Shown here in pieces: positions 1 to 64,000 of a stretch of DNA of 64,000 bases (positions within the stretch are counted from its first letter, which is position 1; each line of letters begins with the position of its first letter). The notes under the pieces are model-generated. The model did not search any database. It was not told the DNA's origin and saw only the letters and a list, made by a program, of their open reading frames with translations. The stretch spans positions 62,001 through 126,000 of the forward strand of contig JASJAO010000001.1 in assembly GCA_030066975.1 (NCBI GenBank), read 5' to 3'. The stretch is from Henriciella sp. (GTDB taxonomy: Bacteria; Pseudomonadota; Alphaproteobacteria; Caulobacterales; Hyphomonadaceae). Position numbers and translations under genes: made by a program.

Positions 1-252
1 GGTCTCCCCGGGATCAGACACCCCGCCGGGCAAGCCGATCATGACCTCGCCAGAGGCATGGCGATATTCGCGCACCAGAACGATATTGCCTGCAGAGGTC
101 ACCGGAATGATGGTGACCCAATCGGTGAACTCCAACACGTGATAAGTCGGCACGACATGCCCGTCCTCTCGCTCACATCGATCGGTGCGCAAAGTCAGGA
201 ACTGGTCCTTCAGCACCTGTTTCGAGGACAGTGTTTTCCAGGGTTTGATCAT
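1..252 (-). CDS. NUDIX hydrolase, second tandem copy (partial, cut by window edge)
   Basis: The reverse strand from 252 to the window edge reads through 84 codons without a stop. It begins MIKPWKTLSSKQ and continues to a segment reading LVREYRHASGEV and then GLPGGVSDPGET, the start of a NUDIX box. It closely resembles the neighbouring NUDIX protein encoded just upstream (249-812), so this is a tandem duplicate. Its ATG overlaps the stop of that gene in an ATGA tetranucleotide, implying translational coupling. NUDIX enzymes of this shape hydrolyse nucleoside diphosphates linked to another moiety, often ADP-ribose; the real substrate is unknown. The C-terminal half lies outside the window. Confidence 0.8.
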   Translation of the reverse strand, partial: MIKPWKTLSSKQVLKDQFLTLRTDRCEREDGHVVPTYHVLEFTDWVTIIPVTSAGNIVLVREYRHASGEVMIGLPGGVSDPGET

Positions 253-812
253 TTGGGGCGTTGGTCAGGATGGCGGTTAAAATAGCGCTCTGCAAAGAAC
301 AGGGCGGCGGCATGGTGGGTGTGTTTGGGCCCATCAAAGCTGTAATCGGCAAAGTCTGAATAGGGTTGCAGGCGCACTTCGATCTCTTCATTCGGATCAA
401 GGTTCACCGTGCCGGTTGGCTTCGCCCCGAAACCAAGAAAATAGATGATCTCGTTGTCCTGGTTCGCCCAATTGGCAAACGCACGACCGGTCTCAATCAG
501 CGTGTCGCAGAGATAGCCCGTCTCTTCTTCCAGCTCGCGCGCGGCAGATACAGAAAATTCGCCGTCCTCAGCGTCGCACACCCCACCGGGTACCCCGAGC
601 GTCACCTGCCCGGCCCCATGGCGATACTCTTCGATCAGGACCACGTCGCCGCCCTCCGTCAGTGCGACAATATTCGTCCAGGTCTGGGCCTCAATGACGT
701 GAAACGGTTCAATGATGCGACCGGCCGCCGTCTGGCACCGATCAGAGCGGATCGACAACCAGTCATCCCGAAAGGTTTGCTGGCTCGACAGGATCTTCCA
801 CGGCCTGATCAC
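249..812 (-). CDS. NUDIX hydrolase (ADP-ribose pyrophosphatase-like)
   Basis: A 187-residue protein with a NUDIX signature around residues 75-100: PGGVCDAEDGE followed by AARELEEETGY. The RELEEETG catalytic helix is intact. The first acidic residue of the box is spaced one residue differently from the textbook GX5EX7REUXEEXGU, a small variation. The general reaction is hydrolysis of a nucleoside-diphosphate-X compound with Mg2+. Its ATG overlaps the stop of the upstream S9 peptidase gene by 4 bp (ATGA), and its own stop overlaps the next NUDIX gene the same way, so the three form one leftward operon. Substrate is not deducible from sequence. Confidence 0.88.
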   Translation of the reverse strand: MIRPWKILSSQQTFRDDWLSIRSDRCQTAAGRIIEPFHVIEAQTWTNIVALTEGGDVVLIEEYRHGAGQVTLGVPGGVCDAEDGEFSVSAARELEEETGYLCDTLIETGRAFANWANQDNEIIYFLGFGAKPTGTVNLDPNEEIEVRLQPYSDFADYSFDGPKHTHHAAALFFAERYFNRHPDQRPK

Positions 813-3109
813 TTGTCTTTCAGTTTCCGGTCCAGAAACGCCATGCGGGTTTTCATCAGATGCACCAGCCGTGTTTCGCCGCGAATGCCATGACGTTCAC
901 CCGGATAAGTCATCAATTCGAACGGAAGCCCTTTATCTTGCAGCTCCGCCATCAGCCGCGTGGTATTGTCGAACGTGACATTATCATCCGCCATGCCATG
1001 GATCAGCAGCAGAGGTGTCAACTCGCCCTGCAGTCTGTCGAGATGATAGAACACCGAAGATTTCTCGTAGCCGTCCGGATTGTCCTGCGGCGTGTCCATA
1101 TAGCGCTCAGTGTAGAACGTATCGTACAGGCTCCAGTCGGTGACCGGCGCGCCAGCCACAGCGGCGGCAAAAGTTCCCTCAGGGGCCTGCAGGATGGTCA
1201 TCAGCACCATATAGCCGCCATAAGACCAGCCCTGAATGCCGATCCGGTCCGCATCAACAAAAGGCTGGCTCTTGAGCCAGTCGACCCCGACCAGCTGATC
1301 GCGCACTTCCGGGCCACCCATCTGGCGATAGATCGCGTCTTCAAACTTTTTCCCGCGATTGGCCGACCCGCGATTGTCGAGACGAAAGACGACATAGCCT
1401 TGTCGCGAATAGAATTGATCGGTCATCCGTTCCCAATCACGATCCACCATTTGTGCATGCGGACCGCCATAGACCTCAACCAGCGCCGGGTACTTTCTGC
1501 TCGGGTCAAAGTCCGGCGGTAATTGGACGGAGTAGTAAAGCGTCTGGCCATCCTCAGCGGTGAGCGTGCCAAACTCAGGGACTGTGTGTTCGGCGAGATA
1601 AGGCGCGTAAGGGTGCGTCTCATCCAGCTTGTTTTCTTCGATCCAGGTGATCAGCGACCCATCTTCGGTGCGATAAAGTCCGGTCTGGGCGGATTGCGTG
1701 GGTGACGAGGACGTCCCGACGAAAGACCGCCCATCCGGCGCCATCGTAATCGACCACGACTTTCCGCGCTCGGTCAGCAAGACCGGGTCATAGGAATCAG
1801 CTCTTTCACCGGTGTTCTGCCGATAGAGATGTCGCTCTAGCGGGGTATCCATATAACCCGTGAAGTAAAAGTATTTGCCATCTGGAGCGACGTACTTCAG
1901 CTCATCAACTGCCCACTCGCCTTCGGTGAGGTGTCGCCGGCCAATCCCGTCATATACCTGCACATGCCGATAGCCGGTTTGTTCGCCCGTCGTCCAAAGC
2001 CATGGCGAACCCATAAAGTCGGAATTTAGATTCACCCAGCGGTCTTGTTTCTCAGAAATCGTTATTTGATGATGCGCAAACGCGGATGGGGCCCAATCTG
2101 GTGCGCCAATCGGGCGGCCGAAAATTTCCGATTGCGCGCGGTTCACACTTTGAACAATGAATCCACCACGATGCGCGTTTACCCGTACCAGATACTGGTC
2201 CGTCGCTGGCCCCCAATCCTCTCGCCGCCACTCAATCTCATTGACCTCACCGGTCTCCATATCGCGCACAAACAGATCGACAATCGCGTTCGGGCGCCCC
2301 GCGCGGGGATAGCGTTGATTGATGACGGTCACGTCGTCCGCCGCAATGTCGAAGCGTGGAATGATATCGACCGTGCTTTCATCGACGCGGGTATAAGCGA
2401 TATAGCGGTCGTCCTCGCTCCACCAATAGCCGGTATAGCGGTCCATCTCCTCCTGCGCCACGAATTCAGCCACACCATAGGAAATCGCCTTTTCTGGCTC
2501 GGCAAGCGGGGTGAGGCGGCTTTCCTCGCCGCTGTCCACGTCAATCGCGTAGACGGCACCGTCACGGACAAAGCTCACATAGCGCCCGCCGGGACTGACT
2601 TTCGCATCATATTCGAAAGCCTCGGTGGCGGTGAGTTGGCGAGCACTCGGCCCATCGCTGCCAAGCGTCACCAGATGCAAGTCGCCGCCAATCGGCACCA
2701 GGATCGTGCCCGCTGCGCCCCAATAATAGCTGACAATCCCTTTGCGCCCGGCAATCCGCTTGCGCTCGCGCAACGCCTTCTCTTCCTCGGAAAGCTCAGC
2801 TTCCTCCGGCTCCAGGATCTGGCTGTCGACCAACATCGATTGCTCACCCGTCGCCACATCAAACTGCCAGAGATCGAACCGGGACGCGTCATCCTCGCGT
2901 GCCTTTAGGAAAGTTACACGTTTTCCATTCGGGGAGTATTTCACCGCCTGCGGGCGCGGGCCAGACAGGCTGGGGCTGGCATAAAGGCGTTCAATCGTAA
3001 GTGGGGTCTGGTCCACCATAGGGGTTTGGGTCTCCGAAGTTACTTGCGCCTGAGACGCGGTACAAGCGGCCGCGAGCAACAGGATAGGGAAGAGGTATTG
3101 TCTCAACAT
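809..3109 (-). CDS. S9 family dipeptidyl-peptidase IV-like lipoprotein
   Basis: A serine exopeptidase of the prolyl oligopeptidase/DPP-IV family, about 766 residues. The start at 3109 (MLRQYLFPILLLAAAC) gives a lipoprotein signal with lipobox LAAAC; an ATG at 3139 would add ten residues before it and is less likely. The N-terminal two thirds form the DPP-IV beta-propeller, with the paired glutamates in AQEEMDRYTGYWW that bind the substrate amino terminus. The catalytic domain shows GWSYGGYM (nucleophile Ser near residue 629), MADDNVT (Asp) and GERHGI (His). Length fits the family. It probably acts in the periplasm on dipeptides from peptide N-termini. First gene of an operon with two NUDIX genes. 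Confidence 0.93.
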   Translation of the reverse strand: MLRQYLFPILLLAAACTASQAQVTSETQTPMVDQTPLTIERLYASPSLSGPRPQAVKYSPNGKRVTFLKAREDDASRFDLWQFDVATGEQSMLVDSQILEPEEAELSEEEKALRERKRIAGRKGIVSYYWGAAGTILVPIGGDLHLVTLGSDGPSARQLTATEAFEYDAKVSPGGRYVSFVRDGAVYAIDVDSGEESRLTPLAEPEKAISYGVAEFVAQEEMDRYTGYWWSEDDRYIAYTRVDESTVDIIPRFDIAADDVTVINQRYPRAGRPNAIVDLFVRDMETGEVNEIEWRREDWGPATDQYLVRVNAHRGGFIVQSVNRAQSEIFGRPIGAPDWAPSAFAHHQITISEKQDRWVNLNSDFMGSPWLWTTGEQTGYRHVQVYDGIGRRHLTEGEWAVDELKYVAPDGKYFYFTGYMDTPLERHLYRQNTGERADSYDPVLLTERGKSWSITMAPDGRSFVGTSSSPTQSAQTGLYRTEDGSLITWIEENKLDETHPYAPYLAEHTVPEFGTLTAEDGQTLYYSVQLPPDFDPSRKYPALVEVYGGPHAQMVDRDWERMTDQFYSRQGYVVFRLDNRGSANRGKKFEDAIYRQMGGPEVRDQLVGVDWLKSQPFVDADRIGIQGWSYGGYMVLMTILQAPEGTFAAAVAGAPVTDWSLYDTFYTERYMDTPQDNPDGYEKSSVFYHLDRLQGELTPLLLIHGMADDNVTFDNTTRLMAELQDKGLPFELMTYPGERHGIRGETRLVHLMKTRMAFLDRKLKDK

Positions 3110-3228
3110 GGCGCGGACACTAGCGCGGATTTTGTCCATGTCATCAACTGTGTTTTCCAGGCTGGAATTTTCTTGCTTTCATTTTCTGGCGTCGCAGAAT
3201 TGGGGAAAGAAGTTAGAAAGGATGCGCG

Positions 3229-3822
3229 ATGCGGGCCGGAATCGTTCTTTGTTTTTTGCTGCTGTTTGGCTGCGGCGTTGAAGCTCGTCCGCAAGTTCCA
3301 ACAACGAATGTAGACCACGACGAACAAAAAGTGTTCTACAGTTTCACAGGGTCGACCTTGCCCGAAATCAGGCGAAATATGTTTGCTTCATCGCCGAACC
3401 GCGAAGGGGGCCAGACATTCACGGGTTACGCCTGGAGCAACTGGAATTGGCGGATCGATTGGTGGGAAACTGAAACATCCTGCACCATCACTCACGTCGA
3501 TATTGAGGTCGACACAACACTTACCCTGCCAGAATGGGTTGAGCCACAGGGTGTCAGTGCACGCGTACGCCAGGAATGGCACCGCTATGCCTCTGCCCTG
3601 AAAACCCATGAAGATGGTCATGTCGCGATCAATATGGGCATAGTTCAGGAGTTAAAAGTCGCGCTACGGGACCTAAAGCCGGAACCAACCTGCGAGCGAT
3701 TGCTCGCAAAGGCGAGACGAATCTCTGATCAACTCAACACAGAGGCTGGTATTAGAAATCGGGCCTATGACCGCCGAACCCAACACGGCAGGCTGGAAGG
3801 CGCTGTTTTGCGCATGGATTAG
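3229..3822 (+). CDS. DUF922-like zinc-protease lipoprotein
   Basis: A 197-residue exported protein. The N-terminus MRAGIVLCFLLLFGCG is a short lipoprotein signal with lipobox LFGC. Residues about 120-135 contain THEDGHVAIN, an HExxH zinc-binding motif of the type found in the DUF922 family of putative secreted metalloproteases. Conserved tryptophans earlier in the chain (AWSNWNWRIDWW) also fit. An AAAGGA ribosome-binding site precedes the ATG. It is divergent from the S9 peptidase gene with a short shared intergenic region. Protease activity is inferred from the motif only. Confidence 0.72.
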   Translation: MRAGIVLCFLLLFGCGVEARPQVPTTNVDHDEQKVFYSFTGSTLPEIRRNMFASSPNREGGQTFTGYAWSNWNWRIDWWETETSCTITHVDIEVDTTLTLPEWVEPQGVSARVRQEWHRYASALKTHEDGHVAINMGIVQELKVALRDLKPEPTCERLLAKARRISDQLNTEAGIRNRAYDRRTQHGRLEGAVLRMD

Positions 3823-3891
3823 GAGTTGCGCTAAGAGACCCCTTGGGCCAAAGACGCGAATCTCGATAAACGGACCTGAGGAGCAAATCGC

Positions 3892-5556
3892 ATGGCCGGA
3901 CCGCAATACGTTTACCACATGCAAGGCGTCTCCAAGACGTATCCGGGCGGTAAACAGGTGTTTGAGAACATCCACCTGTCCTTTCTGCCGGATGCCAAGA
4001 TTGGCGTGGTCGGCGTCAATGGCGCGGGGAAGTCCACCCTGCTCAAGATTATGGCGGGCGTTGAGACAGAGTTTAATGGCGAGGCCTGGGCCGCAGATGG
4101 GATCAAGGTCGGCTACCTGCCGCAGGAGCCGCAGCTTGATCCGGGTCTGACCGTGTTTGAAAACGTTGCCAGCGAATGTCCGGAAAAGAAACTCCTGGAT
4201 GATTTCAACGCCGTTTCGATGAAGCTCGCAGAAGACTATACAGACGAGCTGATGGAAGAAATGACGGCGCTGCAGGAAAAGGTCGACGCCGCTGATGCCT
4301 GGGACATCGACAATAAGATTGAAATGGCGATGGAGGCCTTGCGCTGCCCGCCGGACACCGCTGACGTCACATCGCTCTCAGGAGGCGAAATCCGCCGCGT
4401 CGCGATCTGTCGCCTGCTTCTATCGCGTCCGGACATGATCCTGATGGACGAACCGACCAACCACCTCGACGCTGAAACCGTCGCCTGGCTGCAAAACTAT
4501 CTGATCAATTTCAAAGGCTGCGTGATCCTCGTCACCCACGATCGCTATTTCCTTGATGATATCACCGGCTGGATCCTGGAGCTCGATCGCGGGCGCGGTG
4601 TTCCCTATGAAGGCAACTATTCGGCCTGGCTGGAACAGAAGGCCAAGCGGATGGAGCAGGAAGCGCGCGAAGACAAAGGGCGCCAGCGTGCGCTTGCGAA
4701 AGAGCTGGAATGGGTGCGCTCCAGCCCGAAAGCCCGGCAAGCAAAATCCAAGGCCCGTATTCAGGCTTATGAGGAAATGGCCGGAAAAGCGGAGCGGGAA
4801 ACTGTCTCCTCCGCCACGATCCGCATTCCGCCCGGCCCGCGGCTCGGCAACAAGGTTCTGGAAGCGGAAAATCTGCGCAAGGGCTTTGGCAACAACTTGC
4901 TGATCGATGATCTAGACTTCAAATTGCCGCCTGGCGGCATTGTTGGCGTCATCGGCCCGAACGGCGCAGGGAAATCGACCCTGTTCAAGATGATCCTGGA
5001 TCAGGAAAAGCCGGACGCTGGCACGCTGGAACTCGGCGACACGGTGAAGCTCGGCTATGTTGATCAGAGCCGTGACAAGCTGGATGACAAAAAGAATGTC
5101 TGGGAAGAAATCTCAGACGGGCTGGACGTGATCAAGCTCGGCAATGTCGAGATGAATTCCCGCGCCTATGTCAGCGCCTTCAACTTCAAGAAAACCGATC
5201 AGCAAAAACCGGTTGGCAAACTCTCCGGCGGGGAACGCAACCGGGTACATCTTGCCAAGATGCTGCGTGAAGGTGGCAACCTGCTGCTGCTCGACGAACC
5301 GACCAACGATCTCGATGTTGAGACCCTGCAGGCGCTCGAAGACGGTCTTGAGAACTTCCCGGGCTGCGCGGTGGTGATCAGCCACGATCGTTGGTTCCTG
5401 GACCGTATGGCCACCCACATTCTCGCCTTTGAAGGCGACAGCCATGTCGAGTGGTTCGAGGGCGATTTCAGTTCCTATCTCGAAGACAAGAAACGCCGCC
5501 TCGGCCCGGACGCCGTCGAGCCGAAACGCGTGAAGTTCAAGAAGTTCGAACGCTAA
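3892..5556 (+). CDS. ettA: energy-dependent translational throttle protein EttA (ABC-F)
   Basis: A 554-residue soluble ABC-F ATPase with two nucleotide-binding domains and no membrane segments. Domain 1 has GVNGAGKST, LSGGEIRR and LMDEPTNHLD; domain 2 has GPNGAGKST, LSGGERNR and LLDEPTNDLD. The charged linker between them (about residues 240-290) is the ABC-F P-site tRNA-interaction motif. EttA binds the ribosomal E site and gates the first translocation step according to the ATP/ADP ratio. Length and both signature motifs match EttA orthologues. A GAGGAG Shine-Dalgarno lies 8 bases before the ATG. Confidence 0.96.
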   Translation: MAGPQYVYHMQGVSKTYPGGKQVFENIHLSFLPDAKIGVVGVNGAGKSTLLKIMAGVETEFNGEAWAADGIKVGYLPQEPQLDPGLTVFENVASECPEKKLLDDFNAVSMKLAEDYTDELMEEMTALQEKVDAADAWDIDNKIEMAMEALRCPPDTADVTSLSGGEIRRVAICRLLLSRPDMILMDEPTNHLDAETVAWLQNYLINFKGCVILVTHDRYFLDDITGWILELDRGRGVPYEGNYSAWLEQKAKRMEQEAREDKGRQRALAKELEWVRSSPKARQAKSKARIQAYEEMAGKAERETVSSATIRIPPGPRLGNKVLEAENLRKGFGNNLLIDDLDFKLPPGGIVGVIGPNGAGKSTLFKMILDQEKPDAGTLELGDTVKLGYVDQSRDKLDDKKNVWEEISDGLDVIKLGNVEMNSRAYVSAFNFKKTDQQKPVGKLSGGERNRVHLAKMLREGGNLLLLDEPTNDLDVETLQALEDGLENFPGCAVVISHDRWFLDRMATHILAFEGDSHVEWFEGDFSSYLEDKKRRLGPDAVEPKRVKFKKFER

Positions 5557-5627
5557 GTCGTAGAACTTTCAACATAGACTTGTCATCATTTCCCGGCATT
5601 GGATGTCTGGAAACGAGGAGACAGGTC

Positions 5628-6461
5628 ATGCAGCTTCTAGAAAGCATTAACTCCCCGGGCAAAGGCGTTGGGACCGGCGATGATCGCTTTGGCTTTGACG
5701 AAGCCGGGGGTCGCGCCTGGGTGCTGGACGGTTCAACGGATGTTGGCGGGCGCCGGGTCATGGCCTCGGAAGAAAGCGATGCGGCCTGGTTTGCCCAAGC
5801 CTTGTCAGAACAGTTTGCACTGAGCCATCCTGAACGCGATGAAGCGGGACGCGATTACATTTCGCGGGTCATCTCTCTGGTGGCTGAAAAGGCGGCCCGG
5901 CACGCGCGGGAGGATTTGTCTCAGGCCCCACGCTACTGCTTGCCGACTGCCGCCGGTGTGTGGTTGCGCAGGCCTGAGAACGGGAAGGCTGAAATTCTCT
6001 CGCTTGGCGACTGTATCTGTCTGATCGAGACCCGGTCAGGTGTCGAACTCGTCGGCTATATGGAAAAACCACAAGAAGAAGCCGATGGCGCCCGCAAGCT
6101 GTTGCAACTGTCCGATACCGGACGTCTCGCCGCCCTGCAGGCGCAACGTGCAGCCCACAATACCCCAGAAGGCTATTGGGCATTCGGTTTGCAGACAGAA
6201 GCCGCCGCTCACGCTCTGCACCGACAGTTCGAGATTGAGCAGGGAGCCCGCGCCGTTCTGATGTCGGATGGCCTTTTTCGGCTGGTGACACCATATGAGG
6301 TCTACACGCCTGAGACCCTGTACGCGGAAGCAGCGAGATCCGGACTGGCACCGCTCCTTAACCAGTTGCGCGAGCTTGAAACCTCGTCAGATGACAATGC
6401 GCGTATGGGCCGCTTGAAAACCAGCGACGATGCCTGCGCGCTCCTCGTCGGGTTTGACTAG
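5628..6461 (+). CDS. PP2C-family serine/threonine phosphatase-like protein
   Basis: A 277-residue protein; the start is set by AACGAGGAG upstream of ATG 5628. Metal-binding motifs of the PP2C fold are present: AWVLDGSTDVGG near residue 35, LSLGDCICL in the middle, VLMSDGLFRLV near 215, and paired aspartates DDNARMG and SDDACAL at the end. PP2C phosphatases use two Mn/Mg ions held by these aspartates to dephosphorylate Ser/Thr. There is no signal peptide or membrane segment, so it is cytoplasmic. No partner kinase is adjacent, so the target is unknown. Confidence 0.75.
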   Translation: MQLLESINSPGKGVGTGDDRFGFDEAGGRAWVLDGSTDVGGRRVMASEESDAAWFAQALSEQFALSHPERDEAGRDYISRVISLVAEKAARHAREDLSQAPRYCLPTAAGVWLRRPENGKAEILSLGDCICLIETRSGVELVGYMEKPQEEADGARKLLQLSDTGRLAALQAQRAAHNTPEGYWAFGLQTEAAAHALHRQFEIEQGARAVLMSDGLFRLVTPYEVYTPETLYAEAARSGLAPLLNQLRELETSSDDNARMGRLKTSDDACALLVGFD

Positions 6462-6555
6462 TCCACCCGGGCGGGCTGGAGTGCAAAGGGCATGGACCGG
6501 CTTGGAAAAGTGCACCAACGCCGTATGTTGACCTCCAGCAATAGAGGAGCGGGCG

Positions 6556-8178
6556 ATGAGACGATGGGTTGGACTGGCTTTGGGGTGTGCAGTGCTCGGT
6601 GCCTGTATCACGTCTGTAACAACAACCGAATTGGAACCGGTATTGATCTCCGAACCGAATAGTGAGGCGTCGGGATGGGCCGCTATGACTCTGCCTGAAC
6701 TGGCCGATGCCCTTCAGACAGGTGAGCTCAGCGCCGTTGAGTTGACCGAGACCTATCTCGCCCGCATTGACGCGGTCGACAAAGCAGGGCCCCAACTGCA
6801 ATCGGTGCTCGCCCTCAACCCCGACGCCATTGCCCAAGCCGAAGCGAGTGATGCCAGACGCGCCGCGGGCGAAACTCTGGGACCCCTTGATGGCATTCCG
6901 GTCCTGCTGAAAGACAATATCGAAACGCTCGACCCGGTCGCCACCACAGCGGGCGCGCTTGTGTTGAAGGACAATGTGACTGGCCGCGACAGCCCACTGG
7001 TCGCGGGTTTACGAGCCGAGGGCGCAGTAATCCTTGGTAAGACCAATCTCAGCCAGTGGGCGAACTTCCGGTCGAATGACTCGATCAGTGGCTGGTCAGC
7101 CCTGGGCGGTCAGGTGCGCAACCCGCACATGCTCGATCGCTCGCCCTGTGGGTCCAGCTCCGGCTCTGGCGCCGCCGCTGCTGCGTCTCTGGCAGCCGGA
7201 ACCGTCGGAACCGAAACCAATGGCTCGATCATCTGCCCGTCCAACGTGAATGGCATTGTGGGCTTCAAACCCACCGTCGGCCTCGTCTCACAGCAATATA
7301 TCGTGCCGATTTCCCACTCTCAGGATACGGCCGGGCCAATGACCAAGACCGTCACAGGCTCCGCGATGATGCTCAACGCCATGGCCGATGGCGAGGCGAA
7401 AACAGACTATGTCGCTGCCCTCGATCCATCATCACTCGCCGGAAAACGCGTTGGCGTGCTGCGCTTTGCAGAAGGCTCCAATGCCGATGTCATAGCCCTG
7501 TTCAACGAGGCCTTGAAAGTGCTGGAGGCCCAGGGCGCTACTCTGGTCGAAATCGAAGAGTTTGCACCCGATGCCGAAAACTTCTGGGGTGACGCACTGA
7601 CGGTGCTTCAGTTTGAGTACAAAGCTGGACTGGATGCATATATGTCCGACGCGCCAGAAGCCGTTCCGGCACGGTCCCTCGCAGAAATCATCGCATTCAA
7701 TACCGACAATGCTGAGATTGAATTGGCTTTGTTTGATCAAAGCCTGATGGATGCCTCCCAGGAAAAGAGCAGCCTGCGCGATGCAGAATATCTCGACGCT
7801 TTGAAAGCGGTGCAGAGCGCCACACGTGAGAACGGGATCGACAAATTGCTGGTCGAGCATTCCGTCGACATGCTGGTATCGCCGTCTGGGCCAGTGTCTT
7901 CGCGGGTTGACCCGATCAATGGCGATGTCTGGCCAAGCTGGGCCGGTGCAGGTTATCTCGCCGCGATCGCTGGATATCCCCACATTACGGTTCCGATGGG
8001 GGACGTCCACGGTATCCCGGTTGGCTTCTCAATCATGGGCGCCAAGGACAAGGATGCCGCGATCATGTCTTATGGCTATGCCTATGAGCAGGCGAGCGGG
8101 ATGCGAGTCGATCCGAGATATCTGAAAGACGCTGAGGAGCGGCCTGAAATCTCTGCCGCGACCAAAGTCAGCAAATAG
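6556..8178 (+). CDS. amidase-signature family lipoprotein
   Basis: A 540-residue exported amidase. The signal MRRWVGLALGCAVLGAC ends in lipobox LGAC. The amidase-signature core follows: VLLKDNIE supplies the catalytic Lys, SPCGSSSGSGAAAA the cis-Ser region, and GTETNGSIICP the nucleophile Ser loop. Members hydrolyse amide bonds through a Ser-cisSer-Lys triad. A GAGGAG-like site precedes the ATG. Because it is anchored outside the cytoplasm it is unlikely to be the GatA tRNA amidotransferase subunit, which it resembles in the core. Substrate unknown. Confidence 0.9.
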   Translation: MRRWVGLALGCAVLGACITSVTTTELEPVLISEPNSEASGWAAMTLPELADALQTGELSAVELTETYLARIDAVDKAGPQLQSVLALNPDAIAQAEASDARRAAGETLGPLDGIPVLLKDNIETLDPVATTAGALVLKDNVTGRDSPLVAGLRAEGAVILGKTNLSQWANFRSNDSISGWSALGGQVRNPHMLDRSPCGSSSGSGAAAAASLAAGTVGTETNGSIICPSNVNGIVGFKPTVGLVSQQYIVPISHSQDTAGPMTKTVTGSAMMLNAMADGEAKTDYVAALDPSSLAGKRVGVLRFAEGSNADVIALFNEALKVLEAQGATLVEIEEFAPDAENFWGDALTVLQFEYKAGLDAYMSDAPEAVPARSLAEIIAFNTDNAEIELALFDQSLMDASQEKSSLRDAEYLDALKAVQSATRENGIDKLLVEHSVDMLVSPSGPVSSRVDPINGDVWPSWAGAGYLAAIAGYPHITVPMGDVHGIPVGFSIMGAKDKDAAIMSYGYAYEQASGMRVDPRYLKDAEERPEISAATKVSK

Positions 8179-8322
8179 GGTGCAGAGGTCAGCCGACAGG
8201 TTGACTCTCGCATACTTATCCTGTTTTAGACGCCGCTTATCTACGGGTCGGTGTGGAACTGCCGTTGCAATCGTGGGTGCGTTGAGGCGCCCACCAGTCC
8301 ACGTCAAAAAGTGAGTAATGCT

Positions 8323-8940
8323 ATGTCACGTCGTCACTCAACGAAGTACAAGATTGATCGCCGTGTGGGCGAGAATATCTGGGGTCGCCCCAAATCACCC
8401 GTTAACAAGCGCCCAAACAAGCCAGGACAGCACGGCCCGAACCGCCGCAGCAAAGTCTCTGACTACGGGATGCAGCTAATGGCCAAGCAGAAGCTGAAAT
8501 TCTATTATGGCGACATCACAGAGAAGCAATTCCGCGGGACGTTCGTGGAAGCGGCGCGCCGCAAAGGCAACACGGCTGAGAACCTGATCGGCCTGCTCGA
8601 ATCGCGCCTCGACGCTTTTGTCTATCGCTCCAAATTCGTGCCGACGATCTTTGCTGCACGCCAGTTTGTGAACCACGGTCATGTCACGGTGAACGGTGTG
8701 AAAACCAATATCAGCTCCTACCGTCTGAAGCCGGGCGACGTGGTTCAGATCCGTGAAAAATCTCGCAATATGGCGCTCGTGCTCGAAGCCCTCGGGTCTC
8801 CTGAGCGCGACTTGCCAGACTATATCGAGGTCGATCCAAAAGCGATGACAGCGACTTATGTACGTATGCCTGAGCTGAGCGATGTCCCTTACCCGGTTCA
8901 GATGGAACCTGCGCAGGTCGTCGAATACTACTCCTCTTAA
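8323..8940 (+). CDS. rpsD: 30S ribosomal protein S4
   Basis: A 205-residue protein starting [21 protein letters not shown], the usual length for S4. The first ATG with family-like sequence after it is at 8323; an upstream in-frame ATG at 8251 gives unrelated residues and is rejected. The N-terminal region lacks the zinc-binding cysteines found in some S4 proteins. The S4 RNA-binding domain is seen as [14 protein letters not shown] with the [12 protein letters not shown] segment. S4 nucleates assembly of the small subunit body. It stands alone here, followed by a strong terminator. Confidence 0.97.
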
Positions 8941-8965
8941 GCAGTTTATCGCTTGCACTCTTACC

Positions 8966-8995
8966 AAAGCCGCGCTGTCATGGCGCGGCTTTTTT
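8966..8995 (+). terminator. Rho-independent terminator after rpsD
   Basis: A 10-bp perfect stem, AAAGCCGCGC (8966-8975) with GCGCGGCTTT (8983-8992), a 7-base loop and a run of six T. It lies 26 bases after the rpsD stop and before the ppk2 ribosome-binding site. Confidence 0.9.
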
Positions 8996-9019
8996 ATGTT
9001 CCAATTCAGGAGGATATGC

Positions 9020-9847
9020 ATGTCCCATCCGAGTATCAGCGCAGTCCGTGAAGCGCTGAAAGCCACCCCTGGTCAACCCTTCGAACTGGCTTTGCATGAC
9101 AGTGGTGATCGGTCCCTGTTTCCGGACAAGAAAGAAGCGCGGGTACAGCTAAAGAAAGATGCGGCGGCAATAGACGAGCTTCAGGACAAGCTATATGCTA
9201 ATCGCGACCGCGCCCTACTGGTCTTGCTGCAAGGCATGGACACGTCCGGCAAAAGCGGCGTGATCCGCAATGTCTTCGCCTTCACCAGTCCATTAGGATT
9301 GCAAGTCGAGGCGTTCAAAGCGCCAAGCAAAACTGAACTCGCTCACGATTATCTCTGGCGCATTCACGAAGCGGTGCCCCGCAAAGGTCGGATCGGCATC
9401 TTCGACCGGTCCCATTATGAAGACGTGCTGGTGGTCAAGGTTCGGAAATTTGCACCGGAAGATGTGATCGAGCAACGCTACGAGCAGATCAACAGTTTTG
9501 AAAAGCACCTGACCGAAAACGGCGTCACCATTCTGAAATTCATGCTGAATGTTGGCTATGAAGAGCAAGGTATTCGTCTGCAGGAGCGGATTACCGAAGA
9601 GCACAAACGCTGGAAGTTTAATCCAGCTGACCTTGAGGATCGCAAGCTCTGGCCGGACTTCATGAAAGCCTATGAGACAGCTGTGCAGCGTTGCTCAACC
9701 GAACATGCCCCCTGGTACATCGTCCCGGCTGACAGTCGGACACGGCGAAATGCGATGATCGCCCGGATCGTAAGGGGCACGCTGGAGGATATGGACCTCG
9801 CCTGGCCTGATCCAGGCAATCGAATGAGTGATTTCGATTTCGGCTAG
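9020..9847 (+). CDS. ppk2: polyphosphate kinase 2 family protein
   Basis: A 275-residue protein of the PPK2 family. The start is chosen at ATG 9020, preceded by TTCAGGAGGATATGC. Walker A-like LQGMDTSGKSGVIR is near residue 75 and the Walker B-like lid DRSHYEDVLV near 135, both diagnostic for PPK2. These enzymes transfer phosphate between inorganic polyphosphate and nucleotides. The single PPK2 domain and length fit the short form; whether it prefers ADP, AMP or GDP cannot be read from sequence. Confidence 0.92.
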   Translation: MSHPSISAVREALKATPGQPFELALHDSGDRSLFPDKKEARVQLKKDAAAIDELQDKLYANRDRALLVLLQGMDTSGKSGVIRNVFAFTSPLGLQVEAFKAPSKTELAHDYLWRIHEAVPRKGRIGIFDRSHYEDVLVVKVRKFAPEDVIEQRYEQINSFEKHLTENGVTILKFMLNVGYEEQGIRLQERITEEHKRWKFNPADLEDRKLWPDFMKAYETAVQRCSTEHAPWYIVPADSRTRRNAMIARIVRGTLEDMDLAWPDPGNRMSDFDFG

Positions 9848-9848
9848 A

Positions 9849-10544
9849 TCAGCTGCGAATGTTCACCGAACCGCCGCTGGACTTATCGACATCGGTATTC
9901 GCCGGTGAACCGTGCACAGTTACATCCGCGCCGCTCGAGACATCAGCGTAGACGGAATCGCTGGCATGAATGGTGATGTCAGATCCGCTGGAGGCATCCG
10001 CTTCACCAGAGGTGCAGATCAGATTTCTCGCCATGATGTCTGAACCTGATGAACTCTCGGCAATGACTTTGCCGCACGTCCCAGAGGCGGTAAGATCGGA
10101 TCCACTCGACGATTCAAGTTGAACTTCATCAGCCTCGATACCGGTGATGTCCGCATCAGCGCCCGACGAGGTGTCGATCCGAACCGTGCTGCCGGTGAGG
10201 CCGGAGCCTTTGACGTCTGCGCCTGAGGAGGCATCAATACTGCTGAGGACGGGTGCCGAGACGGTCACCAGATAGCTCTCACGCTGGCCCCAGCTCCAGT
10301 TAACCTGCTTGGCACGGCTCAAAACGAGCGTGTCGCCGTTAACCAGGACTTTGATATCATCAAAGTCACCAGACTCGCTTTCAACTTGGACTGACTGGGC
10401 TGCCCCCGTCTCGAACACCACATCGAGCCCAGCCGAAACATCGATCGCGGTGAAAGACTCAACATCATAAGTCCGGGTCTCGGCCTGGGCTGCCCCTAAG
10501 ACGAAAAAACTGGAGATGGACACCGCTAAAATTGAACGCATCAT
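9849..10544 (-). CDS. exported head-GIN (DUF2807) domain protein
   Basis: About 231 residues with a Sec signal (MMRSILAVSISSFFVLGAAQA) starting at 10544 or 10541; a GGAGC sequence precedes it. The mature part is a DUF2807 'head GIN' beta-solenoid built from repeated DxSSGAD and SSGSD turns, about ten times between residues 95 and 230. Such proteins are predicted surface or periplasmic adhesin-like solenoids, but no activity is established. It converges with ppk2 with one base between stops. Confidence 0.82.
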   Translation of the reverse strand: MMRSILAVSISSFFVLGAAQAETRTYDVESFTAIDVSAGLDVVFETGAAQSVQVESESGDFDDIKVLVNGDTLVLSRAKQVNWSWGQRESYLVTVSAPVLSSIDASSGADVKGSGLTGSTVRIDTSSGADADITGIEADEVQLESSSGSDLTASGTCGKVIAESSSGSDIMARNLICTSGEADASSGSDITIHASDSVYADVSSGADVTVHGSPANTDVDKSSGGSVNIRS

Positions 10545-10740
10545 GCAAAAAGCTCCATAGCAAGAGGGTGACCCTGAACGCAGGCTTCGTATACTTATCG
10601 AAAAACGATACGTCAACTACACTTGTAATCTTTGCGCGATACGGCCTTGCGGCCGGAAGCTGTGTTGGCGCTCTTGATGCGCGATTTCGGTTTCCTAAGT
10701 TTTTGAATATATTCCGATAAACCGATGAGGATGCCCATAA
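10545..10740. promoter_or_regulatory. divergent intergenic region between head-GIN gene and folate operon
   Basis: About 196 bases with no convincing gene. It must carry the promoters for the leftward head-GIN gene and the rightward pab/fol operon. A GAGG ribosome-binding site at 10727-10730 serves the GTG start at 10741. No clear operator or riboswitch was recognised. Confidence 0.5.
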
Positions 10741-12129
10741 GTGCTGGTCCATGTATCAGGCGACTGCAATTCTGTTCGCGCCGCCATACAGATGCGGAGC
10801 GCAGCAGACTTGTTATGGCTGGACAGCGCTGATCCAAATCACCCCGCTTCGCAATATTCCTATCTCTGTTTCGATGCGATCTCGAAGCTGACCTATGACG
10901 GCGATACGGTTCGAATTGATGGTCAGCCACATGCCAGCGAGCCCCTTCAGGCGTTGCGAGACTGGATCGCCTCATTCGCCGCGCCGCACGATCCTAATGG
11001 TCCCCCGTTTCAGGGGGGCACGGCAGGGTATCTATCTTATGACTTTGCACCAGCTTGCATCCCACAGTTCAAATCGCGTCATCCCGCCAAGGGCCACCTG
11101 CTCGAACTGTTCCTGTACGACACTTTGATCGCGTTTGATCACAAAGCAGATCGGACAAGTGTGATCTCGGCTGGGCTGATCGGACCACATTCCGGCCCGG
11201 ATCCAGATCTTGCGGCCTCGCGGATCGGCCGGGTGCTCGCGCGGCTCGCGGAGCCGGTATCCGATCACGCCGCGGCTCCCTCGACGCCCGCCTGGACAAC
11301 GTCCGACACGGCGGAGACCTATGCGACCGCGATTACCAAAACGCAGGCCTATATTCGCGCGGGCGATATCTATCAGGCGAACATCGCCCAGACTTATCAG
11401 GCGGACTGCCCGGGCAGAGATGCCTTCGCCCACTATCTCACGCTCCGCGAAGCGAGCCCGGCGCCCTTTTCCGCGTTCGGTCGGTTTCAAACCCGCACGC
11501 TCGCCAGCGTCTCGCCAGAGCGTTTGATCGCGGGGACGGCTGTGGGAGAAATAAAGGCTCAGCCGATCAAAGGGACGATCCGAAGCGCGGACATCGCCTC
11601 AGAAGATGCCCGTCTGCGTCAACAGTTACAGACCTCCCGGAAAGACCGGGCCGAGAACATCATGATTGTCGATCTGTTGCGCAATGATCTCTCCAAAGTC
11701 TGCGCACCGCGTTCGGTCAAAACCCCCTCACTGTGTCAGTTAGAGACGTTCGCAGGCTTGCACCATCTCACCTCGACCGTCACAGGTCGGCTGCGGGCCG
11801 AGCATGACAGCATAGATGTGCTCGCAGCCGTGTTTCCTGGCGGCTCCATCACTGGCGCGCCGAAACTGCGCGCAATGGAGATCATTGACGAGTTGGAAAC
11901 CTCGGCGCGAGGCGCTTTCTGCGGGTCGCTTGGCTATATCGGATTTGATGGCGCGATGGATTTCAGCATTCTGATCCGCACCATTGATATTGTCGGCGAC
12001 ACCTGGACGCTCAAAGCGGGAGCCGGCATCACACTCCTGTCAGATCCGGTCGCGGAACACGCCGAAACCGTGCTCAAAGTGTCTCGGCTTACTGAGAGCC
12101 ATTCCAGTGTCGAGACCGCGCCCCTATGA
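10741..12129 (+). CDS. pabB: aminodeoxychorismate synthase component I
   Basis: A 462-residue chorismate-binding enzyme. The GTG start at 10741 is preceded by GAGG at 10 bases. Motifs of the family are present: DIYQANIAQTY, SVSPERLI, QPIKGTIRS, MIVDLLRNDLSKV and FPGGSITGAPKLRAMEI. The PIKGT sequence, with lysine, marks PabB rather than anthranilate synthase (TrpE has PIAGT). With ammonia supplied by PabA it converts chorismate to 4-amino-4-deoxychorismate, the first step to p-aminobenzoate. It overlaps pabA by four bases, and the next five genes all belong to folate synthesis. Confidence 0.94.
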   Translation: MLVHVSGDCNSVRAAIQMRSAADLLWLDSADPNHPASQYSYLCFDAISKLTYDGDTVRIDGQPHASEPLQALRDWIASFAAPHDPNGPPFQGGTAGYLSYDFAPACIPQFKSRHPAKGHLLELFLYDTLIAFDHKADRTSVISAGLIGPHSGPDPDLAASRIGRVLARLAEPVSDHAAAPSTPAWTTSDTAETYATAITKTQAYIRAGDIYQANIAQTYQADCPGRDAFAHYLTLREASPAPFSAFGRFQTRTLASVSPERLIAGTAVGEIKAQPIKGTIRSADIASEDARLRQQLQTSRKDRAENIMIVDLLRNDLSKVCAPRSVKTPSLCQLETFAGLHHLTSTVTGRLRAEHDSIDVLAAVFPGGSITGAPKLRAMEIIDELETSARGAFCGSLGYIGFDGAMDFSILIRTIDIVGDTWTLKAGAGITLLSDPVAEHAETVLKVSRLTESHSSVETAPL

Positions 12130-12710
12130 TGCTGATGCTCAACAATCGCGACAGTTTTGTCTTCAATCTTGCGCGCTATTTCGAAGAGCTGGGCGAAGAG
12201 ATTTGTGTCGTCGACAGTCATGAAACGACACTGACTGACATTCGAAGCCAGAAGCCCCGAGCCATCATCATCTCCCCAGGCCCATGCGCGCCGCAACAGG
12301 CGGGTATTTCGCTGGAGGCTGTCAAAACGTTTGCTGGCGACATTCCGATTCTGGGCGTGTGTCTGGGCCATCAGGTGATCGCGGAAGCGTTTGGCTGGCG
12401 AGCGGTCCGTTCCGCTTCGCCCACGCATGGACTTGCAGCAAATATCACGCATTCCGCGTCAGACCTGTTTGCCGGCCTGCCAAGCCCCCTGCCCGTCGGC
12501 CTGTATCATTCCCTGATCGTTGAGCCGGTTGCAGATCATATCGATTTACAGGTGGATGCGCGCTCGCCACAAGGCGAAGTCATGGCCCTGTCGCATAGAG
12601 ATCTGCCGATCTATGGCGTGCAGTTTCATCCTGAATCTGTCCTGACGGAGCACGGTTACGATCTGCTCGAGAATTTTCTGCGGCTTGCAAGGTTGAACGT
12701 GCCCGCATGA
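12126..12710 (+). CDS. pabA: aminodeoxychorismate synthase glutamine amidotransferase subunit
   Basis: A 194-residue class I glutamine amidotransferase. It has the nucleophile cysteine in GVCLGHQVIAEAFG (about residue 80) and the His-Glu pair in VQFHPESVLTEHG near 170. It hydrolyses glutamine and passes ammonia to PabB. TrpG is nearly identical in sequence, but the position between pabB and pabC argues for PabA. Start and stop overlap the neighbours in ATGA motifs. The protein may also serve tryptophan synthesis, as in some bacteria. Confidence 0.92.
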   Translation: MMLMLNNRDSFVFNLARYFEELGEEICVVDSHETTLTDIRSQKPRAIIISPGPCAPQQAGISLEAVKTFAGDIPILGVCLGHQVIAEAFGWRAVRSASPTHGLAANITHSASDLFAGLPSPLPVGLYHSLIVEPVADHIDLQVDARSPQGEVMALSHRDLPIYGVQFHPESVLTEHGYDLLENFLRLARLNVPA

Positions 12711-13522
12711 TCATTCTGCAGCAAACATCAGGCACCGACCCGAAACAGGCGTTCGATCTGTCAGACCGCGGTCTGTTGCTGGCCGATGGGGTGTTCAGCA
12801 CGGCGCTCGTAACCCATGGCAAAATGATGTTTCGCGAGGCTCATCTTGATCGGCTCTGTCATGACGCCGCCGCGCTTGAAATCCACATTGAGCGAGACCG
12901 TATCGAAGCAACGCTCGACGAGCTGTTTGAGGGCAGGCCGAGCGGTGCGCTGCGCGTGACGATCACTCGCGGTCCGGGTGGGCGGGGGCTTGCAGGTGGG
13001 GAGCAGGCACCAACGCTGATGGCCCGTTTGTCTGACTATGACACCAGCCGCATCGGACAGCCGGTCAAGCTGGCCCTTAGCACGTTGACGCGCGATCCGG
13101 GATCGATCACGGCACGACATAAGACCCTGTCTTACACCGATAACGTGCTTGCGGTGCGACGCGCCGCCAAAGCAGGTGCAGACGATGCCCTCCTGCTCAA
13201 TCCAACTGGCACAGTCGCCTGTGCCGCGTCCGCCAATCTCTTCGCGCGGTTTGGGACGACTCTGGTCACACCGCCCGTCGAAGACGGGGCCTTACCCGGA
13301 ATTGTCCGCCACTTCATTCTGGAACAGGCTCAGAGTGCCGGTTTCGAAGCGGAAGTCCGGAGCTTATCGCTTCAGACCCTTCGATCTGCGGATCAGCTGT
13401 TCGTCACCAACAGTCTGCGCTGGATCGCGCCTGTGGTTGAGTTCGATGGGACCCGGTTTGACCCCTCGCCACTCGACGCCCTGAATGAGCCGCTTCAACG
13501 TGCTCAGCGAGGTGACTTATGA
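12707..13522 (+). CDS. pabC: aminodeoxychorismate lyase (class IV PLP enzyme)
   Basis: A 271-residue fold-type IV PLP enzyme. The PLP lysine is in ARHKTLSYTDNV (about residue 138), and SDRGLLLADGVFST at the N-terminus is the usual start of the family. PabC releases pyruvate from aminodeoxychorismate to give p-aminobenzoate. Branched-chain aminotransferases share the fold, but the operon position supports PabC. It overlaps pabA and folP by four bases each. Confidence 0.9.
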   Translation: MIILQQTSGTDPKQAFDLSDRGLLLADGVFSTALVTHGKMMFREAHLDRLCHDAAALEIHIERDRIEATLDELFEGRPSGALRVTITRGPGGRGLAGGEQAPTLMARLSDYDTSRIGQPVKLALSTLTRDPGSITARHKTLSYTDNVLAVRRAAKAGADDALLLNPTGTVACAASANLFARFGTTLVTPPVEDGALPGIVRHFILEQAQSAGFEAEVRSLSLQTLRSADQLFVTNSLRWIAPVVEFDGTRFDPSPLDALNEPLQRAQRGDL

Positions 13523-14355
13523 CCCCGGCCCAAAGCGATCGACGCGACCGATTATTCGCCGCCGCGCGGCAGAAAACCCTGATTATGGGGATCTTGAACA
13601 CCACGCCTGACAGTTTCTCTGATGGCGGCCAGTTCAATCGTACCGAAACCGCCCTTCAGCAAGCCCGCAAGATGGTGTCGGAAGGCGCAGACATCATTGA
13701 TATTGGCGGCGAGTCGACGCGGCCCGGCGCTACTGTCATCTCTGAAGACGAAGAATTGGCGCGGGTTCTGCCTGTCATCGAAGCCCTTTCAAGCCAGAGC
13801 GCAACGCCCCTCTCTATCGATACCTATAAAGCCGAAGTCGCCCAGCGCGCGGTAGAGGCTGGAGCCGTGTTGATCAATGATATTTCGGGCATGCGGAGAG
13901 ATCCGGATATGGCTCAGGTCGTGGCCGACACTGGGGCAGGCATTGTGATCACCTATAATCGCGGCGAGATCGGCGAAGATATCGACCTTCGAAGCGACAT
14001 GCAGAGCTTCTTTGATCGGGCCTTCGAACAGGCGGCCGAAGCACGCATTCCCAAGGCCAATATCTGGCTTGATCCAGGCGTCGGCTTCGCCAAAACACTC
14101 ACGCAGAATTTCGACGCGCTCCGGCACATGGATGTCATGTTGGAGTATGACTGCCCGGTCCTGGTCGGCTTGTCGCGCAAAAGTTTCATCGGTCTGACGC
14201 TGGACCGTCCGGTGGATGAACGCTTGCCCGGCACACTGGCAGCGCATCTTTTCGCTGTTGCAAACGGCGCACGTGTTGTACGGGCGCATGATGTCGCGGC
14301 ACATCGCGACGCGCTGACAATATTTGAACAACTGGAACAGCCCATTGATGACTGA
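13519..14355 (+). CDS. folP: dihydropteroate synthase
   Basis: A 278-residue TIM-barrel enzyme with GILNTTPDSFSDGG near residue 28 and DIIDIGGESTRPGA near 60, the pterin- and p-aminobenzoate-binding loops, plus GLSRKSFIG near 218. It joins p-aminobenzoate to hydroxymethyl-dihydropterin pyrophosphate. It is the sulfonamide target, and the two loops look normal. It overlaps pabC upstream and folB downstream. Confidence 0.96.
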   Translation: MTPAQSDRRDRLFAAARQKTLIMGILNTTPDSFSDGGQFNRTETALQQARKMVSEGADIIDIGGESTRPGATVISEDEELARVLPVIEALSSQSATPLSIDTYKAEVAQRAVEAGAVLINDISGMRRDPDMAQVVADTGAGIVITYNRGEIGEDIDLRSDMQSFFDRAFEQAAEARIPKANIWLDPGVGFAKTLTQNFDALRHMDVMLEYDCPVLVGLSRKSFIGLTLDRPVDERLPGTLAAHLFAVANGARVVRAHDVAAHRDALTIFEQLEQPIDD

Positions 14356-14713
14356 TCGCATCTCGATTTCAAACCTGCGCATCCATGGCTATCATGGCGT
14401 GAAAGAGGCCGAAAAGTCACTCGGCCAGAAGTTTCACGTCGACATCGCCTACACGATCAGAAGAACCCCGGATGGCCCGGACAAGATGGACGAGACGGTC
14501 TGTTACGGGGCGGTTTGCGACCTCGCCTCGCAGGTTTCGCAAAGCGAGACATTCAACCTGATCGAAACGCTGGCCGACCGGATCGCCGCGGCAATCCTGT
14601 CAGAGTTTGCCCTGGTTCAGAGCGTCGAAATTGAAATCCGAAAGCCCAGCGCTCCGGTGTCACACATTATCGACCATGTCGGCGTTGCGGTGAAACGGAC
14701 CCGCGATGATTGA
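14348..14713 (+). CDS. folB: dihydroneopterin aldolase
   Basis: A 121-residue protein starting MTDRISISNLRIHGYHGVKE. The ATG at 14348 gives the normal family N-terminus; an upstream ATG at 14324 lies inside folP and is rejected. RIHGYHGV with a following Glu, and the C-terminal VEIEIRKPSAPV, are family features. It cleaves dihydroneopterin to hydroxymethyl-dihydropterin. It overlaps the end of folP by eight bases and the start of folK by eight. Confidence 0.93.
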   Translation: MTDRISISNLRIHGYHGVKEAEKSLGQKFHVDIAYTIRRTPDGPDKMDETVCYGAVCDLASQVSQSETFNLIETLADRIAAAILSEFALVQSVEIEIRKPSAPVSHIIDHVGVAVKRTRDD

Positions 14714-15203
14714 GGCAGCCATCGGTCTTGGCTCGAATCTTGGTGACCGGAAGGCACAGCTGCAAACCGCACTGCGGCGGCTAGATGCAAACCCCCATAT
14801 CCGTGTTGGACAGGTCTCAGCCATGTACGAGACCGCGCCTTGGGGAGAGACGGATCAGCCTGCGTTTCTCAACGCATGTGTTCTGCTGCAAACCTCGCTA
14901 TCGCCGGAAGATTTGCTCGCCGCGTGTCTCGGCATCGAAGCTGCGATGGGGCGCTTGCGCGAGAAACGCTGGGGACCGCGTCTGATTGATCTTGACGTGT
15001 TGTTCTATGGCGATGTTGAGATGGAGTCTGACACGCTCACGCTCCCGCACCCAGAGATACAAAACCGTGCCTTCGTGCTCGCACCGCTGGCAGAGCTCGC
15101 ACCGGATGTGTTGCTGCATGGCCGAACGGTATTGGAACACTTGCAGGCTATCGACACGACAGGCATTGCCCAACTGGAACAGACTCTGGACCTGACATCC
15201 TAG
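14706..15203 (+). CDS. folK: hydroxymethyl-dihydropterin pyrophosphokinase
   Basis: A 165-residue HPPK. GLGSNLGDRKAQL at the N-terminus and RWGPRLIDLDVLFYGD near residue 90 are the diagnostic substrate- and Mg-binding motifs. It transfers pyrophosphate from ATP to hydroxymethyl-dihydropterin, making the FolP substrate. It is the last gene of the pabBAC-folPBK unit; its stop lies four bases into the convergent gene at 15200. Confidence 0.95.
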   Translation: MIEAAIGLGSNLGDRKAQLQTALRRLDANPHIRVGQVSAMYETAPWGETDQPAFLNACVLLQTSLSPEDLLAACLGIEAAMGRLREKRWGPRLIDLDVLFYGDVEMESDTLTLPHPEIQNRAFVLAPLAELAPDVLLHGRTVLEHLQAIDTTGIAQLEQTLDLTS

Positions 15204-16711
15204 AACCCACCGCCAGTTTTGAAGCCGCCACGCCTGCGACTGGACCGCCTGCCACCGCCTGAGCGGCGCGATGGCCAGGACGTGCGACGTCCAAGGCTTG
15301 GCCCACGTTTCGAACCGCCGCGTGAAACTTCCTTCAGGACCTCAACCGCGATATCCCCCAATACACCATCCAGATCGACCCCGCCCATACGGTGACGCGC
15401 ACCGAAGCCACCTTTGCGGCGTTTCGGGCTGCTGCGGCGTACCGACTGACGCAGATGCCGAAATGCCTTGTCGGCCGAGACCCGGCCAGAGAGTAGGCCC
15501 TCAATCGCGTCCTCCAGTATCGCAGCTTTGACCCGTGTATAATCGCTGTCAAAGCGCGAGCTTTTGAACTTTCGTCTTAGCCCCTCAAGGTGCGAGAGGT
15601 CGTTCTTCAAACGTGACGGCAAACCGCTGATACGCTCATCTTCGAGTTCGAGAGAAAGTTGCTCCGTCCGCAGTTTGACCAGATCGTCGACCGTTTCGTC
15701 ATCCTCCAGCGTCACCGTCTCTGCCGCCATTCGCCGAAGGTCAGTGAAGCTCAACGTGCGCAATCCCTGCTCAAGAACGTTGCGCGCTTCAATCGCCGGG
15801 CCTTTCTTACCCGCCAGCGCCGCAGCGTGTTGTTCAGCCAGAACGCCGTGCCGCGTTTCTGCAGCGACAATATCCTGATCTATCTGCGCGATCTGCGCCG
15901 CAAGTGCCTCTGCCTCCGCCTTGATCTTGTTGGCGCCAGCGTCTTCCAATGCTGCCAGTTCCAGCGCTTCCAATGCGGCAAGTGCTGTTTCGGCCTCTTC
16001 TGCCTTGCTGGCCGCATGCTCGGTCAGCCAATCGGTGACATCATTCAAGCGCGCAAAGTTCGCGTGCGCCTCGTCATATTTGCAGAGCCGCGCAACCCAG
16101 TGATCCAGCATGCGGAACAGCCCGCCACCTTTGTAATCAGGTGTGCGATAGCGGCGCTCCCAAAGATACCAGAACAAAGGGTCATCACGGTAAGGCGCGC
16201 CTTTTTCTTCGCGCTCATCAATCGCAACACTTAGCTTTTGTTCGGCGCGCTGGGCGATCGCACTCGCTTCGTCACTCACCGTAAGCTGAGAGGTGTAGCC
16301 AGGATCAGACACCAAGTCGGTCTCGACCTGATCCAGGGTTGCCTCATAGGCATCCAGCTTCTCCTGACGAACTTCCGCGCGTTCGCGGCGCATGCGCTCC
16401 AGCGCGCTGATTTGTTCTTCGGCTTTGGCAAGCGTACGGGCTTCACTGTCGACATAATCGGCATGCGCGGCCATGAGCTCGTGCGCCCTCCGATGCAATC
16501 GATCCAATAGGTCAAAATCAACCGCTTCGATCTGGCTCATCCGCATTTCGGCCAGGCGGCGATAGCCGGTCACCTGTTCCTGACGCACTTCCGCACTGCG
16601 GGCATCAACCTCATCTGCAGCGTCCATCGCGTTGGAGAGCTTCTTTCGAAGCCGCGCGAGTGACATATCGAGCTCACGAAGCGCTGAGCGCCCGCTGATC
16701 CAACTACTCAT
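15200..16711 (-). CDS. unknown coiled-coil protein with basic Arg/Gly-rich tail
   Basis: A 503-residue protein I do not recognise. Residues 1-170 and 220-330 are long charged helices (rich in Ala, Glu, Arg) predicted to form coiled coils. A short globular patch near residue 180 reads PLFWYLWERRYRTPDYKGGG. The last 80 residues are very basic, with RRSSPKRRKGGFGARHR and a final stretch dominated by Arg, Ser and Gly. There is no signal peptide or membrane segment. It is the third gene after a TelA-like protein and a one-pass membrane protein, separated from the latter by three bases, so it probably works with them. Confidence 0.7.
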   Translation of the reverse strand: MSSWISGRSALRELDMSLARLRKKLSNAMDAADEVDARSAEVRQEQVTGYRRLAEMRMSQIEAVDFDLLDRLHRRAHELMAAHADYVDSEARTLAKAEEQISALERMRRERAEVRQEKLDAYEATLDQVETDLVSDPGYTSQLTVSDEASAIAQRAEQKLSVAIDEREEKGAPYRDDPLFWYLWERRYRTPDYKGGGLFRMLDHWVARLCKYDEAHANFARLNDVTDWLTEHAASKAEEAETALAALEALELAALEDAGANKIKAEAEALAAQIAQIDQDIVAAETRHGVLAEQHAAALAGKKGPAIEARNVLEQGLRTLSFTDLRRMAAETVTLEDDETVDDLVKLRTEQLSLELEDERISGLPSRLKNDLSHLEGLRRKFKSSRFDSDYTRVKAAILEDAIEGLLSGRVSADKAFRHLRQSVRRSSPKRRKGGFGARHRMGGVDLDGVLGDIAVEVLKEVSRGGSKRGPSLGRRTSWPSRRSGGGRRSSRRRGGFKTGGGF

Positions 16712-16714
16712 CGC

Positions 16715-17647
16715 CTACCACTCCAGGATCGCCCCGCCGGGCGTCTCGACTGAGAAGTCCGGGCTGAGGCGGCCGACGATTTTCTGCCCGATCACCGCAT
16801 TCTGAATGATCTGATCATCGCGCTTGTCGCTGGCAATCGTATCAAAGGCCGATGCACTCACCCTCTGCCCCCAGCGCGTCACGCGGCGGGTTTCCCCATT
16901 CTCCTCGTTGGTGATCGGCACCTCAACCAGTCGGCCGGCAGGGTCAACCGCCTCGACGATCAGGTAGTAGTTTCGGGTGTTTGGTGCATCGTTGGGAATA
17001 CGAAACACGCCAGAGCGGGGTTCGTCCGGACCATAAACCACCCTGACATCATAAGACGTTGTAATGTCTGTGCGAAGCTCCTTCAGGTTCTCCACCGCGG
17101 CGCGCCCGCCTTCAACATTGCGGGCTTCGACCGCCTGCAATCCGTCCTGCAAGAACGTGTCTGCACGGCGCAGAGCGACATCCTCGTCAGAGATGTTCAT
17201 GATAGCGCGATGAATTGTCTGCAATTCGTCGGGCAGGCCGGTCGACAACTCGGCTTCAATCGCCGCCGCGCGGGCTTGTGCCGGTCCAGCCACACCCAAC
17301 TGATACACCCCCAGCCCGATCGCTATGGCGGTCAACAGGCCCACCACAGGCTTCCACCACCGTGCGCGCGAGACATAGACTTCAGCCAGACGAACCGACA
17401 GCGTGCGTTTCGGCGGTTTGTACTGAAAGCGCTGCTCTTCAAGCGCCCGGACGCCCTCTTGTAGAACATGGTCCGGCACTTCGATGCCTTGCGCCTTATA
17501 GATCTCACGTAACCGGTCCAGCAGGGCCGTTTCGCGCCCCACCGCGTCCAGCTCCCGCGCCAGGGCCTGTTCGCGATGACGCAACGTGTCGACAACATCC
17601 ATGGCGAGCAGGACATCATCCAGTGGGCGGGTATCGGCTGCGGGCAT
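16715..17647 (-). CDS. DUF6384-like single-pass membrane protein
   Basis: A 310-residue protein starting MPAADTRPLDDVLLAMDVVDTLRH. A predicted N-terminal helical cytoplasmic region (1-105) is followed by one membrane segment (about 110-128, KPVVGLLTAIAIGLGVYQLG), then a helical stalk and a beta-rich C-terminal domain (residues 190-310). The N-terminus resembles the family I know as DUF6384, an assignment made from memory. It lies between the TelA-like and coiled-coil genes with gaps of 3 to 7 bases. Function unknown. Confidence 0.68.
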   Translation of the reverse strand: MPAADTRPLDDVLLAMDVVDTLRHREQALARELDAVGRETALLDRLREIYKAQGIEVPDHVLQEGVRALEEQRFQYKPPKRTLSVRLAEVYVSRARWWKPVVGLLTAIAIGLGVYQLGVAGPAQARAAAIEAELSTGLPDELQTIHRAIMNISDEDVALRRADTFLQDGLQAVEARNVEGGRAAVENLKELRTDITTSYDVRVVYGPDEPRSGVFRIPNDAPNTRNYYLIVEAVDPAGRLVEVPITNEENGETRRVTRWGQRVSASAFDTIASDKRDDQIIQNAVIGQKIVGRLSPDFSVETPGGAILEW

Positions 17648-17654
17648 TCTAACT

Positions 17655-18839
17655 TTACGCTGTCAGTGCGAGCGCGGCGCCGTCCTGCACGAGTTTGGTC
17701 AGGCGCCGTTTGCCGTCTTCAACTGCAGCGCGCACTTCCTCTGAATTTTTGGTCGAAAGATCCCGCATCTCCGCAATGATGATCTGCGACCGTTCCTGGT
17801 AGTTTACCACACTGTCGACCAGCATTTTGACCGAGGCCGCAGATACGGTCGGCCCATACCCAGCACGCGTCGCCGCCTCCTGAACTTCGCCGCCAATTTC
17901 TGCGAGCACTTCGAGGCTTTTATTAACGCCGTCCTTCATCGCCTCAAGCGTTTGGGTGCTTTCGTGCAATCCGTGCATGCCCGTGAAGCTTGCCGTCAGT
18001 GCAGTAAGCACGACCTCATTAGTGGAAAAGAAGCTGACGGACTGGGCATAGACCCGCTCCTTCGCCGTCGTGATCTGCACCAGCCGTGCCATGATCACCT
18101 CAGACGTATTGTACCCGACGGTCAGATTGTCAGACAGGTCCTTGGCGATCTGATAGCGTTTGTCTTCCATTTGCAGCAAGCGAAGCTTCTCGTCACGCGC
18201 AAGCTCCAGACGCGCGCGCTCCGCGGGGTCATCGCCGGTATAAGTCGTTACTTCCTCGACCGCTTCAGTCACGGTTTGGCGCGCGGCTTCGAGCTTTGCT
18301 TCAGCGGTTTCCAGAACCTCAAGCGACAACACCTCTGATTGTTTCATCGCGCCGCGAAAATCGAGATAGGCCTCAAGAATGTTGCGCTCGCGTTTGATTT
18401 GATTGGCGCTTTCATCCTGCACTTCAAGGTAGAGGTCTTTGATCTTGCCGAAACGGGAAGCAATGTCACCGCGGGTCATTTTCATCCAGACGTTCGAGAC
18501 CCGTTCCATCGTCGAAATCTTGCCGTCCGCATACTGATCAACGAGGCTTTTCGCATCATCGCGAATGGAATCGAACGCAGCGGTGATACCTTCATAGCGC
18601 TGCGCGATATTCATACCCGAGACTTGTTCCCGGACGACATCGTTGAAGACGCTGGCTTGATCCAGCGTGCGCGCAATCGCAGCGACTTTGTCAGGGGCGA
18701 GATCCGTGATCTGTTCAAGCAGGGCCACAATCGGCGCAGCCCCTGCGCTACCATCTTCGGGCAATAGACCGAGATCGCGTAATCCGCCCATGGCGCGATC
18801 GAGATATTGAAGTGCCGTTGGGCTGGTGAGTTCAGACAT
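17655..18839 (-). CDS. TelA-like helical protein of unknown function
   Basis: A 394-residue protein, almost wholly alpha-helical. The start is set at 18839 (MSELTSPTALQYL) by an AAGGGG sequence just upstream; a longer reading frame to 19124 would run into the neighbouring gene on the other strand. There is no signal or membrane segment. Long amphipathic helices (residues 140-230) and a segment RVYAQSVSFFSTNEVVL resemble the general layout of TelA/YceH-type proteins linked to toxic-anion resistance, but the similarity is weak. First gene of a three-gene operon with a membrane protein and a basic coiled-coil protein. Confidence 0.65.
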   Translation of the reverse strand: MSELTSPTALQYLDRAMGGLRDLGLLPEDGSAGAAPIVALLEQITDLAPDKVAAIARTLDQASVFNDVVREQVSGMNIAQRYEGITAAFDSIRDDAKSLVDQYADGKISTMERVSNVWMKMTRGDIASRFGKIKDLYLEVQDESANQIKRERNILEAYLDFRGAMKQSEVLSLEVLETAEAKLEAARQTVTEAVEEVTTYTGDDPAERARLELARDEKLRLLQMEDKRYQIAKDLSDNLTVGYNTSEVIMARLVQITTAKERVYAQSVSFFSTNEVVLTALTASFTGMHGLHESTQTLEAMKDGVNKSLEVLAEIGGEVQEAATRAGYGPTVSAASVKMLVDSVVNYQERSQIIIAEMRDLSTKNSEEVRAAVEDGKRRLTKLVQDGAALALTA

Positions 18840-19035
18840 GCGTTTTCCCCTTATGTGTCGCGCCTTCCAATTAGATTGTATCGCAGCGGCGCGCGTACAA
18901 GACAAGCTTGCGCGAGCCAGTTTGAACAGGGTGACGCTGCGTGGGCGATGGACTCCGTTTTCTTCGGCTTCATACTGGCTGAAAATAGCGTGCGGCTGAG
19001 CCGCGAACAGAACGAGTTTGGAGGAGACGAGCGCC

Positions 19036-20322
19036 GTGGATTTCGACATTCCCAAAGAGACGCAAGCCTTTCTGGAGGAGCTTGATGCCTTCATCGAGGC
19101 CAAGATCATGCCGTTGCAGAACAAGGATGATAATCAGCGCTTCTTCGATCACCGCCGCGAACATGCTCGCACTGATTGGGATAATGACGGCATTCCGCGA
19201 GAGGAATGGGAAGACCTGCTGCGCGAGGCAATCAAACTCGCCGACGAGGCCGGGTTCTATCGCTATTCCTGGCCGAAGGAGCTGGGCGGGCGCGAAGGCA
19301 GCCAACTCGATATGGCGATCATCCGGGAGCATCTCGCCGCCAAAGGGCTCGGTCTGTTCAATGATCTTCAGAACGAACATTCTGTCGTCGGCAACAATCC
19401 GTTCGTGCAGCTGTTCAAGGAATTCGCGACCCCGGAACAATTCGCGCGCGACTCCGACGCCTTACTCAACAAGAAAATGATCACCGCTTTCGGTCTGACG
19501 GAGCCCGAGCATGGTTCAGACGCGACACACATGGATACGGTCGCTGTTCCACACGAAAGGAATGGTCAGGCCGGTTGGCTGATCAATGGCGAGAAAATGT
19601 GGACCACAGGCATGCACATCGCGACCCATTGTATGACCTTTGCACGCACCAGTGGAAAGGATGGCGACGCGGCCGGCATCACCTGTTTCATCGTTCCGAC
19701 GGACACGCCCGGTTTGAAAGTCGAGGAGTATCTGTGGACCTTCAACATGCCGACCGATCACCCACGTGTGTCGTTCAAGGATGTCTGGGTTCCTGAAGAC
19801 TCCTATTGGGGTCAGATCGGCTATGGGCTTCGTCTCGGACAAAGTTTCGTGCATCAGAACCGCATCCGCCAGGCCGCAAGCTCTTTGGGCGCAGCGGTTT
19901 ATTGCCTGAATGAAAGCGTTGACTATGCCCGCAAGCGCAAGCCGTTTGGCAAGCCGCTGGCGACCAATCAAGCGATCCAGTGGCCGCTGATCGAGCTCGC
20001 CACTCAAATCGAAATGCTGCGCCTGTTGATCCGGAAAACAGCGTGGGAAATGGACCGGATGGATCATAAGGAGATTGAGTACAAACTCTCTGACAAGGTT
20101 TCGATGTGCAATTATTGGGGCAATAGGCTCTGCTGTGAGGCTGCTGACCGGGCGATGCAGGTGCATGGCGGCATCGGCTATTCGCGTCACAAGCCGTTCG
20201 AGCACATTTATCGCCACCACCGCCGCTATCGTATCACAGAAGGATCGGAAGAGATTCAAATGCGCAAAGTCGGCGCTTACCTGTTCGGCTTCATGGCGCG
20301 AGAGCCACGGATCAAAGACTAA
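19036..20322 (+). CDS. acyl-CoA dehydrogenase family protein
   Basis: A 428-residue flavoprotein. GTG at 19036 is preceded by GGAGGAG at nine bases. Family motifs: FGLTEPEHGSDATH (FAD/substrate loop near residue 160), WTTGMHIATH, and the C-terminal QVHGGIGYSRHKPFEHIYR and YRITEGSEEIQ. It oxidises an acyl-CoA to the 2-enoyl-CoA and passes electrons to ETF. The N-terminal region is charged and slightly longer than in short-chain enzymes; the layout resembles the ACAD10/11 group. Chain-length specificity is not deducible. Confidence 0.92.
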   Translation: MDFDIPKETQAFLEELDAFIEAKIMPLQNKDDNQRFFDHRREHARTDWDNDGIPREEWEDLLREAIKLADEAGFYRYSWPKELGGREGSQLDMAIIREHLAAKGLGLFNDLQNEHSVVGNNPFVQLFKEFATPEQFARDSDALLNKKMITAFGLTEPEHGSDATHMDTVAVPHERNGQAGWLINGEKMWTTGMHIATHCMTFARTSGKDGDAAGITCFIVPTDTPGLKVEEYLWTFNMPTDHPRVSFKDVWVPEDSYWGQIGYGLRLGQSFVHQNRIRQAASSLGAAVYCLNESVDYARKRKPFGKPLATNQAIQWPLIELATQIEMLRLLIRKTAWEMDRMDHKEIEYKLSDKVSMCNYWGNRLCCEAADRAMQVHGGIGYSRHKPFEHIYRHHRRYRITEGSEEIQMRKVGAYLFGFMAREPRIKD

Positions 20323-20414
20323 CGCAAGCCCGTTATCTGAGGTGATCAAACTTCTTCGTCAGCGCCCCGCGGCCTATGATGAGGATAGGAAACTTCTATG
20401 TGAAATTTCTGACA

Positions 20415-20455
20415 TCCCGCCTACGTCCTCCCTACGTTACAGATAGGAGGCGGGA
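20415..20455 (+). promoter_or_regulatory. hairpin that could hide the ribosome-binding site of the M17 peptidase gene
   Basis: TCCCGCCT (20415-20422) can pair with AGGCGGGA (20448-20455), and TCCTCC in the loop can also pair with the GGAGG. The AGGAGG at 20445-20450 is the evident Shine-Dalgarno for ATG 20464, so the hairpin could mask it. This may be a translational control element, or chance in a G+C-rich leader. Confidence 0.4.
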
Positions 20456-20463
20456 CCCCCATT

Positions 20464-21999
20464 ATGATTTCCAGGCACTTGTTCAAGACGGCACTTATCG
20501 CCGCGCTCACCACGCCCGTTGCATTCGCAGCGCCTGATTTTGAGTTTTCAGATCGCGACCTGACAACCAGCGGAGACGTTATCCTATTCGTTGGCCCGGA
20601 CGGCACGCTTAGCCCGCAAGCTGCGCAAGTCGATGCCGCGACCGACGGGCGGTTAAGCGCAGCACTTGAGTCAGAGGCCTTTGAAGGACTTTTCGGTCTA
20701 CCCTTGTCCTTGCGCGCGATGGCGCCCTTTAGCACCGTCACGGTGATAGGCACCGGCGACGAGCCTCTATCAGCAAGACAGATTACTGATCTCGGTGGCT
20801 ATGCCGCCATCGTAAACGACCAGGACGCAGTTGCCGTGCTTGCCGATGGGCTGCTGACGGAGGTCGAGGGCGTCGGGGCTTATCTTGCAAAAGGCTACGC
20901 GCTCAGCAGCTATACGTTCACAAAATACAAGACGTTTGACGAAGAGAACCCGGCTCCCATCGATTACACAGTAAGCGTCTACAGCTCCGACCCGGCAGCA
21001 GAGTCCAAGTTTGACTCAGATCTCGCTTACCTGGTCGAAGGCGTTACCCTGGCCCGTGATCTCGGCACAGAGCCCGGCAACACATTGTGGCCCGCTGAGT
21101 TTGTCGACCGCGTGCGTAGCGCTTATCGCGGGGTCGACAATGTGCGCATCAGGGTGCTCGACGCAGATGACATTCGTCGCAGGGGCATGGGCGCGCTGAT
21201 GGGTGTCGGGCAAGGCTCCATTCATGATCCGCGTCTGATGGTTGTGGAGTATACTGGCGGTGACCGCGGAGACGCGCCGATTGCTCTGGTCGGCAAAGGC
21301 ATAACGTTCGATACGGGTGGCATCTCCCTGAAGCAGAACAATGGCATGTGGCTGATGAAGTCCGACCTCTCTGGCGCCGCCGCAGTGGCCGGAACTGTGC
21401 TGGCGGCGGCAAAGCGCGGCGAAGATGTCAATGTGGTCGGCGTAATGCCGATCGCGGAGAACATGCCGTCTCAAGATGCCATCCGTCCTGGCGATGTCCT
21501 GACGACGATGTCAGGAAAGACCATTGAGATCATGAGCACAGACGCGGAAGGCCGCCTGCTTCTCGCCGATGCGGTGTATTATGCCCAGCAGGAATATGAG
21601 CCCAAAATGCTGGTCAATATTGCAACGCTTACCGGCTCTGCTGCGCGCGCCATGGGTGATGACTATGGCGCCGTGATCACGCGCGACATCGAACTCAGTC
21701 TCGATATGATGGAGATTGGGAAAGTGGCCGGCGAGGATGTCTGGCCCCTGCCGCTCCACCCAAGCCATTTTGAGCAGATCGCATCGCTGATCGCCGACAT
21801 TAAGAACACTGGCGGGCAGCCCGGCGCGTCGATTGGTGCGGCCGTGGTCGGCACATTTGTCGATGAGACCTTGCCATGGGTGCATCTCGATATCGCTGGC
21901 GTTGACTGGCGTGAAACCGAGACGCCAACGTCGCCGATCGGGCATGCCGGTTGGGGCGTTCGCTTCATGGATCAGCTATTGCGGTCCGATCAGGACTAG
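20464..21999 (+). CDS. exported M17 leucyl aminopeptidase family protein
   Basis: A 511-residue M17 peptidase with a Sec signal, MISRHLFKTALIAALTTPVAFA. Catalytic motifs are intact: VGKGITFDTGGISLK (metal-binding Lys/Asp near residue 277-290) and MSTDAEGRLLLADA (near 360). M17 enzymes use two metal ions to release N-terminal residues. The usual PepA is cytoplasmic, so the signal peptide points to a periplasmic paralogue that may digest imported peptides, like the S9 and amidase lipoproteins nearby. Preceded by AGGAGG. Confidence 0.9.
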   Translation: MISRHLFKTALIAALTTPVAFAAPDFEFSDRDLTTSGDVILFVGPDGTLSPQAAQVDAATDGRLSAALESEAFEGLFGLPLSLRAMAPFSTVTVIGTGDEPLSARQITDLGGYAAIVNDQDAVAVLADGLLTEVEGVGAYLAKGYALSSYTFTKYKTFDEENPAPIDYTVSVYSSDPAAESKFDSDLAYLVEGVTLARDLGTEPGNTLWPAEFVDRVRSAYRGVDNVRIRVLDADDIRRRGMGALMGVGQGSIHDPRLMVVEYTGGDRGDAPIALVGKGITFDTGGISLKQNNGMWLMKSDLSGAAAVAGTVLAAAKRGEDVNVVGVMPIAENMPSQDAIRPGDVLTTMSGKTIEIMSTDAEGRLLLADAVYYAQQEYEPKMLVNIATLTGSAARAMGDDYGAVITRDIELSLDMMEIGKVAGEDVWPLPLHPSHFEQIASLIADIKNTGGQPGASIGAAVVGTFVDETLPWVHLDIAGVDWRETETPTSPIGHAGWGVRFMDQLLRSDQD

Positions 22000-22065
22000 T
22001 CAAAAACAAGTGATTTGAACGAACGCAGCAAGTCCGGTCCAACTCAGGTTCGGCCGGACACTAGC

Positions 22066-22560
22066 CTAAATCGCATTGCCCGGAATTGGGCAATCGCGGC
22101 AGGTCGGAACTGAACACAACCGACAGATACGATGTTTGGCCATGTCGCTGTCCGGCAAATTCTTGAGGACTTTGGCCAGCAGATCGCCGAGAACACGTCG
22201 CTCCTGCTCAGAGAGCCCCGCAAGTCCGCTCTCAAGCGTATCCAGACGACTTTCCATTAATTGCCGTCGAAGTTTGGTGCCTTTTCGCGTGAGGTGTAGC
22301 GCCACGGCTCGGCCATCAGTGGCTTTGCGCCGTTCGACAAGACCATCGTCGACCAAACGATCTATCAATCGCACGGTGCCGGGATGGGAGCGATCAAGCA
22401 CCTGGCGAAGAAGCTCGACCGACAGACCCGGCGCATAGCCGAGAACAACGATCGCTGCAGCAAACTCTCCGGACCGTTCCAACGCGTCTTTCATACCGGA
22501 TTGAATCCGGTCGGTGAGTCCGAGGGCAAGCGCGCCAAGCAGGTTCGTTGTACGGTCCAT
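22066..22560 (-). CDS. MarR family transcriptional regulator with Cys-rich tail
   Basis: About 164 residues starting MDRTTNLLGALALG. The winged helix-turn-helix is seen as LSVELLRQVLDRSHPGTVRLIDRLVDDG and the wing as ERRKATDGRAVALHLT, typical of MarR. The end carries HRICRLCSVPTCRDCPI, two CxxC pairs that could bind metal or sense oxidants. ATG 22560 is chosen because the alternative at 22584 sits inside the likely operator. It is divergent from the VOC-DUF3237-MGMT operon and likely represses both itself and that operon. Confidence 0.85.
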   Translation of the reverse strand: MDRTTNLLGALALGLTDRIQSGMKDALERSGEFAAAIVVLGYAPGLSVELLRQVLDRSHPGTVRLIDRLVDDGLVERRKATDGRAVALHLTRKGTKLRRQLMESRLDTLESGLAGLSEQERRVLGDLLAKVLKNLPDSDMAKHRICRLCSVPTCRDCPIPGNAI

Positions 22561-22570
22561 CGGCCAGATA

Positions 22571-22585
22571 TATGCATACCGCATA
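22571..22585 (-). promoter_or_regulatory. probable MarR operator, left half of inverted pair
   Basis: On the reverse strand this reads TATGCGGTATGCATA. It matches 14 of 15 bases of the site at 22616-22630 in opposite orientation. It lies 11 bases before the marR start. Confidence 0.6.
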
Positions 22586-22603
22586 AAAATTTGGAATACA
22601 GGA

Positions 22604-22632
22604 TTGACAGAATTATATGCGCTATGCATACA
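22604..22632 (+). promoter_or_regulatory. probable promoter and MarR operator of the VOC operon
   Basis: TTGACA at 22604-22609 is a perfect -35 element; CATACA at 22627-22632 is a weak -10 with a 17-base spacer. The operator copy TATGCGCTATGCATA (22616-22630) overlaps the spacer and -10, as expected for a repressor site. Confidence 0.55.
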
Positions 22633-22663
22633 AATTGAAAGATCAGCACGCAGAGGTGGCGCG

Positions 22664-23221
22664 ATGGCACATGAAAGCGAGATTGAACGCGGGGCCGGAT
22701 TGGAGGCCGTTAAAGACCGCGTCTTCTGTGGGTCCGATGAGCCTATTCTGCACCACGTTTGTCTCTTCGTCTCGGATATGGACGCGTCTGTGGAGTTTTA
22801 CACGACTGGGCTCGGACTGAAGGTACGTGAAGCCTTCGACGATATTGTCGGGGTTCGGCCGACTGGCCGGTTTCCATTCAGGCTCGCAAGCGTATTTCTG
22901 CAGGCGGGTGACGGGCGCTACATTGAGCTGCATCCTGCAGGCGATGGAGACATGTCGCCGCCCGGATTTCCGCTCAATCATCTTGCGCTTTCTGTGGCGG
23001 ATGTGGATGCCGCTTATGATCGCGCCGTCGCGGCGGGGGCGTTGCCTTTCGGTTTTGCGATGGAAGAAGCGCATTGGGACGGCACGCCGCTCGATGTCGT
23101 GATGACCGGGCAACGATCAGAACCCATGCGGATGGCCTTTCTACAAGGGCCCAGCGGTGAGCTGATAGAACTCTATCAGGCAGCCGCAGCAAACAACGCC
23201 TCAGACCAATTTGCGACTTAA
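22664..23221 (+). CDS. VOC (glyoxalase/dioxygenase fold) family protein
   Basis: A 185-residue protein with a vicinal-oxygen-chelate fold: LHHVCLFVSDMDASVEFYTTGLGL near residue 30 (the first metal His) and LNHLALSVADVDAAYDRA near 110 (the second), ending GPSGELIELYQ (the Glu ligand). ATG 22664 follows AGAGGTGG. VOC members include glyoxalases, extradiol dioxygenases and epimerases; which this is cannot be told. It is first in an operon with DUF3237 and an alkyltransferase, under a divergent MarR gene. Confidence 0.88.
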   Translation: MAHESEIERGAGLEAVKDRVFCGSDEPILHHVCLFVSDMDASVEFYTTGLGLKVREAFDDIVGVRPTGRFPFRLASVFLQAGDGRYIELHPAGDGDMSPPGFPLNHLALSVADVDAAYDRAVAAGALPFGFAMEEAHWDGTPLDVVMTGQRSEPMRMAFLQGPSGELIELYQAAAANNASDQFAT

Positions 23222-23231
23222 AGGAACCGAT

Positions 23232-23750
23232 ATGCTTGATATCCTCAACTCCAACAAGACGAATTGGGATGCTGACAGCCCACCCGGCCTTGAGTTTCTG
23301 TTCGAAGCCCGCGTGAATCTTCACATACCGGCAATGGATGTCGGACCGACCCCAGACGGGAACCGCATCATCTTCTTCGTAAAAGATGGCACGTTTGAAG
23401 GGCCCCACCTGAGCGGTCGCGTAGTGCCGAACTCTGGTGCAGACTGGATCTCTATCCGCCCCGATGGAACAGGCGTATTGGATGTTCGGTTTTGCCTGGA
23501 AACGCATGACAACGCTTTGATCTATGCTTATTGGCAAGGCCGGACCTGGTCTGGACCGGAAGACGCCGAATATGCATTCGATGTTCAGAAAGCGGACGAT
23601 CCAACCGGGGCTTGGCGTTACTATTTCCGCGCGGCACCATTCTTCGAAACCAGTGATCCACGGTATGCGTGGCTTAACAATATCGTCTCCGTCACCAAAT
23701 CGAGAACAGGAGATGGCGGCCCAATCCATCGCGTGTTCGCAGTGATGTGA
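23232..23750 (+). CDS. DUF3237 domain protein
   Basis: A 172-residue beta-barrel-type protein with DUF3237 hallmarks: LEFLFEARVNLHIPAMDVG, GPHLSGRVVPNSGADW and DVRFCLETHDNALIYAYWQG. The start is ATG 23232 with AAGGA just before. The family is often found beside aromatic- or steroid-degradation genes but its activity is not established. It is ten bases downstream of the VOC gene and one base before the methyltransferase gene. Confidence 0.82.
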   Translation: MLDILNSNKTNWDADSPPGLEFLFEARVNLHIPAMDVGPTPDGNRIIFFVKDGTFEGPHLSGRVVPNSGADWISIRPDGTGVLDVRFCLETHDNALIYAYWQGRTWSGPEDAEYAFDVQKADDPTGAWRYYFRAAPFFETSDPRYAWLNNIVSVTKSRTGDGGPIHRVFAVM

Positions 23751-23751
23751 T

Positions 23752-24327
23752 ATGGGAACGCGAGTGACACAATTCGCACTCTTCCCAACGCCGATCGGCG
23801 ACTGCGGCATCGCGTGGACGGGTGACAATGTGACAGCGACACATTTACCGGACAGGACCCCTGCTGCGACAGAGGCCGGTTTAGCTGCGCGAACGGGCAG
23901 CGCGAAGGGCGATCCGCCCGGTTATGTCCGCGACGCGGTTCAGTCGATTACGGCCCTGCTTGAGGGAGATCAAACCGATCTTACTTTCATCGCCTGCGAC
24001 TTCAGTCAGCTCGATCCGTTCGCCGCTAACGTCTATGCCACGACGCGCGCAATTCCAGCAGGCGAGACCGTCAGCTATGGTGAGATCGCGTCACGGCTCG
24101 GCGACAAGCAGCTCGCACGACGGGTTGGTCAGATGCTCGGACGCAATCCCTTCCCGATTATCGTCCCGTGTCATCGGGTTATGGGCGCCGATGGTCGGCT
24201 CATCGGTTTTTCAGCGCCCGGCGGAACCGAGACCAAGCTCAAACTGCTCGAAATCGAGGGCGCCATGACTGGAGCGTCGAATGGATTGTTCGGTCATCTG
24301 CCCCTGGCCATGAAACCGGGGAACTGA
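23752..24327 (+). CDS. methylated-DNA--protein-cysteine methyltransferase
   Basis: A 191-residue DNA-repair protein. The alkyl-acceptor motif IIVPCHRVMGADG is near residue 142, with the helix-turn-helix GETVSYGEIASRLG before it and FSAPGGTETKLKLLEIEGA after. It removes O6-alkyl groups from guanine by suicide transfer to the Cys. Its N-terminal half is poorly conserved, as in the Ogt type. Last gene of the MarR-linked operon, which is an unusual setting for a repair enzyme and suggests a response to reactive electrophiles. Confidence 0.92.
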   Translation: MGTRVTQFALFPTPIGDCGIAWTGDNVTATHLPDRTPAATEAGLAARTGSAKGDPPGYVRDAVQSITALLEGDQTDLTFIACDFSQLDPFAANVYATTRAIPAGETVSYGEIASRLGDKQLARRVGQMLGRNPFPIIVPCHRVMGADGRLIGFSAPGGTETKLKLLEIEGAMTGASNGLFGHLPLAMKPGN

Positions 24328-24418
24328 CCTGCCGAGGGCATCCGCGCTTTTCATTTGCTTCGCTGGATCAAACGATCTGGCTTCGCAAGACTTTGGGAGC
24401 GACAGCTGCTGTCGCAGC

Positions 24419-24479
24419 ATTGATATCCGATTTTTAGCCCACCGGACTAAAAATTTCGCCGCGCGAACTGGATATCAAT
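24419..24479. repeat. two-hairpin palindromic repeat behind lepA
   Basis: An outer 10-bp perfect inverted repeat (ATTGATATCC at 24419-24428, GGATATCAAT at 24470-24479) encloses an inner stem ATTTTTAG/CTAAAAAT with loop CCCACCGGA, followed by a small TTCGC-CGC-GCGAA hairpin. Layout matches the elements at 50998-51058 and 63322-63361, though the sequence is more diverged. It overlaps the lepA stop and may terminate both convergent transcripts. Confidence 0.65.
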
Positions 24480-26289
24480 CCCCATCCATTCTCAGGGCAG
24501 CGACAAAGGCCTCTTGCGGGATTTCGACTTTGCCGAACTGGCGCATACGCTGTTTGCCCTTTTTCTGTTTCTCGAGCAGCTTTTTCTTCCGTGTCGCGTC
24601 GCCGCCGTAGCATTTCGCGGTGACATCCTTGCGCAGGGCTGAGATCGTCTCGCGCGCGATAATCCGGCCCCCGATCGCCGCCTGGACCGGGATTTTGAAC
24701 ATCTGGCGGGGGATCAGATCCTTCAGCCGCTCACACATTTGCCGCCCGCGGCTTTCGGCTCGGTCGCGGTGGACCAACATGGCGAGCGCATCAACCGGCT
24801 CATCATTCACCAGGATGTTCATCTTGACGAGGTTTTCAGCCCGGTGACCGATAATCTCATAGTCAAAGCTGGCATAGCCGCGCGAGATCGATTTCAGCCG
24901 GTCATAGAAGTCGAACACCACTTCATTCAGCGGCAACTCATATTCGACCAGCGCCCGGTTGCCGACATAGGAGAGCTCGGTCTGGATGCCGCGCCGGTCC
25001 TGGCACAGTTTCAGGATCGCGCCGAGATACTCGTCCGGGGTGTAGATCGTGGCCTTGATCCAGGGCTCGCGCACCTCAGCGATCTTGACCACGTCGGGCA
25101 TGTCGGCCGGATTGTGCAGCTCGATCTCTTCGCCATCCGTCATCGTCATCTCGTAGACCACACTCGGCGCTGTCGCGATCAGATCGAGATCAAACTCGCG
25201 GCTGAGGCGTTCCTGAATGATTTCGAGGTGAAGCAAACCGAGGAACCCGCAGCGAAAGCCCATGCCGAGCGCCGCGCTGGTCTCCATCTCCCAGGTGAAG
25301 CTCGCATCATTAAGGCGCAACTTGCCCATCGCAGCGCGCAGATCATCAAAATCGCCCGCATCCATGGGAAAAAGCCCACAGAATACCACCGGCTGGACAT
25401 CTTTATAGCCGGGTAGGGCCACCTCCGTGCCGCCTTTTTCGAGCGTGATCGTATCCCCGATGGCACAATCAGCGACTTCTTTGATGGAAGCCACGAAGAA
25501 ACCCACCTCGCCGGGGCCAAGCTCATCAGTATCAGTGGGCTTGGGACGAAAGACGCCAACCTTATCGAGCTCATAAGTCGCCCCGGTCTTCATCATCTTG
25601 ATTTTCTGTTTCTTTTTCATCACGCCATCAAACACGCGCACGATGACGACCACGCCGAGATACGGGTCATAATAGGCATCGACGAGCGACGCCTTGAGCG
25701 GCTTGTCCACCTCGCCTTCCGAGGGCGCCGGCAGGCGGGTAACAATCGCTTCAAGCACATCCTCAATGCCGAGGCCCGTCTTGGCCGAGATCTGCACAGC
25801 GTCTGAGGCATCAAGGCCAATGACGTCCTCAATCTGCTCTGCGACCGCATCCACATCCGCGGCGGGCAGGTCGATCTTGTTCAGCACAGGTACGATTTCA
25901 TGGTCTTGCTCGATCGCCTGATAGACATTGGCCAGCGTCTGCGCCTCGACCCCCTGCGACGCATCGACGACCAGCAAAGATCCCTCACAGGCCGCCAGAC
26001 AGCGCGAGACCTCATAGGAGAAATCCACATGCCCGGGCGTGTCCATCAGGTTCAGCGCGTAAGTCTCCCCATCCTTCGCGGTATAGTCGAGCCGCACGGT
26101 CTGCGCCTTGATTGTAATCCCGCGCTCTTTCTCAATATCCATATTGTCGAGCACCTGGTCCGACATTTCGCGTTCGCTCAGCGTCCCAGTCTGCTGGATC
26201 AGCCGATCGGCCAGCGTCGACTTGCCATGATCAATATGGGCAACGATGGAGAAATTACGGATTTTATCGCGTGGTGTCATAAGCGCCAT
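24475..26289 (-). CDS. lepA: elongation factor 4 (LepA)
   Basis: A 604-residue translational GTPase, the normal LepA length. G motifs: AHIDHGKST near residue 18, DTPGHVDF near 82 and NKIDLP near 136. The C-terminal LepA-specific domain ends [20 protein letters not shown], diagnostic for EF4 over EF-G. It remodels stalled or mistranslocated ribosomes. ATG choices at 26289 or three codons in are equivalent. The stop overlaps a palindromic repeat. Confidence 0.97.
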
Positions 26290-26369
26290 ATAGCGACGCC
26301 CGCCCGCCCCGCCTAGCGCCTTTGTCTGCGGCGACTTATACCGCCGAAACTCAAGTGACGGTGGCTTCG

Positions 26370-26852
26370 ATGTTCAGACTCTATAAACGCGACGAAAATG
26401 GCCGTGCGGTAGCCTATCACGAAGCATGGGCTGAGCCAGAGCGCCGGCGCATCGTCGAGCATTGGGGCTTGGTTGGAGAGGCTGGCGACACGCTGGTGCA
26501 TCGCATCTGGTTCTTTGGGTCGCTCGAAAAGCAGTTCAACAGCATTCTCGATCCGGCCCGCGCGCTTGGGTTCGCTGAGATCGAGACTGACGAATATCAG
26601 CTGCTGATTGTGGAGTACGCGGTCGAAGGGTTCGGATCGAAAGAGGATCTCGACAAGCGCTATTCACTTGAAGACCGCTTGAACGAGATACTCGGCTGGA
26701 CCGGTCTTGGCTTTTGTGACGGCGGAGAGTCCGGCTCTGACATCATGAATGCGGCCTGTTTTGTGGTTGATTTCGAGCAAGCCAAAGCCGTGATCGAAGA
26801 AACGCTTGAGGGCAGCGAATTTGCGGACTATGCGCGGATGTATCAGGAATAG
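26370..26852 (+). CDS. WGR-like domain hypothetical protein
   Basis: About 160 residues from ATG 26370 ([20 protein letters not shown]). The N-terminal half resembles a WGR domain: [12 protein letters not shown] stands where WGRIGxxG usually is, with Leu replacing Arg. The remainder is acidic and helical with no recognised motif. A longer reading frame uses TTG 26322. WGR domains occur in PARPs and RecQ-linked proteins and bind nucleic acid. No partner is nearby. Confidence 0.5.
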
Positions 26853-26921
26853 ACACAGCGTGCCGCCTGCAGCTGACCTCCAGGTGTTTGCGCGCCTGCG
26901 CTTCCGCGATAAGAAGCACCA

Positions 26922-28034
26922 ATGCCTGATACAACCCCGCTCATCGATAATACGTCATCCAAACAGGTTGGCATCACGCCTGAAGGCTGGCTAACCGACA
27001 GCTGGTATTTCGCAGCAGTTTCGGCGGATCTTAAACCGGGAACACAGATTCGCCGCGTCATCCTAGGTCAGCCTGTTGTTCTTGCCCGCACCAATGCAGG
27101 CGAAGCGTTTGCCCTACGCGATATCTGTCCGCACCGAATGGTGCCCCTCAGCAGCGGGCGGCAGGTCGAGGAGAAGGGCGAGGCAACGCTTGAATGCCCC
27201 TATCACGGTTGGCGCTTTGGCACCGATGGGGTCTGCCGCCTGATCCCGGCCCTCACCGAAGACAGCCCTTATGACCCGAACAAGATCAAGGTTCGCAACT
27301 ATCCACTTCACGAGGTGAACGGGGCGGTATTCATCTTCATCTCGAGCGACCCGCGCTTTGACGGCACACCTGACGTGCCCGTACCCGATTTCGGACCCCT
27401 GCCCGACAAACCGAATTTCGTCATGCGCGAGCACTTCAACTGCCGGTTTGACGATGCCCTTTACGGCCTGATTGATCCCGGCCACGTCGCCTATGTGCAT
27501 AATCAGTGGTGGTGGCGGCCACCGTCGGCGGGTTACAAGATCAAAGAGAAGCGCTTCGTTCCGATGGAACGGGGTTGGGCGATTGAAAAACACAGTCCGA
27601 GTTCAAACTCGAAACTGTATCGCTGGGTATTTGGCGACGCGGTGGAAACGGAGATCTGTTTCCAGCTTCCAGGGTTTCGATGGGAGAAGATTTCCAATGA
27701 CAGGGCCACCTTCCTGACCCTGACCTGTATGACCCCTGAATCAGAGCTTGAGACGCATGTGACGCAGCTGACCTGGTGGGTCGGCGCGCCTTTGATTTCG
27801 GTGTTCAAGCCTCTCGGCAAACATATGGGGCGCAAGTTTCTCAGCCAGGACAAGCAAGTCACGACGTCACAAACCGCAAATGCACCTTATCAAAGCGGAA
27901 TGATCCTTATGGATGATGTCGACACACAGTCGAAATGGTATCTGAAAGCCAAAAAAGAATGGGCTGCATCTCGCAAGGAGCAGCGCGCTTTCATCAACCC
28001 GGTTGAGCCCACCACTTTGCGCTGGCGGAGTTAG
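26922..28034 (+). CDS. Rieske non-heme iron oxygenase, alpha-subunit type
   Basis: A 370-residue oxygenase component. The Rieske [2Fe-2S] ligands are in ICPHRMVPLSSG (Cys-x-His, near residue 67) and LECPYHGWRF (Cys-x-x-His, near 90). The catalytic mononuclear iron motif is LIDPGHVAYVHN near 190. The single-polypeptide layout resembles VanA-type demethylases and related monooxygenases. Electrons would come from a separate reductase, which is not in this window. Substrate unknown. Confidence 0.9.
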   Translation: MPDTTPLIDNTSSKQVGITPEGWLTDSWYFAAVSADLKPGTQIRRVILGQPVVLARTNAGEAFALRDICPHRMVPLSSGRQVEEKGEATLECPYHGWRFGTDGVCRLIPALTEDSPYDPNKIKVRNYPLHEVNGAVFIFISSDPRFDGTPDVPVPDFGPLPDKPNFVMREHFNCRFDDALYGLIDPGHVAYVHNQWWWRPPSAGYKIKEKRFVPMERGWAIEKHSPSSNSKLYRWVFGDAVETEICFQLPGFRWEKISNDRATFLTLTCMTPESELETHVTQLTWWVGAPLISVFKPLGKHMGRKFLSQDKQVTTSQTANAPYQSGMILMDDVDTQSKWYLKAKKEWAASRKEQRAFINPVEPTTLRWRS

Positions 28035-28035
28035 C

Positions 28036-28055
28036 TGGTCCAACCTGTTGGACCA
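28036..28055. promoter_or_regulatory. 20-bp perfect palindrome upstream of toxin-antitoxin genes
   Basis: TGGTCCAACCTGTTGGACCA, nine-base arms with a CT centre, lies 20 bases before the antitoxin start. Phd/YefM antitoxins usually bind a palindrome at this place to repress their own operon. It could also be the terminator of the oxygenase gene, but no T run follows. Confidence 0.55.
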
Positions 28056-28083
28056 AGCCTCGAAAACGTGTTAAATGCCGAGT

Positions 28084-28332
28084 ATGGGCATTCACATGAA
28101 CATTTCAGAAGCCAAGGCGAAGCTCTCAGAGCTTGTCCGTCGAGCAGAAGCGGGCGAGGATGTTTATCTGATGCGCGACGGTAAAGTAGTCGCGAGCATT
28201 AAGGCACCGCAAAAACGGGGTTTTCAGGCTGGCGCCTTGAACCATATCGGTTTGGCCGATCCTGAGTCTTTTCTGATGGGCGCGGAACCGGAAGACATGC
28301 GCCTTTCAGACGATCCACATGATGGCAATTGA
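28084..28332 (+). CDS. Phd/YefM family antitoxin
   Basis: An 82-residue protein starting MGIHMNISEAKAKLSELVRR (ATGs at 28075, 28084 and 28096 are possible). ISEAKAKLSELVRRAEAGEDVYLMRDGK is the DNA-binding fold of Phd/YefM antitoxins, and the acidic C-terminal tail would wrap the toxin. It overlaps the PIN toxin gene by 14 bases. Confidence 0.85.
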   Translation: MGIHMNISEAKAKLSELVRRAEAGEDVYLMRDGKVVASIKAPQKRGFQAGALNHIGLADPESFLMGAEPEDMRLSDDPHDGN

Positions 28333-28735
28333 CGAAACGCGGCAATTGCTACTCGACACCCATGCTCTGGTCTGGGCTATGTTCGACAGCAACCGACTGC
28401 CAAGAGCTGTTCATGAGGCGTTTGAGCATCCCGATGTGAAGGTTTTTGTCAGCCCTGTCTCATTCTATGAAATCGAACAGAAACGCCAGTTGGGAAAGTG
28501 GACCATACAGCCCCCAGAGGAATGGTATCCGCTCGTCCTCGAAAATGGAGCGAATGAGCTTTTGCTGAACGCCGTCACCATGCTCAATGCTGCACGATTG
28601 CCATGGGAGAACAGAGATCCATGGGACAGGATTCTAATGGCTCAAGCCATGATTAAGAACTGCGCACTGGTTAGTGCTGACCAGAAGATGCACGAGCATG
28701 GCTGGCCCGTGCTTTGGAAGTCACCCGTCTTCTAA
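28319..28735 (+). CDS. PIN-domain toxin (VapC-like RNase)
   Basis: A 138-residue PIN-domain protein. The acidic residues of the nuclease site appear in LLLDTHALVWAM near residue 13, SFYEIEQKR (Glu near 50), NRDPWDRILMAQAM near 103 and LVSADQKM near 122. PIN toxins cut RNA when the antitoxin is lost. Coupled translation with the Phd-type antitoxin and an upstream palindrome make a complete toxin-antitoxin module. Its stop overlaps the stop of the convergent dehydrogenase gene. Confidence 0.87.
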   Translation: MMAIDETRQLLLDTHALVWAMFDSNRLPRAVHEAFEHPDVKVFVSPVSFYEIEQKRQLGKWTIQPPEEWYPLVLENGANELLLNAVTMLNAARLPWENRDPWDRILMAQAMIKNCALVSADQKMHEHGWPVLWKSPVF

Positions 28736-29610
28736 CGCGTCGGGACCGGCGCATCGCCGCGATAGTCGTAGAAGCCACGCTCGACTTTACGACCGACCCA
28801 CCCCGCTTCGACATATTTCACCAGCAGTGGGCAGGGCCGATACTTTGTGTCTGCCAGGCCATCGTGCAGGACTTGCATGATCGACAGACACGTATCTAGG
28901 CCAATAAAGTCGGCAAGTTCCAGCGGGCCCATAGGATGGTTCGCACCAAGTTTCATGGCCGTGTCGATGCTTTCGACGGTGCCCACGCCTTCGTACAGGG
29001 CATACACCGCTTCATTGATCATCGGCACCAGGACCCGGTTGACGATAAAGGCAGGATAGTCCTCGGCATTGGTTGTGGTCTTACCGAGGCGGTCAGCCAA
29101 AGCAATCGCCATATCGTAAGTGTCCTGATCGGTGGCCAGACCTCGGATCACTTCCATCAGCTTCATCAACGGCACCGGGTTCATGAAGTGAAGTCCGATG
29201 AACTTCTCCGGACGATCAGTGGTTGAGGCAAGACGGGTGACAGAGATGGACGACGTATTGGTCGCGAGATAGGCACTGTCCGGCACGATCTCGCAGAGGC
29301 TTGCAAAGATCTTTTCCTTGATCTCGCGGTTCTCAGTGGCCGCCTCAATCGCAAGATCAATGGCATCAAATGCCTTGATATCCGTCGTCCCTTTGATCCT
29401 CGCCTGGGCGGCTTTCATACTGTCAACGGTGATCACATCGCGAGACACTTGTCGCGTCATGTTTTTTTCGATCGTCGCGAGGCCTCGGTCCAAGGCGTCC
29501 TGAGACAGGTCGCTCAGGATCACATCGTAACCTGCGAGCGCACACACATGGGCGATGCCATTGCCCATTTGCCCTGCGCCCACCACGCCAATTGTCTTGA
29601 TACCGGCCAA
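28732..29610 (-). CDS. 3-hydroxyacyl-CoA (3-hydroxybutyryl-CoA) dehydrogenase
   Basis: A 292-residue NAD(P)-dependent enzyme. The Rossmann motif GVVGAGQMGNGIAHV is at residues 7-21, the catalytic His is in GLHFMNPVPLMKLMEVIRG, and the C-terminal domain contains NHPMGPLELADFIGLD. It interconverts 3-hydroxyacyl-CoA and 3-oxoacyl-CoA. The length equals the single-function enzyme involved in butyrate or poly-hydroxybutyrate metabolism. Fatty acid genes elsewhere in the window fit, but this gene is not in an operon with them. Confidence 0.93.
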   Translation of the reverse strand: MAGIKTIGVVGAGQMGNGIAHVCALAGYDVILSDLSQDALDRGLATIEKNMTRQVSRDVITVDSMKAAQARIKGTTDIKAFDAIDLAIEAATENREIKEKIFASLCEIVPDSAYLATNTSSISVTRLASTTDRPEKFIGLHFMNPVPLMKLMEVIRGLATDQDTYDMAIALADRLGKTTTNAEDYPAFIVNRVLVPMINEAVYALYEGVGTVESIDTAMKLGANHPMGPLELADFIGLDTCLSIMQVLHDGLADTKYRPCPLLVKYVEAGWVGRKVERGFYDYRGDAPVPTR

Positions 29611-29734
29611 GCCCGTCTCCCGAACTTTTTAATTCAATTTTCTAATAAGTTGCTTGTGCAGTGCGGCAAGGCAACCCTCGAACTATGTTGCAGCCGCACA
29701 GTAGGATGGGTTGTTACCGTTTGGCAACAGCCGT

Positions 29735-30154
29735 TCAGTGCTCGGCTTTCTTTTCCGACGACGCCGCAGCAGCGCGGATTGCATCAAGCAATGACCGCCG
29801 CAAGGCCGGGTCATGGATCTTCTGAAATGACGTCACCAGTTCCATTGCCTCGCCATCAATGACCGGAAGCGTCGGCGGGTGATCGGACTCGTTCACCATC
29901 AAAGGCTCAGCCTGCAGCAAATCTTCGACGCCTTCGTAAAAATAGGTGATCGGCACAGTGAGTTCCGCCGCCATTTCAAACAGGCGTCCGGCCGAAATCC
30001 GGTTCACACCCTTCTCATATTTTTGCACCTGCTGAAACGTCAGTCCGAGCTTTTCACCCAGCTGCTCTTGTGTGAGCTTCAGCTCACGACGACGCCAGCG
30101 CAATCGCTGTCCGACGATCCGATCTATTCCACTCGGCAGCTTGTTTTCGGACAT
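29735..30154 (-). CDS. XRE family transcriptional regulator
   Basis: A 139-residue protein. The helix-turn-helix spans residues 10-65: RLRWRRRELKLTQEQLGEKLGLT and FQQVQKYEKGVNRISAG. The FQQVQKYEKG form is common in alphaproteobacterial regulators of cell cycle or symbiosis genes. The C-terminal part is short and acidic. It follows lnt by 33 bases at the end of the miaB-lnt operon, so it is probably co-transcribed. Confidence 0.88.
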   Translation of the reverse strand: MSENKLPSGIDRIVGQRLRWRRRELKLTQEQLGEKLGLTFQQVQKYEKGVNRISAGRLFEMAAELTVPITYFYEGVEDLLQAEPLMVNESDHPPTLPVIDGEAMELVTSFQKIHDPALRRSLLDAIRAAAASSEKKAEH

Positions 30155-30187
30155 GCTCTGCTCACAATTCCTTCACAAAACTCACTC

Positions 30188-31831
30188 CTAGCGCCGCCAA
30201 GTCAGGAAAGCCAGTCCAGCAATGATAACAAGCGAAATCCAGAAGAAAGACTCGCCAAACCGTTGATAAGGCGTCTGCCCAATCGCGGCTGGAAGCGGGG
30301 TGCGCACCACTGATGAGCGCCAGCCGTTTAGATCTCCGGCGACAACGCCCCCGCGCGCGGTTTCGCGCCCAAAGGCATCCACCATCGCAGTCACGCCCCG
30401 GGTCGCAACGCGGGCCATCGGCAATCCGCTTTCAATCGCGCGATAGCGGTTCTGCGCATAATGCTGAGCTGGCCCGAGGCCGCCGCCAAACCAGGCATCA
30501 TTAGAGATCACCACGATCCATTCAGCCGCCTGTCTCTGCGGAAATGCATTTCGCACAATTTCCGGGAACAGGCCTTCATAGCAGATCAGCGGGATCATTG
30601 GCGGCATAACATCATCCGGCAGCAAGACCGTCGGATCTGGTCCCGGCTCAAACCCGCTTTTCGCCATGCGCTGGAGCGCGCCTGGTAGAATACCAGAAAT
30701 CAGTTCACCTGCCGGAATGATCTTTGCCGCGGGCAATTCGCCGAACGGGACGAGCCGATGCTTATCGTACAGAGCGACGAGATCGGCGGAGGTGTCTCCG
30801 GCCCGGAACACAGCCAGACTGTTATAGAACACCGTTTCATTCTCGATCGCCGCCTGCCGCGCCGTCCCGACAATCAGGGTGCGCCGATCCAGAAAGGCGG
30901 AAATAATGTCGAGCGCGGTATTGCTGCGGAGCAGATCGAAAGGGAGCGCGCCCTCTGGCCAGATCACGATATCTCCCGGCTCGCTTGGGACATCCCGCAG
31001 CAGATTGGCATAACGCGCGAGCACCGGCTCTCCATTGTCCCTGAACTTGTCCGCTTGCGGCACGCCCGCATCCATTAGCACGACCGTACGTTCGGTCATG
31101 GTGGTATCTTCAGCGAGCCGTTGTGAGCCCCAGGCAAATCCAAACCCGACGATGACCACCGCCATGATCGCCGGAACAGCACGTCCAAAAACGGCTTTCG
31201 TTTCGCGTGTATCGACCAAAGCTGCCGGCGTTGAGGCCACAAAGATCGTGATAAGCGTCAACCAGTAGACCCCGCCAATCGCCGCCAGTTGAGACAAGGC
31301 CCCTCCCGGCATCCAGGTCGTACCTGCGAGGTTCCAGGGAAATCCGCCAAACAAGTACCCCCGCGCCAGTTCTGCAATCCCCATGAAGAAAGCGAACATG
31401 AACACACGCGACGGAGAGGCAGACCAGAAAGTTCCAGCCAGCGTACAGGCTGCCCCCCAAATTAAAGCCATGCCGCCCGGCAAGGCGATCAGCGGCATCC
31501 AAATGAAGATGGCATGCTTTTCTGGTTCCACCAGAAAGGGCAGCGCGGTCCAATACATCCCGACCAGGAAGAAACCGAACCCGAACCCCCATCCGCGGAC
31601 AAACATGGCCCGGGCCCAGCGCCGCCGGCTGCGCGCGCCATCAAGCAACCAGATCAGCCCCGTAAACGAGACCACCAGAGCGGGTGAAATATGAAACGGC
31701 GCAAAGCCGAGCGCGCCAAAAGCGCCGAGCAGCGCCGCAAAGCCGATCGCGGTCCAGCCCCCGGTTCGCGCGATCGCCTCCTGCATACTTGTGAACGCAT
31801 TCAAGCCCTGGCTTTTTGGCGCTTCGGTCAT
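30188..31831 (-). CDS. lnt: apolipoprotein N-acyltransferase
   Basis: A 547-residue inner-membrane enzyme with about six N-terminal membrane segments (residues 20-220), a periplasmic nitrilase-like domain and a C-terminal membrane anchor. The catalytic triad is visible: Glu in IWPEGALPFD, Lys in YDKHRLVPFGE and Cys in LICYEGLFPE. It adds the third acyl chain to lipoproteins, which fits the many lipoproteins encoded in this window. Its ATG overlaps the corC-like stop by four bases. Confidence 0.95.
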   Translation of the reverse strand: MTEAPKSQGLNAFTSMQEAIARTGGWTAIGFAALLGAFGALGFAPFHISPALVVSFTGLIWLLDGARSRRRWARAMFVRGWGFGFGFFLVGMYWTALPFLVEPEKHAIFIWMPLIALPGGMALIWGAACTLAGTFWSASPSRVFMFAFFMGIAELARGYLFGGFPWNLAGTTWMPGGALSQLAAIGGVYWLTLITIFVASTPAALVDTRETKAVFGRAVPAIMAVVIVGFGFAWGSQRLAEDTTMTERTVVLMDAGVPQADKFRDNGEPVLARYANLLRDVPSEPGDIVIWPEGALPFDLLRSNTALDIISAFLDRRTLIVGTARQAAIENETVFYNSLAVFRAGDTSADLVALYDKHRLVPFGELPAAKIIPAGELISGILPGALQRMAKSGFEPGPDPTVLLPDDVMPPMIPLICYEGLFPEIVRNAFPQRQAAEWIVVISNDAWFGGGLGPAQHYAQNRYRAIESGLPMARVATRGVTAMVDAFGRETARGGVVAGDLNGWRSSVVRTPLPAAIGQTPYQRFGESFFWISLVIIAGLAFLTWRR

Positions 31832-32646
31832 GCCGCGGTCTCCTGGGCAGGCTTGCGCACGATCAGGCGCTGAATCCGCCGTGCGTCAGCTTCAAGGATT
31901 TCCAGATCAATGCCGTTCGGGTGAGGCAGGATTTCACCGCGCAAGGGCACACGCCCGGCCAGGGCAAACGCAACACCGCCAAGCGTGTCCACTTCATGAT
32001 CCTCGAGCGTCAGGTCGAGCCCCGTTTCTTCGGAAAAATCATCGGTCTCCATACGGGCATCGACTTCCCAGGCGAGCCGTCCGCGCCGAACCAGCATGGC
32101 GATTTCCTCGTCATGCTCATCTTCAATCTCGCCGACAATCTCCTCGACCAGATCCTCAAGACTGACGAGGCCGTCCGTGCCGCCATATTCATCCACAACC
32201 AACGCCATATGCATCCGTGAGGTTTGCATTTTCACCAGAAGATCGGTCAGCGGCATACTGGCAGGTACAAACAGCAAATCCCGGCGCAGACGCTCTAATG
32301 GCGCATCCTCAAACGGTGTTTCATCACCATTCTTGCGCGCGATGTCATTAACGACGTCCTTGATGTGAACGACGCCAATCGGATCATCCAGAGTCTCCCG
32401 ATAGACTGGCAAGCGGGAATGGGCTTCCTCTGCGAACAGTTGGATCAGATCCTCGAAACTGGTGGCGAGTTCCACCGCGATGATCTCAGCGCGCGGGATC
32501 ATCACATCATTCACCCGCAGGGTTTCGAATTCCGCAATCCGCAACCGCATTTCTTTTTGTTCTGGCGTGGCGGGCAGATCCGGCGTTTCAACCTCTTCCT
32601 CACCCTTGGCAAACAGGCCCATCAGGCCTTTCTTCCGCTGTGTCAT
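31828..32646 (-). CDS. CorC/HlyC-family CBS-domain protein
   Basis: A 272-residue protein with two CBS domains (about residues 45-170; [15 protein letters not shown] opens the first) and a C-terminal CorC/HlyC domain ([19 protein letters not shown]). There is no membrane region, so it is the short, soluble form. The family is linked to Mg/Co efflux or transporter control. Position between ybeY and lnt is a conserved gene order in many proteobacteria. Confidence 0.9.
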
Positions 32647-32687
32647 CTCGCGTGTGCGAATCCTAGCTTTTCTGGTCGTATCGACGG

Positions 32688-33131
32688 TTAACGGTATGGA
32701 TCAGGCCACCCCAGCGATGCAAGCGCTGCGATCTCCAAAGCCTCCATTTCCTGTGCATCTGTGTCTTCAATGTGATCATGGCCGATCAGATGCAAATAGC
32801 CATGGATCAGCAAATGGCTGAGATGTTGCGGCATGGTCAAACCCCGCGCCTCAGCATCCCGGGCAGAGGTTTGGTAAGCCACCGCGATGTCCCCGAGAAA
32901 AGGCCGGTCTTCTTTCGCAGCCTCGAATGACAGGACATCGGTGGGTTGGTCCTTGCCGCGAAAGTCGCGGTTCAGCGTCTGGATCGCGTCATTTCCGGTG
33001 AGCAGAACGCTCACTTCGCCTTCCACACCGCCAAGGCGTGAGGCGGCCTCCAAAGCGCGTTCGCTGACGCGCTCGATTTCAGACACCGCGGCCCAGGCGG
33101 GATCATCAATTCGCAACTCCAACTCAATCAT
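32688..33131 (-). CDS. ybeY: endoribonuclease YbeY (rRNA maturation factor)
   Basis: A 147-residue metalloprotein with the H-x3-H-x5-H zinc motif in LIHGYLHLIGHDH near residue 112. It works in 16S rRNA 3'-end maturation and ribosome quality control. Its start overlaps the phoH stop by four bases. Confidence 0.96.
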   Translation of the reverse strand: MIELELRIDDPAWAAVSEIERVSERALEAASRLGGVEGEVSVLLTGNDAIQTLNRDFRGKDQPTDVLSFEAAKEDRPFLGDIAVAYQTSARDAEARGLTMPQHLSHLLIHGYLHLIGHDHIEDTDAQEMEALEIAALASLGWPDPYR

Positions 33132-34078
33132 GGCTCGCCCGATTTCGCATCGCGGTCATAGGCGTTGATAATCCGGCTGACGAGCGCGTGACGGCGGACA
33201 TCCTTTGAGGTGAACGCGACCCGTCCAACGCCTTCGACACCCTCAAGGATGCGCAGCGCATGCGCGAGTCCTGAAGGCTGACTGCGCGGCAGATCGACCT
33301 GGCCTGGATCACCTGTCACCACCATGCGGCTATCGCGACCGAGCCGGGTCAGCACCATCTTCATTTGCGCGATCGTTGCGTTCTGCGCCTCATCCATGAT
33401 CACAAACGCATTCTTGAGCGTGCGCCCCCGCATGAAGGCGAGCGGGGCGACTTCAATCACTTTCTTGTCGCGCAGACGTTGCGCCTGATCTGCCCCGAGC
33501 GTCTCGTTCAAGGCATCCCAGATCGGCCGCAAGTAAGGCTCGACTTTCTCTTCCAGGTCACCAGGCAGAAAGCCGAGATTTTCCCCCGCCTCGACCGCCG
33601 GGCGGGTTATAATCAGACGCGCCGCCGTCTTGCTTTTCAGCGCAGCCGCCCCCGCGGCCACCGCCAGAAACGTCTTGCCTGTTCCAGCCGGACCGACGCC
33701 GAAGATCAGGTCATTCTTCGCCCCGGTGAGCAGATCCAGATATTCGGCTTGCCGATCGGTCTGCGGCTTGATCAGCACTTTCAGACCGGTCAGCGAGCCA
33801 TAGGTCTGGCTTGGTGCGCGGGCTTGTTCGATCGCGCCTTCCAGCGCTGCTACACCGGCTTCATTGTTCCGGGTCAGCACAGTTTCGAACGCCGCCAAAG
33901 CATCCTCAGCCAGCGACACCGCTTCGGCTGAGCCTTTCAGGCGGATGCCCTCGCCCTGACTTTCTGCTGAGAGTTTGCCTTCACTCAGTGCCTCTTCCAG
34001 CAACAGAAGGTGCATGTGATTTGGCCCGCAAATGTAAGCGAGAAGCGCCGGATCGTTCGGCTCCCATAATCTACTCAA
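33128..34078 (-). CDS. PhoH-like ATPase (YbeZ)
   Basis: A 316-residue protein with an N-terminal KH-like part and a PhoH ATPase domain: Walker [12 protein letters not shown] near residue 130, Walker [12 protein letters not shown] near 227 and GDPGQVDLP near 258. It is a predicted RNA helicase-type partner of YbeY, and the two genes overlap by four bases. The gene also overlaps miaB. Confidence 0.94.
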
Positions 34079-35451
34079 AGTGCAACCTCGCGGGTCCGCA
34101 CCAACTCGCCACTGATCGAGTTTTGCGTGGCGTGGTTGATCGCAACGTCGACAATCTGTCCTTGCAAATCTTCACTGCCTTCGAAATAGACCGATTGCAG
34201 CCAGGGCGAGCGACCAGACACCTGGCCTGCCATCCGGCCCTTGCCTGTCACCAGAACCGGAACCGTTTGACCAATCTTGGACTGGTTAAACGCGGTTTGC
34301 TGTTCCCAGAGCAGCGCTTGAAGGCGGTGTAAACGCTCTGTCTTCACCTCTTCTGGGACCTGACCGAACATCTCCGCAGCCGGTGTGCCGGGCCGTTCGG
34401 AATATTTGAAACTGTAGGCGATGCAGTAGCCAACCTCGCGGACCAGATCCATCGTGTCTTCGAAATCGCGGTCAGACTCGCCGGGAAAGCCGACAATAAA
34501 GTCTGAGGCAAAGCCGATATCGGGGCGGGCCTCTTTCACCCGGCGCATGATATCGAGATAATGCTCGCGCGTATGCCCGCGATTCATCGCCTTCAGGATG
34601 CGGTTGGACCCTGACTGAACCGGCAGATGCAGGAAGGGCATCAGTTCTGGCGTATCGCCGTGCGCCGCAATCAAGTCGTCATCCATGTCCCGCGGGTGGC
34701 TGGTTGTGTAACGAATACGGTCAAACCCGCCAATCTTTGCAACATGGCGAACAAGCTTGCCAAGGCCCCATTCAGCATCGCCCTCAAGCTGTGGGGCGAG
34801 GCCGTGATAAGCATTCACATTCTGACCGAGCAGCTGAACTTCGCGCACGCCCTGGGCCGCCAGTGAGCGCGCCTCAATCACGATATCATCCACCGGGCGC
34901 GAAAGCTCTGCACCGCGCGTATAAGGCACCACGCAGAACGTGCAGAACTTGTCGCAGCCTTCCTGCACCGAGAGATAAGCAACCGGGCCATCCACGCTGC
35001 GCTGTTTTGGCAGCGCGTCGAATTTCTCCAGCGTCTCGAACTCGGTTTCAAGGCGATCCCCGGTTTTGCGATGAACCCGCGCGATCATTTCCGGCAGCTT
35101 GTGATAGGCTTGCGGGCCGAGCACCAGATCGACCACCGGAGCACGGCGCATAATCTCTTCGCCCTCGGCCTGAGCGACGCAACCCGCCACAGCGACAATC
35201 ATCTTGCCGCCGGTCTTGGCCTTTTGTTTCTTGATCTGGCCAAGCTCGGAATAGACTTTCTCGGTTGCCTTTTCACGAATGTGACAGGTGTTCAGAACCA
35301 CCAGATCTGCACCCTCAGGCCCCTCTACGGGGCCATAGCCGATCGGCGCGAGCACGTCTTTCATACGTTCGCTGTCATAGACATTCATCTGGCAGCCATA
35401 GGTCTTGATAAAGACCTTCTTCGTCGGCTTGGGTTGAGCTGTTTCAGTCAT
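34075..35451 (-). CDS. miaB: tRNA-2-methylthio-N6-isopentenyladenosine synthase MiaB
   Basis: A 458-residue radical-SAM methylthiotransferase. Three N-terminal cysteines ligate one cluster (YGCQMN, LNTCHIR, AGCVAQ), and the radical SAM motif is [15 protein letters not shown] near residue 165. The C-terminal TRAM domain is [15 protein letters not shown]. It methylthiolates i6A37 in tRNAs reading UNN codons. First gene of the leftward miaB-phoH-ybeY-corC-lnt-xre unit. Confidence 0.97.
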
Positions 35452-35554
35452 CGGCTGGCTTATGGCTCAAAAGCCCTAATTTGACCACTCAAATCGACAG
35501 TTTTCTGACCCTACGTGATCTTGCTAGTCTCAGGTAAAGGGAGGTTCCGTAACG

Positions 35555-36418
35555 ATGCCGCATTCAACTGACATTAGCGAAGGTTCTCTGTCGCCCTGGC
35601 TCAATGGACGCCCGTTCGCTGAAGCGTTCGCAGAATATGATCAGCAGGGTTACATCATTTTCGAGAGTGTCCTCAGCACAGAAGAAATCGCGGGCTATCA
35701 AGCCGCGCTGGAGCCTCACATGGTTCATCGCGGGCGTAATGACTTTGAGGGTCTGAGGACCAATCGCGTTTATGCCCTGCTTGCAAAATCACCGCTCTTT
35801 GCGGATATGGTTCAGCACCCGCTCGCCCTCGCCTTTGCCGAAGCGGAGCTCGGACGATCCTGTTTGTTATCTGCTTGTCTCGCGATCCGGCTGCATTCAG
35901 GCGAGACGGTTCAGCCCTGGCATACGGATGACGGGACAATCAAAATCCCGATGCCGCGCCGGGCTTTTGGAGTCTCTGCCTTTTGGGCCCTTGATGACAC
36001 AACCGAGGACAATGGTGCGACCGAGATCGTTCCTGGCAGCCATCTCTGGACGGGAGAAGACATCAGAGCGTTGAACGAGCCTGACGCGTATTATAGCGAC
36101 GTGGAAAAGAGCATAGATCACGACCCCTACGCTCATCCCGATGCGATCAAGGCGACGATGCCTGCAGGGTCCTTGATGATCGCCAAAGGGACTCTGCTGC
36201 ATCGGGGTGGTTCGAATCGTACAGACAGACCTCGTACAATCGTCACGCCGCAATATTGCGTCGGCTGGGCCCGTCAGCTTGAGAACATGATGGCCGTCAC
36301 GCCAAAAGATATTACAACCAAGCTGCCAAAGCGGGTGAGAGAGCTAATGGGATATTCCATCGAGGCGCCATTTATGGGCTATGTCGACGGCGTCCATCCA
36401 GAAAAGCTGCTCGCTTGA
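35555..36418 (+). CDS. phytanoyl-CoA dioxygenase (PhyH) family protein
   Basis: A 287-residue Fe(II)/2-oxoglutarate oxygenase. The facial triad is seen as HTDD (His and Asp, near residue 128) and LLHRGGSNRTDRPR (His near 212, 2-oxoglutarate Arg soon after). The middle segment FWALDDTTEDNGATEIVPGSH is typical of PhyH. Substrate is unknown; bacterial members act on many small molecules. An AAGGGAGG sequence precedes ATG 35555. Its stop overlaps the next gene. Confidence 0.9.
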   Translation: MPHSTDISEGSLSPWLNGRPFAEAFAEYDQQGYIIFESVLSTEEIAGYQAALEPHMVHRGRNDFEGLRTNRVYALLAKSPLFADMVQHPLALAFAEAELGRSCLLSACLAIRLHSGETVQPWHTDDGTIKIPMPRRAFGVSAFWALDDTTEDNGATEIVPGSHLWTGEDIRALNEPDAYYSDVEKSIDHDPYAHPDAIKATMPAGSLMIAKGTLLHRGGSNRTDRPRTIVTPQYCVGWARQLENMMAVTPKDITTKLPKRVRELMGYSIEAPFMGYVDGVHPEKLLA

Positions 36419-36963
36419 CCCGCATCATCCTGTTCAACAAACCTTTCAATGTGCTCTCGCAATTTACCGATAAAGGCAGCGCAGGGTCGAAGCGGGAGAC
36501 CCTGTCAGACTATATCCAGGTACCCAAAGTCTATGCCGCTGGCCGGCTCGATAAAGATAGCGAAGGCCTGTTGATCCTGACGGACAATGGCAAGCTCCAG
36601 AACCAGATTTCAGATCCACGCCGCAAGACCGAAAAGTCCTATTGGGTGCAGGTTGAAGGCGTGCCGAGCGAGACCGCATTGGAACAGCTGCGCGCCGGGG
36701 TCGAGCTGAAAGACGGCCGCACCGCCCCGGCAAAAGTAGAGCGGATCGATCCGCCCCCGGGCCTTTGGCCGCGCCATCCGCCGATCCGCGTTCGCAAATC
36801 TGTGCCCGATTGCTGGCTTGAGCTGACCATCACAGAAGGCCGCAATCGCCAGGTTCGGCGGATGACCGCCGCGATTGGCCATCCGACCCTGCGCCTGATC
36901 CGGCATCGGATCGGACACTGGGCGCTCGGCGATCTCAATCCGGGAGACTGGCGCGAGACATAA
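36415..36963 (+). CDS. rluE: rRNA large-subunit pseudouridine synthase, RluE type
   Basis: A 182-residue RsuA-family pseudouridine synthase lacking an N-terminal S4 domain, as in RluE. The catalytic Asp is in AGRLDKDSEGLLILTDNG near residue 43; NRQVRRMTAAIGHPTLRL near 143 is the second family motif. TTG at 36415 is used, overlapping the previous stop codon. In E. coli RluE modifies U2457 of 23S rRNA. RluE is inferred over RluB/F from size. Confidence 0.86.
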   Translation: MTRIILFNKPFNVLSQFTDKGSAGSKRETLSDYIQVPKVYAAGRLDKDSEGLLILTDNGKLQNQISDPRRKTEKSYWVQVEGVPSETALEQLRAGVELKDGRTAPAKVERIDPPPGLWPRHPPIRVRKSVPDCWLELTITEGRNRQVRRMTAAIGHPTLRLIRHRIGHWALGDLNPGDWRET

Positions 36964-36968
36964 GCGCC

Positions 36969-37142
36969 TCAGGCAAACAGGTTGAACGCGCCATCGGCAA
37001 TCAAGGCCGCCATCACACCGACCGCGGCCCCAAGGATCGGCAAGCCAATTTCAATCGCACGCTTCAGGCGCGCTTTGGTGAACATGGGGAGCGGTGTTCT
37101 GTAGGCGCGAACAGTGTCAAATTCTTGTGTCAATGTGGGCAT
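36969..37142 (-). CDS. 57-residue single-pass membrane protein (unrecognised)
   Basis: On the reverse strand an ATG at 37142 opens a 57-residue frame preceded by GGAGG at 37148-37152, seven bases away. The product starts MPTLTQEFDTVRAYRTPLPM, continues with a basic patch FTKARLKRAI, then one membrane helix (about residues 31-50, with ILGAAVGVMAALIA) and ends GAFNLFA. The strong ribosome-binding site, positive-inside pattern and stop just past rluE argue it is real. Function unknown. Convergent with rluE. Confidence 0.7.
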   Translation of the reverse strand: MPTLTQEFDTVRAYRTPLPMFTKARLKRAIEIGLPILGAAVGVMAALIADGAFNLFA

Positions 37143-37321
37143 ATTTGCCTCCGGTAATCTACGGCAGATGCGCAGCTCATAAGGACTAAAAGCGCGTCGA
37201 CTCTGCGTTTCTGATTGGGTTCAGACTCTCATAGTTTCGCGCTGCGGTAAACAATTTATTCATTATACGGACGTAATTTTATCCGGTTTCGGAGTATTTA
37301 TTGCGGTTTGGGGGGCTTTTT
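37143..37321. other. promoter region of the small membrane protein gene
   Basis: About 180 bases of lower G+C sequence with no coding frame, presumed to carry the promoter of the 57-residue protein. No specific box is assigned. Confidence 0.4.
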
Positions 37322-37372
37322 TCACCGCGCTAACGCCCTTCGGGCGACGCGGTGGAAGCGGGTTCCCGATCC
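37322..37372 (+). repeat. inverted repeat element C (left copy)
   Basis: A 51-base unit beginning TCACCGCGCTAACG and ending GGTTCCCGATCC. It contains a nested hairpin, CGCCCTTCGGGCG. It pairs with an opposite-orientation copy at 37474-37525 that shares the TCACCGCGCTAA start and ACGCGGTG, AAGCGGGT blocks. Confidence 0.7.
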
Positions 37373-37473
37373 TCGCTTCGCTCGTCCGATGAACCAGGTT
37401 CAGGACTGCCTGTGTTCGGCACCTGTTGTCCCGGAGTTTGGAGCCCTCAGCTTGGTCCATCGCGAAGCGCAGC

Positions 37474-37525
37474 GGAGCGGGTGACCCGCTTTCACCGCGT
37501 GAGGCGAAGCCTCTTAGCGCGGTGA
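37474..37525 (-). repeat. inverted repeat element C (right copy)
   Basis: Reverse complement reads TCACCGCGCTAAGAGGCTTCGCC and continues with ACGCGGTGAAAGCGGGT, matching the left copy. The variable inner hairpin keeps its pairing though its sequence differs (GAGGCTTCGCCTC), so structure seems conserved. Confidence 0.7.
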
Positions 37526-37534
37526 CAAGAACAT

Positions 37535-37587
37535 GCCCCCTCCGAGCGCTGCGCGCCCACCTCCCCCGCATTTGCGGGGGAGGAAAG
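37535..37587 (+). repeat. REP-like element A (left copy)
   Basis: A unit starting GCCCCCTCCGAGCG, containing the stem CCTCCCCCGCA/TGCGGGGGAGG and ending GGAAAG. It is head-to-head with a second copy 20 bases away. Similar GC-rich palindromes are widespread in alphaproteobacterial intergenic regions. Confidence 0.75.
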
Positions 37588-37606
37588 AAATCGGAAGCGC
37601 CGCGGG

Positions 37607-37653
37607 CTTTCCTCCCCCATGCATGGGGGAGGTGCCCGAAGGGCGGAGGGGGC
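37607..37653 (-). repeat. REP-like element A (right copy)
   Basis: Reverse complement begins GCCCCCTCCGCCCTTCGGGC and carries a perfect 22-base palindrome made of CCTCCCCCATG and its complement, then GAAAG. Together with the copy at 37535 it makes a BIME-like inverted pair. Confidence 0.75.
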
Positions 37654-37668
37654 AAGCGGGGTTTGAGC

Positions 37669-38310
37669 TCAAAGCCGTCTAATCCGCGGCGGCTTGACCG
37701 GACGCGGGCCGATTGGGGGCGGCCTTGCTTTGCTGGCGGCCACGATCTGGTGGCCCATGGCGGTGAAGGTGGCCGACAGTTCGGTGCCCCAGCGGTGGGG
37801 CACATCGCCGGTTCGACCCGGGGCGAAGAGCCAGCCGGGGCGATAGCGGGCGAGATGAAAGGCAAGGCGTTTGGCGCGGGCGGCGGGGTTTTCCAGCAGT
37901 GTTTTCAACGCGTTGAGCCGGTCCAGCAGCGGCGCGGCGAGGACCGGCTGACCGTGCGGCGGTCTCGGCTTCGGGTCGGCCCAGGGGTCGTGGAAGTCAG
38001 CGAAATCAGGGCAGTCCCGCTCGCCCGTGAAGAGCTTGAAACCCGGTTTGCGATCGGGGTCTGGCGCCTGCTCGCGGGGGTTTCTGGGGCAATTGTCGGG
38101 CTTGAGAACTGGCTCCAGCGCCAGCGCGAGACAGAACAGGACCCGCCGGACATAAGCCTCCAGCGCGCGAAGGCCCTGGCGGAGGCGGATCGCAGCGGCC
38201 TTGCTGATCTGCACGGGCGCGAGCTGCAAGTGATCCCGCGAGACAATCCGCGCGATGAGCAGCGCACCCTGGGCCTGGAAATGCGCGAGAGGATCGGCGG
38301 TGAAAGACAT
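37669..38310 (-). CDS. hypothetical protein, Pro/Arg-rich
   Basis: A protein of about 213 residues (ATG 38310; 38370 would add 20). It is rich in Arg, Leu, Ala and Pro, with the segment ALEAYVRRVLFCLALALEP near residue 50 and a basic Pro-rich tail KARPPPIGPRPVKPPRIRR. There is no confident domain, signal or membrane span. I have the impression that similar proteins occur in related alphaproteobacteria. The opposite strand has a long overlapping frame that is likely an artefact of high G+C. Confidence in the frame is moderate. Confidence 0.5.
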   Translation of the reverse strand: MSFTADPLAHFQAQGALLIARIVSRDHLQLAPVQISKAAAIRLRQGLRALEAYVRRVLFCLALALEPVLKPDNCPRNPREQAPDPDRKPGFKLFTGERDCPDFADFHDPWADPKPRPPHGQPVLAAPLLDRLNALKTLLENPAARAKRLAFHLARYRPGWLFAPGRTGDVPHRWGTELSATFTAMGHQIVAASKARPPPIGPRPVKPPRIRRL

Positions 38311-38511
38311 GCGCGCAAGGATGCCATGGGCGCGAATTCGGTCGGATTGGAGAGAGAGTGCCAATCGCAATCGAATATCCCGAACTGAGCCACTTTAGAG
38401 ATCTGTGGGGGGCGAACGGGCGTGTTTTATTTATTACTGCATTGGCAATGCGGTCGATGTATTGCAACTTTCGTAAGAATCACTGGGCTAACACTTAAGA
38501 GTTCAATCAGC

Positions 38512-39795
38512 ATGCAGTATTCAATCGCGCGGTTAATCGCCGCGCCCGTCATAGTGTTTTTGTCAGCGTGTTCCTGGCTTCACGATCCCGTTCCCAAACA
38601 GGCTATCAGCCATGAGTCTCCATTTGGTATTGGTTGGGACTTTAGCGAACAGGAACTCACGCAGAGAACCTCTGAACGCAGAACGGAATGCGAAACACAA
38701 TCCAAGCCATTGAACGCTTATTTCTCAGTCGATGAAGTCGAGATTCTGGTATCCGACTGCATGTTTCACAATCCGATTTATTTCGATGTTGAAAGTGCGC
38801 GAATTCCAGAGTTCTTTAGATCTGGAGAAGTTTACGCTACGATGAGGGACAGAACTGGTCCATCAAGGATCGAATACGCCTACCTTCATCAATTCTATCC
38901 GAGCAGCACGCCAGAAGACAATGAACGCAGGGAACAACACGCAGCTCAAATTCGGCAATCTTTGATCAAACTCTACGGTGCGCCTCAAGCGAATGGGGCG
39001 TTCGATCAAAACAGTCTGACCGGTTTCATACCGCAATCCGGCAACGATCATCCCTGTGACGTCTGGGTCAGCGCGGATGTGGCCATTATGCTGTGTTCTG
39101 AGCGCATTGCTATGATCGACGGGATAGAGACATCCCTTAGCTTTGTTCGGCTTGATCGCGAGCCGGGATGGGACGCATCAAGACAATATGTCACCGGGTG
39201 GCCCGAGAGTCAGGCCTCAAGCGCCAACGATCAAGATATGTTTGAGTACCGAGCAAGCCATTTGCAGACACTTCTGAATTGGCTGACCCCGGAACAGTTC
39301 GATGAATGCCAAGAAGACTATGTTGAGCCGCTTGAAGCGGTTTGGACGTTATCATCGCCCGCTGCAGCGGAATTGGCGGAGAGGTTTGATGAGTATTCTG
39401 GCGATCAGCTTGCGCTACGCGCCATTGAGCTTGCGGAAGACTTCGACGATGAGACCGATCTCCGGATGCTCGATAAGTCATTGATGTACTTATTTAGGCG
39501 TGCATCGGAAGAAGGAAGCGCAATCGCTACAAATGAAATTGGTGCAAGTCTTCTCTATTGTTATCAAGGGGTAGAGCAAGACATACCGCGCGCGATGGAA
39601 TGGCTGAGCGCAGCAGCGGATGCGGGCGATGCGTATGCTCAGTCGTCCCTGGCATTATTGCACATGATGGGAGAGGTGCCGTCTGATGCACCTAAAGCCG
39701 CAGCGCTGGAACTTCTCCGAGAATGCGCGAGTCTTGACGAAGAGACATGTGGCCCGAAGAAGCGAGCGATTGAGGCCGTACTCGACACCCCATGA
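38512..39795 (+). CDS. lipoprotein with C-terminal Sel1-like repeats
   Basis: A 427-residue exported protein. ATG 38512 gives the signal MQYSIARLIAAPVIVFLSAC with lipobox LSAC. The middle part is not recognised. Residues about 335-410 contain Sel1/TPR-like helices, for example AMEWLSAAADAGDAYAQSSLALL. Sel1 repeats mediate protein contacts. Codon use is more A+T-rich than in flanking genes, suggesting a later arrival. Monocistronic. Confidence 0.7.
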   Translation: MQYSIARLIAAPVIVFLSACSWLHDPVPKQAISHESPFGIGWDFSEQELTQRTSERRTECETQSKPLNAYFSVDEVEILVSDCMFHNPIYFDVESARIPEFFRSGEVYATMRDRTGPSRIEYAYLHQFYPSSTPEDNERREQHAAQIRQSLIKLYGAPQANGAFDQNSLTGFIPQSGNDHPCDVWVSADVAIMLCSERIAMIDGIETSLSFVRLDREPGWDASRQYVTGWPESQASSANDQDMFEYRASHLQTLLNWLTPEQFDECQEDYVEPLEAVWTLSSPAAAELAERFDEYSGDQLALRAIELAEDFDDETDLRMLDKSLMYLFRRASEEGSAIATNEIGASLLYCYQGVEQDIPRAMEWLSAAADAGDAYAQSSLALLHMMGEVPSDAPKAAALELLRECASLDEETCGPKKRAIEAVLDTP

Positions 39796-39849
39796 TCTTC
39801 TCCCGGCGCGTGACTGTCTCTACAGGCATCACGATCGCAAAAGCCCGGA

Positions 39850-40758
39850 TCAAACCGGGTCGGCGTCTGTTCTCGTCTTCGCGCGGTTTTTCAGGTAGAA
39901 ATAGAGTTGGCGGTCGTGGCGGCTGGTGGCTGAGAGGCGGCCGGGGCGGACCCAGGGTTGCCAGTTCAGGTCTCCGGCAGGTTCGACCTGATCGCCGGAG
40001 ACGGTGGCGCGTTGAATCACCCGTTCGCCGACAAAGTCATTCAGGACGAAATGCTGCGTGCAGCGATTGTCCCAGATCGCGATACAGCCGGGCTGCCAGG
40101 TGTAGCGGACGGTAAAGCGCGGGTTCTGGACCCAGGCGGTGAGGTGACGCAATAGCGCCTCACTTTCTTCGGCCCGCATTTCGACGATGCGGCGGGTGAA
40201 ATGTTCATTGACGTAGAGCGCCTCGCGCCCGGTTTCGGGATGGCGGCGCACGACCGGGTGAATGGCCATGCTGTCGGGCTTATTGTGCGGCAGGGCATCG
40301 TGCAAAGCGGTGAGACCGGAGCAGAGCGCCTTCATCGGCTCTGACAGCTCATCATAGGCGGCATAGAGACTGCTCCACATCGTGTCGCCGCCGACCTCCG
40401 GGCATTTCACCATGCGCAGGATGGAGAGGATCGAAGGCTGATCCTGAAAGGTGAGATCAGTGTGCCACTCGTCGGCGACGCCGCCCTGGCTCGCTTTCAG
40501 CTGGAAGAGTTCCGGGGGCAAGTCGCCATCGCTGCTGAGATTGGGATGGCCTTCCAAAGGGCCGAAATGGCGGGCGAATGCAACATGCTCGCGCGGGCTC
40601 GGGGCCTGATCGGGGAGGAACAGAACCAGGTGCTCAAGTAGCAGCTGTTTCAGCGCGGCAATATCGTCCGGTGTTGGATTGCGCACGTCGGGTCCATGGA
40701 TTTCGGCGCCGAGCGCACCGGCGAGGCGAACGGTTTTCCAGTGCTGGGGCATGGCCAT
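39850..40758 (-). CDS. TauD/TfdA family 2-oxoglutarate dioxygenase
   Basis: A 302-residue Fe(II)/2-oxoglutarate oxygenase. The metal-binding HxD is in WHTDLTFQDQPS near residue 97, the distal His in IWDNRCTQHF near 230 and the co-substrate Arg soon after in GERVIQRATV. Family members release sulfite from taurine or cleave 2,4-D type ethers. With no sulfonate transporter nearby the substrate is open. Confidence 0.9.
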   Translation of the reverse strand: MAMPQHWKTVRLAGALGAEIHGPDVRNPTPDDIAALKQLLLEHLVLFLPDQAPSPREHVAFARHFGPLEGHPNLSSDGDLPPELFQLKASQGGVADEWHTDLTFQDQPSILSILRMVKCPEVGGDTMWSSLYAAYDELSEPMKALCSGLTALHDALPHNKPDSMAIHPVVRRHPETGREALYVNEHFTRRIVEMRAEESEALLRHLTAWVQNPRFTVRYTWQPGCIAIWDNRCTQHFVLNDFVGERVIQRATVSGDQVEPAGDLNWQPWVRPGRLSATSRHDRQLYFYLKNRAKTRTDADPV

Positions 40759-40924
40759 GGACCTGTCTCCTCCTGTTTTTGGAATACGTTAGCATTGCCG
40801 CACGCGATTGCCCAATCGGGGGTCCCCGCGAGGGGTGGAATTCCAGTTGGCTGACTTGCATTGCCGAGGGGGTTGGCTAAACCGCTCAGACTTTAGTGTT
40901 CTGGACTGTCTTGAGGAGTGCAGC

Positions 40925-41677
40925 ATGGCCGGCCACAGTAAATGGGCAAACATTCAGCACCGCAAAGGCGCGCAGGATAAGAAACGCGCGGTCCTCTTTT
41001 CGCGCCTGTCGAAAGAGATCACGATCGCGTCGAAACTGGGCGGGCCGGACCCGGATGGCAATCCGCGCCTGCGTCTGGCGATCCAGAATGCGCGGGCCCA
41101 GTCCATGCCCAAAGACAATATCAAGCGCGCGGTCGATAAGGGCCAGGGCGGCAGCGGCGAAGATTATGTCGAACAGCGCTATGAAGGCTTTGGCCCGGGC
41201 GGGGTCGGGATCATTGTCGAGGCCTCAACCGACAATAAGAACCGGGCGGCAAGTGAGATCCGCACCACGTTTTCGAAGAATGGCGGCAATCTGGGGGAAA
41301 CCGGATCGGTCTCCTTCGGGTTTGAAAATGTCGGCGAGATCCAGTTTGCGAGCGAGGCCGGGGACGAAGACACGATTATGGAAGCGGCGATTGAAGCGGG
41401 CGCAAGTGATGTTGAGTCCGATGATGACGGACATTTCATCTACACCGCGCGTGAAGACCTGATGGAAGTTGCCGCGGCTCTGGAAGGCCAGTTTGGTGAG
41501 CATGAGGCGAAATCGACCAAGCTGATCTGGAAGCCGACCAATCAGGTGCCGATTGCCGGTGAGGATGCTGATAAGCTGATGAAATTGCTGGATTTACTTG
41601 ACGATCTCGATGATGTGCAGAACGTTTACGACAATTCGGAGCTGAGCGCAGAAGAACTCGAGCGTCTTGCCGGTTAA
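40925..41677 (+). CDS. YebC/PmpR family transcriptional or translational regulator
   Basis: A 250-residue protein starting [21 protein letters not shown], the strict N-terminus of the family, preceded by [28 protein letters not shown] near residue 72 is also conserved. YebC homologues act as DNA-binding regulators or relieve ribosome stalling. The gene often precedes ruvC, but here it is followed by msrA. Confidence 0.95.
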
Positions 41678-41826
41678 TCATTACGAATACTTCATATATT
41701 GAAGACGTTATGTGGTTAAAACATCACCAGCTGCACAACTTCTTGTGATATCTGAAAGTCGGGCTCGCTTTTTCCAATACGAGCCGCCATATAGCGCTCT
41801 CCCCGACACGCTTCCCCGAGGCCAAG

Positions 41827-42477
41827 ATGAAATTGACCCACCCTTTCGCCATTGCGGTGCTTGCTGGTACGATCGCGACCGCCACGACATTCTTCATGAA
41901 TGCCGGAGCGCAGGACAGGCCGGAAATCGTAGTTGCGGATAATTTTGAAACGGCGGTCTTTGCAGGCGGCTGTTTCTGGTGTGTTGAGAGCGATTTCGAC
42001 AAGCTGGACGGCGTCTTGGAAACGATTTCGGGGTATACGGGCGGGGAGACGGATAACCCCACCTACAAGAACCACACCCGTCAGGGTCACCTTGAGGCGG
42101 TCAAAGTCGTCTATGACCCGACCGAAGTGTCTTACGGCGAGCTGGTATCCTATCACCTGCGCCATATTGATCCGACGGACGCGGGCGGTCAGTTCTGTGA
42201 TCGCGGTAACAGCTATACAACGGCATTTTTCGTCGGCTCAGCCGAGGAGCGGGCCGCAGTCGAGGCCGAGTTTGCCGAGGTTGAAGCGAGCGGCGTTCTG
42301 CCCGGCCCGATTGTCACCAAGATTCGCGATGAAGCACCCTTCTATGACGCGGAAACCTATCACCAGGACTATTATCTGAAGAACCCGACGCGGTACAAAT
42401 TCTACCGCAATGGCTGTCGGCGCGATCAGCGGGTCAAAGAGATCTGGTCCAAGGAAGCCGAGACCGGTCAATCCTAA
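41827..42477 (+). CDS. msrA: peptide methionine sulfoxide reductase MsrA (exported)
   Basis: A 216-residue enzyme with an N-terminal signal or anchor (MKLTHPFAIAVLAGTIATATTFF), then the catalytic AGGCFWCVESDF near residue 52 and HYRNGC-like resolving cysteine in FYRNGCRRDQ near 197. It reduces the S-form of methionine sulfoxide. The export signal places it in the periplasm, matching a lipoprotein MsrB encoded 8 kb away. Confidence 0.92.
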   Translation: MKLTHPFAIAVLAGTIATATTFFMNAGAQDRPEIVVADNFETAVFAGGCFWCVESDFDKLDGVLETISGYTGGETDNPTYKNHTRQGHLEAVKVVYDPTEVSYGELVSYHLRHIDPTDAGGQFCDRGNSYTTAFFVGSAEERAAVEAEFAEVEASGVLPGPIVTKIRDEAPFYDAETYHQDYYLKNPTRYKFYRNGCRRDQRVKEIWSKEAETGQS

Positions 42478-42548
42478 GCTGAGCGATGGCCCTTGCATGA
42501 CAAGGCGCCGGGGCCCAAATACCCTGCTGAAACCGTAGGGAAATATCC

Positions 42549-43445
42549 ATGACCGATCTTGCGCCGAACCCACCTGAAAACATCAAGGACGCGACCGACC
42601 AGACTTTCTTGCAGGATGTCGTCGAAGCCTCGAACACCCAACCAGTGTTGGTTGACTTCTGGGCGCCCTGGTGCGGGCCGTGCAAATCACTGACGCCGGT
42701 GCTGGAAAAAGTCATCAACAGCCACAATGGCAAGGTCAAACTGGTCAAGGTCAATATAGACGAGAATCCGGGCATTGCCGGTCAGATGGGCGTGCGCTCC
42801 ATCCCGGCCGTGTTTGCGTTTGACAAGGGTCGGCCCGTCAATGGGTTTCAGGGCGCCCTGCCAGAAGGCCAGATCCGGCAGTTCATTGACCAGATCCTGA
42901 GCAGCACAGATGGTGCCAAACAGCTGGAGCAGGCGCTTGCGCAGGCTGAAGAGGCTGCACACGCCGGGGATATTGGCACGGCAGCCCAGATCTATGGCGC
43001 TGTGATTGAAGCCGACCCAGCCAATGTCGCGGCTCTGGCGGGCCTCGCGCGTTGCTATATGGCGAATGGCGATCATGACCGGGCGCGGCAGGTCCTGGAC
43101 ATGGCCCCGGAAGACAAAGCCAGCGATCCGGCGATCAAGTCTGTGCGCACAGCGCTCGACCTGATGGCGGAAGCCCCGCTGGACGAAGACCTGGCCACCG
43201 CGCGTGAGACCGTGGCGGTTGATCCGACCAATTATGCCGCGCGATTTGACCTGGCTGAGAAACTCGTCGCCCAAGGACGCAACACGGACGCCATCGATCA
43301 CCTGATTGCGATCTTGACCGCCGATCTCGATTGGGACGAGGGTAAAGCGAAAGCCAAGCTGCTGGAAATCTTTGAAGCACTCGGCCCCAAGGATCCGATT
43401 GCGGTTGAGGGTCGCCGCCGGCTCGGCTCGCTGATGTTTTCCTAA
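42549..43445 (+). CDS. thioredoxin-TPR protein (CnoX/YbbN-like)
   Basis: A 298-residue protein with an N-terminal thioredoxin domain, active site WAPWCGPCKS near residue 43, and C-terminal TPR-like helices (residues 125-298, e.g. AAQIYGAVIEADPANVAALAGLARCY). CnoX is a holdase that passes clients to GroEL. In E. coli its CxxC is altered, whereas here the WCGPC motif is intact, so a redox role remains possible. Confidence 0.92.
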   Translation: MTDLAPNPPENIKDATDQTFLQDVVEASNTQPVLVDFWAPWCGPCKSLTPVLEKVINSHNGKVKLVKVNIDENPGIAGQMGVRSIPAVFAFDKGRPVNGFQGALPEGQIRQFIDQILSSTDGAKQLEQALAQAEEAAHAGDIGTAAQIYGAVIEADPANVAALAGLARCYMANGDHDRARQVLDMAPEDKASDPAIKSVRTALDLMAEAPLDEDLATARETVAVDPTNYAARFDLAEKLVAQGRNTDAIDHLIAILTADLDWDEGKAKAKLLEIFEALGPKDPIAVEGRRRLGSLMFS

Positions 43446-43526
43446 AGCCTGACGCTTGGAAATGGTCGACATCCGACCAATTCGCCCCATGTTAAATCGA
43501 GGTGGGGAGAGAAAGGATGTTTGGGC

Positions 43527-44177
43527 GTGGCCATCGAACACTATCACAAGACCGCTGACCTGCCCGCGACCATTCCTGTCTTTCCGCTGAGCGGGGCCTT
43601 GCTGTTTCCACGCTGGTCCCTGCCGCTGAACATCTTTGAGCCGCGTTATTTGAACATGATTGACGATGCGATGGCCGGCACCCGCATCATTGGTATGATC
43701 CAGACGATGGCTGGGCCCGCCTCAGCGCCGGAGCTTGCCCATGTCGGCTGCGCGGGGCGTCTCACCTCTTATTCCGAGACCGATGATGGCCGCTATCTGA
43801 TCTCACTGACGGGTATCTGTCGCTTCAGGATTGTCGAGGAGTTGTCGGTCGACACGCCCTATCGCCAGGTTGTGCCCGACTGGACGCCCTATGCCTCTGA
43901 TCTGGAACCTGATGAGAGCGGCGGCGGTGATGACCGATTGCGCCTGACCAACTCGCTGAAACGCTATACCCATGTCAACAATATGGAAGTCGATTGGGAT
44001 GCGGTTGAAAACGCCGCGATGGAAACGCTGATCAATGCGCTGTCAGCCGGGTGCCCGTTTGGCGCGATGGAGAAACAGGCCTTGCTGGAGGCGGGCACGG
44101 TCGCGGCGCGGGCCGAAACCCTGATCACTTTGCTTGACATGGATGTCCCGGGCGATGACACCTCGACCCTGCAATGA
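43527..44177 (+). CDS. LON substrate-binding domain protein
   Basis: About 216 residues; GTG 43527 with AAAGGA nine bases upstream is preferred over TTG 43521. It contains only the N-terminal LON domain, [26 protein letters not shown] near residue 20, without ATPase or protease parts. Function unknown, possibly a substrate adaptor. It overlaps the next gene by four bases. Confidence 0.88.
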
Positions 44178-44392
44178 CTGAAGACACACACGCTGCGAAG
44201 ACCGGGCCGTGCGGGGTTGATCCGCGCCTCCTGGAGCTGCTGATTTGCCCGGTGACGCGGGGCCCACTCAAGCTCGACGCAGAGGCGTGCGAGCTGATTT
44301 CGACCAAGGCGAAGCTCGCCTATCCGATCCGTAACGGGATGCCGATCATGTTGGATAGCGAGGCCCGCGACCTCGATCTGGATCCGACATGA
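44174..44392 (+). CDS. Trm112-like small protein
   Basis: A 72-residue protein with the Trm112/UPF0434 core [17 protein letters not shown] and [12 protein letters not shown]. The usual paired CxxC is reduced to one Cys. Members in other organisms activate methyltransferases. Coupled to the genes on both sides by four-base overlaps. Confidence 0.85.
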
Positions 44393-44706
44393 GCCGCCGG
44401 GCCTGGCCAAGCGAATTGCGGTTTTCAAAGGCGAAGCAACGCCTGCAAATCAGCTTTGATGATGGTGAGACGTTTGATCTGCCCTATCCTTTTCTGCGCC
44501 GGGAAAGTCCGTCAGCAGAGGTGCGCGGGCATGGCGCAGGTCCGAAGCCGCCGCCACCCGTGGTGGCTGAGGATATCAGCATTGAAAAGGCGGAACCGGT
44601 CGGACGCTATGCGGTGCGCCTGTTCTTTTCAGATGGGCATTCGAGCGGGCTCTATACCTGGGCTTATCTACGGGAATTGTCGGAGCAATATCGCGCGCCG
44701 GACTGA
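44389..44706 (+). CDS. DUF971 (gamma-butyrobetaine hydroxylase-like N-terminal) protein
   Basis: A 105-residue protein carrying only the DUF971 fold: [35 protein letters not shown] and [18 protein letters not shown]. The fold is associated with iron-sulfur cluster factors and hydroxylases. Last gene of the trx-LON-Trm112 cluster. Confidence 0.88.
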
Positions 44707-44731
44707 CGGGCGTGGCACGCTGCTGAGCACA

Positions 44732-45184
44732 TCAACGCGGAGACGGGTCTGCTTGCCAGATCATGCGAACGTCGGGGGTCTTTTCTTCGTTTGAGGCCCC
44801 GTCTGTGAACTCGACTTCGGTAAATCCATGCCGGAAATAAAATGCGCGGGCATCGTAATTCTGTTGAAATACCCAAAGCTGCAGGAGGTTCGCGTCTGTC
44901 TGGGCTTTGCTCAAAAGAGCCGAGCCAATCCCGCGCCGGAAAAAGGCCGGGACCACGTACAAGTGATTAAGCCAGTCGCTTTCATACGCAACAAAACCGA
45001 TCACTTGCCCGGCAGTCTCAGCGACAAAGACAGACTGGTTGGACAGAACCGTGCCCCGGAAAAATGCCTGATCTTCTTCCGGTGTATGCACGACAGGCAG
45101 CCAAGGCATTGCGCCGCGTCGCGACGCTGTGTGCACGGCAGCGATCGCTTGTGCGTCCTTCTGTGTCGCTCGCCTTAACATCAT
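44732..45184 (-). CDS. GNAT family N-acetyltransferase
   Basis: A 150-residue acetyltransferase starting MMLRRATQKDAQAIAAVHTA. The acetyl-CoA loop is VVPAFFRRGIGSALLSKA near residue 90, and the C-terminal VFQQNYDARAFYFRHGF is typical. Substrate unknown. The reading frame extends upstream, but the ATG at 45184 or 45181 gives the normal family N-terminus. Confidence 0.85.
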   Translation of the reverse strand: MMLRRATQKDAQAIAAVHTASRRGAMPWLPVVHTPEEDQAFFRGTVLSNQSVFVAETAGQVIGFVAYESDWLNHLYVVPAFFRRGIGSALLSKAQTDANLLQLWVFQQNYDARAFYFRHGFTEVEFTDGASNEEKTPDVRMIWQADPSPR

Positions 45185-45266
45185 GAGCCTTGTGTTTTGA
45201 TCCTGTGCATCAGGCCTATTTCCAAATTCACACGATAACGGACAAGTGCTTGGCGTCATACTACCC

Positions 45267-45295
45267 TTACCCTGAGCCAAGCCATAGCCTATATA
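45267..45295 (+). promoter_or_regulatory. probable promoter of the 6S-like RNA
   Basis: TATATA at 45290-45295 as -10 and CTTACCC at 45266-45272 as a weak -35, spacer 17. The predicted start is at the base of the RNA stem, about 45302. Confidence 0.45.
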
Positions 45296-45301
45296 GGCTC
45301 A

Positions 45302-45463
45302 GCACAGGTGCTGGGGCGTTCGAGGACGATCAGTTATCCGCCGACCTTAAGTTCCGTCAGGGAGCTGGCTCTGGACTGGACCGTGGTCCTATCTACCCGG
45401 CGCCCACCTAGTCTCTAGGTCGACGGGATACGAGTATTGGAGACGGCGCCGCCGGTCCTGTGC
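45302..45463 (+). ncRNA. ssrS: 6S RNA-like structured RNA (candidate)
   Basis: A 162-base segment between genes on the other strand. Its ends pair perfectly, GCACAGG (45302-45308) with CCTGTGC (45457-45463). The centre is a long imperfect hairpin with an open middle, and the 3' side holds a 6-bp hairpin ACCTAG-TCT-CTAGGT (45405-45420). A closing stem, large central bubble and a small hairpin on the 3' strand of the bubble are the layout of 6S RNA, which mimics an open promoter and binds RNA polymerase. The plausible promoter just upstream supports this strand. The identity is inferred from architecture, not from an alignment. Confidence 0.5.
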
Positions 45464-45464
45464 G

Positions 45465-47030
45465 CTAAACCTTACGATCTCTACCTTGCCAATAGGGTTC
45501 GCGGAGGTCTTTGCGGAGGATCTTGCCGGACGGGTTGCGTGGCATTTCAGCGATCGTATCGACCGATTTTGGGCATTTATAGCCGGCAATCTTATCGCGC
45601 GCCCAGGCGATGATCGTATCAGGCTGGGGATCCGTGCCGGGTTTGGGGACGATTATCGCCTTGACCGCTTCACCCCATCTGTCGTCCGGCACGCCGATCA
45701 CGGCGACATCAGCGACGTCCGGATGTCCGAAAATCGCGTTTTCAACCTCGGCCGGATAGACGTTTTCACCGCCGGAGACGATCATGTCTTTGACCCGGTC
45801 ATGGATGAACAGGAAGCCCTCTTCATCGAAATAGCCAGCATCCCCCGTATAGAAGAAGCCGTCTTTGATCGCCTCTTCAGTGGCGTCCGGACGGTTCCAA
45901 TAGCCTTTCATGACAAAGCCGGACTTGATGACAATCTCGCCCACTTCGCCGGTCGGCACCGCGTTACCGTCCGCGTCGACGCAGCGGATCACCGTGGTCG
46001 GATACGGCACGCCGCAGCTGCGCAATTTACCCCAGCTTGGATCATGCGCTTCCGGCGGCAGGTAGGTGCCTCCACCGACAGTCTCGGTCAGTCCATAGAC
46101 CTGCGTGAAGCGCGCGCCCATCACCTCGACAGCCAGCACCAGCAGGTCTTCGGTGATCGGTGAGGCGCCATAGAAGACCTGCTTCAGGCTGGAATAGTCC
46201 CGGTCTCTGAAATCCGGCATCTGGCTGAGCATCAGGATCACCGCAGGCACCCAGAAGGCGTGATTGATCTTCTGGCTCTCGATCAGGTCGAGGATTTCTG
46301 CCGGATTGATCTCTGGCAGGACCACAGTCCTTGAGCCCTGCGCCGCGGCCAGCACACCCACATTGACGCCCGCGACATGGAAGAGCGGCATGGCATTCAT
46401 CACCGTGTCGCCAACGCCGTAGGTGGCCCATTCCAGCATCGCGCACTGGTCCATATAGGATTTGTAATTGGCATTGGTCAGCATCACGCCTTTCGGCAGG
46501 CCGGTGGTGCCGGACGTGTAGAGCTGAATCACATCGTCGCCGTCGAGTGTCTCCATGCCGGTCGGCTCGTCGCTCTGCTGGTCGCGCCAGGCAGTGTATT
46601 CCGGCCAGCCCTCGCGCGTGCCTTCAACGGTGATGATGTGTTCCAGATGCGGGCAATCGGCCTTGATTTGATCGACCACATCAAACCATTCGGGGCCAAC
46701 AAACAGGACCCGGACCTCGGCATCAGACAGGATGAACTGGATTTCCGGCGGCGCGAGGCGCGTGTTGACGGCGTTCATCACCGCCCGGCACTTGGCCGCG
46801 CCGAAGAGCATTTCATAGTAAACGGCGGTGTTCTTGGCCAGATAGCCGACGCGCTGATCCGGCGCGATGCCAAAGGCGAGCAAGCCATTTGCCACCTGGT
46901 TCGCGCGCTGGTCGAGCTGCCCGAAACTGGTTTCTTCGCCCTTGTACCAGAAGGCGACCTCATCGGGGCGACGTTCTGCCTGAACGCGCGGAATATCTGC
47001 GATATGCGGCATGGCTTTGACGTCAAGCAT
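45465..47030 (-). CDS. acyl-CoA synthetase (AMP-forming)
   Basis: A 521-residue adenylate-forming enzyme. ATG 47030 is preceded by GAGGAGG. Motifs: LYTSGTTGLPKGVM near residue 170, VYGLTETVGGG near 300, FYTGDAGYFDEEGF near 390 and the hinge/lysine region RNPSGKILRKDLRE at the C-terminus. It activates a fatty or aromatic acid to acyl-CoA. Divergent from metY. Confidence 0.92.
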   Translation of the reverse strand: MLDVKAMPHIADIPRVQAERRPDEVAFWYKGEETSFGQLDQRANQVANGLLAFGIAPDQRVGYLAKNTAVYYEMLFGAAKCRAVMNAVNTRLAPPEIQFILSDAEVRVLFVGPEWFDVVDQIKADCPHLEHIITVEGTREGWPEYTAWRDQQSDEPTGMETLDGDDVIQLYTSGTTGLPKGVMLTNANYKSYMDQCAMLEWATYGVGDTVMNAMPLFHVAGVNVGVLAAAQGSRTVVLPEINPAEILDLIESQKINHAFWVPAVILMLSQMPDFRDRDYSSLKQVFYGASPITEDLLVLAVEVMGARFTQVYGLTETVGGGTYLPPEAHDPSWGKLRSCGVPYPTTVIRCVDADGNAVPTGEVGEIVIKSGFVMKGYWNRPDATEEAIKDGFFYTGDAGYFDEEGFLFIHDRVKDMIVSGGENVYPAEVENAIFGHPDVADVAVIGVPDDRWGEAVKAIIVPKPGTDPQPDTIIAWARDKIAGYKCPKSVDTIAEMPRNPSGKILRKDLREPYWQGRDRKV

Positions 47031-47163
47031 GGGGGTCCTCCTCAGGAAATCTTGAGTTTTTGTCGGCGCTTGGCGCTCTTTATTAAAACTCAAGCTAGGC
47101 AAAACTTTTCCGGCGTCTAGTGGTAGGGCATAGGAAGACCAGAAAATTGCAGAGGAAACGAAA

Positions 47164-48474
47164 ATGACCCAAGGCTTCTCCACCCGCGCGCTGCATGCTG
47201 GCGCAGCCCCCGACCCGGTCACGGGCTCACGTGCGCAGCCGATCCACCAGACCACGAGCTTCGTGTTCAAGGATGCCGATCACGCCGCGAAACTGTTCGC
47301 GCTGCAGGAATTTGGCGATATCTATACGCGTATCGGCAACCCCACAGTAAGCGCACTGGAGGCGCGGATTGCCGACTTGGAAGGCGGCACAATGGGGCTC
47401 GGCGTCGGCTCCGGCCATGCCGCGCAGCTGTTGGCGTTTCATGTCCTGATGGAGCCCGGCACCAAGATCGTCGCGGCCAAGCAGCTTTATGGCGGCTCGA
47501 TCAACCAACTGTCACATGCGTTCAAGAAGTTCGGCTGGGCGGTTGAGTTTGTCGATGTGAACGATCTTGCCGCCGTGGAAGCGGCGATGGATGAGAGCGT
47601 CCGCGTGGTGTTTACTGAAAGCCTCGCCAATCCGGGCGGCATTGTTACAGACATGGCGGCGATCGCAGACATCGCGCACCGTCACGGTGTGCCCTATATG
47701 GTCGATAATACGATGGCCTCACCCTATCTCTGCCAGCCGCTGAGCCATGGCGCGGACATTGTGGTCCACTCTCTCACCAAGTTCATTGGGGGGCATGGCA
47801 ACTCGATTGGCGGCATAATCATTGATGGCGGCAAGTTTGACTGGAAAGCCAACGCGGCCAAGTTCCCGACGCTGACGACGCCGCAAAGCTATTATAATGA
47901 TCTGGTCTTCGCTGAGGGTTTTGGTGCCTTGCCACTCGGTCCTGACGGAGCCGAGGTTGATATCGCCTTTGCGATCGCCGCGCGCGCCTTCAGTCTACGC
48001 GATCTCGGCCCGGCTTTGTCACCCTTCAATGCGTTTATGATCATGACGGGATGCGAGACGCTGCCGCTGCGCATGGACAAGCATTGCCACAATGCCAATG
48101 CGGTGGCGGAATATCTGTCGGGTCATGATGCGGTCAGCTGGGTGCGCTATGCTGGCCTGCCGGGTGACAGCCATCACGCGCTGGCGCAAAAATATTGTCC
48201 GAAGGGCGCTGGTGCAGTGTTCACGTTTGGCCTGAAAGGGGGTCATGCGGCGGGGGTCAAACTGGTCGAGAGCGTTACTCTGTTCAGCCACCTGGCGAAT
48301 ATCGGTGACACCAAATCACTGATCATTCACCCGTCCTCGACGACCCATAGTCAGCTTACCGACGATCAGAAAACGCAGGCCGGGGCCGCGCCCGATACCG
48401 TCCGCGTCTCCGTCGGGATTGAGGATGCGGCGGATATTATCGCCGATCTTGATCAGGCTTTGGCAAGCCTCTGA
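47164..48474 (+). CDS. metY: O-acetylhomoserine sulfhydrylase (Cys/Met metabolism PLP enzyme)
   Basis: A 436-residue PLP enzyme. The N-terminus FSTRALHAGAAPDPVTGSRA and IYTRIGNPTVSALEARIA are typical of MetY, and the PLP lysine is in VVHSLTKFIGGHGNSIGG near residue 206. It makes homocysteine from O-acetylhomoserine and sulfide. The length favours MetY over the shorter MetB/MetZ. No SAM riboswitch was recognised in the 130-base leader. Confidence 0.9.
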   Translation: MTQGFSTRALHAGAAPDPVTGSRAQPIHQTTSFVFKDADHAAKLFALQEFGDIYTRIGNPTVSALEARIADLEGGTMGLGVGSGHAAQLLAFHVLMEPGTKIVAAKQLYGGSINQLSHAFKKFGWAVEFVDVNDLAAVEAAMDESVRVVFTESLANPGGIVTDMAAIADIAHRHGVPYMVDNTMASPYLCQPLSHGADIVVHSLTKFIGGHGNSIGGIIIDGGKFDWKANAAKFPTLTTPQSYYNDLVFAEGFGALPLGPDGAEVDIAFAIAARAFSLRDLGPALSPFNAFMIMTGCETLPLRMDKHCHNANAVAEYLSGHDAVSWVRYAGLPGDSHHALAQKYCPKGAGAVFTFGLKGGHAAGVKLVESVTLFSHLANIGDTKSLIIHPSSTTHSQLTDDQKTQAGAAPDTVRVSVGIEDAADIIADLDQALASL

Positions 48475-48483
48475 TCGGCCGCG

Positions 48484-49329
48484 TCAGGCAAGGTCAAAGC
48501 GTTTCCAGAAAATCCTGTCGACCACCCGTTTCGGCAGGAGCATGGGCAGCGTGAAATTGGTCAGCTTGTTGGGCACCGGGGCATAGCGCGCTTTCGGCCT
48601 GGCGGTCGTCAGCGCGCGCTCAATCGTCTTGGCGATCACCTCTGGGTCGAGCCCGTCGCGGCCGCCATCCAGCATGACCTGACTGAACGCCTCAATCGAT
48701 TTGGCCCAGCGTGTATTGGCATAAGGGGTCGACTTGTTGGCGTCTTCGGCTTTGTCCCAGATCGGCGTGCGCACCGAGCCCGGGCCAATCGCGATGGCGT
48801 CAATGCCATAAACCACCAGTTCCCGGCGCAGACTGTCCGTCACGCTCTCCACGGCATGTTTGGTCGCGGTATAGGCGCCAAGGAAGGGCGACGCCAATCG
48901 GCCGCCAACACTGGTAATATTGATGATCCGACCGGGTTTGCCCGCTCTTGAGGAGTCCATACCCAGCAAGGGCAGAAAAGCCTGCGTGGTTTCGAGCAGT
49001 CCGAACACATTCACGTCAAAATGGGCCTTGAATTCGTCCAGGGGTTGTAGCGCCAGAGGCCCCATATTGGCGATCCCGGCATTGTTCACGAGCCCGTCCA
49101 GCATGGACCCGTCCAGAGCCGCACTGACGGTTTCAACAGCCTCACGGACCTGATCGGGATCAGCAACGTCGAGCATGAGCGGCGTAATATTCTCATGCGC
49201 CTGATCAAGAATGTCCGCATCGCTTTGTTTGCGCACGCCGGCAAACACGTGCCAGCCCTTTGCAGCGAGGTAGTCGGTGGCAGCGCGGCCAATGCCAGTT
49301 GAGGCGCCGGTGATCACAATGGTTTTCAT
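48484..49329 (-). CDS. short-chain dehydrogenase/reductase
   Basis: A 281-residue classical SDR. Cofactor motif GASTGIG at residues 7-13, NNAGIANMG near 90, catalytic Ser in NITSVGG and YTATK near 153-157. The C-terminal part is basic. Substrate unknown. Confidence 0.9.
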   Translation of the reverse strand: MKTIVITGASTGIGRAATDYLAAKGWHVFAGVRKQSDADILDQAHENITPLMLDVADPDQVREAVETVSAALDGSMLDGLVNNAGIANMGPLALQPLDEFKAHFDVNVFGLLETTQAFLPLLGMDSSRAGKPGRIINITSVGGRLASPFLGAYTATKHAVESVTDSLRRELVVYGIDAIAIGPGSVRTPIWDKAEDANKSTPYANTRWAKSIEAFSQVMLDGGRDGLDPEVIAKTIERALTTARPKARYAPVPNKLTNFTLPMLLPKRVVDRIFWKRFDLA

Positions 49330-49377
49330 TTCAAATTTCCTATCTTAACTCGTATACGAAACAACTGACGCTTTGGT

Positions 49378-49887
49378 TCAGGTCTCGTCTACGCCTCCCT
49401 TGATCACACGCAGTTTTGGCGGTGACTTTGCCACGGTTTTTGTCTCTGCGCTTGTGTCTGACGGGGTGTCGGCCGCACCATCAAGCAGGTCCCGCCCGCT
49501 CACCAATTGCGGCGACGAGCGCTTGGGCGGGACCGGAGCGGGGGTGTCCGCCTCAAGGTCGTCATTGAGTTGGCGTGTGTTGCTCGGCCGGGTCTTTCGC
49601 CCCAGGGATTTCTTCGGTTTGAAGCCGCTTTTAGCCTTGCCGCGGGCCTTTTTGTCTATCTCGCGCAACTTGATTGACTGCAGCGCTGACAGGGCTTCGT
49701 CACTGCCGCCTTTTTCCGGATCATTGAAGGCCGAGCCATAGGTCTCGATCCGCTCTTCGACCTCTTCCAGGAATTGCTTTTCCCAATCGGACAGGGGCGG
49801 CCCGAGCCCCTGTTCGGCGAGGGCGGCCGCCTTGCGCAATTTTCGAAGCGCTTTTCGTTTCTTTCGTTCGTCAACGTCCCGGGGCAT
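49378..49887 (-). CDS. hypothetical basic/disordered protein
   Basis: A 169-residue protein I do not recognise. The N-terminal third is charged and helical (ERKKRKALRKLRKAAALAEQG); the rest is Lys/Pro/Ser-rich and probably disordered. It is just downstream of gapR on the same strand with a nine-base gap, so they are likely co-transcribed. Confidence 0.6.
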   Translation of the reverse strand: MPRDVDERKKRKALRKLRKAAALAEQGLGPPLSDWEKQFLEEVEERIETYGSAFNDPEKGGSDEALSALQSIKLREIDKKARGKAKSGFKPKKSLGRKTRPSNTRQLNDDLEADTPAPVPPKRSSPQLVSGRDLLDGAADTPSDTSAETKTVAKSPPKLRVIKGGVDET

Positions 49888-49896
49888 TACGCCAGA

Positions 49897-50160
49897 CTAG
49901 TCGAGTTCGCCAAGCGCGTCCAAGTAGACTTCCAAAAGAGCTTCCTGTTCCTGGCGTTCCTGGCGATCGACCTTGCGCAGGCGGACCACGGTGCGCAGGG
50001 CCTTGGTGTCATAACCAACCGCTTTTGCCTCGCCATAGACCTCTTTGATCTGCTCCGCGATTTCCTTTTTCTCTTCCTCGAGCCGCTCAATGCGTTCGAC
50101 GATGAGGCGCAGCCGGTCTTTGGCGGCATCGGTCAGGTTGTCGTTGGGCGCATCATCCAT
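49897..50160 (-). CDS. gapR: GapR-like nucleoid-associated protein (DUF2312)
   Basis: An 87-residue helical protein matching DUF2312: [40 protein letters not shown] and [20 protein letters not shown]. In Caulobacter GapR clamps overtwisted DNA ahead of replication and transcription forks. Its presence supports an alphaproteobacterial host. A cytoplasmic, probably tetrameric coiled coil. Confidence 0.9.
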
Positions 50161-50319
50161 GGGTCTTGCCTCTTGTCTTGGTCGCTGTATCGGATGGGGG
50201 CGTCCTAAAGCGGATTGTCGGGCGGTCCAAGCGCTATCTCACACAGATCGCAGCTGGCTGACAAAGAGGTGATGCAGGTGTGAGTCGCCGAACCCGCAGA
50301 AGCGCCCTATCTAGGCGCC

Positions 50320-50850
50320 ATGACCCAGATGAAACTCACGGACCTCAGCCGCCGCCGACTGCTCACCCTTGCCCCAGTCGCCCTGCTCGCCGCCGCCTGC
50401 AGCCCCGGCAACAGCCGAAACGCCGCCTATGCCGATATCAGCGAAGATGCCTTTGCCGACAGCGAGTGGCGCCAGCTCACCGAGTCAGACTGGAGAGAAC
50501 GCCTCAGCAAACAGGCCTTCTATGTGTTGCGCGAGGAAGGCACCGAGCGGGCGTTTACCTCACCGCTGAACGATGAAAAGCGCGTCGGGACCTATCATTG
50601 CGCGGGGTGTGACCTGCCACTGTTCGACAGCGCGACCAAATATGACAGCGGCACGGGCTGGCCGAGCTTCTATGATGTACGGCCGGGCGCGGTGAACACC
50701 AAGCCGGACAATAAGCTCTGGATGACGCGGACTGAATATCACTGCGCGCGCTGCGGCGGCCATCAGGGCCATGTGTTCGGCGACGGCCCGGAACCGACCG
50801 GCCTGCGCTATTGCAACAATGGGGTCGCGCTGACGTTTCGGGTGACCTGA
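50320..50850 (+). CDS. msrB: peptide methionine sulfoxide reductase MsrB (lipoprotein)
   Basis: A 176-residue enzyme. The N-terminus has twin arginines and a lipobox, SRRRLLTLAPVALLAAACSPG, so export may use Tat. Zinc cysteines are in CAGCDLPLF and CARCGGHQGHVF; the catalytic Cys is in RYCNNGVAL. It reduces the R-form of methionine sulfoxide and complements the exported MsrA. Confidence 0.93.
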   Translation: MTQMKLTDLSRRRLLTLAPVALLAAACSPGNSRNAAYADISEDAFADSEWRQLTESDWRERLSKQAFYVLREEGTERAFTSPLNDEKRVGTYHCAGCDLPLFDSATKYDSGTGWPSFYDVRPGAVNTKPDNKLWMTRTEYHCARCGGHQGHVFGDGPEPTGLRYCNNGVALTFRVT

Positions 50851-50871
50851 GGGGTAGTCTGGGGTGTTTGG

Positions 50872-51058
50872 TTGAGCGGAGCTCAATCCGATTCACGCAG
50901 CCTTGAGCGCATTCCATGTGAGCGCGACAGCGCGATACGGGAACACAAAAGACTCATTCATTTCCTGATCACGATCCAGGACAGCGGCTGCCGCCGCATT
51001 CATTTCCTATTTTTGATCCACTGGATCAAAAATTTTGCGAAGCAAACCGGAAATGAAT
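50872..51058. repeat. two-hairpin repeat cluster at the left island junction
   Basis: The segment starts with the hairpin TTGAGC-GGA-GCTCAA (50872-50886). It then shares blocks with 63205-63361, e.g. ACGCAGCC, TTGAGCGC and AGCGGCTGCCGCCGCATTCA. It ends with an outer 10-bp inverted repeat (ATTCATTTCC 50998-51007, GGAAATGAAT 51049-51058), inner stem TTTTTGATCC-ACT-GGATCAAAAA and small TTTGC-GAA-GCAAA hairpin. It probably terminated both msrB and the pre-insertion tRNA-Leu. Confidence 0.75.
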
Positions 51059-51084
51059 GGTGCCCAGAAGAGGACTCGAACCTC
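51058..51084 (-). repeat. left attachment site (tRNA-Leu 3' end remnant)
   Basis: 27 bases identical to the last 27 of the tRNA-Leu gene at 63023-63049, in the same orientation. Similarity stops at 51085, so only an att-type fragment is present. The sequence to its left has the same hairpin arrangement as the region left of tRNA-Val. Confidence 0.82.
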
Positions 51085-51599
51085 TACACTATATCCCCGC
51101 AATTATTGCATTTAGGGAGCGAAACGGCACCGTCACGGAAGAGATGACGCAAAGCACCTAGTATAAACCACCACCAGCTAGTACTCAGCACTTGGCTATA
51201 GAGCACCCGCACCAAGAACCAATTTGCCCGTGACCTTCGTACCGCCTTATGGGCTGGAGACGGCATGAACACCGTTATGAATCAACCATCGATCCTAACT
51301 TTATAGTTGCGCCAGTCAGATCACGCAGGCCAGATAAGATCTCATTTTTGGCGAGACTTGTGGGTCGAGACTAAAACTCAAATTGTCATAATCTAAGCGC
51401 CCATTTTACCTGAATACCCATCATCGAACGGGGACACAGAAAGATCGCATGAATTTATTACTTCAATGAATATGAAAATCTCAGTTTTTTTCTATATTTT
51501 TAAAAATGTAATGAATTTCTGATCATTAAATTTTTCATCTATTGAGATTGAATCAAAATAGTTGAATGAGTTCTCCATTATATTTCGATGGAGGATGTA
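51085..51599. other. non-coding left end of island and RHS promoter region
   Basis: About 515 bases with no convincing gene. The left part is mixed in composition; from 51400 on it is very A+T-rich, as expected for an acquired promoter region. GGAGG at 51590-51594 is the ribosome-binding site for the RHS gene. No integrase remnant was recognised. Confidence 0.5.
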
Positions 51600-54500
51600 A
51601 TGTCTGTATTCAGGCGTGTTGCGCCGCTTGCGGCGATCACTTTTGCTTTGTCTTTTTTTGGTGGCGCCGCAGCCACCGCACAGTCGGGCTCGTCGTCGAT
51701 CGAAATAGAATATCTCGAACGCCAGAATGTCGATGAGCGGCTGCAGGTGGATGAGGTCGGCCTGCTCGGCGAAGCGATAGACATGAATACCGGCACGCTG
51801 AGCTTTGAACATGTGGATGTCTCCTTGCCGGGGAACTCCGACCTTGAAGTCGCCATTCGGCGCTCGCGTGATGGCTCCTATCCATTCCCGCATCTCGACA
51901 GTACGGCGACCCCAAGCTCTCAGCAGATCTCCAATAGCTTTTCCGATTGGAAGCTGGAGGTGCCCACCATCTCCATGATCTGGGCCAGCGACTTCATGAC
52001 CAACAGCGATAATCTCTGTCAACAGAGCTATGCCTCTGGAGCGAGTTGGGCTGCGCCTTTTGGTGGGCCGGGCGGCGGGTTCAATCTTGACCCAGAAAAT
52101 CCGCCCGTTGCCATCTTTGCCGGGCAGGAGTTTTCCAATGGAATGGATCTGACCATTCCCGGGCACGGCACGCAAAAGGTGCTGCACGCGCCGAAAGGCG
52201 TGAACTGGCCGGCAGGCACCATCCGAGTGACTAAGAATTATTGGGCGCTCAAATGTGGTCCGGCGGACAATGGTGCCGATGGGTTTATCGCGATCGCGCC
52301 GAATGGTGACCAGTATAAATTCGACAAATACTTGCTGCGCAATGAAGTTGCTATGGCGGTTTCTGCACAAAGCAATTCAGGCCACAGTCACGGTGTCATG
52401 GGCCGCGTTCGGGTCACGCTGCAAGCCAGCGAAGTGACCGATGTGCACGGCAACTGGGTGAAGTATGATTACAACTCAGATGGCTGGGTCACCAAAATCC
52501 ACAGCAATGACGGCCGGGTCATCGACATTAACCGTAACAGCTCCAACCTGATCACCAGCATCATCGCCAATGGACGTACTTGGACTTACACCTACAAGAC
52601 GCTGAGCTATGGAACGTTCCTCGACAAGGTCACACTGCCAGATGGTCGGTATTGGGAGTTTGATATCGAGGAGTTCGGCCAGGGCAAACCTAGCTCCCGC
52701 TATGGTTGCCCCTTTTACAGTTTTGATATCTCGCTCAAGCACCCGAATGGTGTCACTGGCGAGTTCGATTTTACCGAGACCAAGCATATCAAAGGCTATA
52801 ACGGGCCGTTCAGCAATGATGGTGAACAAACCAATTGCTCTGGCAACAATGCCCAGCCGCTCCGCTATTTTCGTGCCTATTCGGTGACCAAGAAAAAACT
52901 GACCGCGCCGGGCACGCCAACGGCAGAATGGACCTATGCCTATTCCGGCTATCCGCACACCGGCTACCATCCCGATCCCGTGCCGAGCACCAAATGGGGT
53001 GAGGTTACCGACCCGCTTGGCCATCGCCGGCGTGAGATCTACCACTCCACCGGCGCGCTTGAGGGCCTGCTGAAAGAGTCCATTCTCTATGCCAATGGTA
53101 CGTCTCAGATCCAGAAAACCGAGTATGACTATGTCACCGAGGCCGCCGTGGGCGAAAACTGGCTGTACAATGAGAACCCGGAAAAGCTGAACAATCCTCG
53201 CCACCGGATTGAGCGTGTGATCACGCAAGACAGTGAAACCTACACCACTGATTTTGCCTACAATTCCAACATGGCGAGCAGCGCTTACAGTTTTGGCAAC
53301 CCGACATTGGTGACCGAAGAGAGCAGCGTGACCACCGGCTCACGCACCCAGAACACGACCTATTACCACTCTCTGTCAAAATGGATCCTGGGCCTGCCGC
53401 AAGTGATCACGCGTAATGGGAAGGAATTTGAGCGTCACAGCTATAACAGCAACGGCCAACTGCTGAACACCAAGACGTTTGGCTCTTCCAGCCCGACCTC
53501 AAGCTATACCTATCATAGCAGTGGACGCCTGGCCTCGGCCACCAACGCTCTGGGCGATACGACCAGCTTTACCAATTTCAAACGCGGCATCCCGCGCAAC
53601 ATCACTCTGCGCGATGGCGGCACGCTCTCTCGTGTCGTTGACGATAATGGCTGGGTGACGAGCGAAACCAATCCGCGCGGCGTCACGTTTGGCTTCAGCT
53701 ATAACAATATGGGCTGGCGCACCTTGGTGAACCGCCCGGGCAGCTGGGCCGATACAACAATCAGCTATACCACCAGTGCCAGCGGCATCACGGCGACCTC
53801 AACCCGGGGCAATAGCCGGTCCATCATCACCTATGACAGCTATACGCGACCGAAACTGATCCAGGAGATTGATCTGACAGGGCATTCGAGCTCGGTCTAT
53901 AACAAGACGACTTATGATGCCTTGGGTCAGGTCACCTTCACCTCCCTGCCGTCCAATTCCAGCAACCCAACCGCGGGCACGAACACCACCTATGACGCGC
54001 TCGGTCGGGTGACCCAAACCGCAGAGACCATGGCACCCTTTGCGACCATGTCGACGCAGTACAAACCAGACAACGAAGTCTGGGTCACGGACCCAGCAAA
54101 TGCGACAACAAAAACGCGGTATCAGGCCTTCGGTGCCCCGGCGACGGAAGAGCCCGTCTGGGTTCAAGACGCCACCGGCACGATCACGACGATGGTCTAC
54201 GACGACTTTGGTAATATCGAGCACTTGAACCAGTCGAGCGGCTTGAATGGCTACAATGTCAGCGCGGATCGCTATTTCTGGTACGACAATCGCCTGCGCC
54301 TCTGCCGCCACCGCGCCCCGGAATTCGGCGACGAACTCTTCGCCTATGATGCGGCCGATCAGATGATTTCCGCGTCCCGGGCCGAGGCTGCTGGGTCAAA
54401 CTGCGCTGCGCCGTCGAGCAGTATTCGCACGTCCTACACATATGATCCCATGGGGCGGCAGACCTTGATCGACTTTCCAGCAGGCACCGATGACATCACG

Positions 54501-56321
54501 AAAACCTATGACGCCAATGGGAGCCTTAAAACGGTCAACCGTGGCGCAACAGCCTGGACATATTGGTACAATGAGCTCGACGATCTGAGCAAAGAGCAAT
54601 TACAAGTTCAAATCGTCAAGAATCGCATCTATGCCCTGACACATGACTACAATTCGACAGGTCATCGAGATTCAATGACCTTGACCACGCTTCTGGGAGA
54701 CGTTGTTGCTAACTATAACCCAGATGGTTTTGGCCAGCCTCGTAGCCTGCAATTCGATGGTCAAAACTTGGTATCGAACGTCACTTATCATCCGAATGGA
54801 ATGGTAGAGGCCGCCGACTATGCGAATGGCAAGAACTACTCCCAAACACTCAATGCTAGGCAGCTCCCAATTGAAACTATCGTAGATGGAACAGGGGGCA
54901 AAGTTGTTCACAAGCTGTATACGTATGATGCTCGTGCAAAACTAATCACCGCTGCCGACAGCGTATTGAGCAGCCGTTCACAACAATACGGATACGATGC
55001 ACGCGGTCGTCTAGTTTCGGCCTCTGGCCCATGGGGCAGCGGTAGTTTCAAGTATGATGGGCTTGAGAATTTGCGCGAGAAGAAGCTCGGCAGTCGTACC
55101 GTTGAACTGAACTATAGTAACAGCTTGAACCGTCTGACCAATTTCCGCGATACCGCCGAACAGAATGCTTGGCAGACGATTTTCTATGATAGTCGTGGTA
55201 ATGTCGTCGACAACGGCACCTTGGCACATGGTGGTGTGGACCTAACTTATGATCACGCCAATCAGCCAACTTCTGTTACCGGGACAGGCATCAACAACAC
55301 GTACACCTATGACGGCAATCTGAAACGCGTGAAGACGGTGCTTAACGGACCGCAAACATACTGGACGTATTCACGCCTGTCAGGCAAGCCCGCCATCGCC
55401 CATCGGATTGTCGGCGTCATGACCTACTATCTTGATGTCGGTGGCGCTCAAATACGCGTGAAGAATACCGGTATAGACTACACTCATGTCGACCATTTAG
55501 GGTCGCCCATCGCGGCAACGGATTCAAGTGGAAATGTGCTGTGGGAGGAACACTATACCCCGTTTGGAGAAAAGCAGACCTCCGCGGCGGCGAATGACAA
55601 TGATATCGGCTATACCGGCCATGTCATGGATGAGGCGTCGGGTCTGACCTATATGCAGGCGCGGTACTATGATCCGGTGATCGGCCGCTTCCTCTCCACC
55701 GACCCCATCGGCTACCAGGACCAACTGAACCTGTATTCATACGTGCACAATGATCCAGTGAACTTGGTGGATCCGACCGGGATGCAAGCGCAAGCCGCTG
55801 AATTTGACGATGAGCATGAAAGCTCAAGGCACGATAAGGGAACTTCTGATACACTGGATGCGCTCGGGGCTACAGCGGAAGTGACCGCTACGGTCACAGG
55901 TACGAGTATGGAAGCCTTGGCAACGATGGATGAGACTGTGCGATCAGCTCGGGTTGCAGGAGAAGTTGTGAAAACCGCTGGGTCGGAGCTTGTTTCGAAG
56001 ACTGGCACTGGATTGAACTTGGCTGCGAAAGCAAGTGCGATTTCAAATTCAGATACTCCAGGGATTGAGGCTGTTGCACAAGCTGTAGGATATATTGGCG
56101 GAGTTGTGACAGCGGCCGCCGTACTGCGCGGCAGCGCTAACGGTCCAGGAGCTATTGCGGCAGGAGCTGGCGCCGACTTGACCCTGACCGAAGGAACACG
56201 CGCTACCCTTCAGGCAGCGGCAAAAGTAGCGCGTACCACCAATCGTGCAGCTGTAAAAGCCGAAAGGTCTCTTAACGGTGCATTGATGAACTACTTGAGC
56301 TGGAGGGCATTACCGCGATAA
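51600..56321 (+). CDS. RHS/YD-repeat polymorphic toxin-type protein with Sec signal
   Basis: A 1573-residue protein. ATG 51600 with GGAGG just upstream gives a Sec signal [20 protein letters not shown] ending AAATAQ. Residues about 270-1300 are YD/RHS repeats (e.g. [27 protein letters not shown]). The RHS core follows: YTPFGEKQ near 1320, [18 protein letters not shown], and DPTGM at 1391-1395. The last 178 residues are a variable tip I do not recognise, rich in Ala/Gly/Thr. Known RHS proteins encapsulate a C-terminal toxin; here the Sec signal rather than a PAAR domain is unusual. The next gene is a likely immunity partner. Confidence 0.85.
55548..55882 (+). repeat. 335-bp direct repeat, copy 1 (end of RHS core)
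   Basis: Nearly identical to 57295-57629. It spans the end of the RHS core and the first 37 residues past DPTGM. Similarity ends at the codon after ATAEV, where the two C-terminal tips diverge completely. Confidence 0.85.
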
Positions 56322-56343
56322 AAGTGACCTTTGGGAGGCAGAC

Positions 56344-56859
56344 ATGATTATTCGGGTCAGCGACATTTTTCTTCGCAGAAAATGGGCACTATATCTGCTC
56401 TTATGCCCGGTGTTTCTTTACGCCCTCTTCACCTCGATCAACAATATCTTTGGACTAGATCTGACGGGCGGATGGATGGGATCAAGAGACCCAGTAGGCG
56501 CCGGTTACGTGGTAATTCTCGGGTCTCCTTTTTACTTCGCTGGAGTGATTAACGGTTTGCGGGAAACCTTTGTCTCCGCGCCTAAGTATCTATTAGTAAC
56601 ACCAGAGACAATCGAGGTACATCAGCGTCCTAAAGCGCAGATAAGAAGAGAGAAAATCTCAAGTGTTGCAATCAACAATCAGGGCGAAAGACGCATACTC
56701 GAAATCAGGTTACAAAATGAACCTCCACAAGAAATCCGTTTGGATTTTTTGGATTGCTCTGAACATCAGCTCCTCAGAATGCTCGAAGACTCAGGATATC
56801 CGATATTGGATCGCACTTTGAGTGAGCCGCTGGCGGCTCAAGAAGAGAAGCGGATTTAG
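56344..56859 (+). CDS. membrane protein, candidate immunity for the RHS tip
   Basis: A 171-residue protein 22 bases after the RHS stop, preceded by GGGAGG. Two membrane segments (about 14-32, ALYLLLCPVFLYALF; and 50-68, GYVVILGSPFYFAGV) are followed by a soluble domain from residue 80: KYLLVTPETIEVHQRPKAQ, then beta-rich sequence. The layout suggests a bacterial PH-like domain, but no family is certain. Gene order right after a polymorphic toxin is the usual place for immunity. That role is inferred. Confidence 0.65.
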   Translation: MIIRVSDIFLRRKWALYLLLCPVFLYALFTSINNIFGLDLTGGWMGSRDPVGAGYVVILGSPFYFAGVINGLRETFVSAPKYLLVTPETIEVHQRPKAQIRREKISSVAINNQGERRILEIRLQNEPPQEIRLDFLDCSEHQLLRMLEDSGYPILDRTLSEPLAAQEEKRI

Positions 56860-57023
56860 CGTGGGCTGAGGTGCCTCTTCGTCCGGAGGCGTTCTGTACC
56901 AAGTAGATCGTCCGTATAAGGCGATAAGGTAGCTCCCTAAGTTAGGCCCCCTGCCACCAACTCTTCATTACCAACTGGAAGATGTCATTCATAGCCGAGA
57001 CGTTGCGACCGGCGTCGAGCAAA

Positions 57024-57187
57024 CCGCCGAGGCCACAACAACACGTATACCTATGACGGCAATTTGAAGCGGGTGAAGACGGTTCAGGATAGCAAGACGA
57101 CCTATTGGGTCTATTCCAAACTGACGGGCACGCCGCTCTATTCGAAGAACATTACGGACAATGAGGAAACGCTTTATATGTCCGGCG
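57024..57187 (+). repeat. 164-bp repeat shared with third cassette, copy 1
   Basis: Begins CCGCCGAGGCCACAACAACA and matches 58861-59024 with few changes. It marks the left junction of the displaced cassette. Confidence 0.8.
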
Positions 57188-57294
57188 GCGGGGCACAGGT
57201 CCGCTTGATCAACGGCACGCCTGAATACACCCATCTCGACCATCAGGGCAGCCCGCAATTGGCGACCAACACGACAGGCGGTGTCCTGTGGCGG

Positions 57295-57629
57295 GAACAC
57301 TATACCCCGTTTGGCGAGAAGCAGACCTCTGCGGCGGCGAATGACAATGATATCGGCTATACCGGCCATGTCATGGATGAGGCGTCAGGGCTCACCTATA
57401 TGCAGGCGCGGTATTATGATCCGGTAATCGGCCGCTTCCTCTCCACCGACCCCATCGGCTACCAGGACCAGCTTAATCTGTATGCCTATGTCCATAATGA
57501 TCCGGTGAATCATACGGACCCGACGGGGATGCAAGCGCAAGCCGCTGAATTTGACGATGAGCATGAAAGCTCAAGACGCGATAAGGGAACTTCTGATACA
57601 CTGGATGCGCTGGGAGCTACAGCGGAAGT
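57295..57629 (+). repeat. 335-bp direct repeat, copy 2 (orphan cassette)
   Basis: Matches 55548-55882 in length and nearly all bases. It would allow homologous exchange of the expressed RHS tip, deleting about 1.75 kb. Confidence 0.85.
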
Positions 57630-58131
57630 AGCAGCCAAAACGTTGGAAGACGTAAACAACGCAGGTGGCGGGCCAGATATATCCGGTACAATTAAGTTAT
57701 TAGAGGTGGCTGGCACTACTGCTACGGTGGCTGGTGAATTACACGATACAACGACTGATATAAGTAATGGTGGCTCGCCGACTGAAGCGATCGTAGACAA
57801 CGGAATAGATTTGAGCGGTAATCTTGCAGGAGCAGCAATTGGGGCTCGAGTTCCTGGCCCTCCGCTGTTTAAAGCTGTAGCTGCAATTGCTGGCGGAGCA
57901 ATGGGTGAGCAAGGCATGTCAATGCTACAGGGGGCGGTGGAAGGAGCAGCTGGCGACGTCTACCAAGATCTGGAGCGTGGTTATCCGCGTGCCGAAGAGG
58001 TATTTTCAAACCCTCGATCTTGGTCACACGGATGTCCGTGTTAGAAATCTACCTTTAAGGAAAGACCGATGGACATCGTCTGATATCTTTGTTTTCAGTA
58101 AATTGTATCAAATGAAATAGGAATTTCATAA

Positions 58132-58617
58132 GTGGCTCAAATTTCAATTGAGAATGAAATAAAAAACAAAATCGACGCGGGTCAAAAAATATGCGGCCTT
58201 AGAGAGAATGTCTCTTTGGCAATCCTTAGAACTTTACCGACCGTCGTCATACTTCTTTCTGTAACTTTCTTGTTCTACGAGTATGGTTTTATTAGCGGAA
58301 TGTGGTCAGATGAAGTTCCTCGTCTGTATGAATTAGTAATAATAATCACTCCAATACTTTTATATTTTCTTTTTGAGAGATTTTTATTAATATACCTGAG
58401 GGGTAAATACTTCTATGTAGGGAATAACTACGTGATGATAAATAGGGGATTATACTTCGAAAAAATTTTTAATGAAGAAATAGAAGACTTAGACGTTATA
58501 TATGAAAAAAAAAAGATAATTTTGATAATAAAAACACATGAAAAAGAAATTATCAAGAAGTACTCAGGATGGAAATTATCTGTTTCAGAAATTTTATTTG
58601 AGAATGATAATGCATAA
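58132..58617 (+). CDS. A+T-rich membrane protein, candidate immunity for the orphan tip
   Basis: A 161-residue protein beginning with GTG at 58132. Two membrane segments (about 31-50, ILRTLPTVVILLSVTFLF; and 66-88, LVIIITPILLYFLFERFLLI) precede a Lys/Glu/Ile-rich domain starting KYFYVGNNYVMINRG. The arrangement copies that of the protein at 56344, although the sequences share little. Strong A+T bias separates it from all neighbours. It lies directly after the orphan RHS tip. Confidence 0.65.
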   Translation: MAQISIENEIKNKIDAGQKICGLRENVSLAILRTLPTVVILLSVTFLFYEYGFISGMWSDEVPRLYELVIIITPILLYFLFERFLLIYLRGKYFYVGNNYVMINRGLYFEKIFNEEIEDLDVIYEKKKIILIIKTHEKEIIKKYSGWKLSVSEILFENDNA

Positions 58618-58745
58618 TCTCAAACACGTTAATAGGTAAGGTTTCGAGACTGGGCGTTACTTTGTGATGCGAGGGGCGGGTCTTGAGCCACCGCTAAATT
58701 GAGCGGAGTATTTCGGATGCTTGCGGTAACGACTAGGGTAATTTT

Positions 58746-58859
58746 GTGCATGAACAAGACGAAGTGGCAGCAGGGCTCAAGCCAGCCGGGATTTCTGCGC
58801 AGGCCCATGCTGTCGGTGCTCTGCTGTTTGGCACCGCCGCTTATGACCGCGCGGGGTAA
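58746..58859 (+). pseudogene. 37-codon remnant of an RHS-tip or other protein
   Basis: A short frame, GTG to TAA, encodes VAAGLKPAGISAQAHAVGAL and ends FGTAAYDRAG. It abuts the third RHS remnant. Origin unknown; probably the tail of a lost cassette. Confidence 0.35.
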
Positions 58860-58860
58860 G

Positions 58861-59024
58861 CCGCCGAGGCCACAACAACACCTACACCTATGACGGCAAT
58901 TTGAAGCGGGTGAAGACGGTTCAGGATGGCAAGACGACCTATTGGGTCTATTCCATGCTGACGGGCACGCCGCTCCATTTAAATGAACATCACGGACAAT
59001 GAGGAAACCCTCCATATGTCCGGC
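58861..59024 (+). pseudogene. third, degraded RHS cassette fragment
   Basis: A near copy of 57024-57187. It encodes [18 protein letters not shown]-like sequence but is then broken: an insertion/substitution near 58977 brings stops in frame, and the core is missing. It shows the island once held a third cassette. Confidence 0.75.
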
Positions 59025-59209
59025 AACAGGTTGATCGATGGGCGGGGTTCACCGGTCTGCGATGGAGGGGAAAGCAAGGGCTTGCGCAACCACGGTGTTT
59101 CGTAAGGCATCGTGCTACGGTCACACGTCGCTGGTTCAGTGAGCTGTTCTGCAAGTGGACACGTCGGCACCCGCGAAAGCACCCCAAAACCTCCTGATCA
59201 AGCCGTGGA
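59025..59209. other. inter-cassette sequence without a gene
   Basis: About 185 bases between the RHS fragment and the restriction enzyme stop. A short open tail reading WFSELFCKWTRRHPRKHPK ends at 59197 and may be the end of a lost gene. Nothing else was recognised. Confidence 0.35.
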
Positions 59210-62200
59210 TCAGGCAGCGAACTTGTCGTCACCGGTTTGCCGAACATGTCCAAGTGCCGTCAGGCTTTCGAGAATGTCTCGGACTGTCTTGCGGGGTGCG
59301 CGTTTGAAGTGCCGGGCGACCGTTTCGGTGTCACTTTCACCCAGATCTACGAGCGTGTTTCGAACAAAAGCGACTTGCAGCGGCATGGCTTTCGGCCATT
59401 CGTAAATCTCGGTGCTGACTTCAACCTCTGCAAGGTCCAGTTTCCCGGTATCCTTCGCCATCGCGGTCTCGCCGGTGGGGTTCTGGTAGTCGGGGCGGAG
59501 CCAGCGGATGTGGCCGCGTGCCTCTTCCTCGGCGCGTTCCTTGTTGAGGGCGACGAGGCGGAAGAGGATGTCTTCGTCGCTGAGATCCACGGGCCAGCCA
59601 TAAGCTTCGGCGACGGCGGCGTCGATCTGGTCGTGCAGGTCTTTCAGGATGCCGATCAGGCCCTGGTCGTAAATCTCGCGGTCCTTGCCCCCGATGGCCT
59701 CTCCAGCGCGGAGCTTTTCCAGCACGTTATACATTTGGGTGAGGGTCAGCTTGGGGTGGGTGGCCTGCTGGCGCTTGCGATGGGCGTCGAGCTCTTCGCC
59801 CAAGACGCGGAGACGCGTGCGCTGGTCGTTAGTGAGGTCGGGGAAGGGAAATGGATTGAAGCAGGTGCTATGTGTATAAACAGGATCATTGCCCACACCT
59901 TGCCAGTTCCCACGCGACAGTGCGAAGGCGATGTGCACCCTGCTGGAAAGCACTGACAACTGCCAAGCCTCTTCCAAGGCGACCACTCGAATCTTTTGAT
60001 CGGCCAATACGGCTTTGTCTAAGAAGTGAAAGATCCTATGCTTGGCGGTCTCTGTGGTTGCTATGTACCTTTCGGTTCCAGCCAGCGCTTTCCTCATTTC
60101 TTTTCTTGGCTCGGCAAAAATCCACCAGTAATCGCGGTAGCTCTTTCGATTGTTCGTATCTCGGTCGGGCTTCACTCGGTCCCAAAGCAGTTGAAAGATT
60201 GCAGGATATTTGCTGCGGAGTTCGTCCTCACTAAGTCCAAAACAGTCAATGATTTTGAGGTTTCGGGGTTGGCCAACTAGGTCTTTCCCGTTTGCGTAAT
60301 CAAAGATCAGCGAAGCAACCTTCTGATCTTGAGCCAGGCTTTCAGCTTCTTCTTTGGAGAGAACGAACCCCATCCCCCACGGCATTACTCCTTTATGGCC
60401 GAGGCCAGAATTTGACAGAAGGGCAACCGTCGAAGAGACATCCGCGCCGATCTGCAAGTTTGCAAAAATCTTTCCGACCTGATGATCGAATGTCACTTGC
60501 CGTCCTTCGGCTTCAGTTGTTTCCTTACTCTCTGTTGCCACAACTTGAAGTCTTCCTGCGCGATTGCCCGCCGCACCAACGGTCATGGCGATCCGCACGG
60601 CAGCCCCATAGAGCGTGTCGACCCAAGGGTGATCCGGGATCGCAAAGAGCAGCGAGAGCGGCTTTTTCGGGTCGTTCAGATGCGGCTCCAACACCCGGCG
60701 GTTGAAGGTCTGGCGCAGAGAGTTCGTGGTGATCAGGCCAAAGCGACGGGTGCCCTTGCCCGTCTTGGCATTATAGGCCCGTGCCGCGAGCGCTGCCTTT
60801 TCCCACCAAAACATGACCAGATCTGCGCTTTGCGGCATCTTGGGGTAGGCTTTCCACAGTGCCTCCACATAGCCATCGCCCAGACTGTCCCGCAGGCGCG
60901 AGGCCCCGATGAAAGGCGGGTTGCCGACGATGAAATCGGATTGGGGCCATACCGTCGCCTTGGGCTCCTTATAGTCATAGACCTGCACGCGCGCGTCCGG
61001 GTCCGGCACCTCTTCCCCCGTCACGGGATGGCGCATGGTGGTTACGCCGTCCCAGCGGGTGACGGGCGTGCCGTTCTGGTCTATGCGCGGCGTCCGATCC
61101 GCCCATTCCAGAACTGCATCGCCTTGGCGGATATTCTTGAAGTCGCGCAGCACGGGCTCGGACGGGGCGGCGTTGCCATAGGTGCGGAAATGCCATTGCA
61201 GATAGCCGATCCACAGCACCAGTTCGGCCACGTTGGCGGCCCAGGGGTTCAGCTCGATGCCCAGAAACTGGTGCGGATCAACTGTGATGGATTGCGTTTG
61301 CCTGTCGCCGAGACCGTCCAAGAACGAGATCACTTCTCCTTCTAATCGTTTCATGCCCTCCAGCGCCACGTATAGGAAGTTGCCAGATCCACAGGCCGGG
61401 TCGAGCACGCGGATATTGCAGAGCTTCGCCAAGAACTCGCGCACCGTGTCTATGGCGTCGTCCAGCTTGCCGTCCTCTTGCAATGTGATTGCGGCAGCTT
61501 GCACGTCCATCCAATCCCCGCGTAGCGGCTCCATTATCGTCGGTGTGACCAATCTCTCGACGTAAGCGCGGGGTGTGAAATGCGCGCCCAGTTTGTGCCG
61601 ATCTTTTGCTGATAGCGCGCGTTCGAGAAGTGTTCCGAAAATGGCGGGTTCGACTTCGCGCCAGTCTTGTTCGGCAGCGCGGATCAGCAAGCCGAGCTGC
61701 AGACTATTTAGGGGGAGCGCCGTCGACTCAGCAAACAATCCGCCATTGAAGCGGAGGAGGTCTCGTCGCAGCACAGGTGAGAAGCCGCCTTTGTCCATCC
61801 CCTGCCACAACGCCTCAAGGGTTGGAGCGGCGTTTTCAGGCTGACCCCGCATATCGATCAGAAGGTTGGTGAAGCTATCGGCCGGAATCAGATGAACATC
61901 CTCAGCGAACATGGTGAACAAGCACCGCATCAGGAAGCGGGCCGTTACTTCGGGTGCGTGGCCTTGCTCATGGAAAGAGCGCCCCAAGGCCGCCAGCTCG
62001 TCTGAAATTTGCCGCGTCACACGAGCTGTTTTCGCCGTCGGATCTAGCGAAGTGGGGTCCATCCACACGGCGTGCAGCAGGTCTAGCGTTTCAGGATCGT
62101 GCAAATCCTCGATATCTAATCGGTAGCGTTGCCTGTCAGGAAAAGGCGTGTAGTTCTTTCCCGAGCCGGAAAAGTCTGCGTAGAGATCGATCACATGGCC

Positions 62201-62659
62201 GATGTCGACGACGATCAGGAAAGGTGGCCATCCTTCCGAGATATCCAATGCCCGGGCGTAAGCATAAGCTTGACCCTTGGCTTTCAGCATCGCGGCGGTC
62301 CATGACGGGGTGCCACGCACGGCCATGCCGGCTGCCTGTTTTGTCAAAGGCTCACCGGTGATCAGTTCATGCTGACGCGGATCGGCAATGCGGGCTTTCT
62401 GCTCGCTTCCTTGTTTCGCCTCCAAAACGAAACACCCTCGTCGATAAAGATCGATCCGTCCCTTGGAAGTCTTTCCATTATTATGTTTGAACGTGACAGC
62501 TCGCTCGAACGAATATTCCTCAAGGGTGCCACCCTTGTTGGGGTCATGGGGGCGTGGAACATCCAACAAGTCGCAGAGTTCGTTGAGGAAGGATTGGGAG
62601 TTGCCCAATTCGTTCCCATCGCGACCTTTCCAAGTTTCTATGAATTTTTGAGCGTCCAT
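59210..62659 (-). CDS. Type IIL/IIG (MmeI-like) restriction-modification enzyme
   Basis: A single polypeptide of about 1149 residues (MDAQKFIETWKGRDG; ATG 62659, with 62692 also open). An N-terminal PD-(D/E)xK-like nuclease shows D70 with E80-A-K82 in GRIDLYRRGCFVLEAKQG. A helical linker follows. The methyltransferase has DPACGSGNFLYVAL at 420 (AdoMet motif I) and GNPPFIGASRL at 580 (catalytic NPPF, N6-adenine type). A target-recognition region follows to about 980. The last 70 residues look like a winged helix (ETVARHFKRAPRKTVRDIL). Such enzymes cut near, and methylate, one asymmetric site. Confidence 0.85.
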   Translation of the reverse strand: MDAQKFIETWKGRDGNELGNSQSFLNELCDLLDVPRPHDPNKGGTLEEYSFERAVTFKHNNGKTSKGRIDLYRRGCFVLEAKQGSEQKARIADPRQHELITGEPLTKQAAGMAVRGTPSWTAAMLKAKGQAYAYARALDISEGWPPFLIVVDIGHVIDLYADFSGSGKNYTPFPDRQRYRLDIEDLHDPETLDLLHAVWMDPTSLDPTAKTARVTRQISDELAALGRSFHEQGHAPEVTARFLMRCLFTMFAEDVHLIPADSFTNLLIDMRGQPENAAPTLEALWQGMDKGGFSPVLRRDLLRFNGGLFAESTALPLNSLQLGLLIRAAEQDWREVEPAIFGTLLERALSAKDRHKLGAHFTPRAYVERLVTPTIMEPLRGDWMDVQAAAITLQEDGKLDDAIDTVREFLAKLCNIRVLDPACGSGNFLYVALEGMKRLEGEVISFLDGLGDRQTQSITVDPHQFLGIELNPWAANVAELVLWIGYLQWHFRTYGNAAPSEPVLRDFKNIRQGDAVLEWADRTPRIDQNGTPVTRWDGVTTMRHPVTGEEVPDPDARVQVYDYKEPKATVWPQSDFIVGNPPFIGASRLRDSLGDGYVEALWKAYPKMPQSADLVMFWWEKAALAARAYNAKTGKGTRRFGLITTNSLRQTFNRRVLEPHLNDPKKPLSLLFAIPDHPWVDTLYGAAVRIAMTVGAAGNRAGRLQVVATESKETTEAEGRQVTFDHQVGKIFANLQIGADVSSTVALLSNSGLGHKGVMPWGMGFVLSKEEAESLAQDQKVASLIFDYANGKDLVGQPRNLKIIDCFGLSEDELRSKYPAIFQLLWDRVKPDRDTNNRKSYRDYWWIFAEPRKEMRKALAGTERYIATTETAKHRIFHFLDKAVLADQKIRVVALEEAWQLSVLSSRVHIAFALSRGNWQGVGNDPVYTHSTCFNPFPFPDLTNDQRTRLRVLGEELDAHRKRQQATHPKLTLTQMYNVLEKLRAGEAIGGKDREIYDQGLIGILKDLHDQIDAAVAEAYGWPVDLSDEDILFRLVALNKERAEEEARGHIRWLRPDYQNPTGETAMAKDTGKLDLAEVEVSTEIYEWPKAMPLQVAFVRNTLVDLGESDTETVARHFKRAPRKTVRDILESLTALGHVRQTGDDKFAA

Positions 62660-62746
62660 GCTCGGGCGACCCCATCTCGCGACAACGACCATTCACTCAG
62701 CGTTGCTGGTAAAGGAAGCGCTAAGGACTTGAGGCTGTCAATCAGC
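62660..62746. other. promoter region of the restriction enzyme
   Basis: Short leader between the restriction enzyme start and the remnant upstream. No regulator gene is adjacent. Confidence 0.35.
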
Positions 62747-62953
62747 TCAGTCCAACGAACCCGTCAAAACCTGCTCAATACCCATCACCGCATCCCAATT
62801 CAGTGTTTCTAACCGACGATAGGTGCGCCAATGCATGCCTTTGGGTTTGCGCGGCCAAAGATTGGCAATGCTGGGCCCTGCTCTTACTCGCTTATGAGGA
62901 CTCTCGGGAGCATCCTTGCGGGCATGACCGCACTGCGACGAACCTCTAGTACG
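62747..62953 (-). pseudogene. 68-codon 3' remnant of an unknown gene
   Basis: An open frame from the stop at 62747 back to a TAA at 62954, without a usable start. It encodes CGHARKDAPESPHKRVRAG, NLWPRKPKGMHWRTYRRLE and ends VLTGSLD. The WPRKPKGMHWRTYRRL block looks conserved-protein-like and may be the tail of a gene truncated on island entry. Family not recognised. Confidence 0.4.
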
Positions 62954-63022
62954 TTAAAAGCCTGTTTTTTCCAATTAGTTCAATGATATTTGGACAAAAT
63001 AAAACCACTCTGAAGTGTGATT

Positions 63023-63049
63023 TGGTGCCCAGAAGAGGACTCGAACCTC
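63023..63049 (-). repeat. right attachment site within tRNA-Leu
   Basis: Identical to 51058-51084. Being inside the tRNA 3' end, it is the usual crossover site of tyrosine integrases. Confidence 0.82.
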
Positions 63050-63109
63050 CACGTCCATAAGGACACTACGACCTGAACGTAGCGCGTCTACCAATTCCGC
63101 CATCTGGGC
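63023..63109 (-). tRNA. tRNA-Leu (anticodon CAG)
   Basis: An 87-base gene with encoded CCA. The acceptor stem is GCCCAGA/TCTGGGC, the anticodon stem-loop CTACG-TTCAGGT-CGTAG gives CAG, and a long variable arm (GTGTCCTTATGGACGT) and the GGTTCGAGTCC T-loop are present. Type II shape and anticodon identify leucine. The 3' 27 bases recur at 51058. Confidence 0.96.
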
Positions 63110-63204
63110 ACGGGGGTAGGAAGCGGCGCATATAGCGGGGAACAGACCGAGGCGTCAACGCGCATTGGTCAGTTTTCAACCGATGCTGTCGAGATTTACT
63201 TCAT

Positions 63205-63361
63205 TTGACGATCGCAGCCTTGAGCGCCGTCCATCGCGACGTGAAACGAAGCGGGCGATCAAACGAAGCTTCATTTCCTATTTTTGATCCAGGAAAGCGG
63301 CTGCCGCCGCATTCAAATCGTAAAATCGATCCACCGGATCGATTTTTTGAGCGAAGCTCAA
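63205..63361. repeat. two-hairpin repeat between the tRNA genes
   Basis: Related to 50872-51058. Contains TTCATTTCC, AGCGGCTGCCGCCGCATTCA, an 11-bp stem AAAATCGATCC-ACC-GGATCGATTTT (63322-63346) and hairpin TTGAGC-GAA-GCTCAA (63347-63361). Confidence 0.75.
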
Positions 63362-63474
63362 CCCGAACGCAGCCCTGAGAGCGATCCATCGCGGAGTGAA
63401 ACGAAGCGGGTGATCAAACAAAAGTTCATTTCCCGCTGAAAAAGGTCCCCCGGACCTTTTTCAGGTCGGGAAAT
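63362..63474. repeat. partial repeat and hairpin downstream of tRNA-Val
   Basis: Starts with ACGCAGCCCTGAGAGCGATC-type sequence related to the block at 50894. It ends with a perfect 13-bp stem CTGAAAAAGGTCC-CCC-GGACCTTTTTCAG (63437-63465) inside CATTTCCCG/CGGGAAATG. It is likely the transcription terminator of tRNA-Val. Confidence 0.7.
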
Positions 63475-63549
63475 GGTGGTCGATACTAGGTTCGAACTAG
63501 TGACCCCTGCAATGTCAATGCAGTGCTCTACCGCTGAGCTAATCGACCG
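63475..63549 (-). tRNA. tRNA-Val (anticodon GAC)
   Basis: A 75-base gene with encoded CCA. Acceptor GGTCGAT/ATCGACC, D arm TAGCTCAGCGGTAGAGCA, anticodon stem-loop CTGCA-TTGACAT-TGCAG giving GAC, T arm CTAGTTCGAACCTAG. All stems pair. Confidence 0.97.
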
Positions 63550-63633
63550 TCCATGAAGCATGGCGTAATGGACAATCCGGCCGCTCGCGTCAAGACAGGT
63601 TTCGCTTTTGATGCAGGTCGAATGCAGAGCCGG

Positions 63634-63993
63634 TCAGGCCGCCATCACCCGTTCAACCTCGTCTACCAGTTCGCGCAGATGGAATGGCTTGGACAGGACT
63701 TTCGAGCCGGCCGGCGTCGGCGCCCCGCCTGACAGGGCCACGGCCGCAAAGCCGGTGATGAAGACAATTTTCATCGCCGGGTCGAGCTCTGCACCGCGGC
63801 GGGCGAGTTCAATGCCATCAATACCGGGCATGACAATGTCGGTTAAAAGCAGATCAAAAACTTCCCGCTCAAGTGCCTCCAGAGCACCTTCGCCGTCTTC
63901 ATAGTCCTGAACATCGTGGCCTGCACGCCGCAATGACGCGCTCAAAAAGCTGCGCATGGCATCATCATCTTCTGCCAGCAGGATCTTGCTCAT
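63634..63993 (-). CDS. cpdR: CpdR-type single-domain response regulator
   Basis: A 119-residue receiver domain without an output domain, starting MSKILLAEDDDAMRSFL. The acidic pocket is EDD near residue 9; the phospho-acceptor Asp is in FDLLLTDIVMPGIDG near 51; Thr/Lys in VFITGFA and LSKPFHLREL complete the switch. In Caulobacter CpdR, when unphosphorylated, brings ClpXP substrates such as PdeA and CtrA to the pole. No kinase gene is adjacent. The N-terminal start is close to the window edge but complete. Confidence 0.9.
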   Translation of the reverse strand: MSKILLAEDDDAMRSFLSASLRRAGHDVQDYEDGEGALEALEREVFDLLLTDIVMPGIDGIELARRGAELDPAMKIVFITGFAAVALSGGAPTPAGSKVLSKPFHLRELVDEVERVMAA

Positions 63994-64000
63994 CAAAGGA

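Follow-up and report, generated by a model that had tools for sequence, protein, structure and literature searches.

A probable integrase-less island with an MmeI-like restriction enzyme and Rhs genes, bounded by copies of the tRNA-Leu(CAG) 3′ end in Henriciella sp.

In a 64,000-nucleotide stretch of Henriciella sp. DNA (the window), two copies of the 3′ end of tRNA-Leu(CAG) enclose an 11.9-kb segment that carries a type IIG restriction enzyme and Rhs genes and in which we found no integrase (Table 1). The segment is very probably a decayed, composite island that arose by site-specific integration at this tRNA gene and that now, in its integrase-less form, resembles a cis-mobilizable element (CIME).

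Table 1. Features of the island and its surroundings (window coordinates)
Feature	Position	Strand	Basis or remark
lepA	24475-26289
Palindromic trailer, Y-shaped (three-way junction), directly next to the CCA of the tRNA-Leu copy	50999-51057	-	fold and trailer comparison
tRNA-Leu(CAG) 3′-end copy, 27 bp, distal direct repeat	51058-51084	-	sequence identity
IS-end remnant, 152 bp	51183-51334		80% identity with a more complete copy on contig C11
Rhs/YD-repeat protein, 1577 aa, Rhs-associated core, C-terminal tip of ~180 aa	51588-56321	+
Small ORF, candidate immunity gene following the Rhs gene	56344-56859	+	position only; no family match
Orphan Rhs tip	57064-58044	+	first 224 aa 69% identical to the end of the main Rhs core, remainder differs
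ORF of low G+C, candidate immunity gene following the orphan tip	58132-58617	+	position only; no family match
Another Rhs tip, decayed to a fragment	58844-58975	+	one in-frame stop; contig C1:120844-120975
MmeI-like type IIG restriction enzyme-methyltransferase, 1160 aa, full length	59210-62692	-	PDLC03627, 1566 bits
tRNA-Leu(CAG), intact; 3′ 27 bp (63023-63049) form the proximal direct repeat	63023-63109	-	ARAGORN
tRNA-Val(GAC), neighbour; own trailer hairpin abutting CCA at 63429-63473	63474-63548	-	ARAGORN

The 27-mer TGGTGCCCAGAAGAGGACTCGAACCTC is identical at both ends of the island and lies on the same strand, as the preliminary description had reported. Allowing one mismatch, the match extends to 30 bp (97%) and then ends, which bears out the abrupt loss of similarity also described there. 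The host genome (3.57 Mb, 24 contigs) contains the 27-mer at exactly two places, with up to three mismatches allowed, rather than at many unrelated ones; the same 27-mer read backwards has zero matches. Within the window the 26-mer matches twice, against a mean of 0.00 in 100 shuffles. The displaced copy falls between msrB and the Rhs gene, outside conserved protein domains. An intact tRNA gene and, separated from it by accessory DNA (here 12 kb), a displaced 3′ fragment that points the same way form a signature of site-specific integration (PMC4383910), and the locus resembles the tRNA and tmRNA islands described for Islander in its intact tDNA, its displaced 3′-terminal fragment, the orientation and side of that fragment (downstream of the tRNA) and its size, which falls within the 2-200 kb range (PMC4383910). 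The copy ends in the T arm, and about half of the catalogued tRNA islands have a T-stem class crossover (PMC4383910). This endpoint argues against an alternative that we consider unlikely, namely that tRNA-Leu(CAG) was duplicated and one of the two genes then lost its 5′ part, perhaps together with the adjacent IS, leaving the displaced copy as a stump; no site-specific integration would have occurred, and the intervening genes would have arrived otherwise.

The left flank of the island folds into an outer stem and two hairpins, beginning at the base that follows the CCA of the displaced copy. The same architecture follows tRNA-Pro(GGG) in the host genome, and related hairpins lie immediately 3′ of tRNA-Ala(TGC), tRNA-Val(GAC) and tRNA-Val(TAC), with a decayed one after tRNA-Phe and another after the RNase P RNA. 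Because the trailer abuts the CCA much as such structures abut several intact tRNAs and the RNase P RNA, position 51057/51058 looks like a tRNA 3′ boundary that was displaced by integration, and we read the trailer as the probable original 3′ flank of tRNA-Leu. The hairpins likened earlier to those of tRNA-Val are real, abut CCA and have a like fold, but they are not specific to tRNAs: they belong to a genome-wide repeat family with 26 matches, the query itself included. Many copies adjoin no stable RNA gene, and the presence of a hairpin therefore proves little by itself; the argument rests on its position directly against CCA and on the like fold. Rfam searches of seven stretches at gathering thresholds returned only tRNAs, rRNAs and RNase P, and no family for the Y-shaped trailer. 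A trailer that abuts the displaced copy as it would a complete tRNA also suits the duplicated-gene alternative.

The inner flank at the intact tRNA counts against integration. There, the first 24-30 bases within the island are similar to the sequence 3′ of tRNA-Leu in congeners G014 and G023 (2 of 200 and 0 of 200 shuffles, respectively, were as good), as if a native trailer stood there. The same bases equally resemble an island flank in G004 (0 of 200 shuffles as good). Shared repeats of the arm type at the two inner island ends amounted to five overlapping or single 8-mers, a chance-like result.

We searched 28 congeners with the tRNA/cpdR region, msrB and the tRNA 3′ end, and examined the neighbourhoods for part of them. 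The tRNA-Leu(CAG) end was located in 24, and in at least six of these (G002, G004, G005, G008, G024 and G026) an integrase gene lies directly 3′ of it. The six integrases form one family (52-90% identity), and the three that were scanned all have Arm-DNA-bind_3 and Phage_int_M domains. In G004 a distal repeat lies 8.9 kb away and consists of 15 exact bases, a one-base gap and CACCA; the stretches examined in the other five contained no distal repeat of at least 13 bp. Together with the displaced-copy signature and the abutting trailer, these integrases support the proposal of an island at tRNA-Leu, and the use of the gene as an integration site speaks against a duplicated gene. So does copy number, as 23 of the 24 congeners have a single tRNA-Leu(CAG) end. 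The exception, G028, lends the duplication some support: it has two, the second ~13 kb from msrB and in the same relative orientation. As a counterpart of the island site this second locus was rejected: the genes that separate it from msrB are ordinary ones, its 3′ flank is unrelated, and a repeat is lacking.

An empty site, with msrB joined to tRNA-Leu, was not found among the congeners, and none is demonstrable because their gene order is scrambled. msrB and the tRNA end lie on different contigs in 15 of the 24 and 13 kb to 1.9 Mb apart in the other nine. In G009 the neighbour of tRNA-Leu is lepA, and in G016 the two are 1.3 kb apart. The msrB-side neighbours in G009 map mostly to contig C13 of the host genome, which puts a breakpoint at the island's left boundary and is proof for neither side.

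The island contains the conflict and defence genes that had been noted in it, now identified as Rhs genes and an MmeI-type IIG restriction-modification (RM) enzyme. The decayed Rhs-tip fragment has a self-match of 91.6% over 167 bp. The fuller copy of the IS on C11 encodes a transposase with rve/rve_3 domains, and we take the remnant to be IS3-like; it lies 99 bp from the displaced tRNA copy, a proximity that speaks for the duplicated-gene alternative. A lower G+C content holds for part of the island (~33% at 58000-58750 and 42-44% at 51000-51750, compared with 56-62% to its left at 46000-50999) but not for the MmeI-like gene, most of which stays close to background, dropping locally to 49%.

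The gene nearest the tRNA is the MmeI-like one, which starts ~330 bp away from the 3′ end of the tRNA. A single polypeptide carries the MmeI N, helical spacer, methyltransferase and target-recognition domains, the organisation of MmeI-like type IIG enzymes. No close relative of the gene occurs in the 28 congeners (best 37%), which points to an apparently foreign cargo. A literature search that covered few subscription journals gave, among the matches listed, none on MmeI-type enzymes at tRNA ends.

Homologues of this enzyme often lie at tRNA 3′ ends, which further argues against a duplicated tRNA gene. Our comparison set comprised 56 homologous loci, mostly from Rhodobacterales, at which 30 tRNAs were predicted. 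Twenty-eight entered the tests; the tRNA-Asp of L171 and an untyped tRNA of L149, which falls within the MmeI gene, were left out. The tRNA 3′ end faces the MmeI gene in 26 of the 28 (one-sided binomial 1.5e-6, loci taken as independent), or in 26 of 29 if the L171 tRNA, which faces away, is counted. At 13 of the 56 loci a tRNA lies within 600 bp with its 3′ end facing the gene, a raw count without a control. For 7 of 28, a repeat of 14 bp or more in the same orientation extends up to the tRNA 3′ end or stops one base short of it; the opposite strand gave 0 of 28, and other loci gave 1 of 1456. Of these seven repeat-bounded loci, five have their integrase at the far end, one of them reduced to a stump, and two have it close to the tRNA.

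Five of the parallel elements (L122, L124, L131, L150 and L162) share with the island an MmeI-like gene at a tRNA 3′ end and a repeat of that end as boundary. L131, L150 and L162 have an integrase at the far end, and L122 (Aliiroseovarius subalbicans) a far-end stump, its integrase reduced to ~30 codons between retained 45-bp repeats; the island has neither. L124 (Pseudoprimorskyibacter insulae) uses the same tRNA, in the order tRNA-Leu(CAG), integrase-like ORF, MmeI gene, ORF, 16-bp repeat and terminator-like hairpin, whereas no integrase-like ORF stands beside the tRNA in the island. Unlike in all five, Rhs genes occupy the far part of the island.

No recombinase was visible in the preliminary description, and closer searches agree. 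Pfam searches of the five named ORFs and of ten larger overlapping or opposite-strand ORFs gave no recombinase match, and tblastn detected no integrase remnant within the island or at either end. The longest stretch outside a named ORF is 592 bp. With neither end retaining a remnant, the loss of an integrase is something we infer. The search for a tRNA-Leu integrase elsewhere in the host genome came back without one of the congener type: the G004 integrase had no match at E 0.01, an emptiness that shows little on its own. The genome has eight PF00589 matches, and none of the five listed is in the window. Two of these, on C1, are presumably Xer-like; the other three, on C9, C12 and C23, have no tRNA in the neighbourhoods examined and are unlike the congener integrases. 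No mobility (mob) gene was among the Pfam matches in the island, and relaxases occur in the genome only on C17 and C12.

Of the two origins suggested earlier, a decayed island fits, whereas a satellite finds no support in the remaining genes. Phage satellites have packaging, capsid-size and primase genes at their core, and none of these is among the named ORFs. That the island is the remnant of a satellite or prophage is accordingly a reading to which we give almost no credence, although some MmeI-bearing tRNA elements elsewhere have a DUF3987/primase-like gene, as small autonomous elements may. Against it, the named ORFs have no primase-like gene and match no family of phage structural or regulatory proteins (the PHROGs matches are all to families without a known function), and viral contigs yielded zero Rhs relatives and a single locus with an MmeI relative. 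Eight phage records hold distant MmeI relatives. Ten plasmid records match the query, none with most of it, and two Paracoccus plasmids carry MmeI pieces at 72-76% DNA identity.

A tRNA island with a displaced end is a known kind of element; the twist is that MmeI-like relatives are often found at tRNA ends. The island would be rejected by the integrase filter described for Islander, as no tyrosine integrase was found inside it (PMC4383910). As in the CIMEs of PMC5704250, both att-like repeats (here the 27-bp pair, putative attL and attR) are kept and integration and transfer genes are at present absent. It differs from the CIMEs described there in having no tandem partner element, and descent from an ICE or IME is conjecture (PMC5704250). 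Escherichia coli cdi islands offer a further likeness in their polymorphic toxin, displaced toxin/immunity pairs and tRNA 3′ end; these are gammaproteobacterial, encode CdiA rather than Rhs, and their orphan arrays often come with transposase and integrase genes (PMC4927057).

In our preferred reading, an integrative element would have entered the 3′ end of tRNA-Leu(CAG) through site-specific integration by a tyrosine recombinase. The attachment site of the element would have restored the tRNA gene, moving the old 3′ end, together with the trailer, by 12 kb to 51058. The MmeI-like RM enzyme may be the surviving tRNA-proximal cargo, as its homologues often ride tRNA-borne elements. In loci with the same order of tRNA and then MmeI start, the distal end has an integrase in four of seven and a stump in a fifth; here the distal part would hold the Rhs gene, orphan tips and an old IS remnant instead. 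The integrase was possibly lost through an IS-associated deletion or replacement. Since the integrase is gone, the island would be unable to move on its own and would amount to a CIME-like relic. Both types of cargo would punish its loss, the RM enzyme by post-segregational attack and the Rhs toxin by killing non-immune siblings, and this is probably why it is kept. Excision in trans by a congener-type integrase of the same tRNA could occur in principle.

Tentatively, MmeI-like type IIG enzymes may define a family of compact defence elements at the tRNA genes of alphaproteobacteria. In these the restriction gene would be tRNA-proximal, the integrase, in most cases a far-end one, would be lost time and again with both repeats left intact, and addictive cargo (here RM and Rhs) would keep the island until an integrase of the same tRNA specificity comes in and carries it off. 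The tie between MmeI genes and tRNA 3′ ends, together with part-way integrase loss in one species, makes retention by RM and Rhs cargo testable. The locus is also a worked example of a tRNA island that integrase-requiring finders would reject, and a trailer structure abutting a tRNA fragment is a suggested marker for such islands.

A third, degenerate copy of the tRNA-Leu end and its neighbouring hairpin, with indels, lies on contig C17, where trailer and tRNA end are 90% identical over 99 bp. The junction has thus been duplicated by some means, and this second trailer-and-end unit is what one would expect if the two together were a mobile or copied unit, RNA- or repeat-driven, rather than the mark of an island end. 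We hold that explanation to be very improbable, as the exact copy is single and lies 12 kb downstream of the tRNA on the expected side and in the expected orientation. The C17 copy itself adjoins a relaxase gene and may be an island end too.

The 3′ end of tRNA-Leu(CAG) had been described as recurring at the far edge of the island (51058–63049), and the two copies (51058–51084 and 63023–63049) are indeed identical over 27 bases, from the CCA end into the T arm. No further copy of the 27-mer occurs in the genome at up to three mismatches, and shuffles of the window contained no copy. The displaced fragment lies on the downstream side of tRNA-Leu in the same orientation, the configuration expected from integration at a tRNA 3′ end, which, as described in PMC4383910, leaves an intact tRNA and a downstream fragment in like orientation.

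We compared 29 Henriciella genomes, including this one, and found the tRNA-Leu(CAG) 3′ end in 25 (24 of 28 congeners). At least six congeners (G002, G004, G005, G008, G024 and G026) carry a PF00589 integrase directly 3′ of it. These six integrases form one family (52–90% identical), with Arm-DNA-bind_3 and Phage_int_M domains in all three scanned, which are presumably P4-type. In G004 the tRNA end recurs, likewise oriented, as a distal repeat at a distance of 8.9 kb; the stretches examined of the other five contain no distal repeat of at least 13 bp. Given these integrases and the G004 repeat, the tRNA-Leu(CAG) 3′ end very probably serves as an integration site in Henriciella.

Features of the island and of the stable-RNA flanks (the L-numbered stretches in this table are from the same genome; other positions refer to the window)
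Feature	Position	Strand	Remarks
IS end remnant	51183–51334		152 bp
Main Rhs gene	51588–56321		
Small ORF	56344–56859		after main Rhs gene
Orphan Rhs tip	57064–58044		precedes low-G+C ORF
Low-G+C ORF	58132–58617		after orphan Rhs tip
Decayed Rhs tip	58844–58975		next inward from MmeI-like gene
MmeI-like type IIG enzyme	59210–62692		tRNA-proximal, full length
tRNA-Leu(CAG)	63023–63109	minus	63023–63049 is its 3′ end
Y-shaped or hairpin palindromes	L075 ~1502–1560; before L077 1681, L095 1613 and L008 1549; window 63429–63473		directly 3′ of stable RNAs

Immediately left of 51058, starting at the first base after the CCA, a 9-bp outer stem encloses two hairpins. The 3′ flank of tRNA-Pro(GGG) has a like architecture of outer stem and two hairpins in a different sequence, trailer-like structures directly follow tRNA-Ala(TGC), tRNA-Val(GAC) and tRNA-Val(TAC), a decayed one follows tRNA-Phe, and one related structure lies directly 3′ of the RNase P RNA. 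These palindromes, which matched no Rfam family at gathering thresholds, may together form a class of trailers of stable RNAs. Of 19 congener flanks aligned with the left-junction trailer, that of the intact tRNA-Leu(CAG) of G022 matched best, though the alignment is weak (0 of 200 shuffles as good). Because such folds follow stable RNAs and the G022 flank weakly resembles this one, we take 51057/51058 as the probable junction at which a complete tRNA-Leu once met its trailer. This is evidence short of proof, since hairpins of the family are also present in this genome at places with no stable RNA, and since contig C17 holds a second, degenerate trailer and tRNA-Leu 3′ end with indels (C17:210989–211087 and on; L096:14880–14995). 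The degenerate copy is followed by an ORF that we take to be MobC-like, a relaxase and a transposase-like ORF, and is possibly the end of another element.

The 51058 copy could instead be the stump of a duplicated tRNA-Leu. No congener shows an empty site; in the 24 of 28 where both msrB, the gene left of the island, and the tRNA end could be placed, they lie on separate contigs (15) or 13 kb to 1.9 Mb apart (9). A few island bases beside the intact tRNA also resemble the tRNA-Leu trailer of G014 and G023, a likeness not foreseen under integration, although the same bases resemble an island flank, that of G004, equally well. Lacking an empty site and given the trailer likeness, the duplicated stump remains a rival to integration.

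Across the genus, the genes around lepA, msrB, tRNA-Leu and cpdR are heavily rearranged (G009, G016, G019 and G028 versus window 24475–63109). In G009 tRNA-Leu is next to lepA, whereas in G016 the two are 1.3 kb apart; the msrB-side neighbors of G009 are mostly on contig C13 here; and G028 has two tRNA-Leu(CAG) genes, the second separated from msrB by ~13 kb of ordinary genes.

Rhs proteins and restriction-modification enzymes are familiar island cargo. The small and low-G+C ORFs matched no family and are, by position only, candidate immunity genes. The preliminary description saw no recombinase gene, and our analysis of the island agrees. The longest stretch without a named ORF is 592 bp, which could not hold an intact integrase; Pfam matched none of ten larger ORFs that overlap the named ones or lie on the opposite strand; PHROGs, across seven ORFs, returned only families of unknown function, matching the two Rhs ORFs and MmeI; and 26 protein queries run by tblastn, of which 15 were integrases or integrase-like and 11 were other proteins of such elements, detected no remnant, the top match (E 0.010) being the tRNA end itself and the next (E 0.018) falling inside the Rhs gene. 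MmeI-like proteins occur in 8 of 28 congeners, at best 37% identical over part of their length, so the MmeI gene appears to have come from outside the sampled genus, whereas Rhs proteins of this type, matched in 11 of 28 (four long matches, 44–47% identical), are at home there. The island is best seen as a composite.

Scanning GTDB genomes with six peptide patterns recovered 56 loci with MmeI homologues (43–67% identical), which by their titles we take to be mostly from Rhodobacterales. Thirty tRNAs were predicted, of which 28, in 27 loci, were tested, leaving out an untyped tRNA inside the L149 MmeI gene and the L171 tRNA-Asp, which faces away. The 3′ end points toward MmeI in 26 of 28 (26 of 29 counting L171), and such a tRNA lies within 600 bp of MmeI in 13 of 56 loci, a raw, uncontrolled count. 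Seven of the 28 tRNAs have a second copy of their 3′ end, at least 14 bp long and in the same orientation, within the locus (L122, 45 bp; L124, 16; L131, 39; L134, 14; L143, 26; L150, 46; L162, 45); the controls gave 0 of 28 for the opposite strand and 1 of 1456 for other loci. Among the open-licence papers listed by our searches, none was seen to report recurrent MmeI-like enzymes at tRNA ends.

Among these seven repeat-bounded loci, the integrase is at the far end in five, one a stump, and near the tRNA in two. L131, L150 and L162 run tRNA, MmeI, middle genes, opposite-strand integrase, repeat; in L134 an integrase match adjoins the repeat on the far side. L124 has an integrase-like ORF between tRNA-Leu(CAG) and MmeI, with weak, below-cut-off Int_N and DUF6538 matches and no PF00589, and a terminator-like hairpin after its distal repeat; in L143 the tRNA is flanked by no more than a DUF6538 piece. 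L122, an MmeI island at tRNA-Arg (5744–13401), retains only ~30 integrase codons at its far end, an example from another species of an integrase partly lost. The window's order, a tRNA 3′ end and then the MmeI start within 600 bp, recurs in seven loci (L122, L131, L144, L150, L151, L157 and L162): four have a far-end integrase, L122 the stump, and none is seen in L151 and L157 (cut by the contig end). The island matches these loci in MmeI position and direction, but Rhs genes occupy the integrase's expected place.

The repeats, the trailer, the cargo, the failure to find an integrase, the use of the site in congeners, the parallel elements and the one partial integrase loss are observations. 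On the proposed mechanism, a tyrosine recombinase would have integrated the element, its integrase would have been lost from the distal end, and restriction plus Rhs killing of non-immune siblings may maintain what remains. PMC4927057 describes plasmid stabilization by contact-dependent inhibition, a precedent for maintenance by sibling killing, and cdi islands that likewise occupy tRNA 3′ ends and carry orphan toxin/immunity pairs. Among named states, the cis-mobilizable element as defined in PMC5704250 comes closest; tRNA islands and relics without an integrase are known kinds, as described there and in PMC4383910.

Contig C12 carries Rhs tip fragments 79–97% identical to those of the window (L098:5174–7554). 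They neighbor a related relaxase where an accessory region ends, adjoining a gene that we presume to be glyQ-like. The same stretch encodes a TIR-domain protein adjoining a short prokaryotic Argonaute (L098:807–3789; PADLOC pAgo_I and Aga_TIR matches), which we take to be a SPARTA-like defense pair, and the C12 accessory region also encodes an 893-aa NACHT-domain protein (L097:11144–13825).
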